DNA of 64,000 nt, taken from the NCBI RefSeq assembly GCF_010993705.1, contig NZ_WOFO01000009.1, positions 124,001 to 188,000 on the forward strand, in the 5' to 3' direction. How positions within the stretch are numbered: position 1 is the stretch's first letter; every line of letters begins with the position of its first letter. Below are positions 1 to 64,000 of this stretch, in pieces. The position numbers were made by a program, and so were the translations under genes. The notes under the pieces are model-generated. The model ran no database searches. It saw only the letters and a list, made by a program, of their open reading frames with translations, and was not told the DNA's origin. The DNA is from Cyclobacterium sp. SYSU L10401 (GTDB lineage: Bacteria; Bacteroidota; Bacteroidia; Cytophagales; Cyclobacteriaceae).

Positions 1-245
1 ATCCGGGAAAGCTGGTCTTTAATGGTTTTATCCTGATCTATAGTGGGTACGTTGTGGTCTGGAGTGGCCACTGTCCTTTCGGGAAACATCACCTTGTTGC
101 CTCTTTTTTCCAGATTCAGGAATGCCACCGGGCTGGTCACTTCATGGATAAAATGCTTATCTATGAAAAACACATCCGGCCCATCCGGTATAGATTTGAT
201 CACATGTGCATCCCAAATCTTATCAAATAATGTTTTCTTCTCCAT
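1..245 (-). CDS. leuC: 3-isopropylmalate dehydratase large subunit, N-terminal part
   Basis: Reading the minus strand from an ATG at 245 gives a protein starting MEKKTLFDKIWDAHVI, followed by FIDKHFIHEVTSPVAF and VATPDHNVPT. This is the N-terminus of the LeuC aconitase-family subunit, which with LeuD isomerises 2-isopropylmalate to 3-isopropylmalate in leucine synthesis, using a 4Fe-4S cluster. The gene runs off the left edge, so only about 81 residues are visible and the cluster cysteines lie outside. It follows leuA by 21 bp and is probably the next gene of the ilv-leu operon. The family call is firm. Confidence 0.93.
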   Translation of the reverse strand, partial: MEKKTLFDKIWDAHVIKSIPDGPDVFFIDKHFIHEVTSPVAFLNLEKRGNKVMFPERTVATPDHNVPTIDQDKTIKDQLSR

Positions 246-266
246 TATGTTTAATTTTTTGTCAAC

Positions 267-1766
267 TTACTTGACGGGTAACTTATTTAAAGCATCTACG
301 AAAGCCTTGGCGGAAGCCAAAACAATATCTGTCTCAGAACCAAATCCGTGATAAGGCTTGCCTTCATGCATCAGGCGCATGTGCACCTTACAGGTGTCAT
401 CACTGCCCTTGGTCATGGCCTGAATCAGGAATTCATCCAGAACCACCTGATGGGAAATAAGCTGCTTAATGGACTTGATCACCGCATCTACCGGCCCATT
501 TCCTTTGGCAGTTCCATGCCTGACCTCATCTCCAATAGACAGACTGATCTCTGCACTGGCCTCGTCCCCTTCCTTGCCTTGATAGGAAATTTGCTCCAGG
601 GTGATAAAGGGGGAGTTTTCAATGTGCTCTCCCAAAAGGGAAAGGAGATCTTTTCTGCCAATGTCACGCTTGGCATCAGCTAAAACAAGAAAATCATCAT
701 AGATCTCATCCAGCTTTTCTTTATCAAATTCAAACCCAAGTAATTTCAGGTGATGCTTCAGGGCAGCCCTACCACTCCGTGCGGTAAGCACGATGGAAGA
801 TTCCTCTACCCCTACATCTCTGGGATCCATGATTTCATAGTTCTCCCTGTTCTTAAGCACCCCATCCTGATGTATTCCAGAGGAATGTGCAAAAGCATTT
901 CTGCCTACAATAGCCTTATTAGGCTGAATGGGCATGTTCATCAGCTTGGAAATGATCCTGCTGGTCTCGTATATTTTTTTGGTGTTGATGTCAGTATAAA
1001 CAGGAATTTCCTTGTGGCTTTTGATGGCCATGACGACCTCTTCCAGGGAAGTGTTACCAGCTCGCTCTCCTATACCATTCATGGTCACCTCCACCTGTCT
1101 GGCACCATTCAGGACTCCAGAAAGGCTGTTGGCAGTAGCCAAACCCAAATCATTGTGACAGTGCGTGGCGATTATGGCCTGATCAATATTGGAAACATTT
1201 TCTTTCAGGTGACGGATGATGTTCCCGTACTGCTCGGGCAAACAATAGCCGGTGGTGTCCGGTATATTGACTATCCTGGCGCCGGCTTTGATTACGGCTT
1301 CCAATATTCGGGTGAGAAATTCCGGATCCGCCCTGCCCGCATCTTCCGCATAAAATTCCACTTCTTCCACCAGGTTTCGGGCCAGTTTCACGGCCTTGAT
1401 GGCTTTTTCCATGACTGCCTCCGGGCTGCTCCTGAGTTTGTGTTGTATGTGATAACCCGACACCCCTATGCCCGTATGAATTCTGCTTTTTTTGGCAAAA
1501 CGCAAGGCCTCCGCCGCCACTTCAATGTCCTTTTCAACTGCCCTGGACAAGGCACATATCGTAGGGCGTTCTACTGCCTTCGATATTTCCACCACGGAAT
1601 TGAAATCCCCGGGACTGGATATGGGGAATCCAGCCTCGAGGATATCAACGCCCAGTTCTTCCAAAGCCTTGGCTACGACAATTTTCTCCCTGGTATCGAG
1701 TTGACAACCCGGTACCTGTTCACCATCCCTAAGGGTAGTATCGAATATCCAAAGCTTTTCTGACAT
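267..1766 (-). CDS. leuA: 2-isopropylmalate synthase
   Basis: This 499-residue protein condenses acetyl-CoA with 2-oxoisovalerate, the first committed step of leucine synthesis. The TIM-barrel N-terminus has the metal-binding start [13 protein letters not shown] (residues ~8-20), the HCHNDLGLA motif near residue 200 and NGIGERAGN near 230. The C-terminal ~130 residues match the LeuA regulatory domain that binds leucine in the family ([22 protein letters not shown]). Length is normal for the short (type I) class. It begins 3 bp after the ilvC stop, so it is probably co-transcribed and translationally coupled. Homocitrate or citramalate synthases are alternatives, but the ilv-leu operon context favours LeuA. 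Confidence 0.95.
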
Positions 1767-1769
1767 GAT

Positions 1770-2813
1770 TTAATTATTCTCCGGTCTTAATTTACGTACA
1801 GTTGCACCTGCCTGCCACATTTCTGAATCTCTCAATTCTTTCAATTCTTCTTCCAGTTTTACCCTGTAATCAGACTTGCTGTTCGATTCTATGGACTTGG
1901 CAGCTTCCTTACCTGCTTTTACACTATTATACAACTCTTCAAATACTGGTTTGGTGGCATCCCTGAACGGCTTCCACCAATCCAATGCTCCCCGCTGAGC
2001 AGTAGTAGAACAATTGGCATACATCCAATCCATACCGTTTTCTGCCACCAAAGGCATCAAACTTTGGGTAAGTTCTTCTACCGTTTCGTTGAAAGCCTCT
2101 GAAGGAGAATGGCCATTGGCTCGCAAAACATCATATTGAGCAGCAAATATGCCTTGAATGGCCCCCATCAATGTTCCCCTTTCACCAGTAAGATCCGAGG
2201 TCACTTCTTTGTAGAAGTCCGTTTCAAACAAATATCCGGAACCTACTCCTATACCCAGCGCTACTGCCCTGTCCCGGGCCTTCCCGGTAGCATCCTGGTA
2301 AATGGCAAATGAGGAATTCAAACCTCTTCCTTCAACAAACATTCTCCTCAATGAAGTTCCTGAGCCTTTTGGAGCTACCAGAATCACATCCACATCTTTG
2401 GGAGGAATAATGCCCGTCTGGTCCTTATAGGTTACGCCAAAACCATGGGAAAAATACAATGCTTTTCCAGCCTTAAGGTGCTTCTTTACAGTAGGCCAAA
2501 GGGCAATCTGTCCGGCATCAGACAACAAAAACTGAAGAATGGTACCCCTTTCGCAGGCTTCCTCCAATTCAAAAAGTGTTTCCCCGGGCACCCAGCCATC
2601 TGCAACGGCCTTGTCCCAGGTTTTGGAATCCTTGCGCTGACCTACAATGACATTGAACCCATTGTCCTTCAGGTTCAGGGCCTGTCCAGGTCCCTGCACA
2701 CCGTAGCCTAATACGGCAATAACCTCGTCTTTAAGTACTTCTTTGGCTTTCTCAAGAGGGAATTCCTCTCTTGTTACAACGTTTTCTTCAACTGTACCGA
2801 ACTTCAGTTTCAT
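1770..2813 (-). CDS. ilvC: ketol-acid reductoisomerase
   Basis: IlvC converts acetolactate (or acetohydroxybutyrate) to the dihydroxy acid using NADPH and Mg2+, the second common step to valine, leucine and isoleucine. The 347-residue protein has the Rossmann motif GYGVQGPGQALNLKDNG near residues 37-53. The KARI knotted domain follows, with acidic metal ligands around ETDFYKEVTSDLTGERG (residues ~198-214). Its length fits the short class I enzyme. It sits between ilvN (30-bp gap) and leuA (3-bp gap) in the minus-strand operon. Confidence 0.96.
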   Translation of the reverse strand: MKLKFGTVEENVVTREEFPLEKAKEVLKDEVIAVLGYGVQGPGQALNLKDNGFNVIVGQRKDSKTWDKAVADGWVPGETLFELEEACERGTILQFLLSDAGQIALWPTVKKHLKAGKALYFSHGFGVTYKDQTGIIPPKDVDVILVAPKGSGTSLRRMFVEGRGLNSSFAIYQDATGKARDRAVALGIGVGSGYLFETDFYKEVTSDLTGERGTLMGAIQGIFAAQYDVLRANGHSPSEAFNETVEELTQSLMPLVAENGMDWMYANCSTTAQRGALDWWKPFRDATKPVFEELYNSVKAGKEAAKSIESNSKSDYRVKLEEELKELRDSEMWQAGATVRKLRPENN

Positions 2814-2843
2814 AATTATATGTTAAAATTAATTTTAAATAGT

Positions 2844-3344
2844 TTACAAATATTTATCAATGGTTTCCATTGGTTTGGCCACAGCCACTCTTCCGGACCT
2901 TACGAATTCCAATACATTGAAATCCTTAAGTACCTCCAGTAACTCCTGGGTTTCCTCCTTGTGTCCCGTCATTTCAACCACCACAAAGTCCTTCTCAGCG
3001 GATATGATCCTTGCATTGTGCTGGCGGATCACCCTTTCCAAGCCAGAATCAATGTTGTCGATTGGAATTTTATATAAGGCAATTTCCTGAAAAACCATTT
3101 CATCGTCCAGGTAATAAAAAGCCTTGATCACGTCTATGATCTTTTCTATCTGCTTGGATAACTGAATGATCTGTTCCTCGGTGGTATGGACCACAATGGT
3201 GATTCTGTAGATTCCCTCTTCCCTGCTTTCTGAGGCAGTAAACCCATCAATATTAATGCCTCTACGGGTGAAAATCAGCGTGATTCTGCTGAGTATGCCT
3301 ATGAAATTTTCTGTAAAAACAGAAATGGTATATCTTTTATTCAT
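2844..3344 (-). CDS. ilvN: acetolactate synthase small (regulatory) subunit
   Basis: This is the regulatory subunit of acetohydroxyacid synthase; in the family its ACT domain binds valine and activates the catalytic subunit. The protein starts MNKRYTISVFTENFIGILSRIT, the classic ACT beginning, with RRGINIDGFT following; the C-terminal half carries the second ALS_ss domain. I chose the ATG at 3344, five bases after the ilvB stop. A TTG at 3353 would add three residues and overlap ilvB by 4 bp. About 166 residues, normal for this subunit. Confidence 0.93.
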   Translation of the reverse strand: MNKRYTISVFTENFIGILSRITLIFTRRGINIDGFTASESREEGIYRITIVVHTTEEQIIQLSKQIEKIIDVIKAFYYLDDEMVFQEIALYKIPIDNIDSGLERVIRQHNARIISAEKDFVVVEMTGHKEETQELLEVLKDFNVLEFVRSGRVAVAKPMETIDKYL

Positions 3345-3349
3345 CTGGA

Positions 3350-5044
3350 TCAACTAAGTCTAACTTCCTCCACTGAACTTCCTGATGCGATCATCGGAAA
3401 TACATTGTCTTCTTTTTCTACCACTACTTCAAGGAAATAGGGGCCTTCATGTACGAACATTTCGGCTACTGCCTGACGCAAGTCACCCCTAACATCCACT
3501 TTCTGTACCTTGAAATTATAGGCATCAGCTATTTTAATAAAATCCGGATTGTCCAACTCTGTAAAGGAATAGCGCTTGTCAAAAAACAATTGCTGCCACT
3601 GCCGTACCATACCCAGGAAATTATTATTCAACAATACCACTTTTACGGGTGCCTTGGTCTGCATGATGGTACCCAGTTCCTGAAAGGTCATTTGTATACC
3701 GCCATCTCCAACCACACAGATGACCTGCCTGTTGTAATCATGCAGTTGCGCTCCCAGTGCTGCCGGAAGGGCAAAACCCATGGTTCCCAAGCCACCTGAA
3801 GTCACCTGAGTACGGGTGGTTTTGTATTCAAAATACCTCCAGGCCACCATCTGATGTTGTCCTACATCTGTTACCAAAATGGCATCATCCGCTTTAAATT
3901 CATTGATATGGCGGATTACCTCTCCCATGGTCAATCCTACTTTGGTAGGTGAAAGGTCATTCCCTACTACTACCCTTTTTTCCTCAGCTTCCAGTTTACG
4001 AAAGGCAGCAATCCACTCCTCGTGAGACTTCCTGTCTACCTTTTCGGTAAGTTTTTCCAGGCTTATCCGGCAATCTCCCAAAACGGCTACCTCACATTTT
4101 ACATTTTTATCTATCTCAGCAGGATCCAGTTCCAGATGAATAACTTTTGCCTGCTTGGCGTAACGTTTTACATCTCCGGTAACCCGGTCGTCAAAACGCA
4201 TACCAACTGCAATCAATACATCACATTGGTTGGTCAATAAGTTTGGCCCATAATTGCCATGCATTCCCAACTTTCCTACATAATTGGGATGGTCTTCCGA
4301 TATGGCACCTGTTCCCAACAAAGTACAGGCCGCCGGTATACCGGATTTGTCGAGAAAATCCTGCAGGGCCTTTTCAGCTTTACCCAATACCACACCCTGA
4401 CCAAATAGTACATAAGGTCTATTGGCCTCGTTGATGAGTTTTGCTGCCTTGGCTATGATACTTTCCTCTACCTTCGGATAGGGCCTGTAGGAGCGGATAT
4501 TCAGGCAAGGGACATAATTAAATTCTCCCATGGCTGTTTGTGCATCCTTGGTGATATCAATCAACACCGGCCCGGGTCTTCCAGAGCGGGCTATGTGAAA
4601 GCCCTTGGCAATGGCAGGGGCAATTTCCTCTACTTTTCGAACCTGAATATTCCACTTAGTAGCCGGCATCGATATGCCCACTACGTCGGTTTCCTGAAAA
4701 GCATCCGTTCCCAACAGGTGTGAAGCTACTTGTCCGGTAATACAAACCAGAGGTGTACTGTCTATAAGGGCGTCAGCCATTCCTGTGATCAAATTGGTAG
4801 CTCCCGGGCCTGAAGTTGCCATGCAGACTCCCACATGTCCCGAAACCCTGGCATAGCCCTGAGCGGCGTGTATGGCTCCCTGCTCGTGCCTGGTCAGAAT
4901 GTGCTGGATGTGATCCATATAATCGTACAGGGCATCATATACCGGCATGATGGCCCCGCCGGGGTAGCCAAAAATATATCTGGCATTTTCAGCCACCAAT
5001 GACTTGATGACAATTTCAGCCCCTCTTATTTGGGAATCATTCAT
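3350..5044 (-). CDS. ilvB: acetolactate synthase large (catalytic) subunit
   Basis: This thiamine-diphosphate enzyme forms 2-acetolactate or 2-aceto-2-hydroxybutyrate from pyruvate. Its 564 residues show the three expected domains: an N-terminal PYR domain with the catalytic glutamate in RHEQGAIHAAQGYAR (~residue 54), a middle FAD-binding-like domain, and a C-terminal PP domain with the ThDP motif GDGGIQMTFQELGT...NNNFLGMVRQWQ (~450-490). It lies between ilvD (5-bp gap) and ilvN. The operon has one catalytic and one regulatory gene, the standard valine-inhibited arrangement. Confidence 0.96.
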   Translation of the reverse strand: MNDSQIRGAEIVIKSLVAENARYIFGYPGGAIMPVYDALYDYMDHIQHILTRHEQGAIHAAQGYARVSGHVGVCMATSGPGATNLITGMADALIDSTPLVCITGQVASHLLGTDAFQETDVVGISMPATKWNIQVRKVEEIAPAIAKGFHIARSGRPGPVLIDITKDAQTAMGEFNYVPCLNIRSYRPYPKVEESIIAKAAKLINEANRPYVLFGQGVVLGKAEKALQDFLDKSGIPAACTLLGTGAISEDHPNYVGKLGMHGNYGPNLLTNQCDVLIAVGMRFDDRVTGDVKRYAKQAKVIHLELDPAEIDKNVKCEVAVLGDCRISLEKLTEKVDRKSHEEWIAAFRKLEAEEKRVVVGNDLSPTKVGLTMGEVIRHINEFKADDAILVTDVGQHQMVAWRYFEYKTTRTQVTSGGLGTMGFALPAALGAQLHDYNRQVICVVGDGGIQMTFQELGTIMQTKAPVKVVLLNNNFLGMVRQWQQLFFDKRYSFTELDNPDFIKIADAYNFKVQKVDVRGDLRQAVAEMFVHEGPYFLEVVVEKEDNVFPMIASGSSVEEVRLS

Positions 5045-5049
5045 AATCG

Positions 5050-6732
5050 TTAACTTTTATCTGTCACGCACCCTTCGGATGCCGTAGAAACTAACTGAGA
5101 ATATTTTTTTAGCGTTCCATTTAAATGGCTTAAATCTTTGTTAACCCAGGTTTTTTTTCTCTCTGCAAAGGTTTCATCCGAAACATTACAGCTGATTTCC
5201 AGGTTTTCCGCATTGATGGTGACAATGTCACCATTCTGTAGAAGTCCTATCGGCCCACCTGCATAGGCTTCTGGTGTCACATGACCGACCACAAACCCGT
5301 GGGTACCTCCGGAAAACCGGCCATCAGTAATCAAAGCCACATCTGAGCCCAGTCCAGAGCCAATAATGATAGATGTTGGTTTCAGCATTTCCGGCATCCC
5401 GGGTCCACCCTTGGGACCCACATACCTGATTACCACCACATCACCTTTTTGGACTTCCTGGTTTTTCATGGCATCATTGGCTTCCTGCTCTGAATTGTAA
5501 ACTTTTGCCGGCCCAGTGAAGGAAACACCTTCTTTTCCGGAAATTTTCGCTACGGCGCCCTCAGGTGCCAGGTTGCCGTTGAGTATACACAAGTGACCGG
5601 TAGCCTTGATCGGGTCTTCCAGAGGATGGATCACAGATCCCTTTTCTGCCCTGACCGGGGCTACATTAGCCAGATTTTCCGCTATGGTCTTACCCGTTAC
5701 GGTCATGCAATCCCCATGCAGCAAACCATTTTCCAACAGGTATTTCATAAATGCCGGAAGCCCACCTTGCTCATGCAGGTCTTCCATCAGGTATTTTCCG
5801 CTGGGCTTGAAATCCCCCAAAACAGGCGTTGTCGCATTGATCCTCTTAAAGTCTTCCAAGCCAAAATCTATCCCGGCTGTCCTGGCTATGGCCAGCAAAT
5901 GCAATACCGCATTGGTGCTTCCTGCCAAAGCCACCACTACCCTTACGGCATTTTCCAGGCTCTTCCGGGTGAGGATATCTTTCGGTTTTAGATCCATGGC
6001 CAGCAAATTGGCGATGAATTCGCCTGCCGCCTCACATTCTGCTTCCTTTTCCCTGGAATTTGCAGGGTTAGAGGCACTATATGGCAGGGAAAGTCCCATT
6101 GCTTCAATGGCAGAAGACATGGTGTTTGCTGTATACATGCCTCCACATGCCCCGGCACCCGGACAGGCGTTTTTGATCACACCCATATAATCCTCATCTG
6201 AGATCTCGTCCTTGATGCGTTTTCCATAAGCTTCAAAAGCAGAAACGATATTCAGCTTCTCTCCTTTATATTTTCCGGAACGGATCGTGCCGCCATAGAC
6301 CATGATAGCGGGTCGATTCACACGCAACATACCCATGATGGCACCAGGCATGTTTTTGTCACAGCCAGCTACCGCTACGATGCCATCAAAAGAATGGCCC
6401 AAAATAAATGACTCTATAGAATCAGCTATGATCTCCCTGGAAGGCAAACTGTAACGCATACCTGCCGTACCCATGGAAATCCCGTCACTGATACCTATCG
6501 TGTTGAAAACCATTCCAGTCAGCTTAGATTTCACCGTAGCAGCCTTGATGGCTTTTGCAAAATCATTGAGGTGCATGTTACAGGGATTGCTTTCATAGCC
6601 ACAGCTTGCCACCCCCACAAAGGGCTGTTTCATCTTTTCATCTGTAAGACCTGTGGCATACAACATGGCCATTGAAGCAGGATTCTCCTGGTTATCACTT
6701 ACCTCCCAACTGTGTTTTTTTGAATTACTCAT
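5050..6732 (-). CDS. ilvD: dihydroxy-acid dehydratase
   Basis: IlvD dehydrates the 2,3-dihydroxy acids to 2-oxo acids, the third common step of branched-chain amino-acid synthesis, using an Fe-S cluster. The 560-residue protein shows the cluster-binding cysteine motifs CGYESNPCN (~residues 44-52), GCDKNMPGA (~123-131) and [16 protein letters not shown] (~190-205). The C-terminal half has [21 protein letters not shown]. It is the first gene of the minus-strand operon. Its 5' leader encodes an Ile/Leu/Val-rich peptide and a terminator hairpin, so expression is probably controlled by attenuation. Confidence 0.96.
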
Positions 6733-6774
6733 TTATTTTTTATCGGTTTTCGGTTTTTTAACAACTAGCTTTAT

Positions 6775-6806
6775 AAAAAAAAGTGCTTCAATCGAATGAA
6801 GCACTT
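6775..6806 (-). terminator. attenuator hairpin ahead of ilvD
   Basis: On the minus strand AAGTGCTTC, an 8-nt loop and GAAGCACTT (6806 to 6781) form a 9-bp stem followed at once by a run of T residues: an intrinsic terminator in the ilvD leader. An upstream stretch with GATGAAGCGCT (minus strand, about 6846-6836) can pair with AGTGCTTCATT of the stem. That would form a competing antiterminator. Together with the leader peptide this is the layout of an amino-acid attenuator. Confidence 0.85.
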
Positions 6807-6850
6807 TATTGAATTTTTCTATCAGCAATAGATCAGCGCTTCATCCCCTA

Positions 6851-6898
6851 CTAGATGATAATGACGATAAGTACGACAAGGCTGACCAGAATGAACAT
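6851..6898 (-). CDS. ilv operon leader peptide (attenuation)
   Basis: A 15-codon ORF reads MFILVSLVVLIVIII followed by TAG. Twelve of the fourteen residues after Met are Ile, Leu or Val, the three end products of the operon. It lies about 120 bp upstream of ilvD, with an intrinsic terminator and a possible antiterminator between them. In known ilv/leu attenuators, ribosome stalling on such control codons when charged tRNA is scarce favours the antiterminator and lets the operon be transcribed. The peptide itself is not expected to have another job. The sequence evidence is strong; expression is inferred. Confidence 0.87.
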   Translation of the reverse strand: MFILVSLVVLIVIII

Positions 6899-7281
6899 AT
6901 TTCTTTTTTTTATGGGATTTGATACCCCTTTGGTTATAATGATAATGCAATATTAAAACCCATAATCCATACTTACAATATTTTATTTCATTTTTTAATT
7001 TGAGAGAAATAATAATATTATGTAATTGAAATAATAATAGGAATTTTAGTTTAATATTAAGTATTCTGTAGAATTTAATTTTTTAAATTTTATTAATGTA
7101 AAAAATTTCAAAATATTATTCTGATGCAAACTTTTGTTAATTTTTTTCCTGAAAACAGGCATTTACGGTTCCCTTTGCCGGGCTTTATCCCCCATTTGGT
7201 TTTTCATTCAGATGAATTGTCCTGCAGCTTAAAAAATATTCACCGCATTATTTTACTTTTGGGTTCAAAAGGCATTATATC
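6899..7281. promoter_or_regulatory. AT-rich divergent spacer (ilv operon and ispE)
   Basis: About 380 bp without a credible gene separate the ilv leader (minus) from ispE (plus). It is very AT-rich with many TAAT and TTTAAA runs, and should hold both divergent promoters. I could not point with confidence to a Bacteroidota -7/-33 promoter pair on either strand. Confidence 0.4.
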
Positions 7282-8091
7282 ATGATCACTTTTCCGAACG
7301 CAAAAATCAATTTGGGGCTGCAAATTTTTCATAAAAGAAAAGACAACTTCCATGAAATCAGCACCTGCATGTACCCCATTCCCCTTACAGAGGCCCTGGA
7401 AATAATCCCATCAGAAACCTTCAGCTTTGGCAGTACCGGGATAGACATCCCTGGTGAAAAAGAGGGCAACCTGGTTTTAAAAGCTTATCGTTTATTGGCC
7501 GCAGATTTTCCGCAAATATCCCCTGTTCAAATCCACCTTCATAAAAAAATCCCCATGGGAGCAGGCTTGGGTGGAGGATCTGCAGACGCAGCTTTTGCAC
7601 TGAAAATGTTAAATGAAATCTTTGAGTTGAATTTGGATTCGCAAAAACTTGAATCATATGCGGGCTTGCTGGGCAGCGATTGTCCTTTTTTCATAGAAAA
7701 CAAAACCCAAATTGCCACTGGCAGGGGAGAAATACTTCAACCGGCAGCGGTAAAGCTTTCTGGCCATTGGCTCTACCTGATTCACCCAGGCATCCATATC
7801 AGTACCCAGGAGGCTTATGCAGGTGTGAAACCCTGCTCCGATCAGAAAGACCTGCAAAGTATCCTGGCCAGCCCTTCCACCTGGCAAACGGATCTTGTCA
7901 ATGATTTCGAGAACAGCCTGTTTAAAAATCATCCCGAACTGGAAGCCATCAAATCATCCTTGTATGAGGCGGGAGCCTGGTATGCGGCCATGTCAGGCTC
8001 AGGCTCAGCTGTATTTGGACTTTTTTCGGAAGCTCCCGGGAAACTTACTTTTCCTGATCAATATTTCCAATGCTGTTTAGAACTCAAATAA
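7282..8091 (+). CDS. ispE: 4-diphosphocytidyl-2-C-methyl-D-erythritol kinase
   Basis: IspE phosphorylates the 2-hydroxyl of CDP-methylerythritol in the MEP isoprenoid pathway. The 269-residue protein begins FPNAKINLGLQI, the substrate-binding start, with the GHMP-kinase ATP loop PMGAGLGGGSADAA near residue 92, GSDCPFF near 130 and a C-terminal GSGSAVFGLF loop. Size is typical. It is a single gene, convergent with the DMT permease (3-bp gap). The call is secure from motif order. Confidence 0.95.
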   Translation: MITFPNAKINLGLQIFHKRKDNFHEISTCMYPIPLTEALEIIPSETFSFGSTGIDIPGEKEGNLVLKAYRLLAADFPQISPVQIHLHKKIPMGAGLGGGSADAAFALKMLNEIFELNLDSQKLESYAGLLGSDCPFFIENKTQIATGRGEILQPAAVKLSGHWLYLIHPGIHISTQEAYAGVKPCSDQKDLQSILASPSTWQTDLVNDFENSLFKNHPELEAIKSSLYEAGAWYAAMSGSGSAVFGLFSEAPGKLTFPDQYFQCCLELK

Positions 8092-8094
8092 TTT

Positions 8095-9012
8095 TTATTG
8101 CAAGCGGCGCAATTGCCGGGTCATTTTTTTCTTTAACGCGTATTGGATTACCGGGTACAAAAACACTGAAGAAAGAATGATCACCGTACCCAGATAAAAA
8201 CCCGGTGTCATTTTTTCCTTTTCTCCAAAAACCAGAACGGCAAGCAGGATCCCATAGACCGGTTCCATATTGATGGTCAGGTTTATGGCAAATGCCGTAA
8301 CCCTTTTCATTAAATTCACAGAGGCGGTGAACGCAAAAACCGTACAGACCTGTGAGAGAATCAGCAACCAGAACCAATCCTGAGCACTTGGCAACCAACT
8401 GATACTCCCTTCTGAAAAGTAGGCAGCATATAATGGCAAAAATAACATGGCCGCCAGGCAGGCGCCCATCATTTCATAGAGGGTGATGACAAAGGGACTA
8501 CTTGATTTGATCAATCGTCCATTGACTACGGTAAATATGGCACCTATAAGGGCAGAAAAAACAGCCATGCTCAACCCCAGCCAATAGCCGGTTTCAAATT
8601 TAAATATGACTATCAGACCTACTATTACCAGCAACCCCAGAAAAATCTCATACCATTTGATCGGTTCCCGGTTTACCAGAGGCTCAATGATCGCCGTCCA
8701 AAGCGTGCAAGTAGCCATTCCTGCCAGGCAAACCGAGGCGGTAGATACCTGCGCCGCCCAAAAAAACAAGATCCAATGTGCTCCAATCAGGCCACCAGTA
8801 AGCAGAAATTTTCCAAAATTCGACCAACTGACTGCTGCGGGTCTTTTCTTTAATTTAATCAAAATAAATAGTCCTGCACTGGCCAGAAATGTTCTGTAAA
8901 TAACGATTTCTACAGGTGGAAGGGAAATCAGCAGACCCAAAACGGCTGTAAATCCCCAGATCAGGACCACCAGGTGAAGCCATAGGTAATCTTTTGCTGT
9001 GGCAAGCTCCAT
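8095..9012 (-). CDS. DMT-superfamily (EamA) transporter
   Basis: This 305-residue inner-membrane protein has about ten hydrophobic segments in two EamA halves; typical EamA sequence includes LHLVVLIWGFTAVLG at the start, and VYGILLAVLVFGEKEKMTP near the C-terminus. Members export amino acids, metabolites or other small molecules; the substrate cannot be told. It starts 1 bp after the stop of the upstream LptF/G-type gene and may be co-transcribed with it. Confidence 0.85.
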   Translation of the reverse strand: MELATAKDYLWLHLVVLIWGFTAVLGLLISLPPVEIVIYRTFLASAGLFILIKLKKRPAAVSWSNFGKFLLTGGLIGAHWILFFWAAQVSTASVCLAGMATCTLWTAIIEPLVNREPIKWYEIFLGLLVIVGLIVIFKFETGYWLGLSMAVFSALIGAIFTVVNGRLIKSSSPFVITLYEMMGACLAAMLFLPLYAAYFSEGSISWLPSAQDWFWLLILSQVCTVFAFTASVNLMKRVTAFAINLTINMEPVYGILLAVLVFGEKEKMTPGFYLGTVIILSSVFLYPVIQYALKKKMTRQLRRLQ

Positions 9013-9013
9013 T

Positions 9014-10087
9014 TTACCTGGGTACCGTTTTGTATAAAATCAATCCGGTCAGCCCAAAGACCATGTTGGGTATCCAGACGGCCAATACCGGATAGGCTGT
9101 TCCGGCCTCTGCAAAGGTCCGCGATAGCAGAAAAAGGATGATGTACACAAATGCCAGCAGAAAGCCAAGGGCAATCTTAAATCCAGAGCCCCCCCTGGTC
9201 TTTTTCGCAGAGACAATGACCCCGATAAAAGTGAGGAGTATGGCCGCAAAGGGAGACATGTAACGCACATACTTTTCTATGCGGTAGAAACTGATGTTAT
9301 CCGCCCCCCTTTCCTCCAAAATAGTAATCTGTTTATTTAGCTCCGGAAGAGTTAAGGTTTCGTGGTGGTTCAGAGGCAGGTCAAAATCATTGGGGGTAAT
9401 GGATAAGGTCGTATCCATCTCATCTCCGGTATCCCATTTCTCCCCCATTTCCTGCAATGCCCGAAGCTTCCAGTTTCTTGCATTCCATGCATTAGAGGTG
9501 GTATCCCAAACGATCCGGTCTGCCGAAAACTTGGATATTAACTCCCCTCCTTCAATATGTTCCAACGTGAAATTGTAACCGGTATTGGCCGAAGTATAAT
9601 ACCTGGATATGTAGGCATAGACATCTGGCGCCACCTTGATGTGTATGTTTTGCTGATTGGACTGCTGCTGTTTGTCCAGGTACTCCACCTTAAATTGTGA
9701 AACTCCCGCAGTAGCCACTGGCAAAACCCAGCCATTGAGCAAAAAACTAACTACTGCAATCAAAATGGCAGATAGGAGAAAAGGAACCAGCATCCGCATA
9801 AAACTTACCCCACTGCTTAATATCGCAATGATCTCCGTTCTGCCGGCCATTTTTGAGGTAATAAAAATTACGGAAATAAAAACGGTAATGGGTGTAAGCA
9901 GATTATTCAAATACAAACCATAATTCAGCATGTACTGCAAGACCTCACTGGTGGGGACATTATTCCTGATATAGGTATCATTTTTCTCCGTGAAATCCAG
10001 CACCAGAACTACCATGATCAGCATCAAAACCACAAAGAGGTAGGTTTTGAGAAAATCCTTTATGATCAATTTGTCCAATAGCTTCAT
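9014..10087 (-). CDS. LptF/LptG (YjgP/YjgQ) family permease
   Basis: A 357-residue membrane protein with transmembrane segments grouped near both ends and a ~150-residue periplasmic-like region between (residues ~130-270), the layout of LptF/LptG. The N-terminal start KLLDKLIIKDFLKTYLFVVLML matches the family's LDRYIxKxFLxTF-like beginning. In Gram-negative bacteria LptF and LptG form the ABC permease with LptB that extracts lipopolysaccharide. I cannot say whether this is the F or G paralogue. It lies between tgt and the DMT gene on the minus strand. Confidence 0.88.
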   Translation of the reverse strand: MKLLDKLIIKDFLKTYLFVVLMLIMVVLVLDFTEKNDTYIRNNVPTSEVLQYMLNYGLYLNNLLTPITVFISVIFITSKMAGRTEIIAILSSGVSFMRMLVPFLLSAILIAVVSFLLNGWVLPVATAGVSQFKVEYLDKQQQSNQQNIHIKVAPDVYAYISRYYTSANTGYNFTLEHIEGGELISKFSADRIVWDTTSNAWNARNWKLRALQEMGEKWDTGDEMDTTLSITPNDFDLPLNHHETLTLPELNKQITILEERGADNISFYRIEKYVRYMSPFAAILLTFIGVIVSAKKTRGGSGFKIALGFLLAFVYIILFLLSRTFAEAGTAYPVLAVWIPNMVFGLTGLILYKTVPR

Positions 10088-10143
10088 TTCAACTGGCTTT
10101 CTTATACATGTAAGAGAGAAAAACGGATTTCATATCAGTAGGT

Positions 10144-11274
10144 TTATAGGCGCCTGCTAACTTTTTCTACCATGGCATTTTTCCATGTGCCAAAATCCCC
10201 TGCGATAATATGCTCCCTGGCCTGGGATACCAACCAAAGATAAAAGGATAAATTATGAATACTTGCAATCTGCGCTGCCAACATTTCCTTACTGATCGTC
10301 AGGTGCCTCAGGTAGGCTCGGGTATAAAAACTACTGACATGGGAGGGGAAGCCTGCGTCGATGGGAGAAAAATCTGCTTTCCATTTTTCATTCCGGATAT
10401 TAATGATCCCTTCCGTGGTAAACAGCATCCCATTTCTGGCATTTCTGGTTGGCATCACGCAATCAAACATATCAATGCCCAGCCCGATTGCTTCTAGAAT
10501 ATTGGCTGGCGTCCCTACCCCCATCAGATACCTGGGTTTTTCCTCAGGCAAAAGATCGGTAACCCAATCGGTCATTTCATACATCAATTCGGCTGGTTCT
10601 CCTACAGACAAACCGCCAATAGCATTTCCTTCCATGTCCTGATCCGCTACAAAACGGGCAGCATCTTGTCTTAAATCTTTATAGGTACTGCCCTGGACAA
10701 TGGGAAAAAGGGCTTGCTGGAAGCCATACTTTCCCTCAGTGGCTTCAAACCGCACCTTACACCGCTGAAGCCAGCGCTGTGTCAGGTCCAGGGAATTTTT
10801 GGCATAACTCCATTCACAGGGGTAAGGTGTGCACTCGTCAAAGGCCATGATGATGTCGGCACCAATGCTGCGCTGCACATCCATCACCGATTCAGGGCTG
10901 AAATGATGCCTGGAACCATCAATATGAGACTGAAACATGACTCCTTCTTCGGTAATCTTGCGGCTATCTGCCAGGGAAAATACCTGGTACCCTCCACTAT
11001 CGGTAAGTATGGGACCGGACCAACCCATAAATTTATGTAATCCTCCTGCTGCTTCCAGCACTTGCAGACCGGGTCGAAGGTACAAATGATAAGTATTGCC
11101 CAGAATGATCTGCGCCTTTACATCATAAGTCAATTCACGTTGGTGTACTGCTTTTACAGATCCCGCTGTACCCACCGGCATGAAAATAGGGGTTTCTATT
11201 TCGCCGTGGTCTGTCAGAACTTTTCCGGCCCTGGCTTTTGTGGCCTTATCCTTATGCTCAAGATTAAATTTCAT
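10144..11274 (-). CDS. tgt: tRNA-guanine transglycosylase
   Basis: Tgt exchanges guanine-34 of GUN-anticodon tRNAs for a queuosine precursor. The 376-residue protein has ILTDSGGYQVFSLA (active-site Asp), GGLSVGE, and FDCVMPTRNARNG with the nucleophilic Asp. The usual zinc site near the C-terminus (CxCxxC before YSRAYL) is not conserved: at the matching place the sequence reads FPSHVSSFYTRAYL, with no cysteines, although the later SIHNL histidine is kept. I recall zinc-less Tgt as common in Bacteroidota, so this is probably a lineage trait. The enzyme call is firm. Confidence 0.95.
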   Translation of the reverse strand: MKFNLEHKDKATKARAGKVLTDHGEIETPIFMPVGTAGSVKAVHQRELTYDVKAQIILGNTYHLYLRPGLQVLEAAGGLHKFMGWSGPILTDSGGYQVFSLADSRKITEEGVMFQSHIDGSRHHFSPESVMDVQRSIGADIIMAFDECTPYPCEWSYAKNSLDLTQRWLQRCKVRFEATEGKYGFQQALFPIVQGSTYKDLRQDAARFVADQDMEGNAIGGLSVGEPAELMYEMTDWVTDLLPEEKPRYLMGVGTPANILEAIGLGIDMFDCVMPTRNARNGMLFTTEGIINIRNEKWKADFSPIDAGFPSHVSSFYTRAYLRHLTISKEMLAAQIASIHNLSFYLWLVSQAREHIIAGDFGTWKNAMVEKVSRRL

Positions 11275-11396
11275 TCCTGCCTTTCATTGAAAAATCCACC
11301 AATTACTCCTTATATTTGGGCACAAAAATAGGTGCATTTCTACAAAAGAAACGAAATTTTTGATTTAATCTTAAGCAGGCGACTGAACACGGAAGC

Positions 11397-12524
11397 ATGG
11401 AAAATATTTTATGGGGCTTGTTTTTTTTAGCTTCTGGCATACAATTTACCTATTTGTTGATTGTTTTTGGCAGGTTTGCATTTTTTTACAAAAACCAACC
11501 TGAAGAAGAACTGGAACCAAAGCCGGCTGGAGTTTCCATCATTATCGCTGCAAAAAATGAGGCATCGCACCTGAAAGACCTAATTCCACTATTGATGCAG
11601 CAGCAATATCCAGCTTTTGAGCTGGTAATCGTCAATGATCGATCGGTAGATGAATCAGAAGCCTTATTGCGTAAGTTTTCCCAGGAATATGCCAACTTCA
11701 GGACGGTGAATATCAGATATACGCCTGCTCATGTGACCTCCAAGAAATATGCCCTGACACTGGGGATCAAAGTTTCCCAATATGACATCGTCCTGCTTAC
11801 AGATGCAGATTGCCGGCCAGTTTCTCCGTATTGGATCAAAAGGATGTCTGCACCTATCCGCAATGAAAACAAAATTTTTGCCCTGGGCCATGGCTCATAC
11901 CTGGCTTTGCCGGGATTATTAAATCGGATCATCCAATTCGAAACCTTGCTAACCGCCATTTATTATTTTTCTTTTGGTTATTGGAAATCCCCATTTATGG
12001 GGGTCGGTAGAAATCTTTGCTACCGAAAGGACTTTTTTATGGAAAAAAAAGCCTTCAATTCCCTTTGGCACATAGAGGGTGGAGATGATGACCTGTTTGT
12101 CAACAAATATGCCACTTCATACAATACTTCCATTGTAGCCCATCCGGATAGCATTACTGTTTCGGAACCAAAAACCAACTTCAAAGATTATTTCAGCCAG
12201 AAAAGGCGTCATTATCACGCTGGAAAATATTACCGCAGCAGGGATAAATTAAAAGTAGGCTTGTATTCGTTAAGTCATTTGGTATTCTGGCTTTCAGCTG
12301 CCGGGATTGTCATTCTCGCCAGGTCCTGGGAACCAATTGCCTTGGTATTTGGGTTAGTTTTGTTCAGGGCCACCATTCAGTATTTCATCATCCATGAAGC
12401 CCGAAAAAAACTGGAAGGCAAAGGGAAAGTGATTTGGACCATGTTTTTCGATTTGATGTATATGGTTTATTTTTGGGTTCTGGGTACGCAAGGTTACCTG
12501 TCAAAAACGGTTAAATGGAAATAA
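11397..12524 (+). CDS. membrane glycosyltransferase, family 2
   Basis: A 375-residue GT-A glycosyltransferase anchored by an N-terminal hydrophobic segment and C-terminal transmembrane segments. It shows GVSIIIAAKNEASHL (~residues 46-60), ELVIVNDRSVDES, LLTDADCRP (the DxD-type metal site), a later EGGDDDLF, and the QKRRHYHAGKY motif that corresponds to QxxRW of processive enzymes. The sugar and acceptor are unknown; envelope polysaccharide or lipid glycosylation is likely. Its stop overlaps the start of the sigma-factor gene by 10 bp, so the two are translationally coupled. Confidence 0.88.
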   Translation: MENILWGLFFLASGIQFTYLLIVFGRFAFFYKNQPEEELEPKPAGVSIIIAAKNEASHLKDLIPLLMQQQYPAFELVIVNDRSVDESEALLRKFSQEYANFRTVNIRYTPAHVTSKKYALTLGIKVSQYDIVLLTDADCRPVSPYWIKRMSAPIRNENKIFALGHGSYLALPGLLNRIIQFETLLTAIYYFSFGYWKSPFMGVGRNLCYRKDFFMEKKAFNSLWHIEGGDDDLFVNKYATSYNTSIVAHPDSITVSEPKTNFKDYFSQKRRHYHAGKYYRSRDKLKVGLYSLSHLVFWLSAAGIVILARSWEPIALVFGLVLFRATIQYFIIHEARKKLEGKGKVIWTMFFDLMYMVYFWVLGTQGYLSKTVKWK

Positions 12525-13126
12525 ACGAAAGAGGTTTTTCAGATAAGGCATTGGAGGATTTCGAATTGATCGATAAGGCGGTCAAGGAGAAAGACCAGCA
12601 GGCTTACGCTTCGCTGATGAAACGCTATAAAAAAGCCGTTTACTTTATGATCTTAAAAATGATCAGGGATGCAGATGATGCTGAAGACCTGACCATGGAA
12701 GCCTTTGCCAAGGCATTCAGAAATCTCCATAAATTTAAAAAAGACTACACCTTTTCCACCTGGCTTTTTCGTATTGCCACCAACAATACCATTGACTTCA
12801 TCCGGAAAAAGAAGCTCAAAACCATGAGCCTGAACAATACCATGACAGATGATGGAGGCAATACAGTCAATATTGACATAGAGGATGATGACAATAATCC
12901 ACAAGATGAATTCATCAAGACCCAAAGAAAAGAGATGGTGCGGATTTTTGTTTCCAAGCTTCCCGCCAAATACCGTAAACTGGTGAAGTTAAGGTATTTT
13001 GACGAACTGTCATATGATGAAATTGCCGAAGAGCTCGGAAAGCCCCTGGGCACTGTTAAGGCCCAATTACACCGGTCCAGGGAGTTACTTTTTGAGATTG
13101 CACAGGGGAAAAACAAACACATTTGA
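12515..13126 (+). CDS. ECF-type RNA polymerase sigma factor
   Basis: This 203-residue protein has sigma-70 region 2 (about residues 28-100, with DAEDLTMEAFAKAFRNLHKF and STWLFRIATNNTIDFIRKKK) and region 4 (about 140-195, with LPAKYRKLVKLRYFDELSYDEIAEELGKPLGTVKAQLHRSR). There is no region 1 or 3, as in group 4 (ECF) factors. A short acidic linker (IDIEDDDNN) joins the domains. No anti-sigma gene is adjacent. It overlaps the glycosyltransferase gene and is followed by rsmG 3 bp later, so all three may be co-transcribed. Confidence 0.9.
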   Translation: MEINERGFSDKALEDFELIDKAVKEKDQQAYASLMKRYKKAVYFMILKMIRDADDAEDLTMEAFAKAFRNLHKFKKDYTFSTWLFRIATNNTIDFIRKKKLKTMSLNNTMTDDGGNTVNIDIEDDDNNPQDEFIKTQRKEMVRIFVSKLPAKYRKLVKLRYFDELSYDEIAEELGKPLGTVKAQLHRSRELLFEIAQGKNKHI

Positions 13127-13129
13127 TTC

Positions 13130-13777
13130 ATGAGCCCAGACCATTCGCTCATTCTGAAGTATTTTCCCGATTTGACAGCAAAGCAAATCCGCCAATTCGA
13201 ACTCATGGGAGATATTTACCAGGATTGGAATAGCAAAATCAATGTAATCAGTAGGAAGGACATGGATAGTTTTTATGTACACCATGTTTTGCACGCTCTT
13301 GGAATTGCCCGGGTCATCCAATTCCCTTCCGGGGCAAAGATATTGGATATTGGCACAGGTGGCGGATTTCCTGGCATTCCCCTGGCCATTCTGTTTCCTG
13401 AAGTTCATTTCCATTTGGTGGATTCCATTGGCAAGAAAATCACGGTAGTGAAAGATGTGGTTCGGCAACTTGAATTAAAAAATGTTGAAGCCCAACAAAC
13501 AAGGGCAGAAAACCTGAACCGGACCTATCATTTTGTGATCAGCAGGGCTGTAACCCAGATGGAGAATTTCCTGCCCTGGGTCAGAGGGAAATTCCGGAAA
13601 GAAAACCTGCACAAGGATTTTCAAAATGGCATTTTCTACCTGAAAGGTGGAGAAGTGGATGAGGAATTGGAGGCCTTAAACCTCACCTATGTACCTTATT
13701 TTCTGGATGATTATTTTAAGGAAGATTTTTTTGACACCAAAAAGGTGATTTACATTCCTTATGAAGGCAAAAGGTAG
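13130..13777 (+). CDS. rsmG: 16S rRNA (guanine527-N7)-methyltransferase
   Basis: RsmG (GidB) uses S-adenosylmethionine to methylate G527 of 16S rRNA. The 215-residue protein has the family start region (YFPDLTAKQIRQFELMGDIYQDWNSKINVISR), the SAM motif ILDIGTGGGFPGIPLAI (~residues 70-86), HLVDSIGKK and FVISRAVTQM. Length is normal. It follows the sigma-factor gene by 3 bp on the plus strand. Confidence 0.93.
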   Translation: MSPDHSLILKYFPDLTAKQIRQFELMGDIYQDWNSKINVISRKDMDSFYVHHVLHALGIARVIQFPSGAKILDIGTGGGFPGIPLAILFPEVHFHLVDSIGKKITVVKDVVRQLELKNVEAQQTRAENLNRTYHFVISRAVTQMENFLPWVRGKFRKENLHKDFQNGIFYLKGGEVDEELEALNLTYVPYFLDDYFKEDFFDTKKVIYIPYEGKR

Positions 13778-13886
13778 GGTCATTTCTCCATTTTCCTGGA
13801 TCTTTCAGGCCCAAAAGCTGCTTCCACTCATTCTTGCTCACTGAAATCGACCCATGAAACCCAATTGAATGAGCCCATTCCCAAAT

Positions 13887-13915
13887 AGTAACCGGGAAAA
13901 AAGTGTCCGGTTACT
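13887..13915. terminator. inverted repeat between rsmG and the lipoprotein gene
   Basis: AGTAACCGG (13887-13895) and CCGGTTACT (13907-13915) form a 9-bp perfect stem between two convergent genes and overlap the stop codon of the minus-strand lipoprotein gene. It lacks a clear T run on either strand, so a bidirectional terminator role is only likely. Confidence 0.45.
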
Positions 13916-14447
13916 GCCTTACCAGAATAAATTCAGCTGTAGCCTCCGATACGGTCACGCCTTCCATATCAAATTCCTGAAAATCCATCACATTCGGCAT
14001 GCCTGAAACCCGAAGCCTGTTTTCAGTAAATTCCAAAATTTCCATTTCGAAGACATCATCATCACTATCGACCATCACCAGTTGATCATTGCTGATCTCC
14101 CAGGTGCCTGCAAAAGTTTCGGTACCCTGTACAGGAAACCTTTGATCTGAAAATGGTATTCCTGCCACGCTAACTTCCACGAAGAATACAAAATCACCTT
14201 CCGCCATCACGGTATTGGGATCCTCCCCAAAGACCACACTCATATTATAGTCCTCGCCGGTGCCGGTAATAGATACAGGGACTGCATTTTGAGTACCTGG
14301 AATTAGGGCGGTACCGGAAGCTTGCACATTGGCGGATTCCAAATTCCATACCCCTCCTGCCAACTGGGGCTCTCCCGGTTCATCTTCAACCGAACAGCCT
14401 GAAAACAGGATCATCACAAAAAGGGCAACATACCAAAGGTTTTTCAT
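13911..14447 (-). CDS. putative lipoprotein
   Basis: A 178-residue protein with a type II signal peptide: MKNLWYVALFVMILFSGCSVEDEP, the lipobox being LFSGC with the lipidated Cys at about residue 19. The mature part is acidic and beta-rich. It has the rhythm of lipocalin-like or DUF4488-type small Bacteroidota lipoproteins (GVWNLESANVQ near the start, then short strand-forming repeats). I do not recognise a specific family. It precedes der by 6 bp convergent-free spacing on the same strand and may share its transcript. Function unknown. Confidence 0.7.
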   Translation of the reverse strand: MKNLWYVALFVMILFSGCSVEDEPGEPQLAGGVWNLESANVQASGTALIPGTQNAVPVSITGTGEDYNMSVVFGEDPNTVMAEGDFVFFVEVSVAGIPFSDQRFPVQGTETFAGTWEISNDQLVMVDSDDDVFEMEILEFTENRLRVSGMPNVMDFQEFDMEGVTVSEATAEFILVRQ

Positions 14448-14453
14448 AACACA

Positions 14454-15767
14454 TTATTTTTTCTTGTAAGTGATTTTCACAGGTACCCCTTCAAAATCAA
14501 AATTCTCTCTCAGCCTGTTTTCCAAATAACGGGTATAAGGAGATTTTATGTATTGAGGCAAGTTACAAAAAAAAGCAAAAACCGGATTTTTTGTCGGCAA
14601 TTGAGTAATGTATTTTATTTTAATGTATTTGCCTTTATTTGCCGGTGGCGGATACTTCTCAATTTCCGGGAGCAATAGCTCATTCAGCTTCGATGTTGGT
14701 ACTTTTCTGTGTTTATTGTCATACACTTTCATGGCCAGTTCCATGGCCTGGAAAATCCGCTGTTTGGTCAATGCAGAGATAAAAATAATGGGAATCCATT
14801 TATTTTCTCCCAGCTTTTGGGTCATATCCTCCTTAAAGGCCAGCATGGTCTTGTGGTCCTTTTCGATCAAATCCCATTTATTCACCATGATCATGATGCC
14901 TTTATTGTTTTTAATGGCCAGGGAGATCAGGTTAACGTCTTGAGATTCCAGTCCCCGGGTAGCATCCACCATGACGATTACCACATCGGAATCCTCTAAG
15001 GTCCGAAGGGAACGCATGACCGCATAAAATTCTATGTCCTCCTTTACCTTGGCTTTTTTCCGGATACCTGCCGTGTCGGTAAGGATATAATCTTTCCCAT
15101 ACAATTGGTACCTGGTGTGGATGGCATCCCGGGTGGTGCCCGCCTCATCAGTCACGATAGACCGCTCTTTGCCAATCAAGGCATTGAGAAAAGAGGATTT
15201 GCCCACATTTGGCCTACCCAAGATGGCAATTTTAGGTACTCCCTCATCAGGATCCTCCTCGCCCTCGTCCGGAAATTTCTTAATCATTTCATCCAGCAGA
15301 TCTCCAATACCGCTTCCACTGGATGATGATATCGGGAAAATGGTTTCTTCACCCAAACCTAAGGCATAAAATTCATTGGCCATCAACATCTTATCCAGGT
15401 TGTCTGCTTTATTGGCAACCATAAATACCGGTTTGTCCGTACTTCTGAGTTCTTTGGCAAATTCAGTGTCCAAATCTGTCAGCCCATCGATACAGTCCAC
15501 CACAAAAAGGATCACGGATGCTTCTTCGATGGCCAGTTTCACCTGCTTTCGGATTTCTTTTTCATACAAATCATCTGAACCGGTCACATATCCCCCGGTA
15601 TCGATTACTGAAAAAAACTTTCCTCCCCACTGGGCATGTCCGTAATGCCGGTCCCGGGTTACCCCGCTGAGGTTGTCCTCAATGGCCTTTCTTTCTTCTA
15701 TCAGTCGGTTAAAAAATGTGGATTTCCCCACGTTAGGTCTCCCTACAATTGCTACTATATTAGCCAT
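14454..15767 (-). CDS. der: ribosome-assembly GTPase Der (EngA)
   Basis: Der has two tandem GTPase domains and a C-terminal KH-like domain and acts in 50S subunit maturation. Domain 1 shows GRPNVGKSTFFNRL (residues ~8-21) and ANKADN; domain 2 shows GRPNVGKSSFLNAL (~184-197), DTAGIRKK and NKWD. The KH-like domain ends the 437-residue protein. Length is typical. It is 11 bp downstream of era, another ribosome-assembly GTPase, on the minus strand. Confidence 0.96.
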   Translation of the reverse strand: MANIVAIVGRPNVGKSTFFNRLIEERKAIEDNLSGVTRDRHYGHAQWGGKFFSVIDTGGYVTGSDDLYEKEIRKQVKLAIEEASVILFVVDCIDGLTDLDTEFAKELRSTDKPVFMVANKADNLDKMLMANEFYALGLGEETIFPISSSSGSGIGDLLDEMIKKFPDEGEEDPDEGVPKIAILGRPNVGKSSFLNALIGKERSIVTDEAGTTRDAIHTRYQLYGKDYILTDTAGIRKKAKVKEDIEFYAVMRSLRTLEDSDVVIVMVDATRGLESQDVNLISLAIKNNKGIMIMVNKWDLIEKDHKTMLAFKEDMTQKLGENKWIPIIFISALTKQRIFQAMELAMKVYDNKHRKVPTSKLNELLLPEIEKYPPPANKGKYIKIKYITQLPTKNPVFAFFCNLPQYIKSPYTRYLENRLRENFDFEGVPVKITYKKK

Positions 15768-15778
15768 AATGCGCTACT

Positions 15779-16669
15779 TTATTGGTCGTAACCAAATTTT
15801 TTCAACTTGTTTTTACTTTTTCTCCAGTTTTCTTCCACCTTTACAAAAGTTTCCAAAAACACTTTTTTCCCGAAAAAGGTCTCCATTTCAATCCGGGCTT
15901 CTGTGCCCACCTTCTTCAAGGCTTTCCCTTTATCTCCTATAATGATCCCTTTCTGACTTTGCCTTTCCACAAAAATCAAAGCCCGCATGCGAATCAATTT
16001 CTCCGATTCTTCAAAATCCTCTATCCTGACTTCCGTGCTGTAAGGAATTTCCTTTTTGTATTGCGTAAATATTTTCTCCCGAATGATTTCAGAGGCAAAG
16101 AAACGTTCCGGCCGATCGCTCAGTTCTTCCTTATCATAAAATGGTGGATGAACCGGCAACCTGTCCTGAATTTCCTGCATGATCTTTTGCAAATTGAAAT
16201 TTTCGAGAGCCGACACAGGTATGACCTCCGTTGCATTGATCCTTTGGATCCAATATTCGGTAACTTCCTGCAGCTTTTCCTCTTTATTGAGGTCTATTTT
16301 ATTGATAACCAGCAAAACAGGAACACCTGAATCGTTGATCTTGTGAATAATTTCTTGAATATCTTCATCTGTTTCAAACAGATCGGTTACAAAGACAATA
16401 ACATCTGCATCTTCCAGGGAAAGATTGACAAAACCCATCATGCTTTTATGCAGTTCATATTTGGGTTTCAGCATTCCTGGCGTATCTGAAAAAACAATCT
16501 GATAATCTTCCTCGTTCATGATTCCCAGGATCCGGTGGCGGGTAGTCTGTGCTTTGGAGGAAATGATAGACAATTTTTCTCCCAACAAGGCATTCATCAG
16601 GGTAGACTTCCCTACATTGGGTTTTCCTATGATGTTGACAAAGCCTGCCTTATGTATACTTTCGGACAT
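15779..16669 (-). CDS. era: ribosome-assembly GTPase Era
   Basis: Era binds the 3' end of 16S rRNA and assists 30S maturation. From the ATG at 16669 the protein starts MSESIHKAGFVNIIGKPNVGKSTLMN with the P-loop right after; DTPGM, NKID and the C-terminal KH domain (ERQSQKGIIIGDKGKALKKVG) follow. The reading frame stays open for 27 more codons upstream, but that stretch does not look like Era, so I take the inner ATG. About 296 residues, the usual size. Confidence 0.95.
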   Translation of the reverse strand: MSESIHKAGFVNIIGKPNVGKSTLMNALLGEKLSIISSKAQTTRHRILGIMNEEDYQIVFSDTPGMLKPKYELHKSMMGFVNLSLEDADVIVFVTDLFETDEDIQEIIHKINDSGVPVLLVINKIDLNKEEKLQEVTEYWIQRINATEVIPVSALENFNLQKIMQEIQDRLPVHPPFYDKEELSDRPERFFASEIIREKIFTQYKKEIPYSTEVRIEDFEESEKLIRMRALIFVERQSQKGIIIGDKGKALKKVGTEARIEMETFFGKKVFLETFVKVEENWRKSKNKLKKFGYDQ

Positions 16670-16809
16670 GGTTTCATTTTTTTTACAAAGGTACTTGATT
16701 TTTGAGAATATGTCCTTACCTTTGTACCACAATAAAGGGAAGGGCAACAAAAAACGTTTGCTGCCGTATAAAATACCGAAAAGCGATTATAAATATTTTA
16801 AAAATATAT

Positions 16810-16883
<74 letters not shown>

Positions 16884-16892
16884 TTGAGAATC

Positions 16893-16925
16893 AGGCAGTT
16901 ACATTAATTTGTAACTGCCTTTTTT
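16893..16925 (+). terminator. terminator after tRNA-fMet
   Basis: AGGCAGTTAC (16893-16902), an 8-nt loop, GTAACTGCCT (16911-16920) and a T run make a strong intrinsic terminator for the tRNA. It lies inside the element. The displaced native terminator is at 63204-63228. Confidence 0.85.
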
Positions 16926-16931
16926 GTTATG

Positions 16932-16952
16932 GGTACAGAATAGGTACAGAAT
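16932..16952 (+). repeat. left sub-terminal GGTACAGAAT pair (integrase arm site?)
   Basis: Two copies of GGTACAGAAT separated by a single A lie 49 bp inside attL. The same 21-bp arrangement occurs at 63029-63049 inside attR. Paired short repeats near both ends of an element are expected for arm-type binding sites of a tyrosine integrase. Confidence 0.65.
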
Positions 16953-17153
16953 TTTTGGCTGTTCAAAAGCCATGGATGTTCCCAATATTTTGAGGATTAT
17001 CTAAAATTAAACAGAATTAGCCAGTTCAATATTTCAGTAAATATGGGAACCATTGGGAGGGATGGCCAATACTTTTACTAATCCGAAGAGGATAATACAT
17101 GTTATATATTATCTGGACAGTGTGATTGATTTTTAATTTTGTCTGGTTATCGG

Positions 17154-17870
17154 TTAAGTTGCTATTTCTATCAATTTTCTGAAAGAATCCACTAAACCTT
17201 CCTTATATGTAAAGATGGTTTCCATTATCAGCACAAGTACTAACAGCTCTAAAACTAAAAAAGCAGAGAGACAGAAATAGGGCCCAATTGCATTGTTTTC
17301 TGGAATATTTCCGATTAGAAAATATTGAAAAATAAAAATACCTAGTCCGAAAAAGAAAAATCCCAAATCGCCTAATATGATTAATAAATTAGATTTCTTG
17401 TCTACATCTTTGCAAAATAGTTGCGCTCTATTTGCCCAGTCATACCATAAAATAATCAGTGACTGGCCCAGAAGTAAAATTGGTATAATCATATAAATAT
17501 CTGAAAACAGAAAATTTGATAAAGCAAACGAAAATAATAGATTGATAATAATAAAGATTGTTTTGGACTTATTAGAAATCCCACCTTCTCCTAATGTTTC
17601 TCCGGCATGTAAATATGATTTATCGAATTGTAAAAAACATATGCCAAAGTGAATTCTTGTTATATGGATAAGAATAGTAAAGAAAACCAAATACCTTGCA
17701 CTTATATCTTGTAATTTCACACCGGAATAAAGATCCAAAAACGTAGGGTCAGAGTCTTTTGGAGAATTAAATATTATAGAATATAAGAAAAGAATTATAA
17801 GAATTGCTATTAAAGCTATCGTTGATATGTAAGTTATTAAGTGTAAAATATCAGGCTGCTTCTCTTTCAT
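17154..17870 (-). CDS. hypothetical multi-pass membrane protein
   Basis: A 238-residue protein with about six hydrophobic segments (for example ALIAILIILFLYSIIF near residue 20 and LGDLGFFFFGLGIFIFQYFLIG near 170). No family is recognised. It lies 12 bp downstream of the symporter gene on the same strand, so the two are probably co-transcribed. Both are inside the element but have no obvious link to transfer. Base composition is low-GC like the Bacteroidota host. It could be an accessory subunit of the transporter, but nothing shows this directly. Confidence 0.65.
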   Translation of the reverse strand: MKEKQPDILHLITYISTIALIAILIILFLYSIIFNSPKDSDPTFLDLYSGVKLQDISARYLVFFTILIHITRIHFGICFLQFDKSYLHAGETLGEGGISNKSKTIFIIINLLFSFALSNFLFSDIYMIIPILLLGQSLIILWYDWANRAQLFCKDVDKKSNLLIILGDLGFFFFGLGIFIFQYFLIGNIPENNAIGPYFCLSAFLVLELLVLVLIMETIFTYKEGLVDSFRKLIEIAT

Positions 17871-17882
17871 AGCTTTGAAGGT

Positions 17883-19217
17883 TTAGTGAGTCCGTTTTTT
17901 TGAAAACAAAAACCCATAAAGTAGACCTGGAATTATTACTAAGGCAGCTAAGTCGATTGATAGAAATGGTAAAAGTGCCACTGAAAATAGGGCAATTAAA
18001 CCCAGTATTAGAACGATGGTAGCATGGCCTTTTTTAATTTCTCTAAATGGTATGATTATCACCAATGGTGAAATGGCAAGTAATAAAAGTAATAGAATTT
18101 CATAAATGCTTACTAATGACTCAGCATAGTATGACGCTGCTATTGCCAAAATAATTACAAATGGAACAATTGAATTGACTTCTTTTTTGGTTAATTCGGA
18201 ACTATCAACGACGTCTGAATTTTTGCCCCAACGTCTTCTTTCGTTGGCGAATAATGAGGATATCAAATAAACTTCGGTGTCGGCAGTAGAAAGTATTGCA
18301 GAAAAAACCGCGAGCAATACTATTCCAATTACAGCTTCTGCCTGGTGAGAAAGAACTAAAGACATAAAAGCAAGGTCAGGATTATCTGTAACCCCATTTT
18401 CCCTTGCAATTATCCCTACCATGGCCAGGACTATTGAATAAAGTGCGAAACCCACACCTGCCGATATCATTCCAATCTTGACCGATTTTGTGGATTTTGC
18501 AGCATAAATTCTCTGCCAAATATCACCACTTCCCAGCACCACAAAAATGCCTGTTAATAATACAGAAACAGCTGAAAAAATATTAAAATCTAATTGGGTA
18601 ATCAGGGACAGTTGGTCAGAATTTTTCACAGTAATAAATAACAAAATGGGCAGACCAAAGAGCATTAGAAATAATTGAATCTTATCAGTTATAATGACCC
18701 CTTTAAATCCGGACACCATAATATACCCACCAACTATAACCGCACACAATATGATCGCAACAAGGTAGGGAACTGAACTTAGTTCTGAAATAAGTATCCC
18801 TCCTGCGTACAACTGAAGTATTAACAAGGCAAAAAAAGCTGAAATAGTTAGGAGGTTGGAAATTAGTCCAGCCATTGGGCCAAATTTCTTATAGATCATA
18901 TCTGGTAGTGAGTAATAATAGTGACCAGAGCTGTCTTTTTCGGAAAGTTTTGCCGTAAATCCTAAAACAATCATTCCTATACCATACCCGGCCAGTAGGG
19001 TTATTGCAGCCCCACTGTTTATGAAGCCCAGTGCAGCGACGGTCATTAATTCCCCAGCACCAATCAATGTAAATACTGATGAAAATATCGAAAACCCGCC
19101 AATTTTGCGACCAGCCATAGCGTAGTTCGATTGGTCTTTTTCTTTCTTATTGGTCCAAATCGAAACAATAGCCAGAAGAAAAATATAGGGGACTACATAA
19201 TACCAAAACATGGGCAA
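17883..19217 (-). CDS. sodium:solute symporter family transporter
   Basis: A 444-residue membrane protein with about 12-13 hydrophobic segments. SSS-family features include NYAMAGRKIGGFSIFSSVFTLIGAGELM (residues ~30-58, the conserved region after TM1 into TM2), GLISNLLTISAFFALLILQLYAG, and GDIWQRIYAAKSTKSVKIG near residue 235. SSS proteins take up sugars, amino acids, urea or vitamins with Na+; the substrate here is unknown. It heads a two-gene unit with the membrane protein at 17154. It is the only obviously metabolic cargo of the element. Confidence 0.85.
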   Translation of the reverse strand: MPMFWYYVVPYIFLLAIVSIWTNKKEKDQSNYAMAGRKIGGFSIFSSVFTLIGAGELMTVAALGFINSGAAITLLAGYGIGMIVLGFTAKLSEKDSSGHYYYSLPDMIYKKFGPMAGLISNLLTISAFFALLILQLYAGGILISELSSVPYLVAIILCAVIVGGYIMVSGFKGVIITDKIQLFLMLFGLPILLFITVKNSDQLSLITQLDFNIFSAVSVLLTGIFVVLGSGDIWQRIYAAKSTKSVKIGMISAGVGFALYSIVLAMVGIIARENGVTDNPDLAFMSLVLSHQAEAVIGIVLLAVFSAILSTADTEVYLISSLFANERRRWGKNSDVVDSSELTKKEVNSIVPFVIILAIAASYYAESLVSIYEILLLLLLAISPLVIIIPFREIKKGHATIVLILGLIALFSVALLPFLSIDLAALVIIPGLLYGFLFSKKRTH

Positions 19218-19291
19218 ACATCAGAATTTATAAAATGAATACATAATATAATACAGATGGAATATATAAAAAAGCATTTTAGAATAAAATG

Positions 19292-19320
19292 TTAAAAGGC
19301 AGCACTTGTGCGTAGTGCCT
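19292..19320. terminator. hairpin between symporter and JAB genes
   Basis: AAAGGCAGCAC and GTAGTGCCTTT around TTGTGC form an imperfect stem in the spacer between the divergent symporter and JAB-domain genes. It could be a terminator or operator. Only the inverted repeat itself is visible. Confidence 0.35.
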
Positions 19321-19347
19321 TTAGACGTCACGGCCTAAATTCCTCGC

Positions 19348-19812
19348 ATGACCCAAATTGACCTCTTTAAAATCAGTGAAGTTGAGCTTGTTTACCGACA
19401 GAGGGTAAGAGCAAGCGAGCGTCCTAAAGTAACCAGTTCCACTGAGGCTTATCGTTTATTTCGCCAGAACTGGGATGACTGCACCATTAATTTGCTGGAA
19501 GAGTTTAAAATTCTTCTCCTGGACCGGAGTAATAAATGCATGGGGTTATCCAATATTTCGAAAGGGGGCATGTCAGCGACAGTGGTCGATCCCAAAATTG
19601 TCTTTACCACGGCATTAAAGGCCAAGGCTTGTGGACTTATCTTAGGCCACAATCATCCATCAGAGAATTGTGTCCCAAGTGATTTGGATGTCAGGCTCAC
19701 CGATAAAATGGTGCGGGCAGGGAAGTTGTTGGATATTTCCGTCCTTGATCACATAATCGTGACAAATGAGGGGTATTACTCCTTTGCCGATGAAGGACGG
19801 CTTACCTTGTAA
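19348..19812 (+). CDS. RadC-like JAB/MPN domain protein
   Basis: A 154-residue protein of the RadC (JAB metallopeptidase-like) family. It shows the metal motif HNHPSENCVPSDLD (residues ~108-121, HxHP followed by SxxD) and the family segment STVVDPKIVFTTALKA-like before it. The N-terminal helix-hairpin-helix of full RadC is missing, as in the short JAB proteins carried by many Bacteroidota mobile elements. The biochemical role of this group is not settled. It opens the transfer-related section of the element. Confidence 0.85.
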   Translation: MTQIDLFKISEVELVYRQRVRASERPKVTSSTEAYRLFRQNWDDCTINLLEEFKILLLDRSNKCMGLSNISKGGMSATVVDPKIVFTTALKAKACGLILGHNHPSENCVPSDLDVRLTDKMVRAGKLLDISVLDHIIVTNEGYYSFADEGRLTL

Positions 19813-20006
19813 TATTGACTGGTTTTTTACTTTCCTGCCTTGAATGCCAAAAGAGTATGCGGGGTGGTTTGTGCGGGATTGTGGTTCTGTCAAGATCGTG
19901 GGCTGGTAAATAGCGAAGCGGTTTACGGCGGGCAGGCTTCTTGACAGGTTCACAATGGTGGCCATCTTGCTCAAGGGCAGGAAATAAAAAACGTTTGCCT
20001 TTCTGT

Positions 20007-20540
20007 TTACTCCCTGTGGGTTATATCTTTGGAATTATCCCTAAATGAATTGTCAGTTTTTTCCGGAATAGAACTCAATCGCTGTTCCAAGGGGTCGATC
20101 AGTCCTTCTTTTTCAAGTTTCGATCGTTCTGAAATTTGCTTTTCGGGGGCAACATCAAACTTTGTTTTAAGGTGTCGGTTTAACTCCAATCGATCAATTT
20201 CATGATCAACCCCATTCTCCAAAAGGTTAGCCGCATCAACGTCATTAAGCATGTCTAACACAAAATCGAATTCCGCACATTCCAGCCTGCATTGTTGGTT
20301 TATTTTATCGTTATGGCCCTCCGATGCTTTTTGAATTTTTTCTTCTAAAAAAGTGGCATTGGCTGCCTTGCCCTCAAAATATAAATCCCCTTTAGGTTTA
20401 AGAATTGGTTTTGGTCCATTGTCTGACTTTTTGAGGTTTTCGATGGCCTTTGCCTTTTCTTCCCGTAGCCTATAAACAGACGGGAAATTTTCTAATAGCT
20501 CTTTTAAATTCTCCAGCTGAGCCTTGGAATATGTTGCCAT
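20007..20540 (-). CDS. hypothetical coiled-coil protein of the element
   Basis: A 177-residue, charged, largely helical protein (lysine/glutamate-rich, for example LREEKAKAIENLKKSDNG) without a recognised domain. Its tail (EGLIDPLEQRLSSIPEK) resembles the tail of the small protein at 61079-61360 (INDLKDPFEKRLNAQEDK). The two may share a short C-terminal motif. It is divergent from the gene at 20586, sharing a 45-bp spacer. Function unknown. Confidence 0.6.
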   Translation of the reverse strand: MATYSKAQLENLKELLENFPSVYRLREEKAKAIENLKKSDNGPKPILKPKGDLYFEGKAANATFLEEKIQKASEGHNDKINQQCRLECAEFDFVLDMLNDVDAANLLENGVDHEIDRLELNRHLKTKFDVAPEKQISERSKLEKEGLIDPLEQRLSSIPEKTDNSFRDNSKDITHRE

Positions 20541-20585
20541 CTCCTTGATAATTTGGTACGATATGTCAAATTAAGGAGGCCTGAA

Positions 20586-20945
20586 ATGAATTCCAATGCT
20601 TTTACTCCAAAAGGAAGAGATTTAAACTTTAATTTATTGCAACAATACGCAACAGAAAACCTGGATTACAGGGAGAAGGCCCTCCAATTAATTATTGATG
20701 ACATTGGCTTTGAGCCAGAATTTAAAGCCCGGTATTGGCCGGAAATTCTGCTGCGGGATTGCCTTAAAAAACATGATCTTGGTCTAAAATCAGATGTTCA
20801 ATTAGACTATAATGTTAAAATTCAATGCTTTTTAGTGAAGAGGGCAATCGAGAAGGAATTTCCAGACCAGGCCAAAATGTTAAAGGTCAGTGCCAAGGAA
20901 ACATTTCCGGGCAGTTTTTCTGATTTTCGCAAGGTGGCTGTCTAA
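20586..20945 (+). CDS. hypothetical protein with strong ribosome-binding site
   Basis: From the ATG at 20586 the protein is about 119 residues (MNSNAFTPKGRDLNFN...). The start is fixed by an excellent Shine-Dalgarno AAGGAGG about 6 bases upstream; an earlier TTG at 20553 is not needed. Strong Shine-Dalgarno sites are unusual in Bacteroidota, so this gene may be of proteobacterial descent. No domain is recognised. It precedes the coupling-protein gene by 231 bp. Confidence 0.6.
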   Translation: MNSNAFTPKGRDLNFNLLQQYATENLDYREKALQLIIDDIGFEPEFKARYWPEILLRDCLKKHDLGLKSDVQLDYNVKIQCFLVKRAIEKEFPDQAKMLKVSAKETFPGSFSDFRKVAV

Positions 20946-21176
20946 AGGACCGTTCATTAACAAACATAAACGCTTCATACCTATAAAATTAAATTTGGGG
21001 TCCAATTGGGCCTTTTTTCGGCTGACTTTTTACCTAATCAGTCAATTGCATGACTTTAAGAAAAAATAGTAGTTAATGACGAAATACAGTTTTTTATTCT
21101 GAACACGCATGTATTCTGGGATAAAATGCATAAATTGTTTTCCGTTTTTTTTCGAACCGTTTAAATATATTCTGGC
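20946..21176. other. spacer upstream of the coupling protein
   Basis: A 231-bp AT-rich stretch with no convincing gene. The coupling-protein ORF begins with GTG at 21177; a promoter is expected here but none is clear. Confidence 0.3.
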
Positions 21177-22667
21177 GTGAATGGATTTTCTTTAGACGAG
21201 CCTTTATTGACGTTTGCCGAAAATAATACCTGGACAGTGCGTAATGCTGTAGAAGGGGTGCAAATATTCGGGGGGATAGGAAGCGGTAAAACTTCCGGAT
21301 CCGGCTATACGCTGGCTAAAAAGTATCTTCAAATGGGATTTGGTGGCTTGGTCCTGACCGTGAAATCCGATGAGTATATGGCCAATTGGTACCACTACGC
21401 TGAAACTTGCGGTCGACTGGATGATATTATCCATATCCGCCCTGGAGGCGAGTACCGGTTTAATTTTTTAAACTATGAACTGACCCGCTCAGGGGCTGGG
21501 ACCGGATTAGTAGATAACCTGGTCAACACCCTTAAAACGGTTATTCGGGCGGGGCAAGATGCCCGCTCAACGAATGGGGATGCTTTTTGGGATGATGCCT
21601 TGGATATGTTGTTATTCAACGTCATTGACCTGTGCTATCTGGCCTATGGCTCTGCGTTTAACCTGGATCAGTTGTTTGCGGTGGCGGAATCCTTGCCCAA
21701 GGATATTGACCGGTTAAAAGAAAATTCAGCCCGCGAGCAAAACCCTTTTTACCAGGTCTATTTAAAAGCCCGTAAAGCCACCATTGCCAAAGTCCAGCAA
21801 TCAAAGATTGCGTATGAGGCTGAAACTGATGAACCCTATAACCAGCAAGGGGATCGGGATTGGCAGAAATTCAGCAAAATCATGTATTATTTCTCCAACA
21901 CCTATGCAGAATTAAACCCTAAAACCCGCTCGATCATTGAGCATAGTTTTTCAGGGCTATTGTTTCGCCTTAACCGTGATCCTATTTATAGCCTGCTGTG
22001 TTCGCCTGAGCCCAATATTACCCCAGAGATGTGTTTGGAGGGTAAAATCATTGTGTTTGATCTGCCTGTTAAGCAGTTTGATAAAATTGGACGGGATGCA
22101 CAGATATTGTTTAAATATATCTGGCAGCGCAGTATGGAGCGGCGCGATATCACGCATAATGATCGCCCCGTGTTTTTATGGGCGGATGAGGCCCAAAATT
22201 TCTTGCATGAACATGATATTGATTACCAGGCGACCGCTCGCAGCTCACGTATTTGTACTGTGTATCTCACGCAAAACTTACCCAATTACTATGCCCATAT
22301 GGGAGGGCGCGAGGGCGAGTTTCGGGTTAAGAGTTTTCTGGGCACAATGGGCACCAAGATCTTCCATGCCAATGCGGATGTTGATACCAACCGTTATGCG
22401 TCGGAATTATTCGGCAAAGCCTATCTGGAAGACCGCTCGCATACCTCAGCCTTTTCTAATGATATGAATATGTCGGTGACAAAATCATATCGATTAGAAG
22501 ATCTGGTCAGACCTGAGCAGTTTGTCCGGCTTAAAACGGGCGGGGATCACAATAAGAAACAGGTCGAGGCTTATATTCATAAACAGGGCATTCCCTGGAT
22601 CTATTATGGCGATAACAACGCACCACAGGTGCGTAATTACTGGAAACTTAATTTTCTTCAACCATAA
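21177..22667 (+). CDS. type IV coupling protein (TraD/VirD4-like ATPase)
   Basis: A 496-residue ATPase that would bring the relaxosome to a conjugation channel. It has the Walker A motif GGIGSGKTSGSGY (residues ~32-44), Walker B FLWADEAQNFL (~330) and the TraG/TraD-like block TVYLTQNLPNYYAHMGG near residue 365. There is no N-terminal transmembrane segment, unlike VirD4. The membrane part might be provided by the next gene, which starts 11 bp downstream. It starts with GTG. With the MobF relaxase this gives the two proteins a mobilizable element needs. Confidence 0.87.
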   Translation: MNGFSLDEPLLTFAENNTWTVRNAVEGVQIFGGIGSGKTSGSGYTLAKKYLQMGFGGLVLTVKSDEYMANWYHYAETCGRLDDIIHIRPGGEYRFNFLNYELTRSGAGTGLVDNLVNTLKTVIRAGQDARSTNGDAFWDDALDMLLFNVIDLCYLAYGSAFNLDQLFAVAESLPKDIDRLKENSAREQNPFYQVYLKARKATIAKVQQSKIAYEAETDEPYNQQGDRDWQKFSKIMYYFSNTYAELNPKTRSIIEHSFSGLLFRLNRDPIYSLLCSPEPNITPEMCLEGKIIVFDLPVKQFDKIGRDAQILFKYIWQRSMERRDITHNDRPVFLWADEAQNFLHEHDIDYQATARSSRICTVYLTQNLPNYYAHMGGREGEFRVKSFLGTMGTKIFHANADVDTNRYASELFGKAYLEDRSHTSAFSNDMNMSVTKSYRLEDLVRPEQFVRLKTGGDHNKKQVEAYIHKQGIPWIYYGDNNAPQVRNYWKLNFLQP

Positions 22668-22678
22668 ACGTAAACGCA

Positions 22679-23440
22679 ATGAAAACGACTTTGTACCTAC
22701 GCCAGATTGATCCCTTTATTCGGTTTGTTTGGCCTATTACGCTTTTGATTTTAGCCGGGATTGCCTCTATTCCTGCTCGGATCGTTGAAATCTTTATGAG
22801 GCGCAATTTTGGTGAGCGCTATTTCAGCTGGGAAATTCCCATGCTGATCTTTGTGCTGTTAATCGCCCCCTACATTGTTCAGGTTTATATCGGGTATCCG
22901 GGGTCGTCACCCTTTACCTTTCTGCATGCCTTGCTTTGTTTGGCAATACCCTATGCCACGTATAAGCGGTACAAGGAGGTGAAACGCTCCACAGATACCT
23001 TTGATGACACGGTGTATAGTTACTATTCTGGCGATCAGCATAAAATTTGGGACAAGGTGCGGGCAAAGTACCCCAAACTTAAGGCTGATTATGTACGTGT
23101 TGAGCGGTATTATGAGGGGGCGGTCTTTATTCTAATTGGGTTTGTGGCCCTGCTTATTCCCTTTACCATGGTCATTGGTGTTGCCATGATGGTTGCCGGG
23201 ATTTCATATATCATAAAGGTGTATTATCGGTATCAAATGGGGCGCAGCTATATTCTTGATATGATCGATAAAAAGATCATCAATGAGCAAATGTATGACA
23301 CCTTCGTCAATGAAAACCCGCCCGATAAAACGCAAGGGTTTCAGTGGTCGGGTCCCAAACCTGGCAGCCGTGATGTGCGCGAAAAAATCTACGAGCAGAT
23401 GCTGGAAGAAGAGGATGATAAAGCGAGCGTCGTTTCATAA
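22679..23440 (+). CDS. membrane protein of the transfer module
   Basis: A 253-residue protein with hydrophobic segments at about residues 12-32, 55-75, 83-100 and a pair near 145-185; the C-terminal third is hydrophilic. I recognise no family. Its position, 11 bp after the coupling-protein gene and before the relaxase, suggests a role in transfer. It could be the membrane anchor that the coupling protein lacks; that is inference. Confidence 0.6.
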   Translation: MKTTLYLRQIDPFIRFVWPITLLILAGIASIPARIVEIFMRRNFGERYFSWEIPMLIFVLLIAPYIVQVYIGYPGSSPFTFLHALLCLAIPYATYKRYKEVKRSTDTFDDTVYSYYSGDQHKIWDKVRAKYPKLKADYVRVERYYEGAVFILIGFVALLIPFTMVIGVAMMVAGISYIIKVYYRYQMGRSYILDMIDKKIINEQMYDTFVNENPPDKTQGFQWSGPKPGSRDVREKIYEQMLEEEDDKASVVS

Positions 23441-23721
23441 CGATGTGCGTATTACGCACTGCTTAAAAACCAATCTCACCCTATAAGGGTGGGATTGTAA
23501 AAAAGCCTAAAGCACTGCTTAGGGGAGATGTCTGATACTTCAAAGCACTGAATAGGGTAAAGTTTGTACCACCTTGCAGTGCTCATTTTAGCAGAACGAA
23601 TGTTTCAAATGTCCCGGGGAAAATTCTGATCAAGTGCGTAATTTGGTTGGCAATTCGCATTGGGTGCGTTGGCATTTTTTGAAGGTTTCCTCATTGTAAA
23701 AAGTTCTTATCTGAACACCTA
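23441..23721. other. candidate origin of transfer
   Basis: A 281-bp non-coding stretch directly upstream of the relaxase. It is rich in repeats: the palindrome GTGCGTA-T-TACGCAC (23445-23459); a 10-bp inverted repeat AATCTCACCC/GGGTGGGATT (23472-23481 and 23487-23496); AAAGCACTG at about 23509 and 23541; and later GTGCGTAAT and GGGTGCGTTGG. MobF elements usually keep oriT beside the relaxase gene. No nic site can be named from sequence alone. Confidence 0.45.
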
Positions 23722-23736
23722 TTGAATAAGCACTTT

Positions 23737-26463
23737 ATGATACGAATGTTTCAAAGCCAGACGGCAGGTCATGCCAAAAGCTATTTTAAAGCCTCATTGT
23801 CTCGCGCAGATTACTATATCGAAGACCAGGAACATCCTGGATCCTTTCATGGCAAGGTAGCGGGTCGATTGGGATTAGAACACAATCAGGTTGATCAAAA
23901 AGTGTTTGATCAGCTTTGTGATAATATCAATCCAAAGACTGGCGGGAATTTAACGCCGCGCACCACAGATAATCGCCGGGTTGGGTATGATATCAGTTTT
24001 CATTGTCCAAAGTCAGTCTCTATTCTGCATGCTCTGGGAACTGATAGCCGGGTGCTGGATGCCTTTAAGGATAGTGTGCAAGACACCATGGAAGAGATTG
24101 AAGTGGATGTTCAAACTCGGGTCCGGGCACAAGGCGAGTATGCGGATCGTGATACAGGCGAATTAATCTGGGCGGATTTTGTCCATGAGACGGCAAGACC
24201 CGTTGAGGGCCATGCACCGGATCCGCACCTGCATTGCCATTGCTTTGTCTTTAATACGACGTATGACAGTCAAGAAGAACGGTTCAAAGCAGGCCAGTTT
24301 CATAATATCAAACAGGATATGCCGTATTACCAGGCGCGGTTTCAAAAACGCCTGGCGGATCGTATGGCAAGCATGGGCTATGATATTCGTAAAAATGGCA
24401 ATGATTACGATTTGGCGATGGTGCCCAAAGCGGCGATTGATCATTTTTCTAAACGCACCAACCATATTGGCCAGATTGCCAAAGATCAGAATATTACCAA
24501 CCCGAAAGAGCTGGATCAGATTGGGGCTCGAAGCCGGGCAAAGAAGCAAAAGAACCTAACCATGGCGCAGTTGCGGTCCCAGTGGCGTACACAGCTCAAA
24601 AATGCCGGCATCGATGAGATGGCCCCCGAACAAGCCAAGACGGCCATCAGAACGATGACAGCAAAGGAATGTGTCAATCATAGCTTAAATCATAATTACT
24701 CTCGGGCATCTGTCAGGCGCGAACGTCAGCTATTAGCCACGGCCTATCTACATGGGATTGATAACAGGCAAATCACCATGGATGAGATTGATCGGAGTTT
24801 AGCCAAGGATGACCGGGTGTTTACCATTCAAGATGGCAAGCATCAGCTGTGCACGACGGCTCTTGTATGGGACGAAGAAAAACGCATGGTGCAGTTAGCC
24901 AGTGATGGCAAGGGCAAGCTCAGGCCGCTTAATTTAGGGGTCGATGCAAAGGAGGAGTATTCGCATAAAGGTTTAAGCCTTGAGCAACAAAGAGCTGTGG
25001 ATCATATCATGGGATCAATGGATCGCTTAACCATGATTAGAGGTGGGGCTGGTACGGGTAAAACCACCTTGATCAAAAGTGCGGTTGCATCAATTGAAAA
25101 AACCGGACAATGCGTGCATTTGTTTGCCCCAACATCTGATGCCTCGCGCAATACGTTACGGGCAGAAGGGTTTGAGAACGCGGATACGCTGGCAAGCCTT
25201 TTAAGAAACCCGGATAAGCAGGAAGAGATTAAAAACCAAGTAATCTGGGTGGATGAGGCTGGAATGTTGGGAACTGAAGATATGGCTGATCTATTGGATC
25301 TGGCGACCACCAATAAGGCCCGGCTTATTCTGTCTGGTGATCCGCGCCAACATACCGCTGTGCAGCGGGGTGATGCGATGCGGATATTACAACAGGTCGG
25401 GCGTGTGCCCTATGTTAGTCTGGATACGATCTATCGGCAAAAGGTGGATGCGTACAAAGACACGGTGGAAGCCATCAGCCGGGGGAATTTAGGCGATGGC
25501 TTTAATCGCCTGGACCAGATGAAGGCTATTCAGGAATTGGATAGCGATGAAATCAAGGAGCACCTGGTTAATGACTACCTGAAGACGGTTAAAGAGAAAA
25601 AGTCCGCCTTGATTATTTCTCCAACCAATCAGCAGGGCAAGCAGGTGACGGCGGATATTCGCAAAGGATTAAAAGCGGCGGGCCGACTCAACAAAATCGA
25701 TAAACACTATACCACCTTTCGCAATTTGCATTTGACCCAAGCACAAAAGGCGGATCACCGGGTTTATGATCCGGGGCAGATAATCCAGCTGCATCAGAAT
25801 ATCCCGGGAGCCAAAAGAGGCAGTAAGCTGCAAGTGCTCGGAGCTAATGAAGGGTCAGTGCAAACCCGTGATCAGGATGGGCACCTTATCGATATTCCGC
25901 TTAGCCGGGGTAAAGATTTTGATGTGTATTTGAGGGAAGAGACACCAATAACCCGGGGGGATCAGATCCGTATTACCAAAAACGGCATGGATGACCAGGG
26001 TAAACGCCTGGATAACGGCTGGATATTGGATGTGAGAGGTTTTACAGCCGATGGGGGTATCAAGGTGGCCAAGCAGTCCCAAACACGTTCCACAGAGTAT
26101 ATTTTACCAAAAGACCATGGCAATTTTACCCATGCCTATTGCATGACTTCTTATGGGGCGCAGGGGAAAACGGTTGATAAGGTGTTTGTGGTGCAGCCAG
26201 CCGCGACCTTTGCCGCAACCAACCAAAAGCAGTTTTACGTATCCATATCCAGGGCCCGAGAGGAACTGAAAATATACACAGATGATAAAGAGGGATTGTT
26301 GCTCCAGGCGGCGCAATCGGGAGACAGAACCAGTGCCTTGGAAATTAAGTCAGATGACAGCTCTGATCCAGAATTTAACCTTAGTCCTGATTATCTGAGA
26401 GATAATGATAAACCTAAATCCCCTCAAAAAGACATCGATCATGGAAAGGAACCAGAGATATAA
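23737..26463 (+). CDS. MobF-family conjugative relaxase-helicase (TrwC/TraI-like)
   Basis: About 908 residues. The N-terminal relaxase domain has an active-site tyrosine region (SRADYYIEDQEHPGSFHGK), the block GYDISFHCPKSVSIL and the three-histidine metal motif DPHLHCHCF near residue 165. The C-terminal half is an SF1 helicase: Walker A GGAGTGKTT (~residue 435), Walker B VDEAGML (~503), GDPRQH, and a final YVSISRAREELKIYT. It would nick oriT and unwind the transferred strand. The frame opens at a TTG (23722), but the ATG at 23737 fits the family start better. Confidence 0.92.
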   Translation: MIRMFQSQTAGHAKSYFKASLSRADYYIEDQEHPGSFHGKVAGRLGLEHNQVDQKVFDQLCDNINPKTGGNLTPRTTDNRRVGYDISFHCPKSVSILHALGTDSRVLDAFKDSVQDTMEEIEVDVQTRVRAQGEYADRDTGELIWADFVHETARPVEGHAPDPHLHCHCFVFNTTYDSQEERFKAGQFHNIKQDMPYYQARFQKRLADRMASMGYDIRKNGNDYDLAMVPKAAIDHFSKRTNHIGQIAKDQNITNPKELDQIGARSRAKKQKNLTMAQLRSQWRTQLKNAGIDEMAPEQAKTAIRTMTAKECVNHSLNHNYSRASVRRERQLLATAYLHGIDNRQITMDEIDRSLAKDDRVFTIQDGKHQLCTTALVWDEEKRMVQLASDGKGKLRPLNLGVDAKEEYSHKGLSLEQQRAVDHIMGSMDRLTMIRGGAGTGKTTLIKSAVASIEKTGQCVHLFAPTSDASRNTLRAEGFENADTLASLLRNPDKQEEIKNQVIWVDEAGMLGTEDMADLLDLATTNKARLILSGDPRQHTAVQRGDAMRILQQVGRVPYVSLDTIYRQKVDAYKDTVEAISRGNLGDGFNRLDQMKAIQELDSDEIKEHLVNDYLKTVKEKKSALIISPTNQQGKQVTADIRKGLKAAGRLNKIDKHYTTFRNLHLTQAQKADHRVYDPGQIIQLHQNIPGAKRGSKLQVLGANEGSVQTRDQDGHLIDIPLSRGKDFDVYLREETPITRGDQIRITKNGMDDQGKRLDNGWILDVRGFTADGGIKVAKQSQTRSTEYILPKDHGNFTHAYCMTSYGAQGKTVDKVFVVQPAATFAATNQKQFYVSISRAREELKIYTDDKEGLLLQAAQSGDRTSALEIKSDDSSDPEFNLSPDYLRDNDKPKSPQKDIDHGKEPEI

Positions 26464-26830
26464 GGACAAAGACGATCCCTTATCAGAAAAACTGCAACCC
26501 AAGAAAGCCAATCAGTATGCGGGTGATTGTTATACTGTTGGCGAAACCCGGACAATTGATTTTATGATGACAAATGGGACCAGGCAGAATTTTAGTTATT
26601 CTCATTACATGAAAGCCTGGACGGAGCAAGACAGTGGAATGCAGGTGATTAAAGTATTTTTTACGGCGGATCTTGTCACCATAAAAGGGTATTGTCTTGA
26701 GACCATTTATGACCATTTGTGTGCCATGGATTTAAAATCAGTCATGGCACAAAATCCGCGCTACCATCAATCCCAAACAAAAGACAATACACCCCTGGTT
26801 ACAGCTATTACCATTGAGGGGCATAAATAA
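26441..26830 (+). CDS. hypothetical protein downstream of the relaxase
   Basis: A ~129-residue protein starting MERNQRYKDKDDPLSEK at the ATG 26441, overlapping the 3' end of the relaxase gene by 23 bp. The frame continues 12 codons upstream, but that stretch lies entirely inside the relaxase. The centre (TIDFMMTNGTRQNFSYSHYMKAW) looks like a small beta-rich fold. No family recognised. The overlap suggests translation coupled to the relaxase. Confidence 0.6.
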   Translation: MERNQRYKDKDDPLSEKLQPKKANQYAGDCYTVGETRTIDFMMTNGTRQNFSYSHYMKAWTEQDSGMQVIKVFFTADLVTIKGYCLETIYDHLCAMDLKSVMAQNPRYHQSQTKDNTPLVTAITIEGHK

Positions 26831-26835
26831 GAGGG

Positions 26836-28602
26836 CTAAACGTTCACTATTTCTAAATTCAACTTTTTAACTAGAATAAAATCCAAGCCATTAGTATCCG
26901 GAATTGAAAGAAATAGTCTATTCATCGCCCTACTACAGGCAACATAATAAATCCGTGTACTATCATCATTGTCCGATTCAATTCCTTTCTGTCCGTTTAA
27001 AATATGTGTTGTGAATTCCTTACAAGTTGGGAAATATACTAAGGTATTGCAAAATTCTGTACCTTTAGAGCTATGAATTGTTCTGACCAAATCATTGGAT
27101 ATCGTGTCAGTTTTTACATAAGGCAATAATTCATTTAAGCTGAATTTTGAGTAAAAATCCTTTGCTTTTCCCTTACTTAGCCCGCTTCCAATTTCAAATC
27201 CATATTCATCTTTAGTTTTCTTTTTCAGCTCATTATAAAAATCAAAAATTTTGGTTGATTTAGTAAGGTGACTATCAATATCTGTAAGTATATCTATACC
27301 GATTCTACGAATTAAAATATTGGGTAGGTCTCCCTTAACTTTTTTTCTAATAGGTTTGGAAATCTCTTTTATGGCTTTACTAAATAGTCCTTTTTCTTTG
27401 TACTTGAAGGCTAATAAAATCGAATAAATAAGGCCTGATCGTTGACTATTTCCGTCTAAATTAAAGATTTCCTTGGAAAGGTCTGCTTCTGATTTTCCAA
27501 GTGAACCGTTAATTTTCGAAACGTCTTCGTTACTTCTGGCAAGAACATGTATTTCTTCGGTCGGGTGATTTTTTCTTAAATAAGCCTCTGCTTTTTTTAT
27601 GGGGCCAACCAAGACTTTAATTGAATCACCAATAACTGCACTACTCTTAGGTTGTTGCTTTAAGTCAATTCTAATCTCATTCAAAAAATTCACAATAGAT
27701 ATTGTGGATCGGTGATTTTTATCAAGACCAAAATCTTTAGATTTACCCTTTCTGAAATTAGTGAAGTCCTTCCGTTGGGCACCATTAAAACTATATATAG
27801 ATTGTGCCAAATCTCCCACAACCCCTATAGTCGTAGATGTTTTATCGCAGATTTCATTTACTATCCAGGTTTGTAGCTCGGTTGTGTCCTGGAACTCATC
27901 TAAATAAATGTACGGGAACTTGGATGATATGAATTCAAGGACTCTAGGAGATTTTTTTATTATAAGATAGGAGAAATACAGTACATCCTCGTGATGCATT
28001 ATACCATCTTTCCAATATTTAGATTTATAAAGCCAAAGCTCCTTGTTACTCTTGGGAAGTTTTGCTCCCCAATTCTTTCTGGTTATCAATTCAATTTTAC
28101 CAGACTTTGAACTATAATCTAGACTAGCTAATTCCTCATAGGCTTTAGACTTCACATCCTTTGAATAATATACATTATAATTTTTCCCTGAATTGCCTTT
28201 TAAGGTTTCAATCCATCTTCGATAATAATAGTCCTGAACTTTGTGTTCATCATGTCCATTTAATTCTTCTATATTAAATAGATCATCTCCATTTTCATCC
28301 CTAGAAATATGGTATGAAAAAGGCTTAATGATATTTCTATACAAAAAGCTATGGATGGTGCTTATTTCAAATCGACTACGATCATATTTCATTCGATCAA
28401 TAAGTTCTTCAGCAGCCACGTTGGTATAAGTTATACATGCGATTTTTCCAGTTTTACCAAGCTTATTTGAATGTTTGAGTACTCTCTCTAACTGCCCAAT
28501 TAACCATCTCGTTTTACCTGCACCTGGACCTGCGAAAACCTTCACACATTCGTCAATATTTCCTAATGTGTTTACATGGGGAAGTTGGATGGATTTTGAC
28601 AT
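26836..28602 (-). CDS. UvrD/Rep-like helicase, GajB-type
   Basis: A 588-residue SF1A helicase: Walker A FAGPGAGKTR (residues ~24-33), YLDEFQDT (~230), GDLAQSIYSFNGA, and the C-terminal motifs TIHSSKGTEF and YYVACSRAMNRL. It follows the OLD-type ATPase-nuclease gene by 1 bp. An OLD nuclease followed by a UvrD-like helicase is the arrangement of the Gabija anti-phage system (GajA-GajB), in which GajB acts with the GajA nuclease. This protein is longer than the ~500 residues I associate with GajB, so I call it Gabija-like. Confidence 0.82.
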   Translation of the reverse strand: MSKSIQLPHVNTLGNIDECVKVFAGPGAGKTRWLIGQLERVLKHSNKLGKTGKIACITYTNVAAEELIDRMKYDRSRFEISTIHSFLYRNIIKPFSYHISRDENGDDLFNIEELNGHDEHKVQDYYYRRWIETLKGNSGKNYNVYYSKDVKSKAYEELASLDYSSKSGKIELITRKNWGAKLPKSNKELWLYKSKYWKDGIMHHEDVLYFSYLIIKKSPRVLEFISSKFPYIYLDEFQDTTELQTWIVNEICDKTSTTIGVVGDLAQSIYSFNGAQRKDFTNFRKGKSKDFGLDKNHRSTISIVNFLNEIRIDLKQQPKSSAVIGDSIKVLVGPIKKAEAYLRKNHPTEEIHVLARSNEDVSKINGSLGKSEADLSKEIFNLDGNSQRSGLIYSILLAFKYKEKGLFSKAIKEISKPIRKKVKGDLPNILIRRIGIDILTDIDSHLTKSTKIFDFYNELKKKTKDEYGFEIGSGLSKGKAKDFYSKFSLNELLPYVKTDTISNDLVRTIHSSKGTEFCNTLVYFPTCKEFTTHILNGQKGIESDNDDSTRIYYVACSRAMNRLFLSIPDTNGLDFILVKKLNLEIVNV

Positions 28603-28603
28603 A

Positions 28604-30703
28604 TTAGGATGTGACTTTTGTTATAGCATTTTTGATATAGCCAGGAATTTTGAAATCCTGTTTTTTACTTCCTAAAGCATAATTATCACGAAGATTTTTT
28701 TCCAAATAAAAGGCGTGAGCGCCCTTACTTTTTTTAACTATTGTCAAGTAGATTGCTGCCATAAGCGCTTTCTTTTTATCTTTCTCTTTCCATGTGGAAT
28801 TTTCTATAGCTTTTAGTATTCTGTTTTCTTGAAGGTCAGTAATAGCAAGGCTTTTCATATATTCGTCCATGACTTCTTTCAGGGTACCTTTCGAAGAAAT
28901 GGAATTATATTTATTTGCAGTATGTGGGCTATTTTGGCTTGGGAATGCATCAGTAATCAACAAATCACTTTTGGGATTTTGCAGAGCTAAATCATACTCT
29001 AAGGTCACTCCTTTACCGGCTTCAGGATGATAAACAAAGATGTTTTGATGTTTGGTTTCGAAATCGTTTTTTAGTTCAGCTACATGACTTGAGAGCTCAT
29101 TAGAATTAGGCCCCTTGTCCAACTCGAAAGGGAAAGCCGAGATCCATTTTTCACCCTTCTTCTTGGTTGGGTCAGCATCTGTGATGCAAACACATGTTTT
29201 ATTGATCGCATAGGGATTTACCAATTCATCGTAAGCAAATATTTTCAAAAAATGATTAAAGGTCCGGCTATCAACGCTGATGATAGCGGTATGAGTATCT
29301 ATCAATTCATCTTCTAATTCTAAATACTCTGCAAAGCAGGGCAAAAGTATTTGCTCGGCTGTTCCCTCTACGAAGATCAAACGCTCAGCAAATAGCATAT
29401 TTGACTTAGTGGCATCCAAGAAGCGCTCGATGTATTGCTTGGAATTTTTATCTTTTTTATTGTTTAGGTCAAAAACTCGACCCGGATAACCAATTTTGTA
29501 CTCATTTTGATAATCTTTATACAAACATATTACAGAATCTAAGCCGACCGCTGATGTAATATGAGTTGAATGAGACGAAATAAATATTTGTCTAGCCTGC
29601 TTTTGACTTTTAAGATTTTCATTTAAAAATTTCAAGAACTTGGATTGCATTGAAGGATGTAAATGGGCTTCAGGCTCTTCAATCGCTAAAATTGGAAAAA
29701 TTTTAGCATTTTCTCCCATTTGAGAAGATGAAGATTCCATTTGCATTTTTGCCAGAATTAGAGCAATAAATAAAAGATTGTTGTACCCTAAGCCATTGTT
29801 TTTGATGGGTATGTTCAACCCTAGATGTTTAACAATAAGTCTTAGAGCAAATAGTATTTCCTTTTCAGAAACTTTGGCATCAAAGTCTGGCTCTCCCCCC
29901 CTGTCTGCGCCAGTATCTTTAGAGTATTGTAGGATTTGGTTTTTATCAATTCTCCCTATTAAGTGATTAAGTAACGCATCAGATTTTTCTCTAAACTCAT
30001 CTTCTCGCTTTTCAAGGGTCTTCAATTCTTCTTCAGAAAGCACCTCTAAACTGGCTCCCTTGGTCAAATCATAATCCAAAAAGTAACTTAGTATGTCTCT
30101 TAAAAGCGTATTATTCCCATAAAACATTTGCTTTTCAGCATCTCTGATCGCATCAAGAAATTGAAAATCAAACTTATCTAAATTCTCCGTGTCCGCCTTT
30201 TCCTGCCTGCTTGGATCGCCTCCATAAATTCTTGTTACATATTTGGGCAAAAACTTCTTGAAGAGCAATTCTTGGCAACGTCGGATATCATAATTATTCC
30301 CATCGCCTTTGGCTGTCTGAATAACAGTTTCATACTCTTTTAGATGTTTAGAGGGAAGCTCGAATACATACGTCAACTGTGCTACGTAATTCGGTGAGTC
30401 TTTAATTAGCCAGTCATATACAACATTTTTATCATCACCATCCTCTCCTTCGCCTTTCAGCTCCTTAATTTTAACAGAGATTTCAATTTTGGGAGGTTTA
30501 TCAAAATCTGAAAATTTTGCATTGAAATCCTCAATTGAAGGTTTACCGATTGAGCCTCTATTAAAAAGCAGCTGTAGTGCTTTTATGAGGTTAGTTTTTC
30601 CAGCATTATTATGGCCTATTATTATATTTAGACCAGGATTAAAAAGTACTTCTGTATCCTCAAAATTCCGGTAATTTTTAATATGAATAGATGAAATATA
30701 CAT
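28604..30703 (-). CDS. OLD-family ATPase-TOPRIM nuclease, GajA-type
   Basis: A 699-residue protein. The N-terminal ABC-type ATPase has Walker A GHNNAGKTNL (residues ~30-39) and Walker B LAIEEPEAHLHPSMQ (~336-350). The TOPRIM nuclease domain shows FVEGTAEQILLP (~443) and VCITDADPT (~510). OLD nucleases cut or nick DNA; GajA does so as the nuclease half of Gabija. Here it precedes the UvrD-like gene by 1 bp and follows an Mrr-type fragment by 3 bp. PARIS AriA and other OLD systems are alternatives, but the helicase partner favours Gabija. Longer than typical GajA. Confidence 0.82.
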   Translation of the reverse strand: MYISSIHIKNYRNFEDTEVLFNPGLNIIIGHNNAGKTNLIKALQLLFNRGSIGKPSIEDFNAKFSDFDKPPKIEISVKIKELKGEGEDGDDKNVVYDWLIKDSPNYVAQLTYVFELPSKHLKEYETVIQTAKGDGNNYDIRRCQELLFKKFLPKYVTRIYGGDPSRQEKADTENLDKFDFQFLDAIRDAEKQMFYGNNTLLRDILSYFLDYDLTKGASLEVLSEEELKTLEKREDEFREKSDALLNHLIGRIDKNQILQYSKDTGADRGGEPDFDAKVSEKEILFALRLIVKHLGLNIPIKNNGLGYNNLLFIALILAKMQMESSSSQMGENAKIFPILAIEEPEAHLHPSMQSKFLKFLNENLKSQKQARQIFISSHSTHITSAVGLDSVICLYKDYQNEYKIGYPGRVFDLNNKKDKNSKQYIERFLDATKSNMLFAERLIFVEGTAEQILLPCFAEYLELEDELIDTHTAIISVDSRTFNHFLKIFAYDELVNPYAINKTCVCITDADPTKKKGEKWISAFPFELDKGPNSNELSSHVAELKNDFETKHQNIFVYHPEAGKGVTLEYDLALQNPKSDLLITDAFPSQNSPHTANKYNSISSKGTLKEVMDEYMKSLAITDLQENRILKAIENSTWKEKDKKKALMAAIYLTIVKKSKGAHAFYLEKNLRDNYALGSKKQDFKIPGYIKNAITKVTS

Positions 30704-30706
30704 TTG

Positions 30707-31033
30707 TTATAAGTTTTTGAATTCACGGCTGGAAGTAGAAAGAAAGCTATCAACGGCAGGTTTATCAATCGTTGAGTTTTCCTGAAAGCATTTGCATTGA
30801 ATGGCCCAATAATCACTTTCGTGCGTTAAAGCAACCAAGTCTATGCCTGTATCACCACCTCCCAATTCGATTTTGCCTGGAATTTCATTCCACATCCAAA
30901 CATTCTTGAACTTATATGCATATTCAGGGTCAGTTTGTAAGTAGACTTGCATAAGCCTTTCTAAGCGGTCGCCTTTATCGCGCTCTGAAAATGAGATTTT
31001 TCTATATTTATTTAGTGATTTTTGAAAATTCAT
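30707..31033 (-). CDS. Mrr-like nuclease domain, fragment of a type ISP enzyme or stand-alone
   Basis: A 108-residue protein that corresponds to the N-terminal nuclease domain of large LlaGI-type (type ISP) restriction enzymes: FSERDKGDRLERLMQVYL, then the PD-(D/E)xK core GGGDTGIDLVAL (Asp65) and WAIQCKCF (Gln79-x-Lys81). The helicase and methyltransferase that normally follow are absent; the frame ends at TAA and the GajA-like ATG follows 3 bp later. It is either a remnant or a separate nuclease subunit in the Gabija-like operon. The catalytic core residues look intact. Confidence 0.6.
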   Translation of the reverse strand: MNFQKSLNKYRKISFSERDKGDRLERLMQVYLQTDPEYAYKFKNVWMWNEIPGKIELGGGDTGIDLVALTHESDYWAIQCKCFQENSTIDKPAVDSFLSTSSREFKNL

Positions 31034-31291
31034 TGCGGGCTTTATAAATTCTATGTAAGGCGAGTGACTGCATAATCCACTGAAAAATTAACAAGTAAAG
31101 TTTTGTCAAAGAAAATTAAAACATCGCATAATTAGTTAATATTGCCAATATTAAACTTATAATTTTAATTACCAAGAATTTAAAAAGAGGATTCCATCTT
31201 ATTTAAGCTTTAGCGGCTAATGATTCTTCCCAAATACAAAATGCTGAAATAATTAGCCCCTGTGGATTTACCCGCAGGGGCTTTTTTATGA
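31034..31291. terminator. spacer with strong GC-rich terminator hairpin
   Basis: No gene is visible. At about 31255-31286, AGCCCCTG and CAGGGGCT around GTGGATTTACCCG form a strong stem followed by TTTTTT on the plus strand: an intrinsic terminator, possibly bidirectional. It separates the Gabija-like operon from the DUF3768-like gene and may mark a cargo junction. Confidence 0.7.
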
Positions 31292-31666
31292 TCAATACTC
31301 GCTTGCCAGCATAATCGTTAAAACACGCTTGGTTTTTGATGGGTCCGTTGGATCATCGCTTCCAAATTTTAGCTGAGGATCGTAGTAGTCGAACTTCCAG
31401 TATATTTTTTCAGCATTTTGCTGAAATGAGCCAAAATCATGTTCACCATATGGGTCATTATCTGGTGTAAAATCATCAAAGGATTTAATTTTTTGGAAAA
31501 TTTCCACCTTTTCTTCCAGCATTAAGGCTTCGATACCGGCGGTTGCAACAATGACGCCTGGAACTTTAGAGCTTTGTTGGATTAGGAATTCAGGCGGAAC
31601 CGATAGACAGGTAATCCCTTTGCGAAAGTCATCATTTAATTGGGCAATTTTTTCAGCGTTAGACAT
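31292..31666 (-). CDS. DUF3768-like protein
   Basis: A 124-residue protein. Its centre and tail (FDDFTPDNDPYGEHDFGSF, WKFDYYDPQLKFGSDDPTDPSKTKRVLTIMLASEY) match my memory of DUF3768, a family common in Alphaproteobacteria on plasmids and islands. Function is unknown. It has a good Shine-Dalgarno (AGGAG) in front of the ATG and a long structured 5' leader (31667-31845). Both features point to a proteobacterial origin. It sits at the left edge of the restriction cassette. Confidence 0.75.
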   Translation of the reverse strand: MSNAEKIAQLNDDFRKGITCLSVPPEFLIQQSSKVPGVIVATAGIEALMLEEKVEIFQKIKSFDDFTPDNDPYGEHDFGSFQQNAEKIYWKFDYYDPQLKFGSDDPTDPSKTKRVLTIMLASEY

Positions 31667-31845
31667 TTTAGTAATCTCCTTTTTTGTGGTTAATCAATCT
31701 GGGGCTATATGAGGACATCCAAATAAGGCTTTGTGTCACGACCCACACGGTGGCTGGTGCGGGCTGGTCATTGACTCAAAGCCTGGATGGCCTATCAGCC
31801 CCAAAGAGATTGATGGCCGGAAGAAAGGAGAAAAATTAAGTGTAT
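31667..31845 (-). repeat. structured 5'-leader repeat, copy 1
   Basis: This leader of the DUF3768-like gene contains a long imperfect inverted repeat. Arm 31691-31737 (AATCAATCTGGGGC...GGCTTTG.GTCA) pairs with 31771-31818 (TGACTCAAAGCC...GCCCCAAAGAGATTGAT). The ~33-nt loop contains CCACACGGTGG. A shorter copy lies at 38457-38579 in the same orientation, so the two flank the methyltransferase-helicase-nuclease operon. It may be a regulatory RNA leader, a small non-autonomous element or both. Confidence 0.7.
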
Positions 31846-32253
31846 GCTGACACTTTTCAGATGAATACGCACAGGAAAGGTATTGTTAACGATGATAACC
31901 GAACTGATTGTTCTGGCCGGATTAGGCCAATCGCCAATGAATTAATGCAGATGGATATTGAGAAATAGAATGGGGGATAAACCTATCTTTTTATTGTTTA
32001 GCAAAGATTTAAAAATAAATTGCACTGCTATACTTACTAGATTTGCAATCATGTTATGATTATGAGGTTTAAAAACAAGGGAATTCATAAGCTCTGGCAG
32101 TCATCAGAATGACAAAAATTACTATTCCTACTAAATCAGGAAACAACTTCCTATGGGCAAAATTTAAATTGTGGTAGTTTTAGAAGGAACAAAATGTATT
32201 CTATAGGAAAAAATTAGCTATGATACTTTTTCCGGTTAAATCAAAGATAAGAT
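31846..32253. other. spacer upstream of the restriction operon
   Basis: About 400 bp, AT-rich, with no convincing gene on either strand. It should contain the promoter of the methyltransferase operon. I see no strong Shine-Dalgarno before the ATG at 32254 and no clear repeat. Confidence 0.3.
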
Positions 32254-35007
32254 ATGAACGCTGTTGAAATTGAAGAAGCCATTTCTGAACTGGCCGGTCA
32301 GCCTTTTGACCCAACTGAATTTCCGTATGCGTTTCTGGAGGCCTTCGGCAATAAAGCCACGACGCTCAAGCGCCTGAAAACCGGCAATAACAACAAATCT
32401 GATATTGAGGGTGGAGTTCTACAGCACAACAACATTCATATTGCCGTTTGTGAAGAAGGCAAGGTTGCCAACACCCTTACAGAGCTAAGAGAAAGCCCGG
32501 CCACGACAAAGGCCAAAGCAAAATTTATACTTGCAACGGATGGGAAAGAATTTCAGGCTGAAGCTGTAAACAGCGGCGAAACGATCGCCTGCAACTACCC
32601 CGATTTTCATGATTACTTTGGCTTTTTCCTACCTCTGGCTGGTATCAGTACGGTCAAGCAGATCCGGGAAAATGCCTTTGATATCAAAGCCACAAGCCGC
32701 CTAAACAAACTCTATATAGAGTTGCTACGTCATAATCCGGAATGGGCAATGGCAGAACGCCGCCATGATATGAACCATTTCCTGGCGCGTTTGATATTCT
32801 GCTTCTTTGCAGAAGATACAGATATATTCACGAGTGATAGTCTTTTTACCTCAACTGTGCAGAAAATGAGTGCCGGTGATGCATCCGATACGCATGAGAT
32901 TATCAGTGAAATCTTTCGGGCAATGGACACGAAGCAAGATGAACGCGCTGCAAAAAACATTAAGAATTGGGCGAATAGTTTTCCCTATGTAAACGGCGAA
33001 TTATTTTCTGGATCAATAGAAACGCCAAAATTTACAAAGATAGCCCGATCTTATCTGCTTCATGTTGGTAATCTGGATTGGAAAAAAATCAATCCGGATA
33101 TTTTCGGCTCTATGATCCAGGCAGTAGCCGATGAGGAGGAACGCGGCGCCCTTGGCATGCACTATACCTCTGTACCGAATATCTTGAAAGTGCTTAACCC
33201 GTTATTTCTTGATGATTTGTGCGAGCAGCTGGAGGAGGCAGGCGATAATGCCCGTAAGCTCCTTAATCTTCGCAAGCGCATAACCCGTATCCGTGTTTTT
33301 GATCCTGCTTGCGGTTCTGGTAATTTTCTAGTGATTGCTTATAAGAAAATGAGGGAGATTGAGGCGGAGATCAACAATCGGCGCTGCGAGAATGACCGGT
33401 CAAGTGAAATACCTCTTACCAATTTCAGGGGCATTGAACTACGGGATTTTTCGGCGGAGATTGCGAGGCTGGCACTTATCATTGCCGAATATCAATGCGA
33501 TGTTCTATATCGAGGACAAAAACTAGCCTTAGCCGAATTTCTACCACTTAATACCGAAAACTGGATTACTTGTGGTAATGCTCTGCGGCTCGAGTGGCTG
33601 TCCATCTGCCCTCCTACCGGCACTGGGGTGAAAATGTACGGTGATGATCTTTTCTCATCCCCACTTGACCAATCTGAAATTGACTTTGAAAATGAAGGCG
33701 GTGAAACCTATATTTGCGGCAATCCTCCTTATTTGGGGAGTAAATGGCAATCAAAAGAACAAAAATCAGATTTAGAGAAAATCTTTAAAGATAGCAGTAA
33801 AGGTTGGAAATCTCTGGATTACGTTGCTGGTTGGTTCATGAAAGCCGCCAAATATGGTAAACATACAAATGCGGCCTCTGCTTTCGTGGCCACAAATTCT
33901 ATTTGTCAAGGTCAACAAGTCCCGATCCTATGGCCGCTGATTTTCAAAACCGGTCATGAAATTAATTTCGCCCATAACTCCTTCAAATGGAACAACCTTG
34001 CGAGCCACAATGCCGGAGTTACGGTTGTGATTGTCGGCATTTCCAATCAGGCCGGAAATAAACGCCGCTTGTTTTCCATCGGTGAAAACGATGAAATGAT
34101 TGAGAAAAAAGCTGATAATATCAATGCCTATTTAATCGCAGGTAATGATGTTATTGTTGAAAAAGCATCAAAATCCTATTGCAACTTACCACAAATGATA
34201 CGAGGCAATATGCCTTATGACGGAGGAAACCTACTTCTCTCCTCGTCCGAAGTGGAAGAAATAGGTTTGACAGAGGAACAGAAGAAAAAGTTTATACGTA
34301 AGATTTATGGTTCAGCTGAATTCATAAAAGGTTTACAGCGCTACTGTCTATGGATCGAGGACAAACATCTTGACCAGGCAAACTCTATAGAGAGAATACG
34401 CACTCGTATTGAAGGCGTTTGTAAAATGCGTCTTTCCAGCCGAGATAAGAGTGCTAATGATTTGGCAAAGCGCTCTCATCAAATGCGAGAAATGAATGAG
34501 GCAAAACAATATACAATTGTTCTTCCGAGAATAACCTCGGAAAATAGAGACTATCTCCCCATAGGCCTACTCAAAGCTCCCTCAGTTATAACTAGCCAAA
34601 ATTTTGCATTATATGACACTGAGATTTTTTATATTTCAATCATAGTATCAAGGTTGCATTGGGTTTGGATCAGGACAGTATGTACCACAATGCGAACTGA
34701 TTTTTCGTATACTAACACGCTTGGATGGAATACCTTTCCTATGCCGCCCTTGACGGAGAAGAACAAGAAGGATTTGACAGCTTGCACAGAGGAAATTTTG
34801 ATTGCACGGGAGCGGCATTTCCCTGCCACCATCGCCGATCTATATGACCCTAAGGCTATGCCTTCAGACCTCCGCCAAGCTCATGACCGCAATGACGAAG
34901 TGCTGGAGCGTATCTATATCGGTCGTCGCTTCAAAAACGACACCGAGCGCCTCGAGAAACTCTTTGACCTCTACACCAAAATGACTACTAAAGGAAAAGC
35001 AGTATGA
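32254..35007 (+). CDS. adenine-specific DNA methyltransferase (MmeI-like lineage)
   Basis: A 917-residue N6-adenine DNA methyltransferase. SAM motif I is FDPACGSGNFLVIAYKK (residues ~349-365) and catalytic motif IV is GNPPYLGSKW (~489-498). The C-terminal region (LYDPKAMPSDLRQAHDRND...ERLEKLFDLYTKM) resembles the MmeI-type large methyltransferases. I see no clear PD-(D/E)xK nuclease motif at the N-terminus, unlike true type IIG fused enzymes. The nuclease is probably the GIY-YIG protein two genes downstream. Its stop overlaps the helicase start by 4 bp. Confidence 0.85.
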   Translation: MNAVEIEEAISELAGQPFDPTEFPYAFLEAFGNKATTLKRLKTGNNNKSDIEGGVLQHNNIHIAVCEEGKVANTLTELRESPATTKAKAKFILATDGKEFQAEAVNSGETIACNYPDFHDYFGFFLPLAGISTVKQIRENAFDIKATSRLNKLYIELLRHNPEWAMAERRHDMNHFLARLIFCFFAEDTDIFTSDSLFTSTVQKMSAGDASDTHEIISEIFRAMDTKQDERAAKNIKNWANSFPYVNGELFSGSIETPKFTKIARSYLLHVGNLDWKKINPDIFGSMIQAVADEEERGALGMHYTSVPNILKVLNPLFLDDLCEQLEEAGDNARKLLNLRKRITRIRVFDPACGSGNFLVIAYKKMREIEAEINNRRCENDRSSEIPLTNFRGIELRDFSAEIARLALIIAEYQCDVLYRGQKLALAEFLPLNTENWITCGNALRLEWLSICPPTGTGVKMYGDDLFSSPLDQSEIDFENEGGETYICGNPPYLGSKWQSKEQKSDLEKIFKDSSKGWKSLDYVAGWFMKAAKYGKHTNAASAFVATNSICQGQQVPILWPLIFKTGHEINFAHNSFKWNNLASHNAGVTVVIVGISNQAGNKRRLFSIGENDEMIEKKADNINAYLIAGNDVIVEKASKSYCNLPQMIRGNMPYDGGNLLLSSSEVEEIGLTEEQKKKFIRKIYGSAEFIKGLQRYCLWIEDKHLDQANSIERIRTRIEGVCKMRLSSRDKSANDLAKRSHQMREMNEAKQYTIVLPRITSENRDYLPIGLLKAPSVITSQNFALYDTEIFYISIIVSRLHWVWIRTVCTTMRTDFSYTNTLGWNTFPMPPLTEKNKKDLTACTEEILIARERHFPATIADLYDPKAMPSDLRQAHDRNDEVLERIYIGRRFKNDTERLEKLFDLYTKMTTKGKAV

Positions 35008-37055
35008 GTGAAAAAAAAGCTATACCTTCCGTTACCGTTAATTATAAAAGCACCGGTAGCTCCAAAAAATCAAATGAGCTGGGTATGCGGGCGATGCAGG
35101 AACGTGCCTACGAAAAACGCGGAGAGCAGTATTTGCTGATCAAATCGCCCCCTGCCTCCGGTAAAAGCCGGGCTTTGATGTTTATCGCTCTGGATAAGAT
35201 TTATAATCAAGGAATTAAGCAAGCCATTATTGCCGTACCGGAAAAATCTATCGGGTCAAGCTTTACCGATGAACCGCTTTCAGAATTCGGGTTTTACTAT
35301 GACTGGCATGTAGAGCCAAAATGGAATCTTTGTAACGCCCCCGGCGAGGATGGCAGCAAGGTCAATGCGGTCAAGACTTTCCTGGAGAGCGAGGATAAAG
35401 TCCTGGTTTGTACGCACTCAACCTTCCGCTTTGCATTAGAGCGGTTCGGAGTGGCGGCATTTGACGACCGGCTTATCGCCATAGATGAATTCCACCATGT
35501 CAGTGCTGAAGAAGATAATGTGCTCGGTATGCAGCTCAAGCAACTGGTTGCGAGGGATAAGGTACATATCGTGGCCATGACCGGCTCTTATTTTCGCGGA
35601 GATGCCAACCCCGTTTTGATGCCGGAAGATGAAGCCAAATTTGATACCGTTACTTATACCTATTATGAGCAACTCAATGGCTATGAATACCTCAAGACGC
35701 TGAATATTGGCTATTACTTTTATAGCGCTGCTTATGCTGATGAGATTTTAAGTGTGCTTAATCCCAATGAAAAAACGATTATTCACATACCTAATGTTAA
35801 TTCGCGGGAGAGTATGGGAGATAAGATTAAGGAAGTAAACCATATTTTGCATGAGCTTGGAGAGTGGCAGGGCGTTGATCCTGCAACTGGGTTTCATTTG
35901 GTCAAAACTCCTGAAGGTAAAACTTTACGGATCGCTGACCTGGTAGATGATGATGCGAGCAAGCGAAATAAAGTTTCTGCCGCATTAAAGTTACCGGAGG
36001 CGAAAAAGAATCGTGATTATGTAGATATTATCATTGCGCTGGGTATGGCTAAAGAAGGCTTTGACTGGATTTGGTGTGAGCATGCGCTTACTGTTGGCTA
36101 TCGTTCCAGCCTGACAGAAATCGTACAGATCATTGGCCGTGCCACCCGTGATGCGCCTAGTAAAACCCATGCCCGTTTTACCAATCTGATCGCTGAGCCG
36201 GATGCTTCAGAAGAAACAGTCACTGATGCCGTAAATGATACGCTAAAAGCCATATCTGCCAGTCTGCTGATGGAGCAGGTACTGGCACCAAGATTTAATT
36301 TTACACCGAAGAATTCAACCAGTGGTCCTGTTGAGGGATACAATTATGGCGAAGGCGGGTATGACCCGTCCAAAGAAAATATCGGTTTCAATGAGGATAC
36401 CGGGCAGTATCAAATAGAAATCAAAGGGCTTTCCACACCTAAAAGTAAGGATGCGCAGCGTATTTGCCAGGAGGATTTAAACGAGGTTATCGCCGCTTTT
36501 GCCCAGGACAAGCAAACTATTGAACGAGGTTTGTTCGATGAAGAAGTGGTGCCACAGGAGCTAACCCAAATACGGATGGGAAAAATTATCAAAGACAAAT
36601 ACCCGGAACTTGATGATGAAGATGTGGAAGCTATTAGGCAACATGCAATTGCCGCGCTAAACCTTACCCAGAAAGCAAAAGAAACGCTTAATAATGATGG
36701 TGAACTAAGGGAAAAAGCAAATACTGCTTTAATTGACGGGGTACGAAAATTCACCATGGATGTCCGTGACCTGGATGTGGACTGGATTGATAGTATTAAC
36801 CCCTTTAGTGAAGCCTATTCCATTTTGTCCAAGGCTATGACTGAGCAAAGTCTAAAAGCTATGGCCGCAGTAATTTCGGCCAAAAAACCTAATATATCGT
36901 TGGAGGAAGCACGTGAACTCGCTAAACGGGCTTTGAAGTTCAAAAACGAACGAGGTAGGTTGCCTGATATCAAATCGGTTGATCCCTGGGAACAACGCAT
37001 GGCGCAAGGAATTGCATTTCTAGCACGTTTAAAAGCGGAAGAAAAAAATGGCTGA
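35004..37055 (+). CDS. SF2 (DEAD/DEAH-type) helicase of a restriction-like operon
   Basis: A 683-residue helicase: Walker A SPPASGKSRAL (residues ~46-56), DEAH-box variant IDEFHHV (~159-165), MTGSYFRGD, and helicase-C motif VI QIIGRATRD (~373-381). The C-terminal ~250 residues are helical and charged. It overlaps the methyltransferase (4 bp) and the GIY-YIG gene (8 bp), so the three are translationally coupled. Its likely role is DNA translocation or unwinding during restriction of unmodified DNA; that is inferred from the operon. Confidence 0.87.
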   Translation: MSEKKAIPSVTVNYKSTGSSKKSNELGMRAMQERAYEKRGEQYLLIKSPPASGKSRALMFIALDKIYNQGIKQAIIAVPEKSIGSSFTDEPLSEFGFYYDWHVEPKWNLCNAPGEDGSKVNAVKTFLESEDKVLVCTHSTFRFALERFGVAAFDDRLIAIDEFHHVSAEEDNVLGMQLKQLVARDKVHIVAMTGSYFRGDANPVLMPEDEAKFDTVTYTYYEQLNGYEYLKTLNIGYYFYSAAYADEILSVLNPNEKTIIHIPNVNSRESMGDKIKEVNHILHELGEWQGVDPATGFHLVKTPEGKTLRIADLVDDDASKRNKVSAALKLPEAKKNRDYVDIIIALGMAKEGFDWIWCEHALTVGYRSSLTEIVQIIGRATRDAPSKTHARFTNLIAEPDASEETVTDAVNDTLKAISASLLMEQVLAPRFNFTPKNSTSGPVEGYNYGEGGYDPSKENIGFNEDTGQYQIEIKGLSTPKSKDAQRICQEDLNEVIAAFAQDKQTIERGLFDEEVVPQELTQIRMGKIIKDKYPELDDEDVEAIRQHAIAALNLTQKAKETLNNDGELREKANTALIDGVRKFTMDVRDLDVDWIDSINPFSEAYSILSKAMTEQSLKAMAAVISAKKPNISLEEARELAKRALKFKNERGRLPDIKSVDPWEQRMAQGIAFLARLKAEEKNG

Positions 37056-38259
37056 TAAAAAGAAATTCACAGAAGAAGATGATGCGCTTTTGGCAGCACT
37101 CGGAGTAGAAGTTGAGGCAAAAAAGACCGTCACCCATACGCCAAGAGAAGAACGGATTATTGCTGGTTTTGAAGAAATTCAAAAATTTGTGGAAGAGCAT
37201 GGACGCGTACCGGAACACGGTGAGGACAAAGATATTTTTGAAAGGCTCTATGCGGTGCGCTTAGAGCAAATCCGCAGGCAGGAAGAGTGCACAAATCTCC
37301 TTAAAGATCTGGATTATCAAAACCTGCTGGATGGTGAATATTTACCAACGGCAGATTTTCCGGAAGATATGGATGATGATGAATTGTTGGCGCAGCTCGG
37401 CGTTGATGAAGACCAAGAGAATTCTATTACCAATCTAAAACACGTAAGGCCTCGTGCAGAAAAGAAGGCAGCTGAAGAAATTGCCAATCGTAAGCCCTGC
37501 AAAGACTTCGGGAAATTTAAACCGCTATTTGATGCCATAAAGAAAGATATTGATAGAGATTTCCGGAATACTATTCGCTTCCGCAAAGACGCCGGTTTTA
37601 CCAAAACCAATATTAAGAAAGGGCAATTCATCATTGTTGGAGGCCAAATCGCCTACATCGCCGAGATTGGAGATACATTTAAAGCTCCTAATGGTGAAGA
37701 TGATGCACGTCTGCGAGTTATTTATGCCAACGAAACAGAAAGTGACATTTTACTGCGTTCGCTTATTCGGGCCATGTACAAAGATGAAACAAGTAGGTTC
37801 ATCACTGACAGTGATGCAGGACCGCTCTTCTCCGGTGAAAATAGTGATGATGATCAGGAGAGTGGGACCATATATGTACTCCGAAGTCTATCGGATCACT
37901 CAACTGTTAAAGAAAACAGAGATATTCTTCATAAAATAGGCGTGACCGGTGGGGATGTAAAAAAACGTCTTACCAACGCTAAAAACGATCCGACTTTCCT
38001 TTTGGCTGATGTAGAAATCGTAGCCACTTATAGGCTAGCTAATATCAATCGCACCAAACTGGAGCAAGTCATTCATAAGTTCTTCGGTGCGGCCAAGCTG
38101 GATATTGAAATCAAAGATCGTTTCGGAAAGCCTGTAAAAGCCCGCGAATGGTTTTTAGTACCCATCTTCATCATTGATGAAATGGTTGAGAAAATCAAAG
38201 AGGGCACAGTAGGTGATTTTTATTATGATCCTGCTGCTGCTGAGTTGAAGAAGCGCTAG
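37048..38259 (+). CDS. GIY-YIG nuclease (T5orf172-like domain)
   Basis: A 403-residue protein. The C-terminal ~110 residues (about 273-385) form a GIY-YIG-type domain of the T5orf172/Mug113 kind: GTIYVLRSLSD, HKIGVTGGDVKKRL, VEIVATYRLANINRTKLEQVIHKFF, and a final REWFLVPI. The N-terminal half is acidic and helical with no recognised domain and may bind the helicase. As third gene of the operon it is the likely cutting subunit; the methyltransferase would protect host DNA. Methyltransferase plus helicase plus separate GIY-YIG nuclease is not one of the textbook R-M types. Confidence 0.82.
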   Translation: MADKKKFTEEDDALLAALGVEVEAKKTVTHTPREERIIAGFEEIQKFVEEHGRVPEHGEDKDIFERLYAVRLEQIRRQEECTNLLKDLDYQNLLDGEYLPTADFPEDMDDDELLAQLGVDEDQENSITNLKHVRPRAEKKAAEEIANRKPCKDFGKFKPLFDAIKKDIDRDFRNTIRFRKDAGFTKTNIKKGQFIIVGGQIAYIAEIGDTFKAPNGEDDARLRVIYANETESDILLRSLIRAMYKDETSRFITDSDAGPLFSGENSDDDQESGTIYVLRSLSDHSTVKENRDILHKIGVTGGDVKKRLTNAKNDPTFLLADVEIVATYRLANINRTKLEQVIHKFFGAAKLDIEIKDRFGKPVKAREWFLVPIFIIDEMVEKIKEGTVGDFYYDPAAAELKKR

Positions 38260-38456
38260 ATTGGATTTTGCTCAGGCACACCCTTTCTCTTGCCTGTTGT
38301 GGCATAGGTGTGCCGTGCTGTATTAATCGTTAAAGAACTAATACTGCAAAGCTTAGCTGTCTTTTTTAAACGTTTGTTCCGTTGCTTGTGTCTATTGCGA
38401 ATAATAGAGGGATAGCGCTCTACTGTATTTTCAGACTTTAAAATCGGGATTGACCA
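38260..38456. other. spacer after the restriction operon with hairpin
   Basis: About 200 bp. GGCACACC (near 38276) and GGTGTGCC (near 38306) can form a stem after the GIY-YIG stop. On the minus strand a degenerate eight-codon reading frame (MVNPDFKV then TGA) follows the Shine-Dalgarno of repeat copy 2. It is the remnant of whatever gene that leader once served. Confidence 0.4.
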
Positions 38457-38579
38457 TTAGTAATCTCCTATTTTCTGGTTAATCAATCTTGGGCAGGCCG
38501 GTCATTGACTCGAAGCCTAGATGGCTTATCAGCTCCAAAGAGATTGATGACCGGAAGAAAGGAGGTAAATTAAGTGTAA
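38457..38579 (-). repeat. structured 5'-leader repeat, copy 2 (shorter)
   Basis: A ~123-bp direct repeat of 31667-31845. It shares TAGTAATCTCCT, GGTTAATCAATCT, GGTCATTGACTC.AAGCCT.GATGGC, TATCAG, CCAAAGAGATTGATG, CCGGAAGAAAGGAG and AAATTAAGTGTA. Relative to copy 1 it lacks ~55 bp, including most of the left hairpin arm and the loop. It lies in the same orientation on the other side of the restriction operon. Confidence 0.7.
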
Positions 38580-38790
38580 GTAAAATTGAATTAAACTATT
38601 ACGAACTTAAGAAGTAAAAATATTTTGGCGAAACCCGATTGGTGCTATATTTGTAACTGACAAAACTACCTTCGTTGACCAACGTTTACATTAAAGAGAT
38701 CTCAAACATTTTTAACAACTCGTAAAAATGCTAGAATGATGATAGACTTATTCAGAACTGGGGAAAATTTGGCATAAAAGCATAACAATT
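38580..38790. other. spacer upstream of the ABC three-component operon
   Basis: About 210 bp, AT-rich, with no gene visible; presumably holds the promoter of the SMEK gene. I see no repeat in it. Confidence 0.3.
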
Positions 38791-39756
38791 ATGACCGAAA
38801 GAAAAACGTATATAGATCGTATAATAAAGCTATTAGGTTTTATTAGAAATACAGTTGAACTTTCTTCATCTATAAGTCTGTATGACAACAATATCTTTTC
38901 CGAAAATTTCTATCGCGACTTTTTAAATTTGTTGTTTAATTACAAATTAGTAAATATAAATATTCAGGAAAAGAATAGTGCTGCGATTGACTTAGGGGAT
39001 TTAGAAAATAGAATAGCAATTCAGGTAACATCGACTAGAGACTTATTAAAAACAAGAAAAACGGTTAAAACCTTCATAAAAAACGGTTTACACAAAAATT
39101 ATGATAGATTAATATTATTGAATATTATCTCGAAGACTGATCACACTGTTACTTCCGTAGGTGATAAAAATATCTTTGAAATTTCAACTAAGGAAAATAT
39201 CTGGGATAACTCTGACCTATTAAGAAAAATAAATGACCTAGAGACACCAAAAATAAAGACTATTCTAGACTTTCTTGAAAAAGAGATCAAAATATCAAAT
39301 GAATATACAATTCCTAATGAAATTCAAACTTTAAATAAACTAATAGAACTGATTAGTTATGAGGAGCATATAAGTATAGGGCAAGGATTTATTGAAGACC
39401 CAGATCCGAAAGGAAAAATCTATACACGATTTGCAAACTATTCTGATTTTCTAGAAGAGGAATATAAAGAAAACTATTCAATGTATGGTAAGGTTCTTGA
39501 TGATGTCAAACAAAGTACTGATATGAGCCAAGTCAAATTGCGAAAACTTTCATCACACTTAAAGGTGTTTAGCGATAATATTTTAAAACAGGAAAACGGG
39601 AATCCCAGGGAAGCCTTATCATTTTTAGTGGAGCATTATAAAGATCAATTATCCACTTTAGGAATTAATTATGATATAGGGGCTATTAGATTTTTTTTAG
39701 TCGATCAGTTAATAGCATGTAATGTATTTCCTAATTATAACAAGAACATAGTTTAG
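38791..39756 (+). CDS. SMEK-domain protein of an ABC three-component system
   Basis: A 321-residue protein. Its N-terminal ~150 residues match the SMEK domain as I know it: a helical start (YIDRIIKLLGFIRNTVELSSSISLYD), then FRDFLNLLF-like sequence and the core AAIDLGDLENRIAIQVTSTRD (Asp..., Gln-Val-Thr at ~76-78). That core resembles a restriction-endonuclease-type fold. The remainder is helical. In ABC-3C systems described by comparative genomics a SMEK-type protein is paired with a small middle component and an ABC ATPase, exactly the next two genes. Predicted role: effector or sensor in anti-phage conflict. Confidence 0.78.
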   Translation: MTERKTYIDRIIKLLGFIRNTVELSSSISLYDNNIFSENFYRDFLNLLFNYKLVNINIQEKNSAAIDLGDLENRIAIQVTSTRDLLKTRKTVKTFIKNGLHKNYDRLILLNIISKTDHTVTSVGDKNIFEISTKENIWDNSDLLRKINDLETPKIKTILDFLEKEIKISNEYTIPNEIQTLNKLIELISYEEHISIGQGFIEDPDPKGKIYTRFANYSDFLEEEYKENYSMYGKVLDDVKQSTDMSQVKLRKLSSHLKVFSDNILKQENGNPREALSFLVEHYKDQLSTLGINYDIGAIRFFLVDQLIACNVFPNYNKNIV

Positions 39757-39759
39757 ATC

Positions 39760-39996
39760 ATGAGTAATGTTTTTTTAAAAGAAGAAAATATTGAAACTTC
39801 GCCACCATTTGTAGGAAAAATAATTATTAAATTTATTTCTAAAAAGAAAATAAAAAAAGTAAGTATTTTTGATCTAGCCGATACATTTAAAAATGACCCA
39901 TGGTTTTCAGTAACGCATCTATATATGGGCATAATTTTTTTATACACATTGGGGTTAATTGAATTTAAAGAACCATATATAGAGCTTAATGCTTAA
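39760..39996 (+). CDS. ABC three-component system middle component
   Basis: A 78-residue protein with features of the small winged-helix-like middle components: SIFDLADTFKNDPWFSVTHLYMGIIFLYTLGLIEF, a short bundle that probably bridges the effector and the ATPase. It starts 3 bp after the SMEK gene and overlaps the ATPase start by 8 bp. The call depends strongly on context; I believe it fits middle component 6, but cannot confirm the subfamily. Confidence 0.7.
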   Translation: MSNVFLKEENIETSPPFVGKIIIKFISKKKIKKVSIFDLADTFKNDPWFSVTHLYMGIIFLYTLGLIEFKEPYIELNA

Positions 39997-41710
39997 AATA
40001 AGAAAATTATATACTGAGCCCCAAATTATTGATCCGATTATTTTTTATGATGGGATAAACCTAATTCTTGGCGAAAAAAATGATTCGAGTAATAAAACCA
40101 ATGGTGTCGGTAAATCATTATGTATTGAGTTTATCAATTATGCTCTTTTAAAAAAGAAGTCTGATAGCAGGTTGTCTTTAATTCCAGCATCGGTATTTCC
40201 TGAAGATACGGATGTTTGCTTGGATATTGAGATTAATGAGAGAAAATACACTTTAAAGCGATCAATTTCTAATTCAGAGAATCCGGTTATTAAAACTAAT
40301 GAAGAGCAAATTACTTTCTCGAAAATTGAAGACGCTACTGAATATTTAGCTCAAAAATGCAAAATTGGTAGAAAAATTGATACTCCTCCATCTTTTCGAA
40401 AATCAATTGGGCCTTTAATAAGAGATGAAAATTCAGAATTTAAATCAATTACTTCACCATATGATACTTCCAAAAATATTGCAGATGATTATTCCCCACA
40501 TCTTTACCTTTTAGGTTTAAGTGTAAGCATTTATGAGAAAATAAAGGTAATATCAAAGGAAATTAAAAAGGTTGTTGATGAACTTAAACAAATAGAAAAA
40601 AATGTTTATTTACTTAAGCAAGTAAAAGTGTCTGAAGCAAGAGTTGAGCTTAATGAATTAGATAGCGAGATAGACTATATTTCCCAAAGTATTGATACCT
40701 TAGAAAATACAAAAGGATATGAATTAATTAAAGGAGAAATAATTTCTCTCGAGGAAGAGATTGAAGAACTTAGGAATAAAAAAGGCCTTATTCTACAAAA
40801 CATCAGTAAGCTTCATATTATTGATCGAAAAGTTGATATAGATACCCAGGAACTAAGCGAATATTATAATCAACTTAAAGAAGGTCTTGGAGATTTCATT
40901 TCAAAAGATTTATTTGAAGTGATTCAGTTTAAATCTAAAATTGATCAATTCCAAAACAAATTAATTTCCGAAAAAAGAAATAATTTAGAAAGTGATTTAG
41001 ATGAACTTAATATCCTTTTAACTGAGTTAGATAAGCAGTACAAAGATAAGATAAGAATACTTGATCAAGAAGGTGCTTTGAAGAATCTAAAGCAAACTTA
41101 TTCAGTGTTTCAGAAGAAAACAGATGAAGCCAGTCAATTAAGAGTCTTTGTTGATAAATATCATGATTTGGAGAAAGAGAAGCAAACTAAAAAAAGCAAT
41201 AAGGAAATTGAGCTTTTAAGACTTCAAGCTGATATATCAGACAATGAAGAGAATTTAAAATTATTTGAAAAAGAAATTTTAAGTATCCACGACTTTATAC
41301 AAGGGAATCGAAGGGCCTCCTTTGAGGTTAAGAAAACATCTAAAAATCAAATTATTGAATTTATATATAGGATTGATGACGATGGTAGCCATAGCGTCAA
41401 TAGACTTGGAGTATTTATTTACGACATTGCTCTTTTGATTAGTGAAGTTACTAGAGATAGGCATTTAGGTTTTTTAATCCATGATAATATTTTTGACGTC
41501 GACAGGGATACTCTATTAAGAAGTTTGAAATTCATACATGGGAACAACATTATTCAAAAAAATCAATATATTTTGACTCTAAATTCAGATAAACTTGAAG
41601 GCTTTTTAGATACAGAAATAAATGAAATTGTACAAATGTATACAAGAGCTTCTTTTACTAAGGATATTAATGGTCGGTTTCTTAAACAAAAATATCAAGA
41701 GAAAAAATAA
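39989..41710 (+). CDS. DUF2326-like ABC/SMC-type ATPase of an ABC three-component system
   Basis: A 573-residue ATPase. Walker A lies in KTNGVGKSL (residues ~36-44) after an N-terminal strand (INLILGEKND). A long coiled coil spans ~180-440, and the C-terminal motifs are DIALLISEV and GFLIHDNIFDVDRDTL (~493-508), where HD replaces the usual Walker B/D-loop. This HD-motif and coiled-coil layout is the DUF2326 pattern. RecN/SMC-like proteins clamp DNA and may signal damage or invading DNA. It ends the three-gene operon. The low GC content is like the host. Confidence 0.78.
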   Translation: MLKIRKLYTEPQIIDPIIFYDGINLILGEKNDSSNKTNGVGKSLCIEFINYALLKKKSDSRLSLIPASVFPEDTDVCLDIEINERKYTLKRSISNSENPVIKTNEEQITFSKIEDATEYLAQKCKIGRKIDTPPSFRKSIGPLIRDENSEFKSITSPYDTSKNIADDYSPHLYLLGLSVSIYEKIKVISKEIKKVVDELKQIEKNVYLLKQVKVSEARVELNELDSEIDYISQSIDTLENTKGYELIKGEIISLEEEIEELRNKKGLILQNISKLHIIDRKVDIDTQELSEYYNQLKEGLGDFISKDLFEVIQFKSKIDQFQNKLISEKRNNLESDLDELNILLTELDKQYKDKIRILDQEGALKNLKQTYSVFQKKTDEASQLRVFVDKYHDLEKEKQTKKSNKEIELLRLQADISDNEENLKLFEKEILSIHDFIQGNRRASFEVKKTSKNQIIEFIYRIDDDGSHSVNRLGVFIYDIALLISEVTRDRHLGFLIHDNIFDVDRDTLLRSLKFIHGNNIIQKNQYILTLNSDKLEGFLDTEINEIVQMYTRASFTKDINGRFLKQKYQEKK

Positions 41711-41798
41711 TGTAATAATTTTTAAGACATTAAATACTTTTTCTAAATAACGCTTCGTCATTTGGGGCTTAAATTATAAAAATATTAAATTCCTCAGG

Positions 41799-42914
41799 CT
41801 ACAAAAGCCCTAATTCTTTGGCCTTGGCTCTATGTTTTAGGACCATCCTGAAATGCCACTGGTCAGATTTTTTTTCTGGATAAGGTGGAACCTTATTTTC
41901 GTTTAGTGCTTCGACCATATTTTGAGAGGTGGGCTTAATATTTTTCTTAATAAGCTCGTCCCGTGTTGCTAAATAAGCCTGGTGAATATCTTCAGTGTGA
42001 TCTTCGACTTTACCTTTTGGCTCGATAAGTCCGAGATCTTTTGCTCTGGTTCTATATTTTTGGACCATTTTTTTATCCCACTGTTCAGTATTTTGGTCTG
42101 GATATGGTGGGACTTCCTTGTCGTTCAGGACTGAGGCCATGGTTTCAGCGGTCGGCCTAATGTTCTTCTCGAGGAGATCCTTTTCTAAAGACTGATAAGT
42201 GTTATGAATAACTTCAGTGTGATCTTTCATTTCAATCGATGTATCAGACAGACCTAATTCCTTCGCTCTTTTTTCATGGCGGAGCACCATGTTAAAATTC
42301 CAGAATTTAGAGTTTTTTCCCGGATAAGGAGGGGTCTTATTTTCATCGAGTGCTCTAGCCATGTTAATTGAGCTTGGTTTTACTCCTTTTTTAATGAGCT
42401 CTTCTTTGGTGGCGAGAAAAGCTTCATGAATATCTAAAGTGTGTTCGTTGGTTTTAATGGTTTTAAAGCCACCAATATTCTGAATGCTATATTCAGTTAT
42501 TTGGCAGTGCATTGCCTCAATAACGCTCTTCATACTATCACTTGGATAAGTAGAAGAATAATCAACGCCTGAAGTAACCAGCTTATCCAGAAGCTTCGGA
42601 TTACTAAGGACTGGTAAAATGGAACTTTGAAAGACCAGAGGCTGATCAAACTGTTTGGCCTGGTTTATCTTTTGGTCTAGACGTTCTTCCAGGTCCTTGG
42701 CCGACATGTTTTTATAAAAATTCACATTTACCATCCCTGTGCTATACCTCTTAGCTTCAATTATGGCACGGTTGATATTTTTCGTTAGGGTCGATTTTAG
42801 TTTGTCAAATTTGAATTGTGAAACATTTTGAAACGATAAAACCTGCTCACTTAAGCCCCCAACAATATTTCCAATGCCATCTGTGTGAATCGATAATTCG
42901 CCTAAACTTTTCAT
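41799..42914 (-). CDS. three-repeat protein with recombinase-like helical units
   Basis: A 371-residue protein. After a ~155-residue unique N-terminus come three ~70-residue repeats (about 157-226, 233-300 and 304-371), each with HTxxIHxxYxxxxxxLxxKxIxPTxxxMAxxLxxxxxPPYP, then W..xMVxxxxxRAKxLGL. Each unit resembles the small helical domain that follows the catalytic part of serine recombinases (ALNARGIPTPRG...W...V). A DNA-binding role is therefore possible. No catalytic domain is present. It is convergent with the ABC-3C operon. Family not recognised. Confidence 0.65.
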   Translation of the reverse strand: MKSLGELSIHTDGIGNIVGGLSEQVLSFQNVSQFKFDKLKSTLTKNINRAIIEAKRYSTGMVNVNFYKNMSAKDLEERLDQKINQAKQFDQPLVFQSSILPVLSNPKLLDKLVTSGVDYSSTYPSDSMKSVIEAMHCQITEYSIQNIGGFKTIKTNEHTLDIHEAFLATKEELIKKGVKPSSINMARALDENKTPPYPGKNSKFWNFNMVLRHEKRAKELGLSDTSIEMKDHTEVIHNTYQSLEKDLLEKNIRPTAETMASVLNDKEVPPYPDQNTEQWDKKMVQKYRTRAKDLGLIEPKGKVEDHTEDIHQAYLATRDELIKKNIKPTSQNMVEALNENKVPPYPEKKSDQWHFRMVLKHRAKAKELGLL

Positions 42915-43064
42915 AATTACATCTTTATGTCAATACAAATGTAGGTTTTATTATCATACTTATGAAAAACTTTTTTATATTTTGGAATAAATAGGTTTTC
43001 TTTTTATCTTGTGGGTTCATGCGTGTGATTTAACTAATGTTTCAACCTTCTAATCCCTAATATT

Positions 43065-43190
43065 ATGAGTTCTAACAAGATCACAATCACCGAAACCAAG
43101 AATGGAACATTCAAAGTTCAGGGAGGCAGTAAGCCCCCAACGACTGTTCCAGCCGCTACTGTCTCTCAAGCTGTAAAGTCACGCACCTAA
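43065..43190 (+). CDS. 41-residue small protein
   Basis: ATG at 43065 opens a 41-codon frame, MSSNKITITETKNGTF...PAATVSQAVKSRT, ending in TAA-TAA, followed 40 bp later by a strong terminator. The sequence is polar and ends in an Ala/Ser/Thr-rich tail. The clean frame, double stop and own terminator suggest a real small gene. No family recognised; it could be a small DNA-binding or toxin-antitoxin-like peptide, which I cannot support further. Confidence 0.5.
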   Translation: MSSNKITITETKNGTFKVQGGSKPPTTVPAATVSQAVKSRT

Positions 43191-43229
43191 TAAGCGTTAT
43201 AGGACAAAAAGTACAGGTAGCAGAACACA

Positions 43230-43262
43230 TAGAGATGTCCTTTGGGCATCTCTATTTTTTAT
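43230..43262 (+). terminator. terminator of the small gene
   Basis: AGAGATGTCC and GGGCATCTCT around a 3-nt loop form a stem followed by ATTTTTTATTT on the plus strand: a clear intrinsic terminator. Confidence 0.8.
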
Positions 43263-43365
43263 TTAAGGTTAGCAGGTTAAGTACTCGTTTTTTGGTGTTA
43301 TTCTTTTGTATTGGGGCTTTAATCACGTTCCATTAAGTGGGTTGGATATACTTTGGTGCGCAAGG

Positions 43366-43494
43366 ATAGCATTAAGGTATTGATCTATTGATGTATTGTT
43401 GTGTGATATATTAACTTTTTTTAGACATAATAGATGTAAGGATTAAGGTGTGTGTGTGGGGTTGTTCACGCTATGATGACGGGGGGATATTAAG
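43366..43494 (+). promoter_or_regulatory. duplicated promoter/leader of haemagglutinin gene 1
   Basis: The ~130 bp before the first haemagglutinin gene match 50233-50358 before the second, with few changes. Shared elements include TAGCATTAAGGTATTGATCT, GATATATTAAC, a T7 run and TTAGACATAAT. A GT repeat (five units here, four in copy 2) and a G tract (six here at 43481-43486, five in copy 2) lie right at the start codon. The upstream ATG-ATG (43473) is out of frame because of the extra G. Confidence 0.6.
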
Positions 43495-46400
43495 TTGATT
43501 GGCCGATTGCCTATCGCCGGAGTGATGCTATCGCTAACAGGGATACTGTTAGCGGGGACAGCCATGGCGGGTCCGTCAGGCGGAATGGTCGTGGACGGTG
43601 CAGCGGATATTGTGGGTCAAGGCAGCAATGCCGTTACAGTAAATCAGCATTCCAATCGTGCGGTGATTAACTGGCAAAGCTTTGACACTCAATCCCACCA
43701 GCGTGTTGAGTTTGTGCAACCCGATGTAAACTCGATTGTATTAAACCGTATTATATCAGGATCCCCAACGCAGTTTGATGGGTCGTTGACGGCAAATGGC
43801 CGTGTGGTTGTGATGAACCCCAACGGTGTTGTGTTTGGTCAATCGGCACAGGTTGATGTGGGGGGGTTGATTGCCACATCCTCTCATGTATCAACAGACA
43901 GCTTTATGAACGATGCGCAGATCCGTTTTGAGGCGGGGGGTGATCCGGCAGGATCGATTGTTAATCATGGAACGATTACGGTGCGAGACGCCGGCTTGGT
44001 TGGTTTTGTGGCCCCTCATGTTGAGAACAAGGGAACGATTACGGCGCGTATGGGCACGGTGCATCTGGCCTCAGGGGACCGTTTTACGTTTGACCTGTAT
44101 GGTGATGGGTTGGTTGAGATTGCCGCGAGTGATGCGATCAATGCCCAGCTTGTTAAGAACAGCGGTACCATTAAGGCGGATGGTGGTGTGGTGCAATTAG
44201 AAGCCGCATCGGCCAAGACGATGGTTGATGGGTTGGTCAGTAATACGGGTGTGATCGAAGCCAAATCCGTTCATGAGAAGAACGGTGTGATTATTTTAAG
44301 TGGTGACCAGGGGACCACCTCGGTGTCCGGGACAGTCGACGCATCCGGTAAGGGTGCATCTGAAACGGGTGGCCGGATTGAGGTGACGGGTAAGGCGATA
44401 AACCTGGCCAGTGCCCGGATAGACGCCTCTGGCAGTGAGGACGGTGGCACCATTCGCATAGGGGGTGGGTATCAAGGTGGTGAAGACATACCCCAGGCGG
44501 ATACGACAACAGTGGACGCAGAGACAACGATTACGGCGGATGCCATCACCAATGGTGATGGTGGCAGCATTGTGGTGTGGTCAAACGAGTTGACGGATAT
44601 ATCGGCAACACTATCGGCAAAGGGTGGATTACAATCCGGAGATGGGGGGATGATTGAGACGTCGAGTAAGGGCCGTGCGACCTTCCAAGATGCAATCAGT
44701 ATAGATACCTCGGCCCCTAATGGTGAGACGGGTCTGTGGTATATCGACCCTGAGGATTTTACCATTGCGGATGTTGGTGGTGATATCACACCGGTTGTGT
44801 TATCGGGCCAGTTGGGGTCGAATAACGTGACGATTGAAACGGCGGATACGGGGTCTGATGCGGGTGATATCGTTGTGGAAGATGCGTTAAGCTGGGGCAG
44901 TGATCGGACACTGATCTTAAATGCGCATCGTGATATCGATATAAATGCCAGCATTAACAATACGACTGGTGGGTCATTGGTATTGCGCTCTGACAAGGCG
45001 GGATCTGGGGCTGGGACGGTGAGCTTTAATGGCTCGGGCTCAGTCACCATGACGGGTGGTGGTCGAACGGATATATATTATAACCCGAGTGCGTATGATA
45101 CCCCGACGGATTACAGTACAAACATTACGGGCGATAGCACGGCTTGGATGTTGGTGCATGATGTTACGCAACTGCAAGCGATCAATACAAACAATACCAC
45201 GCGTGCAGGCAGCTATGCGTTAAGCGGTGATATTGATGCCTCCGATACCGTCAATTGGAACTCAGGCGCAGGGTTTGTGCCGATTGGGGATAGCTTAAAC
45301 AATTTCACCGGGCAGTTTGACGGGCAAAACCATATCATTAGTGAATTATACATTAATCGGCCGACGGAAAACGGTGTTGGATTGTTTGGGTATACAAGTG
45401 GAGCCACTATCCGCAATGTGGGTTTGGTTAATGTCGATATTACTGGTAACGACCACGTCGGTGGGCTAGTCGGTGAAAATAGAGGCGGTATCATTTATGA
45501 TAGTTACTCCATCGGTGATATAATGGGATTAAACTCATGGGTTGGAGGTCTGGTTGGGTTAAACAGGGACAATAGCACAATCAGTAGAAGTTTTGCTGAC
45601 GGAAATGTTTTAGGATTAGGTTCACGAATTGGGGGGCTTGTCGGCGCAAATTATAGGGACAGCACGATCAGTAATAGTTACGCCATTGGAATCGTTGAGG
45701 GTAATAGTAGTCGCGTTGGTGGGTTGGTAGGGTATAATAATAACTCTAGTACAGTTAATCAGAGCTATGCCACCGGACCCATAACAGGAACTAGTGATGT
45801 CGGTGGCTTGGTGGGGCGGAATGCAAGTGATTCAACTGTCACCAACAGCTATTGGGATATGGACACCTCCGGCCAAGCCACGAGCGCAGGGGGCTCAGGG
45901 GCAGTTGGTCTGACCAGTGCACAAGCTCGCCAGCAAGCATCGTACGGTGGCTGGAATTTTGCCGATGACTGGTACATGATTGAGGATGAAACCCGTCCGT
46001 TTGGCCGCTGGGAGTATTCCACCAATATTGGCAATGCGCATCAATTACAATTAATGGCGATGGATTTAAATGCGGATTATACATTGGTCCGTAATATTGA
46101 ATTAGGGGATGCCCTGGACCCGGTGGGTGGAGACTATACCGGCATGTGGACCGATAGTGGGTTTGTGCCGATTGGTAATAGCTCAAACAACTTTACCGGC
46201 GTGTTTGACGGACAAAATAATGTTATTACGGACCTGACCATTAACCGGCCGGGAACCAATAATAATGTAGGACTATTTGGAGTTGCTAATAATGCTATCA
46301 TTACTCGTTTAGGATTAGAAAATATTGAGGTAATTGGACGATGGGATGTAGGTGCTCTGATTGGCACAAGTCGAAATAATACAGAACTAAGCTATAGTTA

Positions 46401-48942
46401 TGCTATTGGAAATGTATATGGCGCCACTCGAAGGCATGGTGGTTTGGTGGGCGTGAATATAGGTTCCATTATTTATAGTTATGCAGATGTCAATGTAACG
46501 GGTGGCGAAAGAGAGGTAGGAGGCTTGGTCGGTGATAATATCGGAACTATCAGCCATTCCTATGCGACAGGAAACGTATCAGGTACTTATGGGTCTACTG
46601 GCGGTCTAGTGGGTCGGAATCGTGATTTGGGAGGAGGTTTTTTTGGTGAAGTTCATTATAGCTGGTCTTCAGGTAATGTAAGTGTCTCATCAGGTGGAGG
46701 TGGCGGTTTGATCGGAACAAATAGTGGTGGTGCTACCGTCACCAACAGTTATTGGGATATGGACACCTCTGGTCAGGCGACCAGCGCCGGGGGCGCAGGC
46801 GTTGTTGGCTTAACCAGCGCACAAGCCCGCCAGCAAGCATCGTATGTTGGGTGGGACTTTACCAATGATTGGTACATGATTGAGAATGAAACCCGTCCGT
46901 TTGGCGGCTGGGAATATTCCACCAATATCGGCAATGCGCATCAATTACAATTAATGGTGATGGACTTGGGTGCAGATTATACATTAGTGCGTGATATTGA
47001 CCTGGGCGATGCATTGGCTCCGGTGGGTGGAGATTATACCGGCATGTGGACCGATAGTGGGTTTGTGCCGATTGGGAATAGCTCAAACAATTTTACCGGC
47101 GAGTTTGACGGACAAAATCATGTTATTACGGACCTGACCATTAACCGGCCATCAACGAATAATATTGGACTATTTGGATATACAACTGGCTCCCTTATCC
47201 ACAATGTAGGTCTTGTTGATATCGACATTACAGGTTTTAACGATGTTAGCGGCCTGGTGGGCACCCATCAAAACGGCAGCACAACAAGTAATAGTTATGC
47301 CACTGGTGTAGTCACGGGTCGTGCCGTTGTTGGTGGCCTAGTGGGGCTTAATAGAAGTAGCTCAATCAGTGAAAGTTATTTTACTGGTGATGTGTCTGGA
47401 TCAAATTCACGAATTGGCGGACTAGTTGGACGAAATATTATTGGCGGTACAATCAGTGAGAGTTATGCAACTGGCACGGTTACAGGGATCGAATGGATCG
47501 GGGGGTTGGTAGGTCTAAATGGGGCCAATAGCACAATTAATGAAAGTTATGCAACTAGCGATGTCACAGGTAGTGATATTGTAGGTGGCCTGGTTGGTTA
47601 TAATAACAATAGTAGCACAATCAATGAGAGTTATTCCAGCGGAGCAGTCTCAGGTGGCGGTAATGTCGGTGGTTTAATTGGTTTAAATAATGACAGCACC
47701 ATCACCGACAGCTATTGGAATGTTGAGACATCTGGTCAAGCCACAAGTGCGGGCGGAGCAGGTGCCATTGGCCTCACCACGGCCGAGATGCAGGAAATGG
47801 ATAGCTTTGCCGGATGGGATATCGATGATGTCGGTGGTACGGATAGCGTATGGCGTATCTATGAAGGCCAAACATCGCCCTTGCTGCGTCATTTTATGAC
47901 CCCATTAACAGTTACCGCTAATAACGACAGTACTCTTTATGATGGGATTGCGTATACGGGGGGTAACGGTGTTGTCTGGTCCGGCTTTAAAGATGGTGAT
48001 GATGTTAACGATTTGAGTGGTGTTTTAAGCTATGGCGGAACGGCACAAAATGTCGTGAATGCAGGGAACTATGGCATTACACCAATGGGGGTGTATTCCG
48101 GGCAACAGGGCTATGATATTACAACTCAATCAGGGGCATTAACGATAACCCCTCGTGATATTACGGTGACGGCGGACGCGGTCAGCCGTGTTTACGGTGA
48201 TGCGAACCCTGCATTGAATTATACGGTTGGCGGCGATGGCCTTGTAAGTGGTGATACATTGTCTGGATCATTAGCAACGACCGCTACCGTGACCAGTGAT
48301 ATTGGCAATTACGCAATCACACAGGGTGATCTAAACAATGCTAATTATACGATCACCTCTTATACTGGGAATGATTTAACGATTACGACCCGTGACTTAG
48401 TGATTAGAGCGCAGGATAAGACCAAAATTAAGGGGCAAGCTAATCCTGTTCTAACCTATGCTATTGGCGGTGATGGTCTGGCCAATGGAGATACGCCGCT
48501 TAGCGGAAGTTTGACAACAGTTGCTCTTATCTCCTCTGAGATTGGTAGTTATGCGATCACACAAGGGTCCGTTGCACTCAGTGATACGAACTATACCATG
48601 GCATTTGTTCCAGGGTCATTCAGTATTGTGCCAGTACCAGATATGCCGGCTAGTATAGAGGCAGGTCGATATAATGCCTTACCAAGCCCTGTTGTGCCAT
48701 TGCAGCAGTATTCACCAGGTAATAGCAGCGGATCTTCTTCCAGTGGCATTGGGACCGATGGTCCGATGTACAATGTGGATATCCTGAATGGTGGGATTAA
48801 TCTGGATAATAATAGTTTTGATCTAAATCTGATTTCTCCTTCAGCATCGGGCGATACTGATACAGTCACCAATCAAACCAGCAATGCGTATACAATCTAT
48901 TTTACCAAGCCGCTTTTACAGCAACTAGGGTATTTAAAATAG
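43495..48942 (+). CDS. filamentous-haemagglutinin-like surface protein 1 (TPS domain, GLUG and MBG repeats)
   Basis: A 1815-residue secreted protein. It has a signal peptide (LPIAGVMLSLTGILLAGTAMAG), then a TPS/haemagglutination-activity domain (~30-280) with QHSNRAVINWQSFD and the NPNGVVFG motif. About a thousand residues of GLUG repeats (GGLVGxNxxSxIxxSYATGxVxG) follow, in three blocks separated by a repeated SYWDMDTSGQATSAGG...GNAHQLQLM segment, then three MBG-like domains. No TpsB transporter is nearby. The in-frame start is TTG at 43495. The upstream ATG pair is disconnected by a one-base longer G tract, unlike copy 2. Probably an adhesin of proteobacterial origin. Confidence 0.85.
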   Translation: MIGRLPIAGVMLSLTGILLAGTAMAGPSGGMVVDGAADIVGQGSNAVTVNQHSNRAVINWQSFDTQSHQRVEFVQPDVNSIVLNRIISGSPTQFDGSLTANGRVVVMNPNGVVFGQSAQVDVGGLIATSSHVSTDSFMNDAQIRFEAGGDPAGSIVNHGTITVRDAGLVGFVAPHVENKGTITARMGTVHLASGDRFTFDLYGDGLVEIAASDAINAQLVKNSGTIKADGGVVQLEAASAKTMVDGLVSNTGVIEAKSVHEKNGVIILSGDQGTTSVSGTVDASGKGASETGGRIEVTGKAINLASARIDASGSEDGGTIRIGGGYQGGEDIPQADTTTVDAETTITADAITNGDGGSIVVWSNELTDISATLSAKGGLQSGDGGMIETSSKGRATFQDAISIDTSAPNGETGLWYIDPEDFTIADVGGDITPVVLSGQLGSNNVTIETADTGSDAGDIVVEDALSWGSDRTLILNAHRDIDINASINNTTGGSLVLRSDKAGSGAGTVSFNGSGSVTMTGGGRTDIYYNPSAYDTPTDYSTNITGDSTAWMLVHDVTQLQAINTNNTTRAGSYALSGDIDASDTVNWNSGAGFVPIGDSLNNFTGQFDGQNHIISELYINRPTENGVGLFGYTSGATIRNVGLVNVDITGNDHVGGLVGENRGGIIYDSYSIGDIMGLNSWVGGLVGLNRDNSTISRSFADGNVLGLGSRIGGLVGANYRDSTISNSYAIGIVEGNSSRVGGLVGYNNNSSTVNQSYATGPITGTSDVGGLVGRNASDSTVTNSYWDMDTSGQATSAGGSGAVGLTSAQARQQASYGGWNFADDWYMIEDETRPFGRWEYSTNIGNAHQLQLMAMDLNADYTLVRNIELGDALDPVGGDYTGMWTDSGFVPIGNSSNNFTGVFDGQNNVITDLTINRPGTNNNVGLFGVANNAIITRLGLENIEVIGRWDVGALIGTSRNNTELSYSYAIGNVYGATRRHGGLVGVNIGSIIYSYADVNVTGGEREVGGLVGDNIGTISHSYATGNVSGTYGSTGGLVGRNRDLGGGFFGEVHYSWSSGNVSVSSGGGGGLIGTNSGGATVTNSYWDMDTSGQATSAGGAGVVGLTSAQARQQASYVGWDFTNDWYMIENETRPFGGWEYSTNIGNAHQLQLMVMDLGADYTLVRDIDLGDALAPVGGDYTGMWTDSGFVPIGNSSNNFTGEFDGQNHVITDLTINRPSTNNIGLFGYTTGSLIHNVGLVDIDITGFNDVSGLVGTHQNGSTTSNSYATGVVTGRAVVGGLVGLNRSSSISESYFTGDVSGSNSRIGGLVGRNIIGGTISESYATGTVTGIEWIGGLVGLNGANSTINESYATSDVTGSDIVGGLVGYNNNSSTINESYSSGAVSGGGNVGGLIGLNNDSTITDSYWNVETSGQATSAGGAGAIGLTTAEMQEMDSFAGWDIDDVGGTDSVWRIYEGQTSPLLRHFMTPLTVTANNDSTLYDGIAYTGGNGVVWSGFKDGDDVNDLSGVLSYGGTAQNVVNAGNYGITPMGVYSGQQGYDITTQSGALTITPRDITVTADAVSRVYGDANPALNYTVGGDGLVSGDTLSGSLATTATVTSDIGNYAITQGDLNNANYTITSYTGNDLTITTRDLVIRAQDKTKIKGQANPVLTYAIGGDGLANGDTPLSGSLTTVALISSEIGSYAITQGSVALSDTNYTMAFVPGSFSIVPVPDMPASIEAGRYNALPSPVVPLQQYSPGNSSGSSSSGIGTDGPMYNVDILNGGINLDNNSFDLNLISPSASGDTDTVTNQTSNAYTIYFTKPLLQQLGYLK
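45840..47150 (+). repeat. internal ~400-bp repeat within haemagglutinin 1
   Basis: The stretch about 45840-46250 (from the SYWDMDTSG segment through the FVPIGNSSNNFTG segment) recurs nearly identically at 46740-47150. It separates GLUG blocks, so the gene has grown by internal duplication. Third, shorter relatives occur before and after. Confidence 0.75.
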
Positions 48943-48968
48943 GATGAAGTGGATTTTGTCCTGTTTTC

Positions 48969-50084
48969 TTAGCGTTCCTCGGAATAACCTAAATTAAGCG
49001 CATATTTTGTGCTTCGACCACCTCCAAACGGAAGAAAAATATTCTTTTCGACCAAATCCTGTAAATCTCTTGTAGCAGTGGCTTTTGAAGTTTGGGTGAC
49101 GGCAATATATTTCTTGGCACTCATACCTCCTTCAAAGCCCTTTGGTCCTTCTTCCAACATACGACGCACGACTTTTAGCTGCCGTTCATTCAAGGTACTT
49201 GCAAACCGATCAAAGAACTGAGTTTTTTTGAGCGTAAAATCAATTAAGGATTCAGCCTGATCCTGCGCCTCAATTGCCATCGTCAGAAAATAAGTAATCC
49301 AAGGTGTGATCTCATTGGACTGCTGTGCTTTTTGTAAAGCAGCATAATAATCTTTTTTCTTGGCCTCTATGGCCCGTGATAGGCTTAAAAGAATTGGCCG
49401 TTTCACGTATTGAGATAATGCTTTTTCCGATATGGCACGGCCGATACGGCCATTCCCATCCTCAAACGGGTGAATGGTTTCAAAATACAAATGAGCAATC
49501 GCCGAGCGTACCACCGGTTTTTTGATTTCACTTTTGCCACCAGGTCCCGTTTCATTAAACCAGCTTATAAAACCTGTCATTTCTTGTGGGACAATTCTTG
49601 ATGGTGGGGCCTCATAATGAATTTTCTCTTTTCCCATTGCCCCAGATACGACCTGCATTGGCTCTTCATGACTGCGCCAATCACCAACAGTGATGCCTTT
49701 GCTGCCTTTCATGATCATCTGGTGCCAAGAGAACAGCTTTTCTTGTCTTAGCTCCTCTTCAAAAGTGTTGCGTACATCCACCATAAGCTCAGCGGCGCCT
49801 TGTGCCCGCAAATCACTCACCTGTTGATGGCTTAAGCCAAGATTATTACGAATAGAGGACATAACATCCTGGCGGCTCAAATATTCGCCTTCAATTTCTG
49901 AGGTTTTAATGGCCTCAGCTACCATTAAATCGATAATAGCTTCATTTTGAGTTTTTTCTGGCAATCCCCTTAATAGGCCGCTGACACGCCCTACTTTTTC
50001 AGAAAACTTAAAGAGCAAAGGCTCTATTTCTGATAAATCATACTGAAAGTCAGGCCAGTTTTTTTGTTGCCAGTTATACGTCAT
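48969..50084 (-). CDS. Fic-domain protein (DUF4172-Fic-wHTH), class II autoinhibited
   Basis: A 371-residue protein from the ATG at 50084 (the frame is open 17 codons further). The N-terminal DUF4172-like region includes the inhibitory motif TSEIEG (61-66; consensus S/TxxxEG/N). The Fic catalytic motif is HPFEDGNGRIGR (205-216) with all residues intact. The C-terminal winged helix (ITV.QTSKATATRDLQDLVEKNIF) probably binds DNA. Fic enzymes transfer AMP to target hydroxyls. Two identical-spacing dyads overlap and precede its start codon, suggesting autoregulation. It sits between the two haemagglutinin genes, in the opposite direction. Confidence 0.87.
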   Translation of the reverse strand: MTYNWQQKNWPDFQYDLSEIEPLLFKFSEKVGRVSGLLRGLPEKTQNEAIIDLMVAEAIKTSEIEGEYLSRQDVMSSIRNNLGLSHQQVSDLRAQGAAELMVDVRNTFEEELRQEKLFSWHQMIMKGSKGITVGDWRSHEEPMQVVSGAMGKEKIHYEAPPSRIVPQEMTGFISWFNETGPGGKSEIKKPVVRSAIAHLYFETIHPFEDGNGRIGRAISEKALSQYVKRPILLSLSRAIEAKKKDYYAALQKAQQSNEITPWITYFLTMAIEAQDQAESLIDFTLKKTQFFDRFASTLNERQLKVVRRMLEEGPKGFEGGMSAKKYIAVTQTSKATATRDLQDLVEKNIFLPFGGGRSTKYALNLGYSEER

Positions 50085-50156
50085 GAGCCGATTACCTCTT
50101 TTATTCGGCTCAAATATAATAAATAAATGAGCCAATTGTCAATGTTATTCGGCTCA
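50084..50156 (-). promoter_or_regulatory. two operator dyads at the fic start
   Basis: TGAGCCGAT-N8-TTATTCGGCTCA (50084-50112) overlaps the fic start codon and TGAGCCAAT-N8-TTATTCGGCTCA (50128-50156) lies upstream, 44 bp apart with the same spacing. The half-sites TGAGCC and GGCTCA are inverted. This is the look of a repressor operator pair, most simply for the Fic protein's own winged helix. Confidence 0.75.
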
Positions 50157-50232
50157 AAAGATAAAAATAAACTGATAATATCAAGTATGTAGTAACCTTT
50201 AATTTTGATAAGATTCATTTATTACAAGAAAC

Positions 50233-50337
50233 ATAGCATTAAGGTATTGATCTTTCATTGTATTGTTCGGTGATATATTAACTTTTTTTAGACATAATGG
50301 ATGTAAGGATTAAGGTGTGTGTGGGGTTGTTCACGCT
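50233..50337 (+). promoter_or_regulatory. duplicated promoter/leader of haemagglutinin gene 2
   Basis: This matches 43366-43472 upstream of copy 1 with few substitutions and one GT unit less. The presence of the same leader upstream of both genes shows that promoter and gene were duplicated together. Confidence 0.6.
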
Positions 50338-53300
50338 ATGATGACGGGGGATATTAAGTTGATTGGCCGATTGCCTATCGCCGGAGTGATGCTATCGCTA
50401 ACAGGGATATTGTTAGCGGGAACAGCTATGGCGGGTCCGTCAGGCGGAACTGTTGTGGACGGTGCAGCGGATATTGCAGGCCAAGGCAGCAATGCCGTTA
50501 CAGTAAATCAGCATTCCAATCGGGCGGTGATTAACTGGCAAAGATTTGACACTCAATCCCACCAGCGTGTTGAGTTTGTGCAACCCGATGTAAACTCGAT
50601 TGTATTAAACCGTATTATATCAGGATCCCCAACCCAGTTTGACGGGTCGTTAAGCGCGAATGGCCGTGTGGTTGTGATGAACCCCAACGGTGTTGTGTTT
50701 GGTCAAACGGCACAGGTTGATGTGGGGAGTTTGATTGCCACATCCTCTCATGTATCAACAGACAGCTTTATGAACGATGCGCGGATCCGCTTTGAGGCGG
50801 GGGGTGATCCGGCAGGATCGATTGTTAATCATGGAACGATTACGGTGCGAGACGCCGGCTTGGTTGGTTTTGTGGCCCCTCATGTTGAGAATACGGGAAC
50901 GATTACGGCGCGGTTAGGCAAGGTTCATCTGGCATCAGGGGACCGTTTTACGTTTGACCTGTATGGTGATGGGTTGGTTGAGATTGCCGCGAGCGATGCG
51001 ATCAATGCGCAGCTTGTTAAGAACAACGGTGTTATCGAGGCGGATGGCGGTGTGGTGCAATTAGAAGCCGCATCGGCCAAGACGATGGTTGATGGGTTGG
51101 TCAGTAATACGGGTGTGATCGAAGCCAAATCCGTTCATGAGAAGAACGGTGTGATTATTTTAAGTGGTGACGCGGCAACCACCTCGGTCTCAGGCACAGT
51201 CGACGCATCCGGTAAGGGTGCATCTGAAACGGGTGGCCGGATTGAGGTGACGGGTAAGGAGATAAACCTGGCTAGCGCCCGGTTAGACGCCTCTGGCAGT
51301 GAAGGCGGTGGCACCATTCGTATTGGTGGTGGCTATCAAGGTGGAGAAGGTATACACCAGGCGGATACCACAACAGTGGACGCCGATACAACTATTACGG
51401 CGGATGCCATCACCAATGGTGATGGTGGCAGCATTGTGGTGTGGTCAAACGAGTTGACGGATATATCGGCAACACTATCGGCAAAGGGTGGATTACAATC
51501 CGGAGATGGGGGGATGATTGAGACGTCAAGTAAGGGCCGTGCGACCTTCCAAGATGCAATCAGTATAGATACCTCGGCCCCTAATGGTGAGACGGGTCTG
51601 TGGTATATCGACCCTGAGGATTTTACCATTGCAGATGTTGGTGGTGATATCACACCGGTTGTGTTATCGGGTCAGTTGGGGTCGAACAATGTGACGATTG
51701 AAACGGCGGATACGGGGTCTGATCCAGGTGATATCGTTGTGGAAGATGCGTTAAGCTGGGGCAGTGATCGGACACTGATCTTAAATGCGCATCGTGATAT
51801 AGATATTAACGCCAGCATTAACAATACGACTGGTGGGTCATTGGTATTGCGCTCTGACAAGGCGGGATCTGGGACTGGGACGGTGAGCTTTAATGGCTCG
51901 GGCTCAGTTGCGATGACGGGTGGTGGTCGAACGGATCTTTATTATAACCCAAGTGCGTATTCGACACCGACGGATTACAGTGCAAACATTACGGGCGATA
52001 GCACGGCTTGGATGCTGGTGCATGATGTTAATCAGTTGCAAGCGATCAATACAAACAATACCACGCGTGCGGGCAGCTATGCGTTAAGCGGTGATATTGA
52101 TGCCTCCGATACCGTCAACTGGGACACCGGCGCAGGATTTGTGCCGATTGGGAATTTTAACGATCGCTTTACCGGTCAGTTTGATGGCCAAAATCACATC
52201 ATTAGTGACTTGTATATTGATAGATCTGATAATGTTGGCTTATTTGGTCTTGCGGAAAATTCCATCATCCGCAATGTTGGTTTGGTTGATGTCGGCATTA
52301 CTGGAGATACGCATGTCGGTGGCTTGGCTGGGCGTAACGTAGGAAATAGCGTAATAAGTAATAGTTATGCTACGGGAAATATTACCGGAAACAATAATAA
52401 TATTGGCGGATTGGTGGGAGTTAATTCTAATAGTACCATCAGTTCAAGTTACTCAACCGCTAGTGTTACAGGAAATAGCTCTGTTGGCGGTCTAGTTGGG
52501 TATAATAATCAAGGTAGCACAGTCAGTGAAAGCTACGCTACTGGAGATGTTATGGGAACTGGCGATTATGTTGGCGGTCTAGTCGGGTATAACCTAAACA
52601 ACGGCATAATCGATTTTAGCTATGCGACTGGCAATGTTATGGGAAGTAGGCATTTCGGCGGTCTAGTTGGATATAATAATTCCAGCATCATTAGTGAAAG
52701 CTACGCGACCGGCACAGTTACAGGAAATGGGGATTATGTCGGCGGGTTGGTTGGCTATAACGTAAACAGTACAATCAATGAAAGCTATTCCAAAGGCATG
52801 GTTACTGGAAATTCTATGGTAGGGGGGCTAGTTGGGCGCAATCAAGGTGGTAGCACAATTAACCAAAGTTACGCAACTGGTACCATTACAGGAAATGGTG
52901 ATCGTGTTGGTGGTTTGGTGGGAGTAAATAACAACAGCACAATCAACCACAGTTATTCCGTAGGAACAGTAGCAGGATTGAGCAATAACATTGTTGGTGG
53001 ACTTGTGGGATACAATGAGAACAACGGCACCGTCAGCTATAGTTATGCAACAGGTGCTGTTTCAGGAGCTAATTATATCGGCGGTCTTGTCGGTAGAAGT
53101 TTTAACAGTGTAATTCAACAAACTTATGCGACAGGAGCCGTAACAGGTTCGGGTAGTAACGTTGGCGGACTGGTAGGTACCCATCAAAACGGTGGCATGA
53201 TCAGCTACAGTTATGCAACTGGTTCTGTTTCAAAAGCCGGTAGTGGCGGTGGTCTTGTCGGACAAATATTGCATTACGGAGGTGTCACTAACAGCTATTG

Positions 53301-54042
53301 GGATATGGACACGTCGGGCATGGCAACCAGTGCTGGAGGTGCGGGCGCTACTGGCCTCACCACGGCTGAGATGCAGGAGATGGACAGCTTTTCCGAATGG
53401 GATATCGATGATGCCGGTGGCACTGGTACTGCGTGGCGTATCTATGAAGGCCAGACTTCGCCCTTGCTACGTCATTTTATGACCCCTTTGACAGTTACCG
53501 CTAATAACGCCAGTGCTATCTATGATGGGACTGCTTATATGGGCGGTAATGGTGTTGTCTGGTCCGGTTTTAAAGACGGTGGGGATGCAACGGATTTGAG
53601 TGGTGTTTTAAGTTATGGCGGAACGGCGCAAAATGCGGTGAATACAGGGAACTATTCCATTACACCAATGGGTGTGTATTCCGGTCAACAGGGCTATGAT
53701 ATTACAACTCAATCAGGAACATTAACGATTGTAAAACCGGATATGCCGGCCAGCACAGAAGCAGGTCGTTATAGTACCGTAACTAGCCCGGTTGCTCCAT
53801 TGCAGCAGTATTCACCAGGTAGTAGTGGTGTATCTTCTTCCAATGGAATTAGTACCGATGCCCCGATGTATAATGTGGATATCCTGAATGGTGGGATTAA
53901 TCTGGATAATAATAGTTTTGACCTAAATCTGATTTCTCCCTCAGCATCGGGCGATACTGATACAGTCACCAATCTAACCAGCAACGCGTATACAATCTAT
54001 TTTACCAAGCCGCTTTTACAGCAACTAGGGTATTTAAAATAG
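50338..54042 (+). CDS. filamentous-haemagglutinin-like surface protein 2
   Basis: A ~1234-residue paralogue of the protein at 43495. From the ATG-ATG at 50338 the leader reads MMTGDIKLIGRLPIAGV; here the G tract has five G residues, which keeps the ATG in frame. The first ~600 residues (signal peptide, TPS domain with NPNGVVFG, beta-helix) are almost identical to copy 1. The GLUG-repeat centre is different in sequence and number. The C-terminal ~250 residues match again but only one MBG-like domain is kept, two having been lost. The last ~55 residues are almost identical. No TpsB partner. Confidence 0.86.
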   Translation: MMTGDIKLIGRLPIAGVMLSLTGILLAGTAMAGPSGGTVVDGAADIAGQGSNAVTVNQHSNRAVINWQRFDTQSHQRVEFVQPDVNSIVLNRIISGSPTQFDGSLSANGRVVVMNPNGVVFGQTAQVDVGSLIATSSHVSTDSFMNDARIRFEAGGDPAGSIVNHGTITVRDAGLVGFVAPHVENTGTITARLGKVHLASGDRFTFDLYGDGLVEIAASDAINAQLVKNNGVIEADGGVVQLEAASAKTMVDGLVSNTGVIEAKSVHEKNGVIILSGDAATTSVSGTVDASGKGASETGGRIEVTGKEINLASARLDASGSEGGGTIRIGGGYQGGEGIHQADTTTVDADTTITADAITNGDGGSIVVWSNELTDISATLSAKGGLQSGDGGMIETSSKGRATFQDAISIDTSAPNGETGLWYIDPEDFTIADVGGDITPVVLSGQLGSNNVTIETADTGSDPGDIVVEDALSWGSDRTLILNAHRDIDINASINNTTGGSLVLRSDKAGSGTGTVSFNGSGSVAMTGGGRTDLYYNPSAYSTPTDYSANITGDSTAWMLVHDVNQLQAINTNNTTRAGSYALSGDIDASDTVNWDTGAGFVPIGNFNDRFTGQFDGQNHIISDLYIDRSDNVGLFGLAENSIIRNVGLVDVGITGDTHVGGLAGRNVGNSVISNSYATGNITGNNNNIGGLVGVNSNSTISSSYSTASVTGNSSVGGLVGYNNQGSTVSESYATGDVMGTGDYVGGLVGYNLNNGIIDFSYATGNVMGSRHFGGLVGYNNSSIISESYATGTVTGNGDYVGGLVGYNVNSTINESYSKGMVTGNSMVGGLVGRNQGGSTINQSYATGTITGNGDRVGGLVGVNNNSTINHSYSVGTVAGLSNNIVGGLVGYNENNGTVSYSYATGAVSGANYIGGLVGRSFNSVIQQTYATGAVTGSGSNVGGLVGTHQNGGMISYSYATGSVSKAGSGGGLVGQILHYGGVTNSYWDMDTSGMATSAGGAGATGLTTAEMQEMDSFSEWDIDDAGGTGTAWRIYEGQTSPLLRHFMTPLTVTANNASAIYDGTAYMGGNGVVWSGFKDGGDATDLSGVLSYGGTAQNAVNTGNYSITPMGVYSGQQGYDITTQSGTLTIVKPDMPASTEAGRYSTVTSPVAPLQQYSPGSSGVSSSNGISTDAPMYNVDILNGGINLDNNSFDLNLISPSASGDTDTVTNLTSNAYTIYFTKPLLQQLGYLK

Positions 54043-54185
54043 AATATAGTTCATAATTAGAGCTCCGAGGGATCCAATGCTTTTTTAAGCCTTAGACTAT
54101 GAAAATGGCCGGGTTTGTGCGTACAAAAATAAATTAAGATCTCTTAAAATTGAGCTTTAAACGTCATAGAACCAAGAGGTCTTAA

Positions 54186-54392
54186 ATGTCTCTCCATAAT
54201 GAAAAACTTTTTTACACCATACCTGAAGCCATGCATCAAATTGGCATTGGCCGGACAAAACTTTATCAAGAGCTTAATAGTGGTCGCCTAAAGGCGGTTA
54301 AAGCAGGTAAAAGAACGCTTATTCCCAAGAAAAGTCTAATGAATTGGGAGCAAGAGCTTCAAGGGTATTTAACAGAAACTAGAAAACGCTAG
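54186..54392 (+). CDS. excisionase-type helix-turn-helix protein
   Basis: A 68-residue protein with a MerR/AlpA-type winged helix: LFYTIPEAMHQIGIGRTKLYQELNSGRLKAVKAGKRTLIPKKSLMNW. Such proteins act as excisionases or small regulators of phage-like integrases. A Shine-Dalgarno-like AGAGG precedes the ATG. It could be the partner of the P4-type integrase at 58919 or a regulator of the nearby ubiquitin-like operon. Confidence 0.8.
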   Translation: MSLHNEKLFYTIPEAMHQIGIGRTKLYQELNSGRLKAVKAGKRTLIPKKSLMNWEQELQGYLTETRKR

Positions 54393-54527
54393 CCAATATC
54401 CATTTAGGATTAATCTCAACTTCATAATTTCCTCTCCATGTGTCTAAAAGACAATCACATGAGAAGTAATTTTTTCTGAGTATATTTGTTGCTAGAATGA
54501 AGCATACGAACTATACTCGGTTATCCT

Positions 54528-55610
54528 ATGGCAAATAAAGCAAAAGAAATTATTGTTCCTGATCAAGGCGTTTTTAGAATAGTCTTTCTTTATGTTGGAC
54601 AAGGGGACTCAGCAATACTTACAATACCGGATGGTAGTGATTTTCGCTATGTATTGTTAGACAATAATATTGATATAAGTGCAGGTGGTATTAATACAGT
54701 AGAATTACTCAAAGATCTCCTTGACGATAAAAAAATCATCTTTATGAACACTCATCCTCATAAAGATCATACAGAAGGCATAGAAGAAATTCATAACGAG
54801 GTTGGGGTTGAGGAAGTATGGCATTCTGGGCATGTTCCGGGAAAAAAGCATGACGATGCTTACCAGGAAATGAGGCGTGTCATTAAAGCAATTGGTTCTG
54901 ATAATGAATATAAGTTCTTTGGAACAAACGATCTGAATAAAGTAAGAGCGTCAGATGGGGAGACCCAAGTAATTAAAAAAATTGGAGATATTGATTTCCA
55001 TGTTTTATCGCCTGCAGAATACTTATGTGAAGAAATAGCAGGTGACGACGCTGAGAAGAGATATCGTCGTATTCATGAACATTGTGCCGTCATTAAGTTA
55101 ACTTATGGAAATCCTGCTAGAAATATACTAATGACCGGCGATGCAGATAGGGTTGCCTGGGAAGATCATATACTGAATTACCATAAAGATTCAGTTCAGG
55201 CTGAGGTTCTAAGTGCAGTTCATCATGGTTCTCGTACCTTTTTTAAGTTTCCAAATAACGACGACGATATTTATGAAACTCATATTGAAACCATTTCCCC
55301 CAATTATCTAATAGTAAGTGCTCCGACCCAAGAAGAAAGCAGTCATGATCATCCACATGATGATGCAATGGAGCTATATAGAAAACATTTGGAGGAAGAT
55401 AATATTTTTCATCTAGGTAACAAGCGAGAATCTATGATAGTAGACATTTATCCAAATGGAAGTTATGTAATCGATTCTGACAATGGTGAACTAGCTACTG
55501 AGTATGGTTTTGATGATCATTCCGGTAGTGATTCAGAGGGAAGTAAAAAAGCTGCTGCAGCGATAATAGGCGTACGAACCAGTACTTTAGATAAAAAACC
55601 AATGGGATGA
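54528..55610 (+). CDS. MBL-fold hydrolase (ComEC-like)
   Basis: A 360-residue metallo-beta-lactamase-fold protein of the ComEC/Rec2-like group: FLYVGQGDSAILTIPDG (residues ~16-32), the metal motif HPHKDH (76-81), LMTGDAD and AVHHGSRTFF later. These enzymes hydrolyse phosphoesters, nucleic acid or cyclic nucleotides in the wider family; the substrate here is unknown. It ends 1 bp before the E2-E1-JAB gene, so they form an operon. MBL proteins next to ubiquitin-like enzymes have been noted in predicted conflict operons. Confidence 0.82.
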   Translation: MANKAKEIIVPDQGVFRIVFLYVGQGDSAILTIPDGSDFRYVLLDNNIDISAGGINTVELLKDLLDDKKIIFMNTHPHKDHTEGIEEIHNEVGVEEVWHSGHVPGKKHDDAYQEMRRVIKAIGSDNEYKFFGTNDLNKVRASDGETQVIKKIGDIDFHVLSPAEYLCEEIAGDDAEKRYRRIHEHCAVIKLTYGNPARNILMTGDADRVAWEDHILNYHKDSVQAEVLSAVHHGSRTFFKFPNNDDDIYETHIETISPNYLIVSAPTQEESSHDHPHDDAMELYRKHLEEDNIFHLGNKRESMIVDIYPNGSYVIDSDNGELATEYGFDDHSGSDSEGSKKAAAAIIGVRTSTLDKKPMG

Positions 55611-55611
55611 T

Positions 55612-57960
55612 ATGAGTGAATGGTTTGAACTTCATCCTCAGATCTTAGAGAGAGAATCTAGGCAGCTTAGTAGTAATAGTCATTATGAAGAATTAGCTCA
55701 AAGACGGGATGTATTGTTTGTTTCAACCGGAACAATTAAAGTTAGAGCAAATGGACAGACACAACGCTACCCTGTAGCAATTGTTTACCCTAAGGCCACT
55801 CCATATGCCTTACCATGGGTTTATCTAATTGAAGCAGTATTGACTGAAGCAGAATTAGATAATTTAGCTTCATTGACTCATCATAAGGTATCAAAATTCT
55901 TATCATCTAAGGCAAAGTATTATTATCGACGACATCAAAACGAAGATGGAAGCTTATGTGTCTTGGAACAGGATAATCTCGACCAAATTGGCGCAGAGAT
56001 ATTCGATGCAAATACCGTTTTAAAAAGGGTTGGTAAATACTTAGCTGGCTTCACTACAAATCACTTCCCTCCTGAAGGAGCTGAGGTAGAACTATTCTCA
56101 CATTATCCCAATAAGGCCGGAGTCCATGTATTATTAACTGATAGTTTTTATATGGATAATGGTAAAAAGGGTGTATTTTACTTAAACTATATGTATGAGG
56201 TTCCGAAGAGTGCTTCTCGGAAAAACTTACCTAACGTATACTTTGGTGCCTGCTTAGTAAATCAAACTGCTTCAGGCATACAAACGGATAATAGTTTAAC
56301 ACAATTACCCTTCATGCCTGATGGGCTTAAGAGCAGGGAGGAAATAGCTCATAATCAAACAAGGTTAAATGACCTTATCAAAGATGAAGAGTTAATAGAA
56401 GGTCATTGGTGGCACCTAACAGCCGAACCAGATGTGTTTAAAAATACTCAAGAGCTCATCGTTGCACTGGGTCACGGAGATATAGACAAGGGGGTGGCTG
56501 AAGTCGTAAAAAGCTTTTGGCCCAAATTAAAAGCGCAAGAGCAATCTATTTTTATAGGTCTCCGCTTTCTAAATCGACGAGGCGAGCTGGATTGGGTTAT
56601 TCTTTTACTGAAGAAAATTTCTAGCAATAATCACCCCCTGATCATCGGAGAACCTAATGTCACTGAGGTATTAGGAGATTACCAAGTGACAGCTGCTTAT
56701 TCTGAGGCTCTAACCGAAGAAAAACATCATTTACGAAATCAGGGACGAATAGATCGTAATATCGTTAAAGACAGGATACTAACAGTTATCGGGTGTGGAG
56801 CATTAGGTAGCGAAACGGCTGATATCATGGCAAAAGGGGGAATAGGTACAGTTTGTTTAGTAGATAACCAAATAATGTTTGCCCATAACAGTATTAGGCA
56901 TCTAGCTAGTTGCCGTCAGGCCAACCAACGAAAAGTAGATGCTGTAGCAACGATATTACGTGAACACAATCCTTATATTAATATCCTACCAATTGGAAAA
57001 AATATATTATTAGAGGACATTCCTGAATATTTCCCTGAAAATGGTATTGGTATTTCATCTATTGCTGATGACAATACAGAAAGTTATTTGAATGAACAGG
57101 CTTTATTAAATAAGCGTACAGTATTTTATGTTAGAGCGCTACGTGGAGGTAAATCAGCTCGGATTTTTAGAGTTATTCCTGGTCAGGATGCTTGCTTTCA
57201 TTGTTTAAGTATTTACAGAAGCGAGGGACATGAAAGCTTTATAGATATTCCAGAAGACCATGAATTACCCACAATTCGCAATGAATGTAATAATCCTATA
57301 CGGCCAAGTAGTGCTGCGGATCTTAAACTTATTTCTGCACTCGCAGGAAAGACATTGTTAGATTATTTGCAATCACCGAACAATCAAGCAGTCAACCATT
57401 GGGTTTGGGCAAGTGATTCATTTAGCGGCATTAACATCACAAGCAGCACCCCTTCTGTTCTAGAAGCACGAAAACTCGCTCCTCACCCACAATGCCAATA
57501 TTGCCAAGGGTTAAACCCAATTAAGATAATACTAAGTCAAGAGGCATTAGAATATATGCAAAACTTAGTATTAGCTACTCCAGGTGTTGAAACCGGCGGT
57601 GTCTTAATAGGTAATTTTGATGTAAAAAATAATTCTGTTCAAATCTTGCACGCCTCAGGTCCAGGGCCAAATTCTCAGAGAACAGCTTCTAGATTTGAGC
57701 GAGATGTAGAGTATTGCCAAAATTTTGTAAACCAACACGCAACAAAACAACTTTTATATTTAGGGGAATGGCATAGCCATCCACATAGCAACAATTCTCC
57801 TAGTGGTACCGATATAGAAAGCCTTTCTTCTATTTCGGAACAAAAAGAATATTTAACCACTCGTCCCGTAATGATAATTTTTTCTAGAAATGGGGATTAT
57901 TCTTGTACAGTTCATCCTGTTAACCAACCCCATTACCCTGTCAAACCAACAGTTGAATAA
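55612..57960 (+). CDS. fused E2-E1-JAB ubiquitin-like conjugation enzyme
   Basis: A 782-residue three-domain protein. Residues ~1-160 are an E2-like (prokaryotic UBC) domain with the HxxxxGxxC pattern RHQNEDGSLCVLE (His108, Cys116). Residues ~370-640 are a ThiF/E1 adenylation domain: IGCGALGSE (~393-401), then HNSIRH, DDNTESYLNEQAL, and zinc pairs CFHC (528-531) and CQYC (628-631). Residues ~650-775 are a JAB/JAMM deubiquitinase-like domain with ETGGVLIG and the metal motif EWHSHPHSNNSPSGTD (His721, His723). No ubiquitin-like gene or cGAS-like cyclase is adjacent. Related to Cap2/Cap3 of CBASS but fused and paired with an MBL hydrolase. Confidence 0.85.
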   Translation: MSEWFELHPQILERESRQLSSNSHYEELAQRRDVLFVSTGTIKVRANGQTQRYPVAIVYPKATPYALPWVYLIEAVLTEAELDNLASLTHHKVSKFLSSKAKYYYRRHQNEDGSLCVLEQDNLDQIGAEIFDANTVLKRVGKYLAGFTTNHFPPEGAEVELFSHYPNKAGVHVLLTDSFYMDNGKKGVFYLNYMYEVPKSASRKNLPNVYFGACLVNQTASGIQTDNSLTQLPFMPDGLKSREEIAHNQTRLNDLIKDEELIEGHWWHLTAEPDVFKNTQELIVALGHGDIDKGVAEVVKSFWPKLKAQEQSIFIGLRFLNRRGELDWVILLLKKISSNNHPLIIGEPNVTEVLGDYQVTAAYSEALTEEKHHLRNQGRIDRNIVKDRILTVIGCGALGSETADIMAKGGIGTVCLVDNQIMFAHNSIRHLASCRQANQRKVDAVATILREHNPYINILPIGKNILLEDIPEYFPENGIGISSIADDNTESYLNEQALLNKRTVFYVRALRGGKSARIFRVIPGQDACFHCLSIYRSEGHESFIDIPEDHELPTIRNECNNPIRPSSAADLKLISALAGKTLLDYLQSPNNQAVNHWVWASDSFSGINITSSTPSVLEARKLAPHPQCQYCQGLNPIKIILSQEALEYMQNLVLATPGVETGGVLIGNFDVKNNSVQILHASGPGPNSQRTASRFERDVEYCQNFVNQHATKQLLYLGEWHSHPHSNNSPSGTDIESLSSISEQKEYLTTRPVMIIFSRNGDYSCTVHPVNQPHYPVKPTVE

Positions 57961-57970
57961 CATAAATTTT

Positions 57971-58729
57971 TTATCTATCGGATTTATTAGCCGGTAGATA
58001 GTCACAACTATCAATTAATGCCTGTGCATAGCGATAAGCTGCTTCTTTTACCCATTGTTTGTTAATGAGAAATATCCAAAAGGATAATAAAATGAAGAGA
58101 AATAGAGTTACAATTACCTCAGAAACCGATGTAAATTCAGAATATGAGAGACTAGTCAATAGTTTATAAAAAACCATAAGTATACTGAGTATTAAGATAA
58201 CAATTCCCCAGATCTTCAGTCCCCACAAGTTTCTTCTGAAGCCATAACTGCAATTTTCAATAAAGAGTAAATTAAATTTGTCAGTGTCTCTAGTGTTATT
58301 CCTCAAATATGAAACACATAGTTCATATTTTTGGTCGGCAAATACTGGGTCATTTTTCTCCTCCTCTTTAGTAGGTAATTTGAAAAGCTCTGAATCAGAA
58401 GAAAGTAATTGTTCTAACTTTTTATGAGTTCGTTCAAGCATTATGGGGTTTCGAGCATTTTCATGTCTTAACAATTTTGTTGTTGGAGTACCGCCCCAAA
58501 CTTCGAATAATCGTTTTTGTTTCTTTGCACCAGCGTCTCTTACGAACTGTGAAATTAACATAGCTGCTACTATCCAAACACCAGCACTTCCCGCGATAGG
58601 TTTCCATTTTGCAAGTTCATCAGGAAACCAAATAAAAATGGCTAAACCTATAGGTAAAGCTGCTATCAAGAAAGGATAAATTCTTGCTTCTCTTATATAC
58701 TTATTAGGGATCAAATCACTTAAATTCAT
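57971..58729 (-). CDS. membrane protein convergent with the E2-E1-JAB gene
   Basis: A 252-residue protein with two N-terminal transmembrane segments (about 16-33 and 43-62), a ~110-residue hydrophilic region starting KKQKRLFEVWGGTPTTKLLRHENA, and two C-terminal transmembrane segments (about 170-190 and 205-225). Layout recalls four-helix membrane effectors of nucleotide-signalling systems, but I recognise no family. It is convergent with the MBL/E2-E1-JAB operon (10-bp gap) and could be the membrane effector or an unrelated gene. Confidence 0.65.
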   Translation of the reverse strand: MNLSDLIPNKYIREARIYPFLIAALPIGLAIFIWFPDELAKWKPIAGSAGVWIVAAMLISQFVRDAGAKKQKRLFEVWGGTPTTKLLRHENARNPIMLERTHKKLEQLLSSDSELFKLPTKEEEKNDPVFADQKYELCVSYLRNNTRDTDKFNLLFIENCSYGFRRNLWGLKIWGIVILILSILMVFYKLLTSLSYSEFTSVSEVIVTLFLFILLSFWIFLINKQWVKEAAYRYAQALIDSCDYLPANKSDR

Positions 58730-58918
58730 TTTATCAATTTAGCTAATGGTAAAATAAATTAAAACTAAAAATCCATAAAACCGAACTTAGTCATAAATTT
58801 AAACAGATGATTTAGTGTTTCTAAGGCAATTACATCGCACTTCTATGGATTTTCTTTGCCTTTAGTTTCAATCTATACATTCACTTGGCGTAGGTCGATA
58901 GTAATACAGCTATATTCC

Positions 58919-60115
58919 TTAGGCTAGTGCGTCTAAATAATCGCTCCAGTCCTGCATCATGATTTTACGCACATCGAGAAACTGTGTGCGGTTATAGGCT
59001 TCCCCTAGCGGGCCAGCGGCTTTGTGTGCAAGCTGGCATTCAATCGCCTCGCTATCATAGTGCAGCTTTTCCCGAATGGTTGTGCGAGCAAGGGCGCGGA
59101 AACCATGTGCAACCATATCCTTACCGAAACCTAGACGTTTTATGGCCTTGTTTACTGTGCCATCACTCATAGGTTCTCTGGGGCGCACCTGTGAGGGGAA
59201 AACCCAAGGTGTGTTTAATATTTCCACCTCTTTCTTTTGTTCTTCCAGTACGGCCAGCGCTTGACGGGATAGTGGCACGATATGTTCGCGGCGCATTTTC
59301 ATAATCTCTGCCGGTATCGTCCAAAGGGCTTCGTCAAAGTCAAAGTCTTCCCAGCGGGCTTTACGGATTTCGACAGGGCGACAGAATGTGTAAAGCGATA
59401 GCCATACCGCGCGGCGAGTGCGCTCAAATAGTCGGGCCTCGTTGCGTTCTAAGGCTTTCAAGAAATCCGGCACTTCCTTAATGTTCAGCGTCCTGAAATG
59501 CTTTGTCTTGCGGGTCTTTAATGCACCTCTTAGGTTTTCGGCGGGATTCCATTCGCATTTGCCTGTTTGAATACCGTAGCGAAAGACTTGGCCGCATATC
59601 TGGCGGGTGCGGCCTGCAATATCCAGCGAACCGCGCTTTTCAATCTTTTTCAGGCAATCATTTAAGAGTTCCGGCGGAGTTATCTCTGCAATAGGGCGAC
59701 TGCCAATATGTGGGAATACATTAAGCTCCAGCCCTTTTTGAATTTTGTAGGCGTAATTGTCGCTCCAGCGGTCTTTGTTTAGGGCGTGCCATTCCAGCGC
59801 CACGGCCTTAAAGGTATTTTCCACCTTGCGAATGGCTTGGCGTTTGTTTTCGGCTTTGTGTGCCATAGGATCTATGGGCGGGTTTTGCATCAAAAGGCGC
59901 TTCGCGTCATCTCTGGCTTGTCTGGCCTGTGCCAGCGATATTAGGGGGTACTGGCCTATGGATAAGGTCTTTTCCTTATTCAGGTAGCGATATTTCATTT
60001 GCCAGAGCTTTGAACCGTTCGCTCTTACCCGAAGATACAGGCCGCCCCCGTCAAACAATTTGTACTGTTTGTTTCTAGGTTTGGCGCTTTTGCACTTTAA
60101 ATCGCTTAATTTCAT
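58919..60115 (-). CDS. P4-family tyrosine integrase (DUF4102 type)
   Basis: A 398-residue integrase with the N-terminal DUF4102 arm-binding domain (KLFDGGGLYLRVRANGSKLWQMKYRY...SIGQYPLISLAQAR) and the catalytic domain. The latter has Arg in TFCRPVEIRKARWEDF, HGFRALARTT (HxxR) and the tyrosine in EAYNRTQFLDVRK. This class is typical of proteobacterial islands and phage satellites, and unlike the Bacteroidota-type integrase at 61649. Its presence inside the element implies a nested or captured proteobacterial island. TTACCCCC boxes lie directly upstream. Confidence 0.9.
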   Translation of the reverse strand: MKLSDLKCKSAKPRNKQYKLFDGGGLYLRVRANGSKLWQMKYRYLNKEKTLSIGQYPLISLAQARQARDDAKRLLMQNPPIDPMAHKAENKRQAIRKVENTFKAVALEWHALNKDRWSDNYAYKIQKGLELNVFPHIGSRPIAEITPPELLNDCLKKIEKRGSLDIAGRTRQICGQVFRYGIQTGKCEWNPAENLRGALKTRKTKHFRTLNIKEVPDFLKALERNEARLFERTRRAVWLSLYTFCRPVEIRKARWEDFDFDEALWTIPAEIMKMRREHIVPLSRQALAVLEEQKKEVEILNTPWVFPSQVRPREPMSDGTVNKAIKRLGFGKDMVAHGFRALARTTIREKLHYDSEAIECQLAHKAAGPLGEAYNRTQFLDVRKIMMQDWSDYLDALA

Positions 60116-60421
60116 TTATATTACCCCCAGCCTATGAGCGTTACCCCCGCTCATTACCCCCTGTTACCCCTGAGTGTGGGCGGTCAATCGCGGTTGGTTT
60201 TGAGTAATAGTGAAATGAAAGCACTTGAAAGTCAAGGCTTTTTCGGTTAATCATGAATGAGAATGAATGTTGGCGAGAGGGAAAATGGTGGGCGTAACTG
60301 CTACAGACTTTAGAGCTTAAGCGATTGTTTTTAAATAATATGGATGTTCTTATCTCGGTATGTTACCCCCTGAATTACCCCCAGATTATTTTTTTTAGAG
60401 TTTTCTTTCCAATATTCTTTC
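60116..60421. repeat. TTACCCCC box cluster upstream of the P4-type integrase
   Basis: TTACCCCC occurs at 60121, 60141, 60154, 60363 and 60375, with TTACCCCT at 60164: six boxes in 260 bp beside the integrase start. Short iterated G/C-tract boxes next to P4-type integrases are probable arm-type binding sites. No other gene is visible in the stretch. Confidence 0.6.
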
Positions 60422-60577
60422 TTGAAAAAACTCAATATTGAAAGGAAAAATATCATATCTACCAAAACACAAACAATCGAAATTGAAAACCGCATAGCAT
60501 CCCAAGCAGATTTTGCTGCTCAAGATTTGAACCGTGGATATCCCATAAGAAAGAATGGTTGCAAAAAATTTGTCTGA
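60422..60577 (+). pseudogene. short open frame, possible gene remnant
   Basis: A TTG-started 51-codon frame reads MKKLNIERKN at its start, then IENRIASQADFAAQDLNRGYPI. The composition looks protein-like rather than random, but there is no good ribosome site, and it is not a recognised family. It may be the start of a gene truncated on recombination. Confidence 0.25.
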
Positions 60578-60726
60578 TGGATCAACAATCTCTCAAAAAA
60601 TAGTCGACTTTTTCGGTAAGGCTATGTTTTAATTACATATAATAATGCTTTTTGTGCGTATCATTCGCAAGAAAGCATCAATTAAATTTGAGACCCTTCC
60701 ATCACATAGCAAAAGCGAGGTTATCC

Positions 60727-61035
60727 ATGCCCCATGACCACTACTCTTCTTCGTCTATTCGAACAGATTTTCTTAATACGGTTGTTAAACAGTTGGTTAG
60801 ACAAAGACAGATCCTCGGACTATCCCAGGAAGACATTAATTTTAAGCTCGGGGTAGCCGATAGGCTGGTGAGTAAATGGGAGTGTGGCACACGAACCCCC
60901 AATGTCTTTAATCTTTATTGTTGGGCTGATGTTTTGGAATCCAAGTTAATTGTTGTTCCAAAAGATTATGACATTTTAGATCAAAACCTGGATCCGATAA
61001 CGTTCAAAGCGAGTAATGACAATAAAATCAAATAA
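60727..61035 (+). CDS. XRE-type helix-turn-helix regulator
   Basis: A ~102-residue protein from the ATG at 60727 (MPHDHYSSSS...). The HTH (~20-75) reads TVVKQLVRQRQILGLSQEDINFKLGVADRLVSKWECGTRTPNVFNLYCWADVL, a Cro/CI-type domain. The frame is open 25 codons further to a TTG, which is not needed. Its likely job is to regulate the nearby integrase/excision genes. It is convergent with the small genes at 61079. Confidence 0.8.
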   Translation: MPHDHYSSSSIRTDFLNTVVKQLVRQRQILGLSQEDINFKLGVADRLVSKWECGTRTPNVFNLYCWADVLESKLIVVPKDYDILDQNLDPITFKASNDNKIK

Positions 61036-61066
61036 AAAAACCTATCAAACACTGGTAGGGGCTTCC
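61036..61066. terminator. hairpin between the XRE gene and the small gene at 61079
   Basis: A stem of ACCTA(T)C and GGTAGGG around AAACACT, with a T run on the minus strand (AAAAAAA on plus). Reads as an intrinsic terminator for the minus-strand integrase unit. Confidence 0.45.
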
Positions 61067-61078
61067 ATGTCGAAGCCT

Positions 61079-61360
61079 CTACCGTTCATCTTTATCAAAC
61101 CCTTTATCATTCGTGGGTATGTTTTTGTCCTCTTGGGCATTTAACCGCTTTTCAAACGGATCCTTAAGATCATTGATATTCTCTCTGCCTGTTTCTTTCA
61201 GAACCTCTTTGTCAAGCTCGCTCTTCCCATCTGTTAGCCCTGCAACATAATCATGATCAACTTGTGGGGTCTTGAGGATGTCATGGAGAAGATCTGGCTC
61301 GTATTTTTGCAGGAAATAGCCATGATTAAATCCTTTCAGATAGTTTTCTGATGCTGCCAT
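61079..61360 (-). CDS. hypothetical protein of the integrase unit
   Basis: A 93-residue acidic protein (MAASENYLKGFNHGYFLQKYEPDLLHDIL...). No domain is recognised. Its C-terminal LKDPFEKRLNAQEDK resembles the tail of the protein at 20007-20540. It is the third gene of the integrase-HTH unit, 3 bp after the HTH gene. Confidence 0.6.
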   Translation of the reverse strand: MAASENYLKGFNHGYFLQKYEPDLLHDILKTPQVDHDYVAGLTDGKSELDKEVLKETGRENINDLKDPFEKRLNAQEDKNIPTNDKGFDKDER

Positions 61361-61363
61361 AAC

Positions 61364-61639
61364 TCAAAATTGGTTTTGTGCGTGTTTCTCCAAATATGTT
61401 GCGATAGAATCCCGGTCGTAAAGAATGATTTTTTTACGGGGCTGTGTAAAACGGATCTCTCCGTTATCTCTTAGCTTCTGTAGGGTTGTTTTGGAGGAAA
61501 TATTCAGCTTGGCCATGGCTTCCTCTTCCGGGATCCATTTCCAATCATCGGCCTTGAGGCCGGTATCCTTCTTTATTCTGGTCACAACATTATCGACCAG
61601 TTTATAAAATGCTTCTGTTTCAAGGCAGATGACTTCCAT
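61364..61639 (-). CDS. helix-turn-helix (excisionase-like) protein
   Basis: A 91-residue protein with a C-terminal winged helix, WIPEEEAMAKLNISSKTTLQKLRDNGEIRFTQPRKKIILYDRDSIATYLEKH. This is the DNA-binding protein often placed just after Bacteroidota element integrases; it probably acts as excisionase or regulator. It starts 9 bp after the integrase stop. Confidence 0.82.
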   Translation of the reverse strand: MEVICLETEAFYKLVDNVVTRIKKDTGLKADDWKWIPEEEAMAKLNISSKTTLQKLRDNGEIRFTQPRKKIILYDRDSIATYLEKHAQNQF

Positions 61640-61648
61640 AAGGCTAAA

Positions 61649-62980
61649 TTAAAAATTAATTACGCTATCCAAAGCATCATCGGCTTCTTTGTGAATGAAA
61701 TTTGCCTGATAATTCAGGGTGGTTTTCAAATCACTGTGTCGGTAAAGTTTTTGCAGCATAAGCGGGTGGATTTTATCACCTGCAATATTTCCGAAGCTAT
61801 GTCGGGCGATATGGTTTGATAAGTTTTTTTCTATTCCGCAGCTGGCAGCAATACGTTTTAAATATTTATTGAAAAGCTTTGTGGCATTTCTGGTTTTGAT
61901 AAAAATATCCTGTGCATTGGCCGGATCAACATCTCGAAGGAAAGGGAACACATAACCATTATTCTGCTTACTTTCTTTTTTGTATCTATCCAAAATGACA
62001 GCGGCTTTATCAGGAATTTTTAGGCTAAGGGGTTTTTCGTTTTTATTCATGACATAGAACAACCTTCCATCTTGGAAATCTGACCATTTTAATTTCACAA
62101 CATCGGAAATTCTCATACCTGCAAAGTAAAAGGACACCAACCAAACTTTATGGGTATGCCACATTGATGTATCTGGTTCCACGTCCAACGCCTCTATTAA
62201 TTCCACCTCTTTTTCAGTCAGGCCTATTTTATGACCTGATCCAATCCGGATTTTTTCTTTTTCGCCAGCAAAGGGATAGTATTTTTGATCCACAATCCCA
62301 TCCTTAATAGCAATATTAAACAGGGTGCGGATAAAGATAAGCTGGTTTGTCAGGGTGCGGTTTTTTTGTCCGAGGTAGGAAATTGAAAAGGTTTTGAATT
62401 TATTGATCCATGCGGCATTGATATCTTCAAAATACAGGGATTTATCTTTTTTAAATTCCTTTACCGCATCCATTAGGGTGTAATCGGATTTCCTGCCCTT
62501 ACTGACGCGTTCCTTTCTTTTTTGGGTCAATACACCCATGGATTCCTTTTTATCCAATGAGGGTTTAAATTTGACGAATTCAGAAATGTTGTACAGGATG
62601 GATAGCTCAGGTTTTGCCACCGAATATTTCCCTTGTTCATATTTGCTCATGATCCGATCCGCAGCGACCGCAAAAAAGGATTCTTGACGGCTTTGGCCTT
62701 TGACTTTTCTTTTGAGATCTTTGGTGGTGACCTGATCACTGGCTTCAAACACCGCATCATTGGCTTCTGTGAGTTTTTTCATCAAAAAATTATTGAGCCG
62801 AACAGAATTGGGATAGGAGCGTTTTACTTTACCGGCTACATCGTCCCAATCTTTAGCGAGGATATATTGCCCCAAAAAGGTATAGCTAGTTTTGTAATCC
62901 TTGCTGATCCTAAGAGCGAGTGGGGCGGTTCCGTCTTTTCTTTCCTTGTTTTTGCGCCGTACAATTTTGATGGAGGCCAT
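61649..62980 (-). CDS. tyrosine recombinase (Bacteroidota element integrase)
   Basis: A 443-residue integrase. The N-terminal ~90 residues form an arm-binding domain (SIKIVRRKNKERKDGTAPLALRISKDYKTSYTFLGQYI...), followed by a SAM-like core-binding domain and the catalytic domain with Arg in GMRISDVVKLKWSDF, HIARHSFG (HxxR), LYRHSDLKTTLNYQ (His and Tyr). It lies 171 bp from the right attachment site and is the recombinase expected to have inserted the whole element into tRNA-fMet. The paired GGTACAGAAT boxes in front of it are its probable arm sites. Confidence 0.92.
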   Translation of the reverse strand: MASIKIVRRKNKERKDGTAPLALRISKDYKTSYTFLGQYILAKDWDDVAGKVKRSYPNSVRLNNFLMKKLTEANDAVFEASDQVTTKDLKRKVKGQSRQESFFAVAADRIMSKYEQGKYSVAKPELSILYNISEFVKFKPSLDKKESMGVLTQKRKERVSKGRKSDYTLMDAVKEFKKDKSLYFEDINAAWINKFKTFSISYLGQKNRTLTNQLIFIRTLFNIAIKDGIVDQKYYPFAGEKEKIRIGSGHKIGLTEKEVELIEALDVEPDTSMWHTHKVWLVSFYFAGMRISDVVKLKWSDFQDGRLFYVMNKNEKPLSLKIPDKAAVILDRYKKESKQNNGYVFPFLRDVDPANAQDIFIKTRNATKLFNKYLKRIAASCGIEKNLSNHIARHSFGNIAGDKIHPLMLQKLYRHSDLKTTLNYQANFIHKEADDALDSVINF

Positions 62981-63028
62981 AATCCATGTATTTTAGTTAC
63001 TTAAAGATACGAATTATTTTTAAAAAGG

Positions 63029-63049
63029 GGTACAGAATAGGTACAGAAT
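63029..63049 (+). repeat. right sub-terminal GGTACAGAAT pair
   Basis: Two copies of GGTACAGAAT separated by one A, the same 21-bp arrangement as at 16932-16952. It lies between the integrase start and attR, 102 bp inside attR. Probable integrase arm-type binding sites. Confidence 0.65.
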
Positions 63050-63151
63050 AATTCGATTTTAATTGGTTTTTGATGGTCTGATATGAAGCATAAAACCTTC
63101 TTAAAACGCCATTTCGCATCATTTTAGATCATATTGAATCAAAGGTTGTAA

Positions 63152-63196
63152 GGCTCATAACCCAAAGGTCACAGGTTCGAGTCCTGTTCCCGCTAC
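63152..63196 (+). repeat. right attachment site (attR), 45-bp direct repeat
   Basis: A perfect copy of 16839-16883, i.e. the 3' part of the initiator tRNA (GGCTCATAACCC... to ...CCCGCTAC). It is followed by a native-looking terminator, so this side carries the tRNA gene's original downstream sequence. Confidence 0.92.
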
Positions 63197-63203
63197 ATTC
63201 GAA

Positions 63204-63228
63204 GGCACTGGAAACAGTGCCTTTTTTT
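63204..63228 (+). terminator. native tRNA-fMet terminator, displaced
   Basis: GGCACTG-GAAA-CAGTGCC followed by seven T residues. A strong intrinsic terminator 8 bp after the tRNA 3' end; presumably the original terminator of tRNA-fMet before insertion. A second copy lies in the tandem repeat at about 63555-63579. Confidence 0.88.
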
Positions 63229-63242
63229 GTTATTTTAAGGCC

Positions 63243-63491
63243 ATGTTTACCGTATATGCCCTCTATAGTGAAAAATTCGATAAAATCTATATCGGATTTA
63301 CTTCTGATCTTCAAAAACGCCTGATCTCACATAACGAGCTCGGTACAAAGGGATGGACGATTAAGTTTCGGCCATGGAAGCTTATCCATACCGAAACATT
63401 TGAATCCAAGAATGAAGCCATGGATAGAGAAAAATACCTCAAAACAGGGGTTGGAAGAGAATTTATCCGGAATCTCATTCCCGAAAATTAA
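63243..63491 (+). CDS. small GIY-YIG nuclease
   Basis: An 82-residue single-domain GIY-YIG protein: FTVYALYSEKFDKIYIGFTSDLQKRLISHN holds the two-strand motif and the catalytic Arg, and EAMDREKYLKTG the catalytic Glu. The size matches the UPF0213/YhbQ group. It lies 21 bp after the tRNA terminator. In Bacteroidota such genes are, as I recall, present in multiple copies near tRNAs; here the coupling to a tRNA fragment is visible. Confidence 0.85.
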   Translation: MFTVYALYSEKFDKIYIGFTSDLQKRLISHNELGTKGWTIKFRPWKLIHTETFESKNEAMDREKYLKTGVGREFIRNLIPEN

Positions 63492-63594
63492 TACCCTGGG
63501 CTCTTATCCGCCGCGGCGGACACAGGTTCGAGTCCTGTTCCCGCTACATTCGAAGGCACTGGAAACAGTGCCTTTTTTTGTTATTTTTAAGGCC

Positions 63595-63801
63595 ATGTTT
63601 ACCGTATATGCCCTCTATAGTGAAAAATTCGATAAAATCTATATCGGATTTACTTCTGATCTTCAAAAACGCCTGATCTCACATAACGAGCTCGGGACAA
63701 AGGGATGGACGATTAAGTTTCGGAAATCAAAGCTCTCCTTTATTTATCCGTCCGATACCCCTCACTTCCAGGAATGCTTGCGGTTACTAAACAGGCGGTA
63801 G
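63595..63801 (+). pseudogene. truncated second GIY-YIG gene
   Basis: A 68-residue frame whose first ~43 residues are the same as the gene at 63243 up to TKGWTIKFR. It then switches to an unrelated tail (KSKLSFIYPSDTPHF...). The half with the catalytic glutamate is missing, so it should be inactive. It is a partial duplicate. Confidence 0.75.
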
Positions 63802-63828
63802 GAAAAGACAGAGCTAAAAGAAAATGAA

Positions 63829-63855
63829 AAACCCTTATCAGGAAGGGTTATCATC
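63829..63855 (-). terminator. terminator of the right-edge gene
   Basis: On the minus strand AACCCTT, a 6-nt loop and AAGGGTT followed by TTTCATTTTC form an intrinsic terminator about 30 bp after the stop codon of the partial gene at 63884. Confidence 0.7.
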
Positions 63856-63883
63856 CGGCAAAAGCAAATCGGGTTTTGCCGAT

Positions 63884-64000
63884 TCAATGGACATAGTCCC
63901 CACGACCTTTTTGGTCCAAAAAATGTAATATCGAAAAAGCCGCACCTTCTGGCAGTAGCGGTTTTAAATTGTTTGAAACAAGATCCTCTTTTGGACGGGA
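63884..64000 (-). CDS. C-terminal end of an unidentified protein
   Basis: An open frame enters from the right edge and ends with TGA at 63884. The visible 38 residues are polar with a hydrophobic core (LKPLLPEGAAFSILHFLDQKG). A terminator follows. Too little is visible to name it. Confidence 0.5.
   Translation of the reverse strand, partial: SRPKEDLVSNNLKPLLPEGAAFSILHFLDQKGRGDYVH

Follow-up and report, generated by a model that had tools for sequence, protein, structure and literature searches.

A divergent relative of the 6A-MBL operons in Cyclobacterium, in which the MBL hydrolase is the likely substrate of a fused E2-E1-JAB enzyme

Genes at the Locus

We analyzed a 64,000-nt stretch of contig NZ_WOFO01000009.1 of Cyclobacterium sp. 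SYSU L10401 (the window), in which positions 54528-58729 hold three genes. An MBL-fold hydrolase of the ComEC type (360 aa; 54528..55610, + strand), which we predict to be the conjugated core protein, is followed by a fused E2-E1-JAB protein of 782 aa resembling Cap2 and Cap3 (55612..57960, + strand), whose ATG lies 1 nt past the MBL stop codon. Convergent to this operon is the gene for a four-helix membrane protein of 252 aa (57971..58729, − strand), the predicted effector. The original prediction, made from the DNA alone, had placed these genes at 54528..58729, and the ORFs agree exactly with its description. It had also remarked that a ubiquitin-like gene is missing, in agreement with the ORF listing, which has no ORF of at least 80 aa in the gaps between the three genes or immediately next to them. 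A search of the genome at E 0.001 recovered the MBL and the triple enzyme once each.

The triple protein is indeed one polypeptide with E2-, E1-, and JAB-like domains. The E1-like (ThiF) domain spans approximately residues 383-600 (56758..57411, + strand; Pfam ThiF at 391-533, 59.1 bits against a cut-off of 28.1), and the JAB/JAMM domain approximately residues 635-768 (57514..57915, + strand; Pfam Prok-JAB at 653-759, 43.1 bits against a cut-off of 25). The PADLOC models for JAB and E1-E2 also match the protein, and solved relatives of the E1 domain are MccB, MoeB, UBA5, and Cap2. The E2-like region, approximately residues 1-170 (55612..56121, + strand), is matched weakly in Pfam (UEV, 17.7 bits, below the cut-off of 27), and a slice of 175 residues aligns with the E2 region of canonical 6A proteins with the cysteines aligned (hhalign, E 2e-5, prob 77). 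The key residues to which the original prediction had pointed are in place and invariant in six aligned sequences (the window and five relatives), namely H108 and C116 of the E2 region, the E1 loop G394, G396, and G399, and the JAMM residues E660/H721/H723/S731/D734; equally invariant is C559, a candidate catalytic cysteine of the E1 domain. C528/C531 and C628/C631 have the look of a zinc site, which is presumably their role. As judged from sequence, the E1 and JAB identities are certain, and the E2 assignment, drawn from the conserved H108/C116 and the weak profile matches, is more tentative.

The MBL motif H76-x-H78-x-D80-H81 and residues H183, D205, and H232/H233 are invariant in all 38 aligned MBLs, that of the window included. 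The core of the protein is modeled confidently, and its best structural match is the MBL domain of ComEC, followed by Pce esterase and RNase J; both the fold and the metal-binding motif that characterize ComEC-type MBL nucleases are present. Residues 331-360 (55518..55607, + strand) have pLDDT below 50, and this C-terminal tail is predicted to be disordered. It ends in the motif TSTLDKKPMG (55578-55607, + strand).

Relationship to 6A-MBL Operons

The original prediction held the locus to be an undescribed immune system. This is not borne out, as Iyer et al. (2006) had already described the pairing of an MBL with an E2-E1-JAB protein as operon type 6a, in which the triple E2-E1-JAB protein usually occurs with a specialized MBL (PMC1779556). 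The nearest curated models, NF058523 and NF058524, bear the NCBIfam name “anti-phage 6A-MBL system”; a literature search for “6A-MBL” and its spelling variants returned no papers. The triple protein scores 167.8 bits with NF058523 (6A-MBL_cap2_3; cut-off 320) and the MBL 40.7 bits with NF058524 (cut-off 220), and since both scores lie below the curated cut-offs, the window locus is a divergent relative rather than an annotated 6A-MBL member. Profile comparisons nonetheless connect the two groups, both for the MBLs (hhalign, prob 99.06, E 1.7e-18) and for the triple proteins, whose match is confined to E1-JAB (hhalign, prob 99.85, E 9.8e-31). The window locus belongs to a distinct group spread over several phyla. 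What remains new is this divergent group, the co-variation of its MBL tails with the partner enzymes, and the membrane family that its loci share, none of which was met in the literature searched; the MBL tail may have been mentioned in print elsewhere.

Matches above the NF058523 cut-off occur in 3 of 395 genomes of the class, the window genome not being among them, and the triple protein is found at E 1e-30 or better in 4 of 390 genomes of the order, including that of the window, so the locus is sporadic. Relatives are present in Bacteroidota, Bacillota, Planctomycetota, Acidobacteriota, and other phyla, some of them on plasmids of Hymenobacter and Paenibacillus; in one of these, L063 of H. 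volaticus, the triple gene is in pieces. A scan of the genome contig collection with the single triple protein gave no match, and a search with the alignment of triple proteins matched 12 viral-contig loci.

A Conserved PMG Motif at the End of the MBL

The starting view, shared by the original prediction, was that the substrate of conjugation is unknown for want of a ubiquitin-like gene. It was abandoned once MBL C-termini were compared, as it leaves out of account the end of the MBL itself, whose sequence behaves as would be expected of a conjugated end. In the first seven distinct triple-gene loci, a variable linker toward the end of the MBL gives way to a final LDxKPMG or something near it; an end of this type is missing from the Runella MBL, which has no triple gene. 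Later loci (44 from genomes, including two repeats, and two from viral contigs) were fetched by patterns in the MBL core outside the tail. Among 35 distinct loci of the window group with a full-length fused E2-E1-JAB gene, 33 have PMG within the last nine residues of the MBL, and the other two have PSG (L073) and EMG (L086). The motif is found in 26 of 28 fused loci when those of the first sighting are excluded, and in none of the 20 other MBLs in the same table (five canonical 6A, three split-enzyme, five E2-only, two divergent, and five outgroup). These counts leave out the duplicates (L002/L082, L061/L098, L065/L066) as well as L105, which has frameshifts, and L093, which lies at a contig end (tail KIDQRPMGEK); the triple genes of L063, L072, and L092, which are in pieces, were counted by summed length. 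Exceptions to the tail pattern are L107 (fused), ending in SSLDDQGAA, L108 (triple-like pieces), ending in RFGE, and L089 (E2-only), ending in SPWCSL.

Across the 35 fused loci, D, P, M, and G have entropies of 0-0.2 bits per position vs. 2.4-3.3 bits in the preceding linker, with D at −3 in 34 loci. In 34 of the 35, the triple gene has its nearest in-frame ATG at −6 to +13 nt relative to the glycine codon (none was found in L090). Overlap with a ribosome-binding site was for this reason considered as the source of the conservation and rejected, as the codons vary freely; all four codons are used for both P and G of the motif, indicating that selection acts on the protein. No PMG tail was found among 406 non-MBL ORFs of at least 150 aa in these loci, of which 13 have a looser P-x(1-3)-G tail and 31 a final glycine. 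Among 2,431 ORFs outside the table, five have PMG in their last 20 residues, three of them duplicate MBLs and two short ORFs. The glycine is the exact end of the MBL in 16 of the 35 fused loci; one to six extra residues follow it in the other 19 (PMG-LTDALV is an example of such an end), for which processing must be assumed. Taken with the comparisons below, this suggests that the conjugated substrate is likely the MBL itself, attached via its C-terminal glycine.

The MBL Tail Changes with the Partner Enzyme

We built a tree of 44 MBL cores from which the last 25 residues had been removed. On this tail-less tree, the fused/non-fused label changes at least seven times, with seven changes forced by well-supported branches, and it is scattered much as shuffled labels are (mean 7.5). 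By tree row, PMG occurs in 33 of 36 fused and none of 8 non-fused MBLs; L107 is in the fused group here, although it is one of the 20 others in the count above, and L103 was labeled split but is actually E2-only, which does not affect the two-group test. Clade inertia as the cause of the tail pattern was rejected, given the seven partner-label changes that the tree demands. Three pairs of sister MBLs illustrate the change of tail with partner: PMG in L102 vs. SPRKFG in L104, PMG in L106 vs. TPARYA in L097, and PMG in L090 vs. SKPWLNG in L091.

The alternative tails are themselves patterned. Where the partners are a separate E1-E2 protein and JAB, the MBL ends in PR[KR][FY]G or PARYA (L080, TPRRYG, together with L104 and L097 above), and where an E2-like gene is the only one, in KPWxxG (L067, AKPWQRG, and L091 above); further E2-only tails besides that of L089 are RPYYCG (L103) and KPYCTYGNN (L114). 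Profile comparison of the E2-only proteins with the triple protein gave no match (prob 0.5), and that with its E2 slice gave E 0.0013 and prob 18; it is therefore by the H...C pattern that these proteins are labeled E2. None of five MBLs that lie beside a membrane gene, with no conjugation gene found in the fetched stretch, has a terminal glycine. In canonical 6A MBLs, the last glycine is at most four residues from the end in 15 of 15, often within PRAG or PFKHG, although these tails are glycine-rich and their near-terminal glycine is therefore weaker evidence; L069, in which a transposase gene follows the MBL ORF, was left out of this alignment. A similar dependence is reported for CBASS cyclases: conservation of their C-terminal Gly/Ala is restricted to operons that encode full-length Cap2 and Cap3, and this end forms a thioester with Cap2 and is conjugated, mainly to lysines (PMC10097602).

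One E2-only locus, on the Runella plasmid pRUNSL03 (L067, 5995-12981), continues with two further MBL-annotated genes and a serine protease-annotated gene, a set that recalls the MBL-trypsin pairs described in PMC12799240.

A Membrane Protein Family Associated with the MBL

The membrane protein of the window has four hydrophobic segments and a confident, all-helical model (pLDDT 90.9) that gave no match at E 0.001 in the PDB and viral structure libraries. Iteration of a profile seeded with this sequence only ended at 40 ORFs, which are spread over 37 fetched loci, including the canonical 6A locus L032; 37 of these ORFs have two to four hydrophobic segments. Of the 35 fused loci, 25 have a family member at a distance of at most 2.5 kb, a closeness that is partly by design, since most loci were fetched for the MBL or triple gene. 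Four further fused loci have a patatin instead, and in six neither was found (L076, L082, L088, L094, L102, L115). The gene may be upstream, downstream, or convergent, and is on the opposite strand in the window. The original prediction had seen in this protein the look of an effector, and had proposed its presence beside other copies as a check; the recurrence of a relative at most fused loci, or of a relative or patatin near 29 of the 35, upholds both points, with an effector function that is predicted.

Unbiased samples served as a control. The family occurs in 6 of 295 genomes of the class and 11 of 395 of the phylum, i.e., in 15 distinct genomes, as G000 and G070 are in both samples. The window genome and two 6A genomes (G070 and G174) account for three of these. 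Among the other 12, the family gene is beside an MBL gene in seven (G328, G352, G305, G848, G902, G881, and G1148, the last also with a 6A-type triple gene approximately 2.5 kb upstream); in five of the 15 (G894, G945, G929, G1000, G1013; E 5e-12 to 9e-7), no MBL was seen within approximately 3 kb. Five distinct MBL-membrane pairs with no conjugation gene found are four from these seven genomes, namely L147/L148 (each seen over approximately 7 kb only), L149, L159, and L160, with G1148 (triple gene) and G881 (contig end) left out, and in addition L110. The family profile, the 2.5-kb linkage, and the genome samples led us to reject the membrane gene as a chance neighbor.

Genomic Neighborhood

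PADLOC matches at 26-50 kb of the window include Gabija, type IIG restriction, and others. A Gabija pair at 26836-30703 (GajA-like, 799 bits; GajB-like, 520 bits) lies approximately 24 kb from the locus. Consecutive genes at 32254-41710 encode an MmeI-like type IIG restriction enzyme (32.3-35.0 kb), a helicase-like ORF, T5orf172 and SMEK-domain proteins, and the candidate-defense protein PDC-M68B. A Fic protein (48969-50135; PADLOC SoFic, 166 bits) is flanked by two large TPS-domain exoproteins with GLUG repeats (43495-48942 and 50317-54042). The defense-type genes of the window and the NCBIfam name fit a defense role of the locus.

On the other side of the locus, a stretch at 63167-63236 is duplicated at 63518-63587, 351 nt apart. 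By eye, it has the look of a tRNA 3′ end, and ARAGORN called no tRNA at 63167-63587. The duplicated stretch also has a repeated ORF start recalling GIY-YIG proteins. Its 24-base core has exact matches only at these two places in the genome and an integrase gene (61649-62980) is adjacent, so the two copies are possibly integration scars.

Proposed Mechanism and Alternatives

We consider it moderately likely that the locus is a divergent 6A-MBL relative that operates by the same logic as type II CBASS, the MBL replacing the cyclase and being conjugated via its terminal glycine. The E1 domain would activate the MBL at its C-terminal glycine (KPMG) and hand it to the E2 cysteine, from which the MBL would be attached to other proteins. 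The JAB domain would undo the conjugation, and may also trim the extension in relatives whose MBL runs past the glycine. Conjugation would switch or place the ComEC-like phosphodiesterase/nuclease. Its activity, we would guess either directly or via a nucleotide product, might then trigger the membrane protein (or the patatin of relatives), which would damage the membrane and stop phage growth.

The tail could instead be a docking peptide or degradation signal only, with the E1-E2 enzyme conjugating an unlinked host ubiquitin-like protein, for instance to the MBL or to phage proteins. Type 6d and 6e operons are described with a ubiquitin-like gene of their own (PMC1779556), and adenylation of the tail is here a prediction from sequence. 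Against this, the conserved glycine element stands at the extreme C-terminus after a variable linker, as the Gly/Ala of the CBASS cyclase does, the tail changes with the partner enzyme, and no ORF of at least 80 aa adjoins the three genes or lies among them; we regard a mere signal as quite improbable. It is somewhat less improbable, although still unlikely, that the MBL is the effector on its own, a nuclease unleashed by conjugation on phage or host DNA, with the membrane gene accessory or unrelated. Such a role would suit the structural matches to ComEC, Pce, and RNase J, and it has precedents in HamM, which proteolysis unleashes, and in the MBL nucleases of known defense systems (PMC12799240). 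It accords poorly with the membrane family or patatin at 29 of the 35 fused loci, and with the pairing of the same family with MBLs for which no conjugation gene turned up.

The genome does contain one match to SMODS (PF18144; 42.9 bits), on contig C17, so the statement of the original prediction that there is no nucleotide cyclase holds at the locus and fails genome-wide. That the E2-E1-JAB enzyme acts in trans on this CD-NTase seems to us hardly credible, as the C17 cyclase adjoins an E2-like gene of its own (by the H...C pattern), the MBL and triple enzyme travel together across phyla, and the MBL tail co-varies with the triple enzyme. The C17 locus itself (L163; 288-770, 700-1935, and 1941-3077) is CBASS-like, with the SMODS CD-NTase, a 160-aa E2-like protein, and a possible HNH protein, the latter two labeled by eye. 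Its cyclase ends in KHTNFGAKKDQ; here too, a short extension follows a glycine.

A broader form of the conjugated-MBL reading, which we offer tentatively and with less confidence than the reading itself, is an immune family parallel to CBASS, with a ComEC-like MBL in place of the cyclase. The MBL would be the modifier in E2-only, split, and fused loci alike, and its phosphodiesterase would make or remove a nucleotide that gates the membrane protein or patatin. By analogy, MBL-membrane pairs might then correspond to type I CBASS, and MBLs with E2 only to short type II.

If the MBL is conjugated as proposed, operon type 6a of 2006 would gain a mechanism, along with a family of candidate effectors, and the conjugation module would seem to have been combined with both cyclases and MBL cores. 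According to a 2025 review, no ubiquitin-type transferase other than Cap2 is known to activate a protein lacking the beta-grasp fold, and others may await discovery (PMC12355090). The tail evidence nominates the MBL hydrolase as a second such protein, which would likewise be conjugated by an E1-E2 enzyme.

Comparison with Known Systems

The closest known relatives are the canonical 6A-MBL operons, which have the same MBL gene adjoining a triple protein of the same domain order, as well as the near-terminal glycine noted above. A patatin or the same membrane family is nearby in 8 of 14 canonical loci scored (L031-L033, L136-L146); among 11 canonical plasmid loci, chosen from 40 listed of 252 matching records, neither gene was found in five. 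By contrast, the window MBL has HxHxDH where canonical MBLs have HxDxDH, and a PMG tail instead of PRAG, PFKHG, SQG, and similar ends. The neighboring ORFs of at least 80 aa in the window also lack the WYL regulator present in 6 of the 11 canonical plasmid loci. In L139-L142, L145, and L146, a WYL-domain-annotated gene lies beside the canonical operon and recalls CapW of CBASS.

The Bil and Bub systems combine E1, E2, and JAB-type enzymes with a dedicated ubiquitin-like gene, whereas no such gene of at least 80 aa was seen at the window locus. Both are described as bacterial defense operons of the ubiquitination type (PMC13373217). The MBL nucleases reported in Hachiman, Avs, Lamassu, and DRT include HamM of Hachiman, which cleaves DNA only once its trypsin-like partner has cut it (Science 2025, PMC12799240). 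In such MBL nuclease-trypsin pairs and, by our reading, in the window locus, the immune enzyme under regulation is a ComEC-like MBL hydrolase, but regulation is by proteolysis in the former and would be by a ubiquitin-type module in the latter, which in addition has a membrane protein.

The comparison with Cap2 and Cap3 of CBASS, made by the original prediction together with the remark that the cyclase is missing at the locus, was apt. Unlike type II CBASS, the locus has an MBL hydrolase as its core enzyme in place of a CD-NTase, and its Cap2- and Cap3-like parts are fused. The two nevertheless have in common an E2-E1 enzyme and a JAB, a core enzyme with a glycine conserved at or near its C-terminus, and an interchangeable membrane or phospholipase effector, which at the MBL loci is a predicted one.
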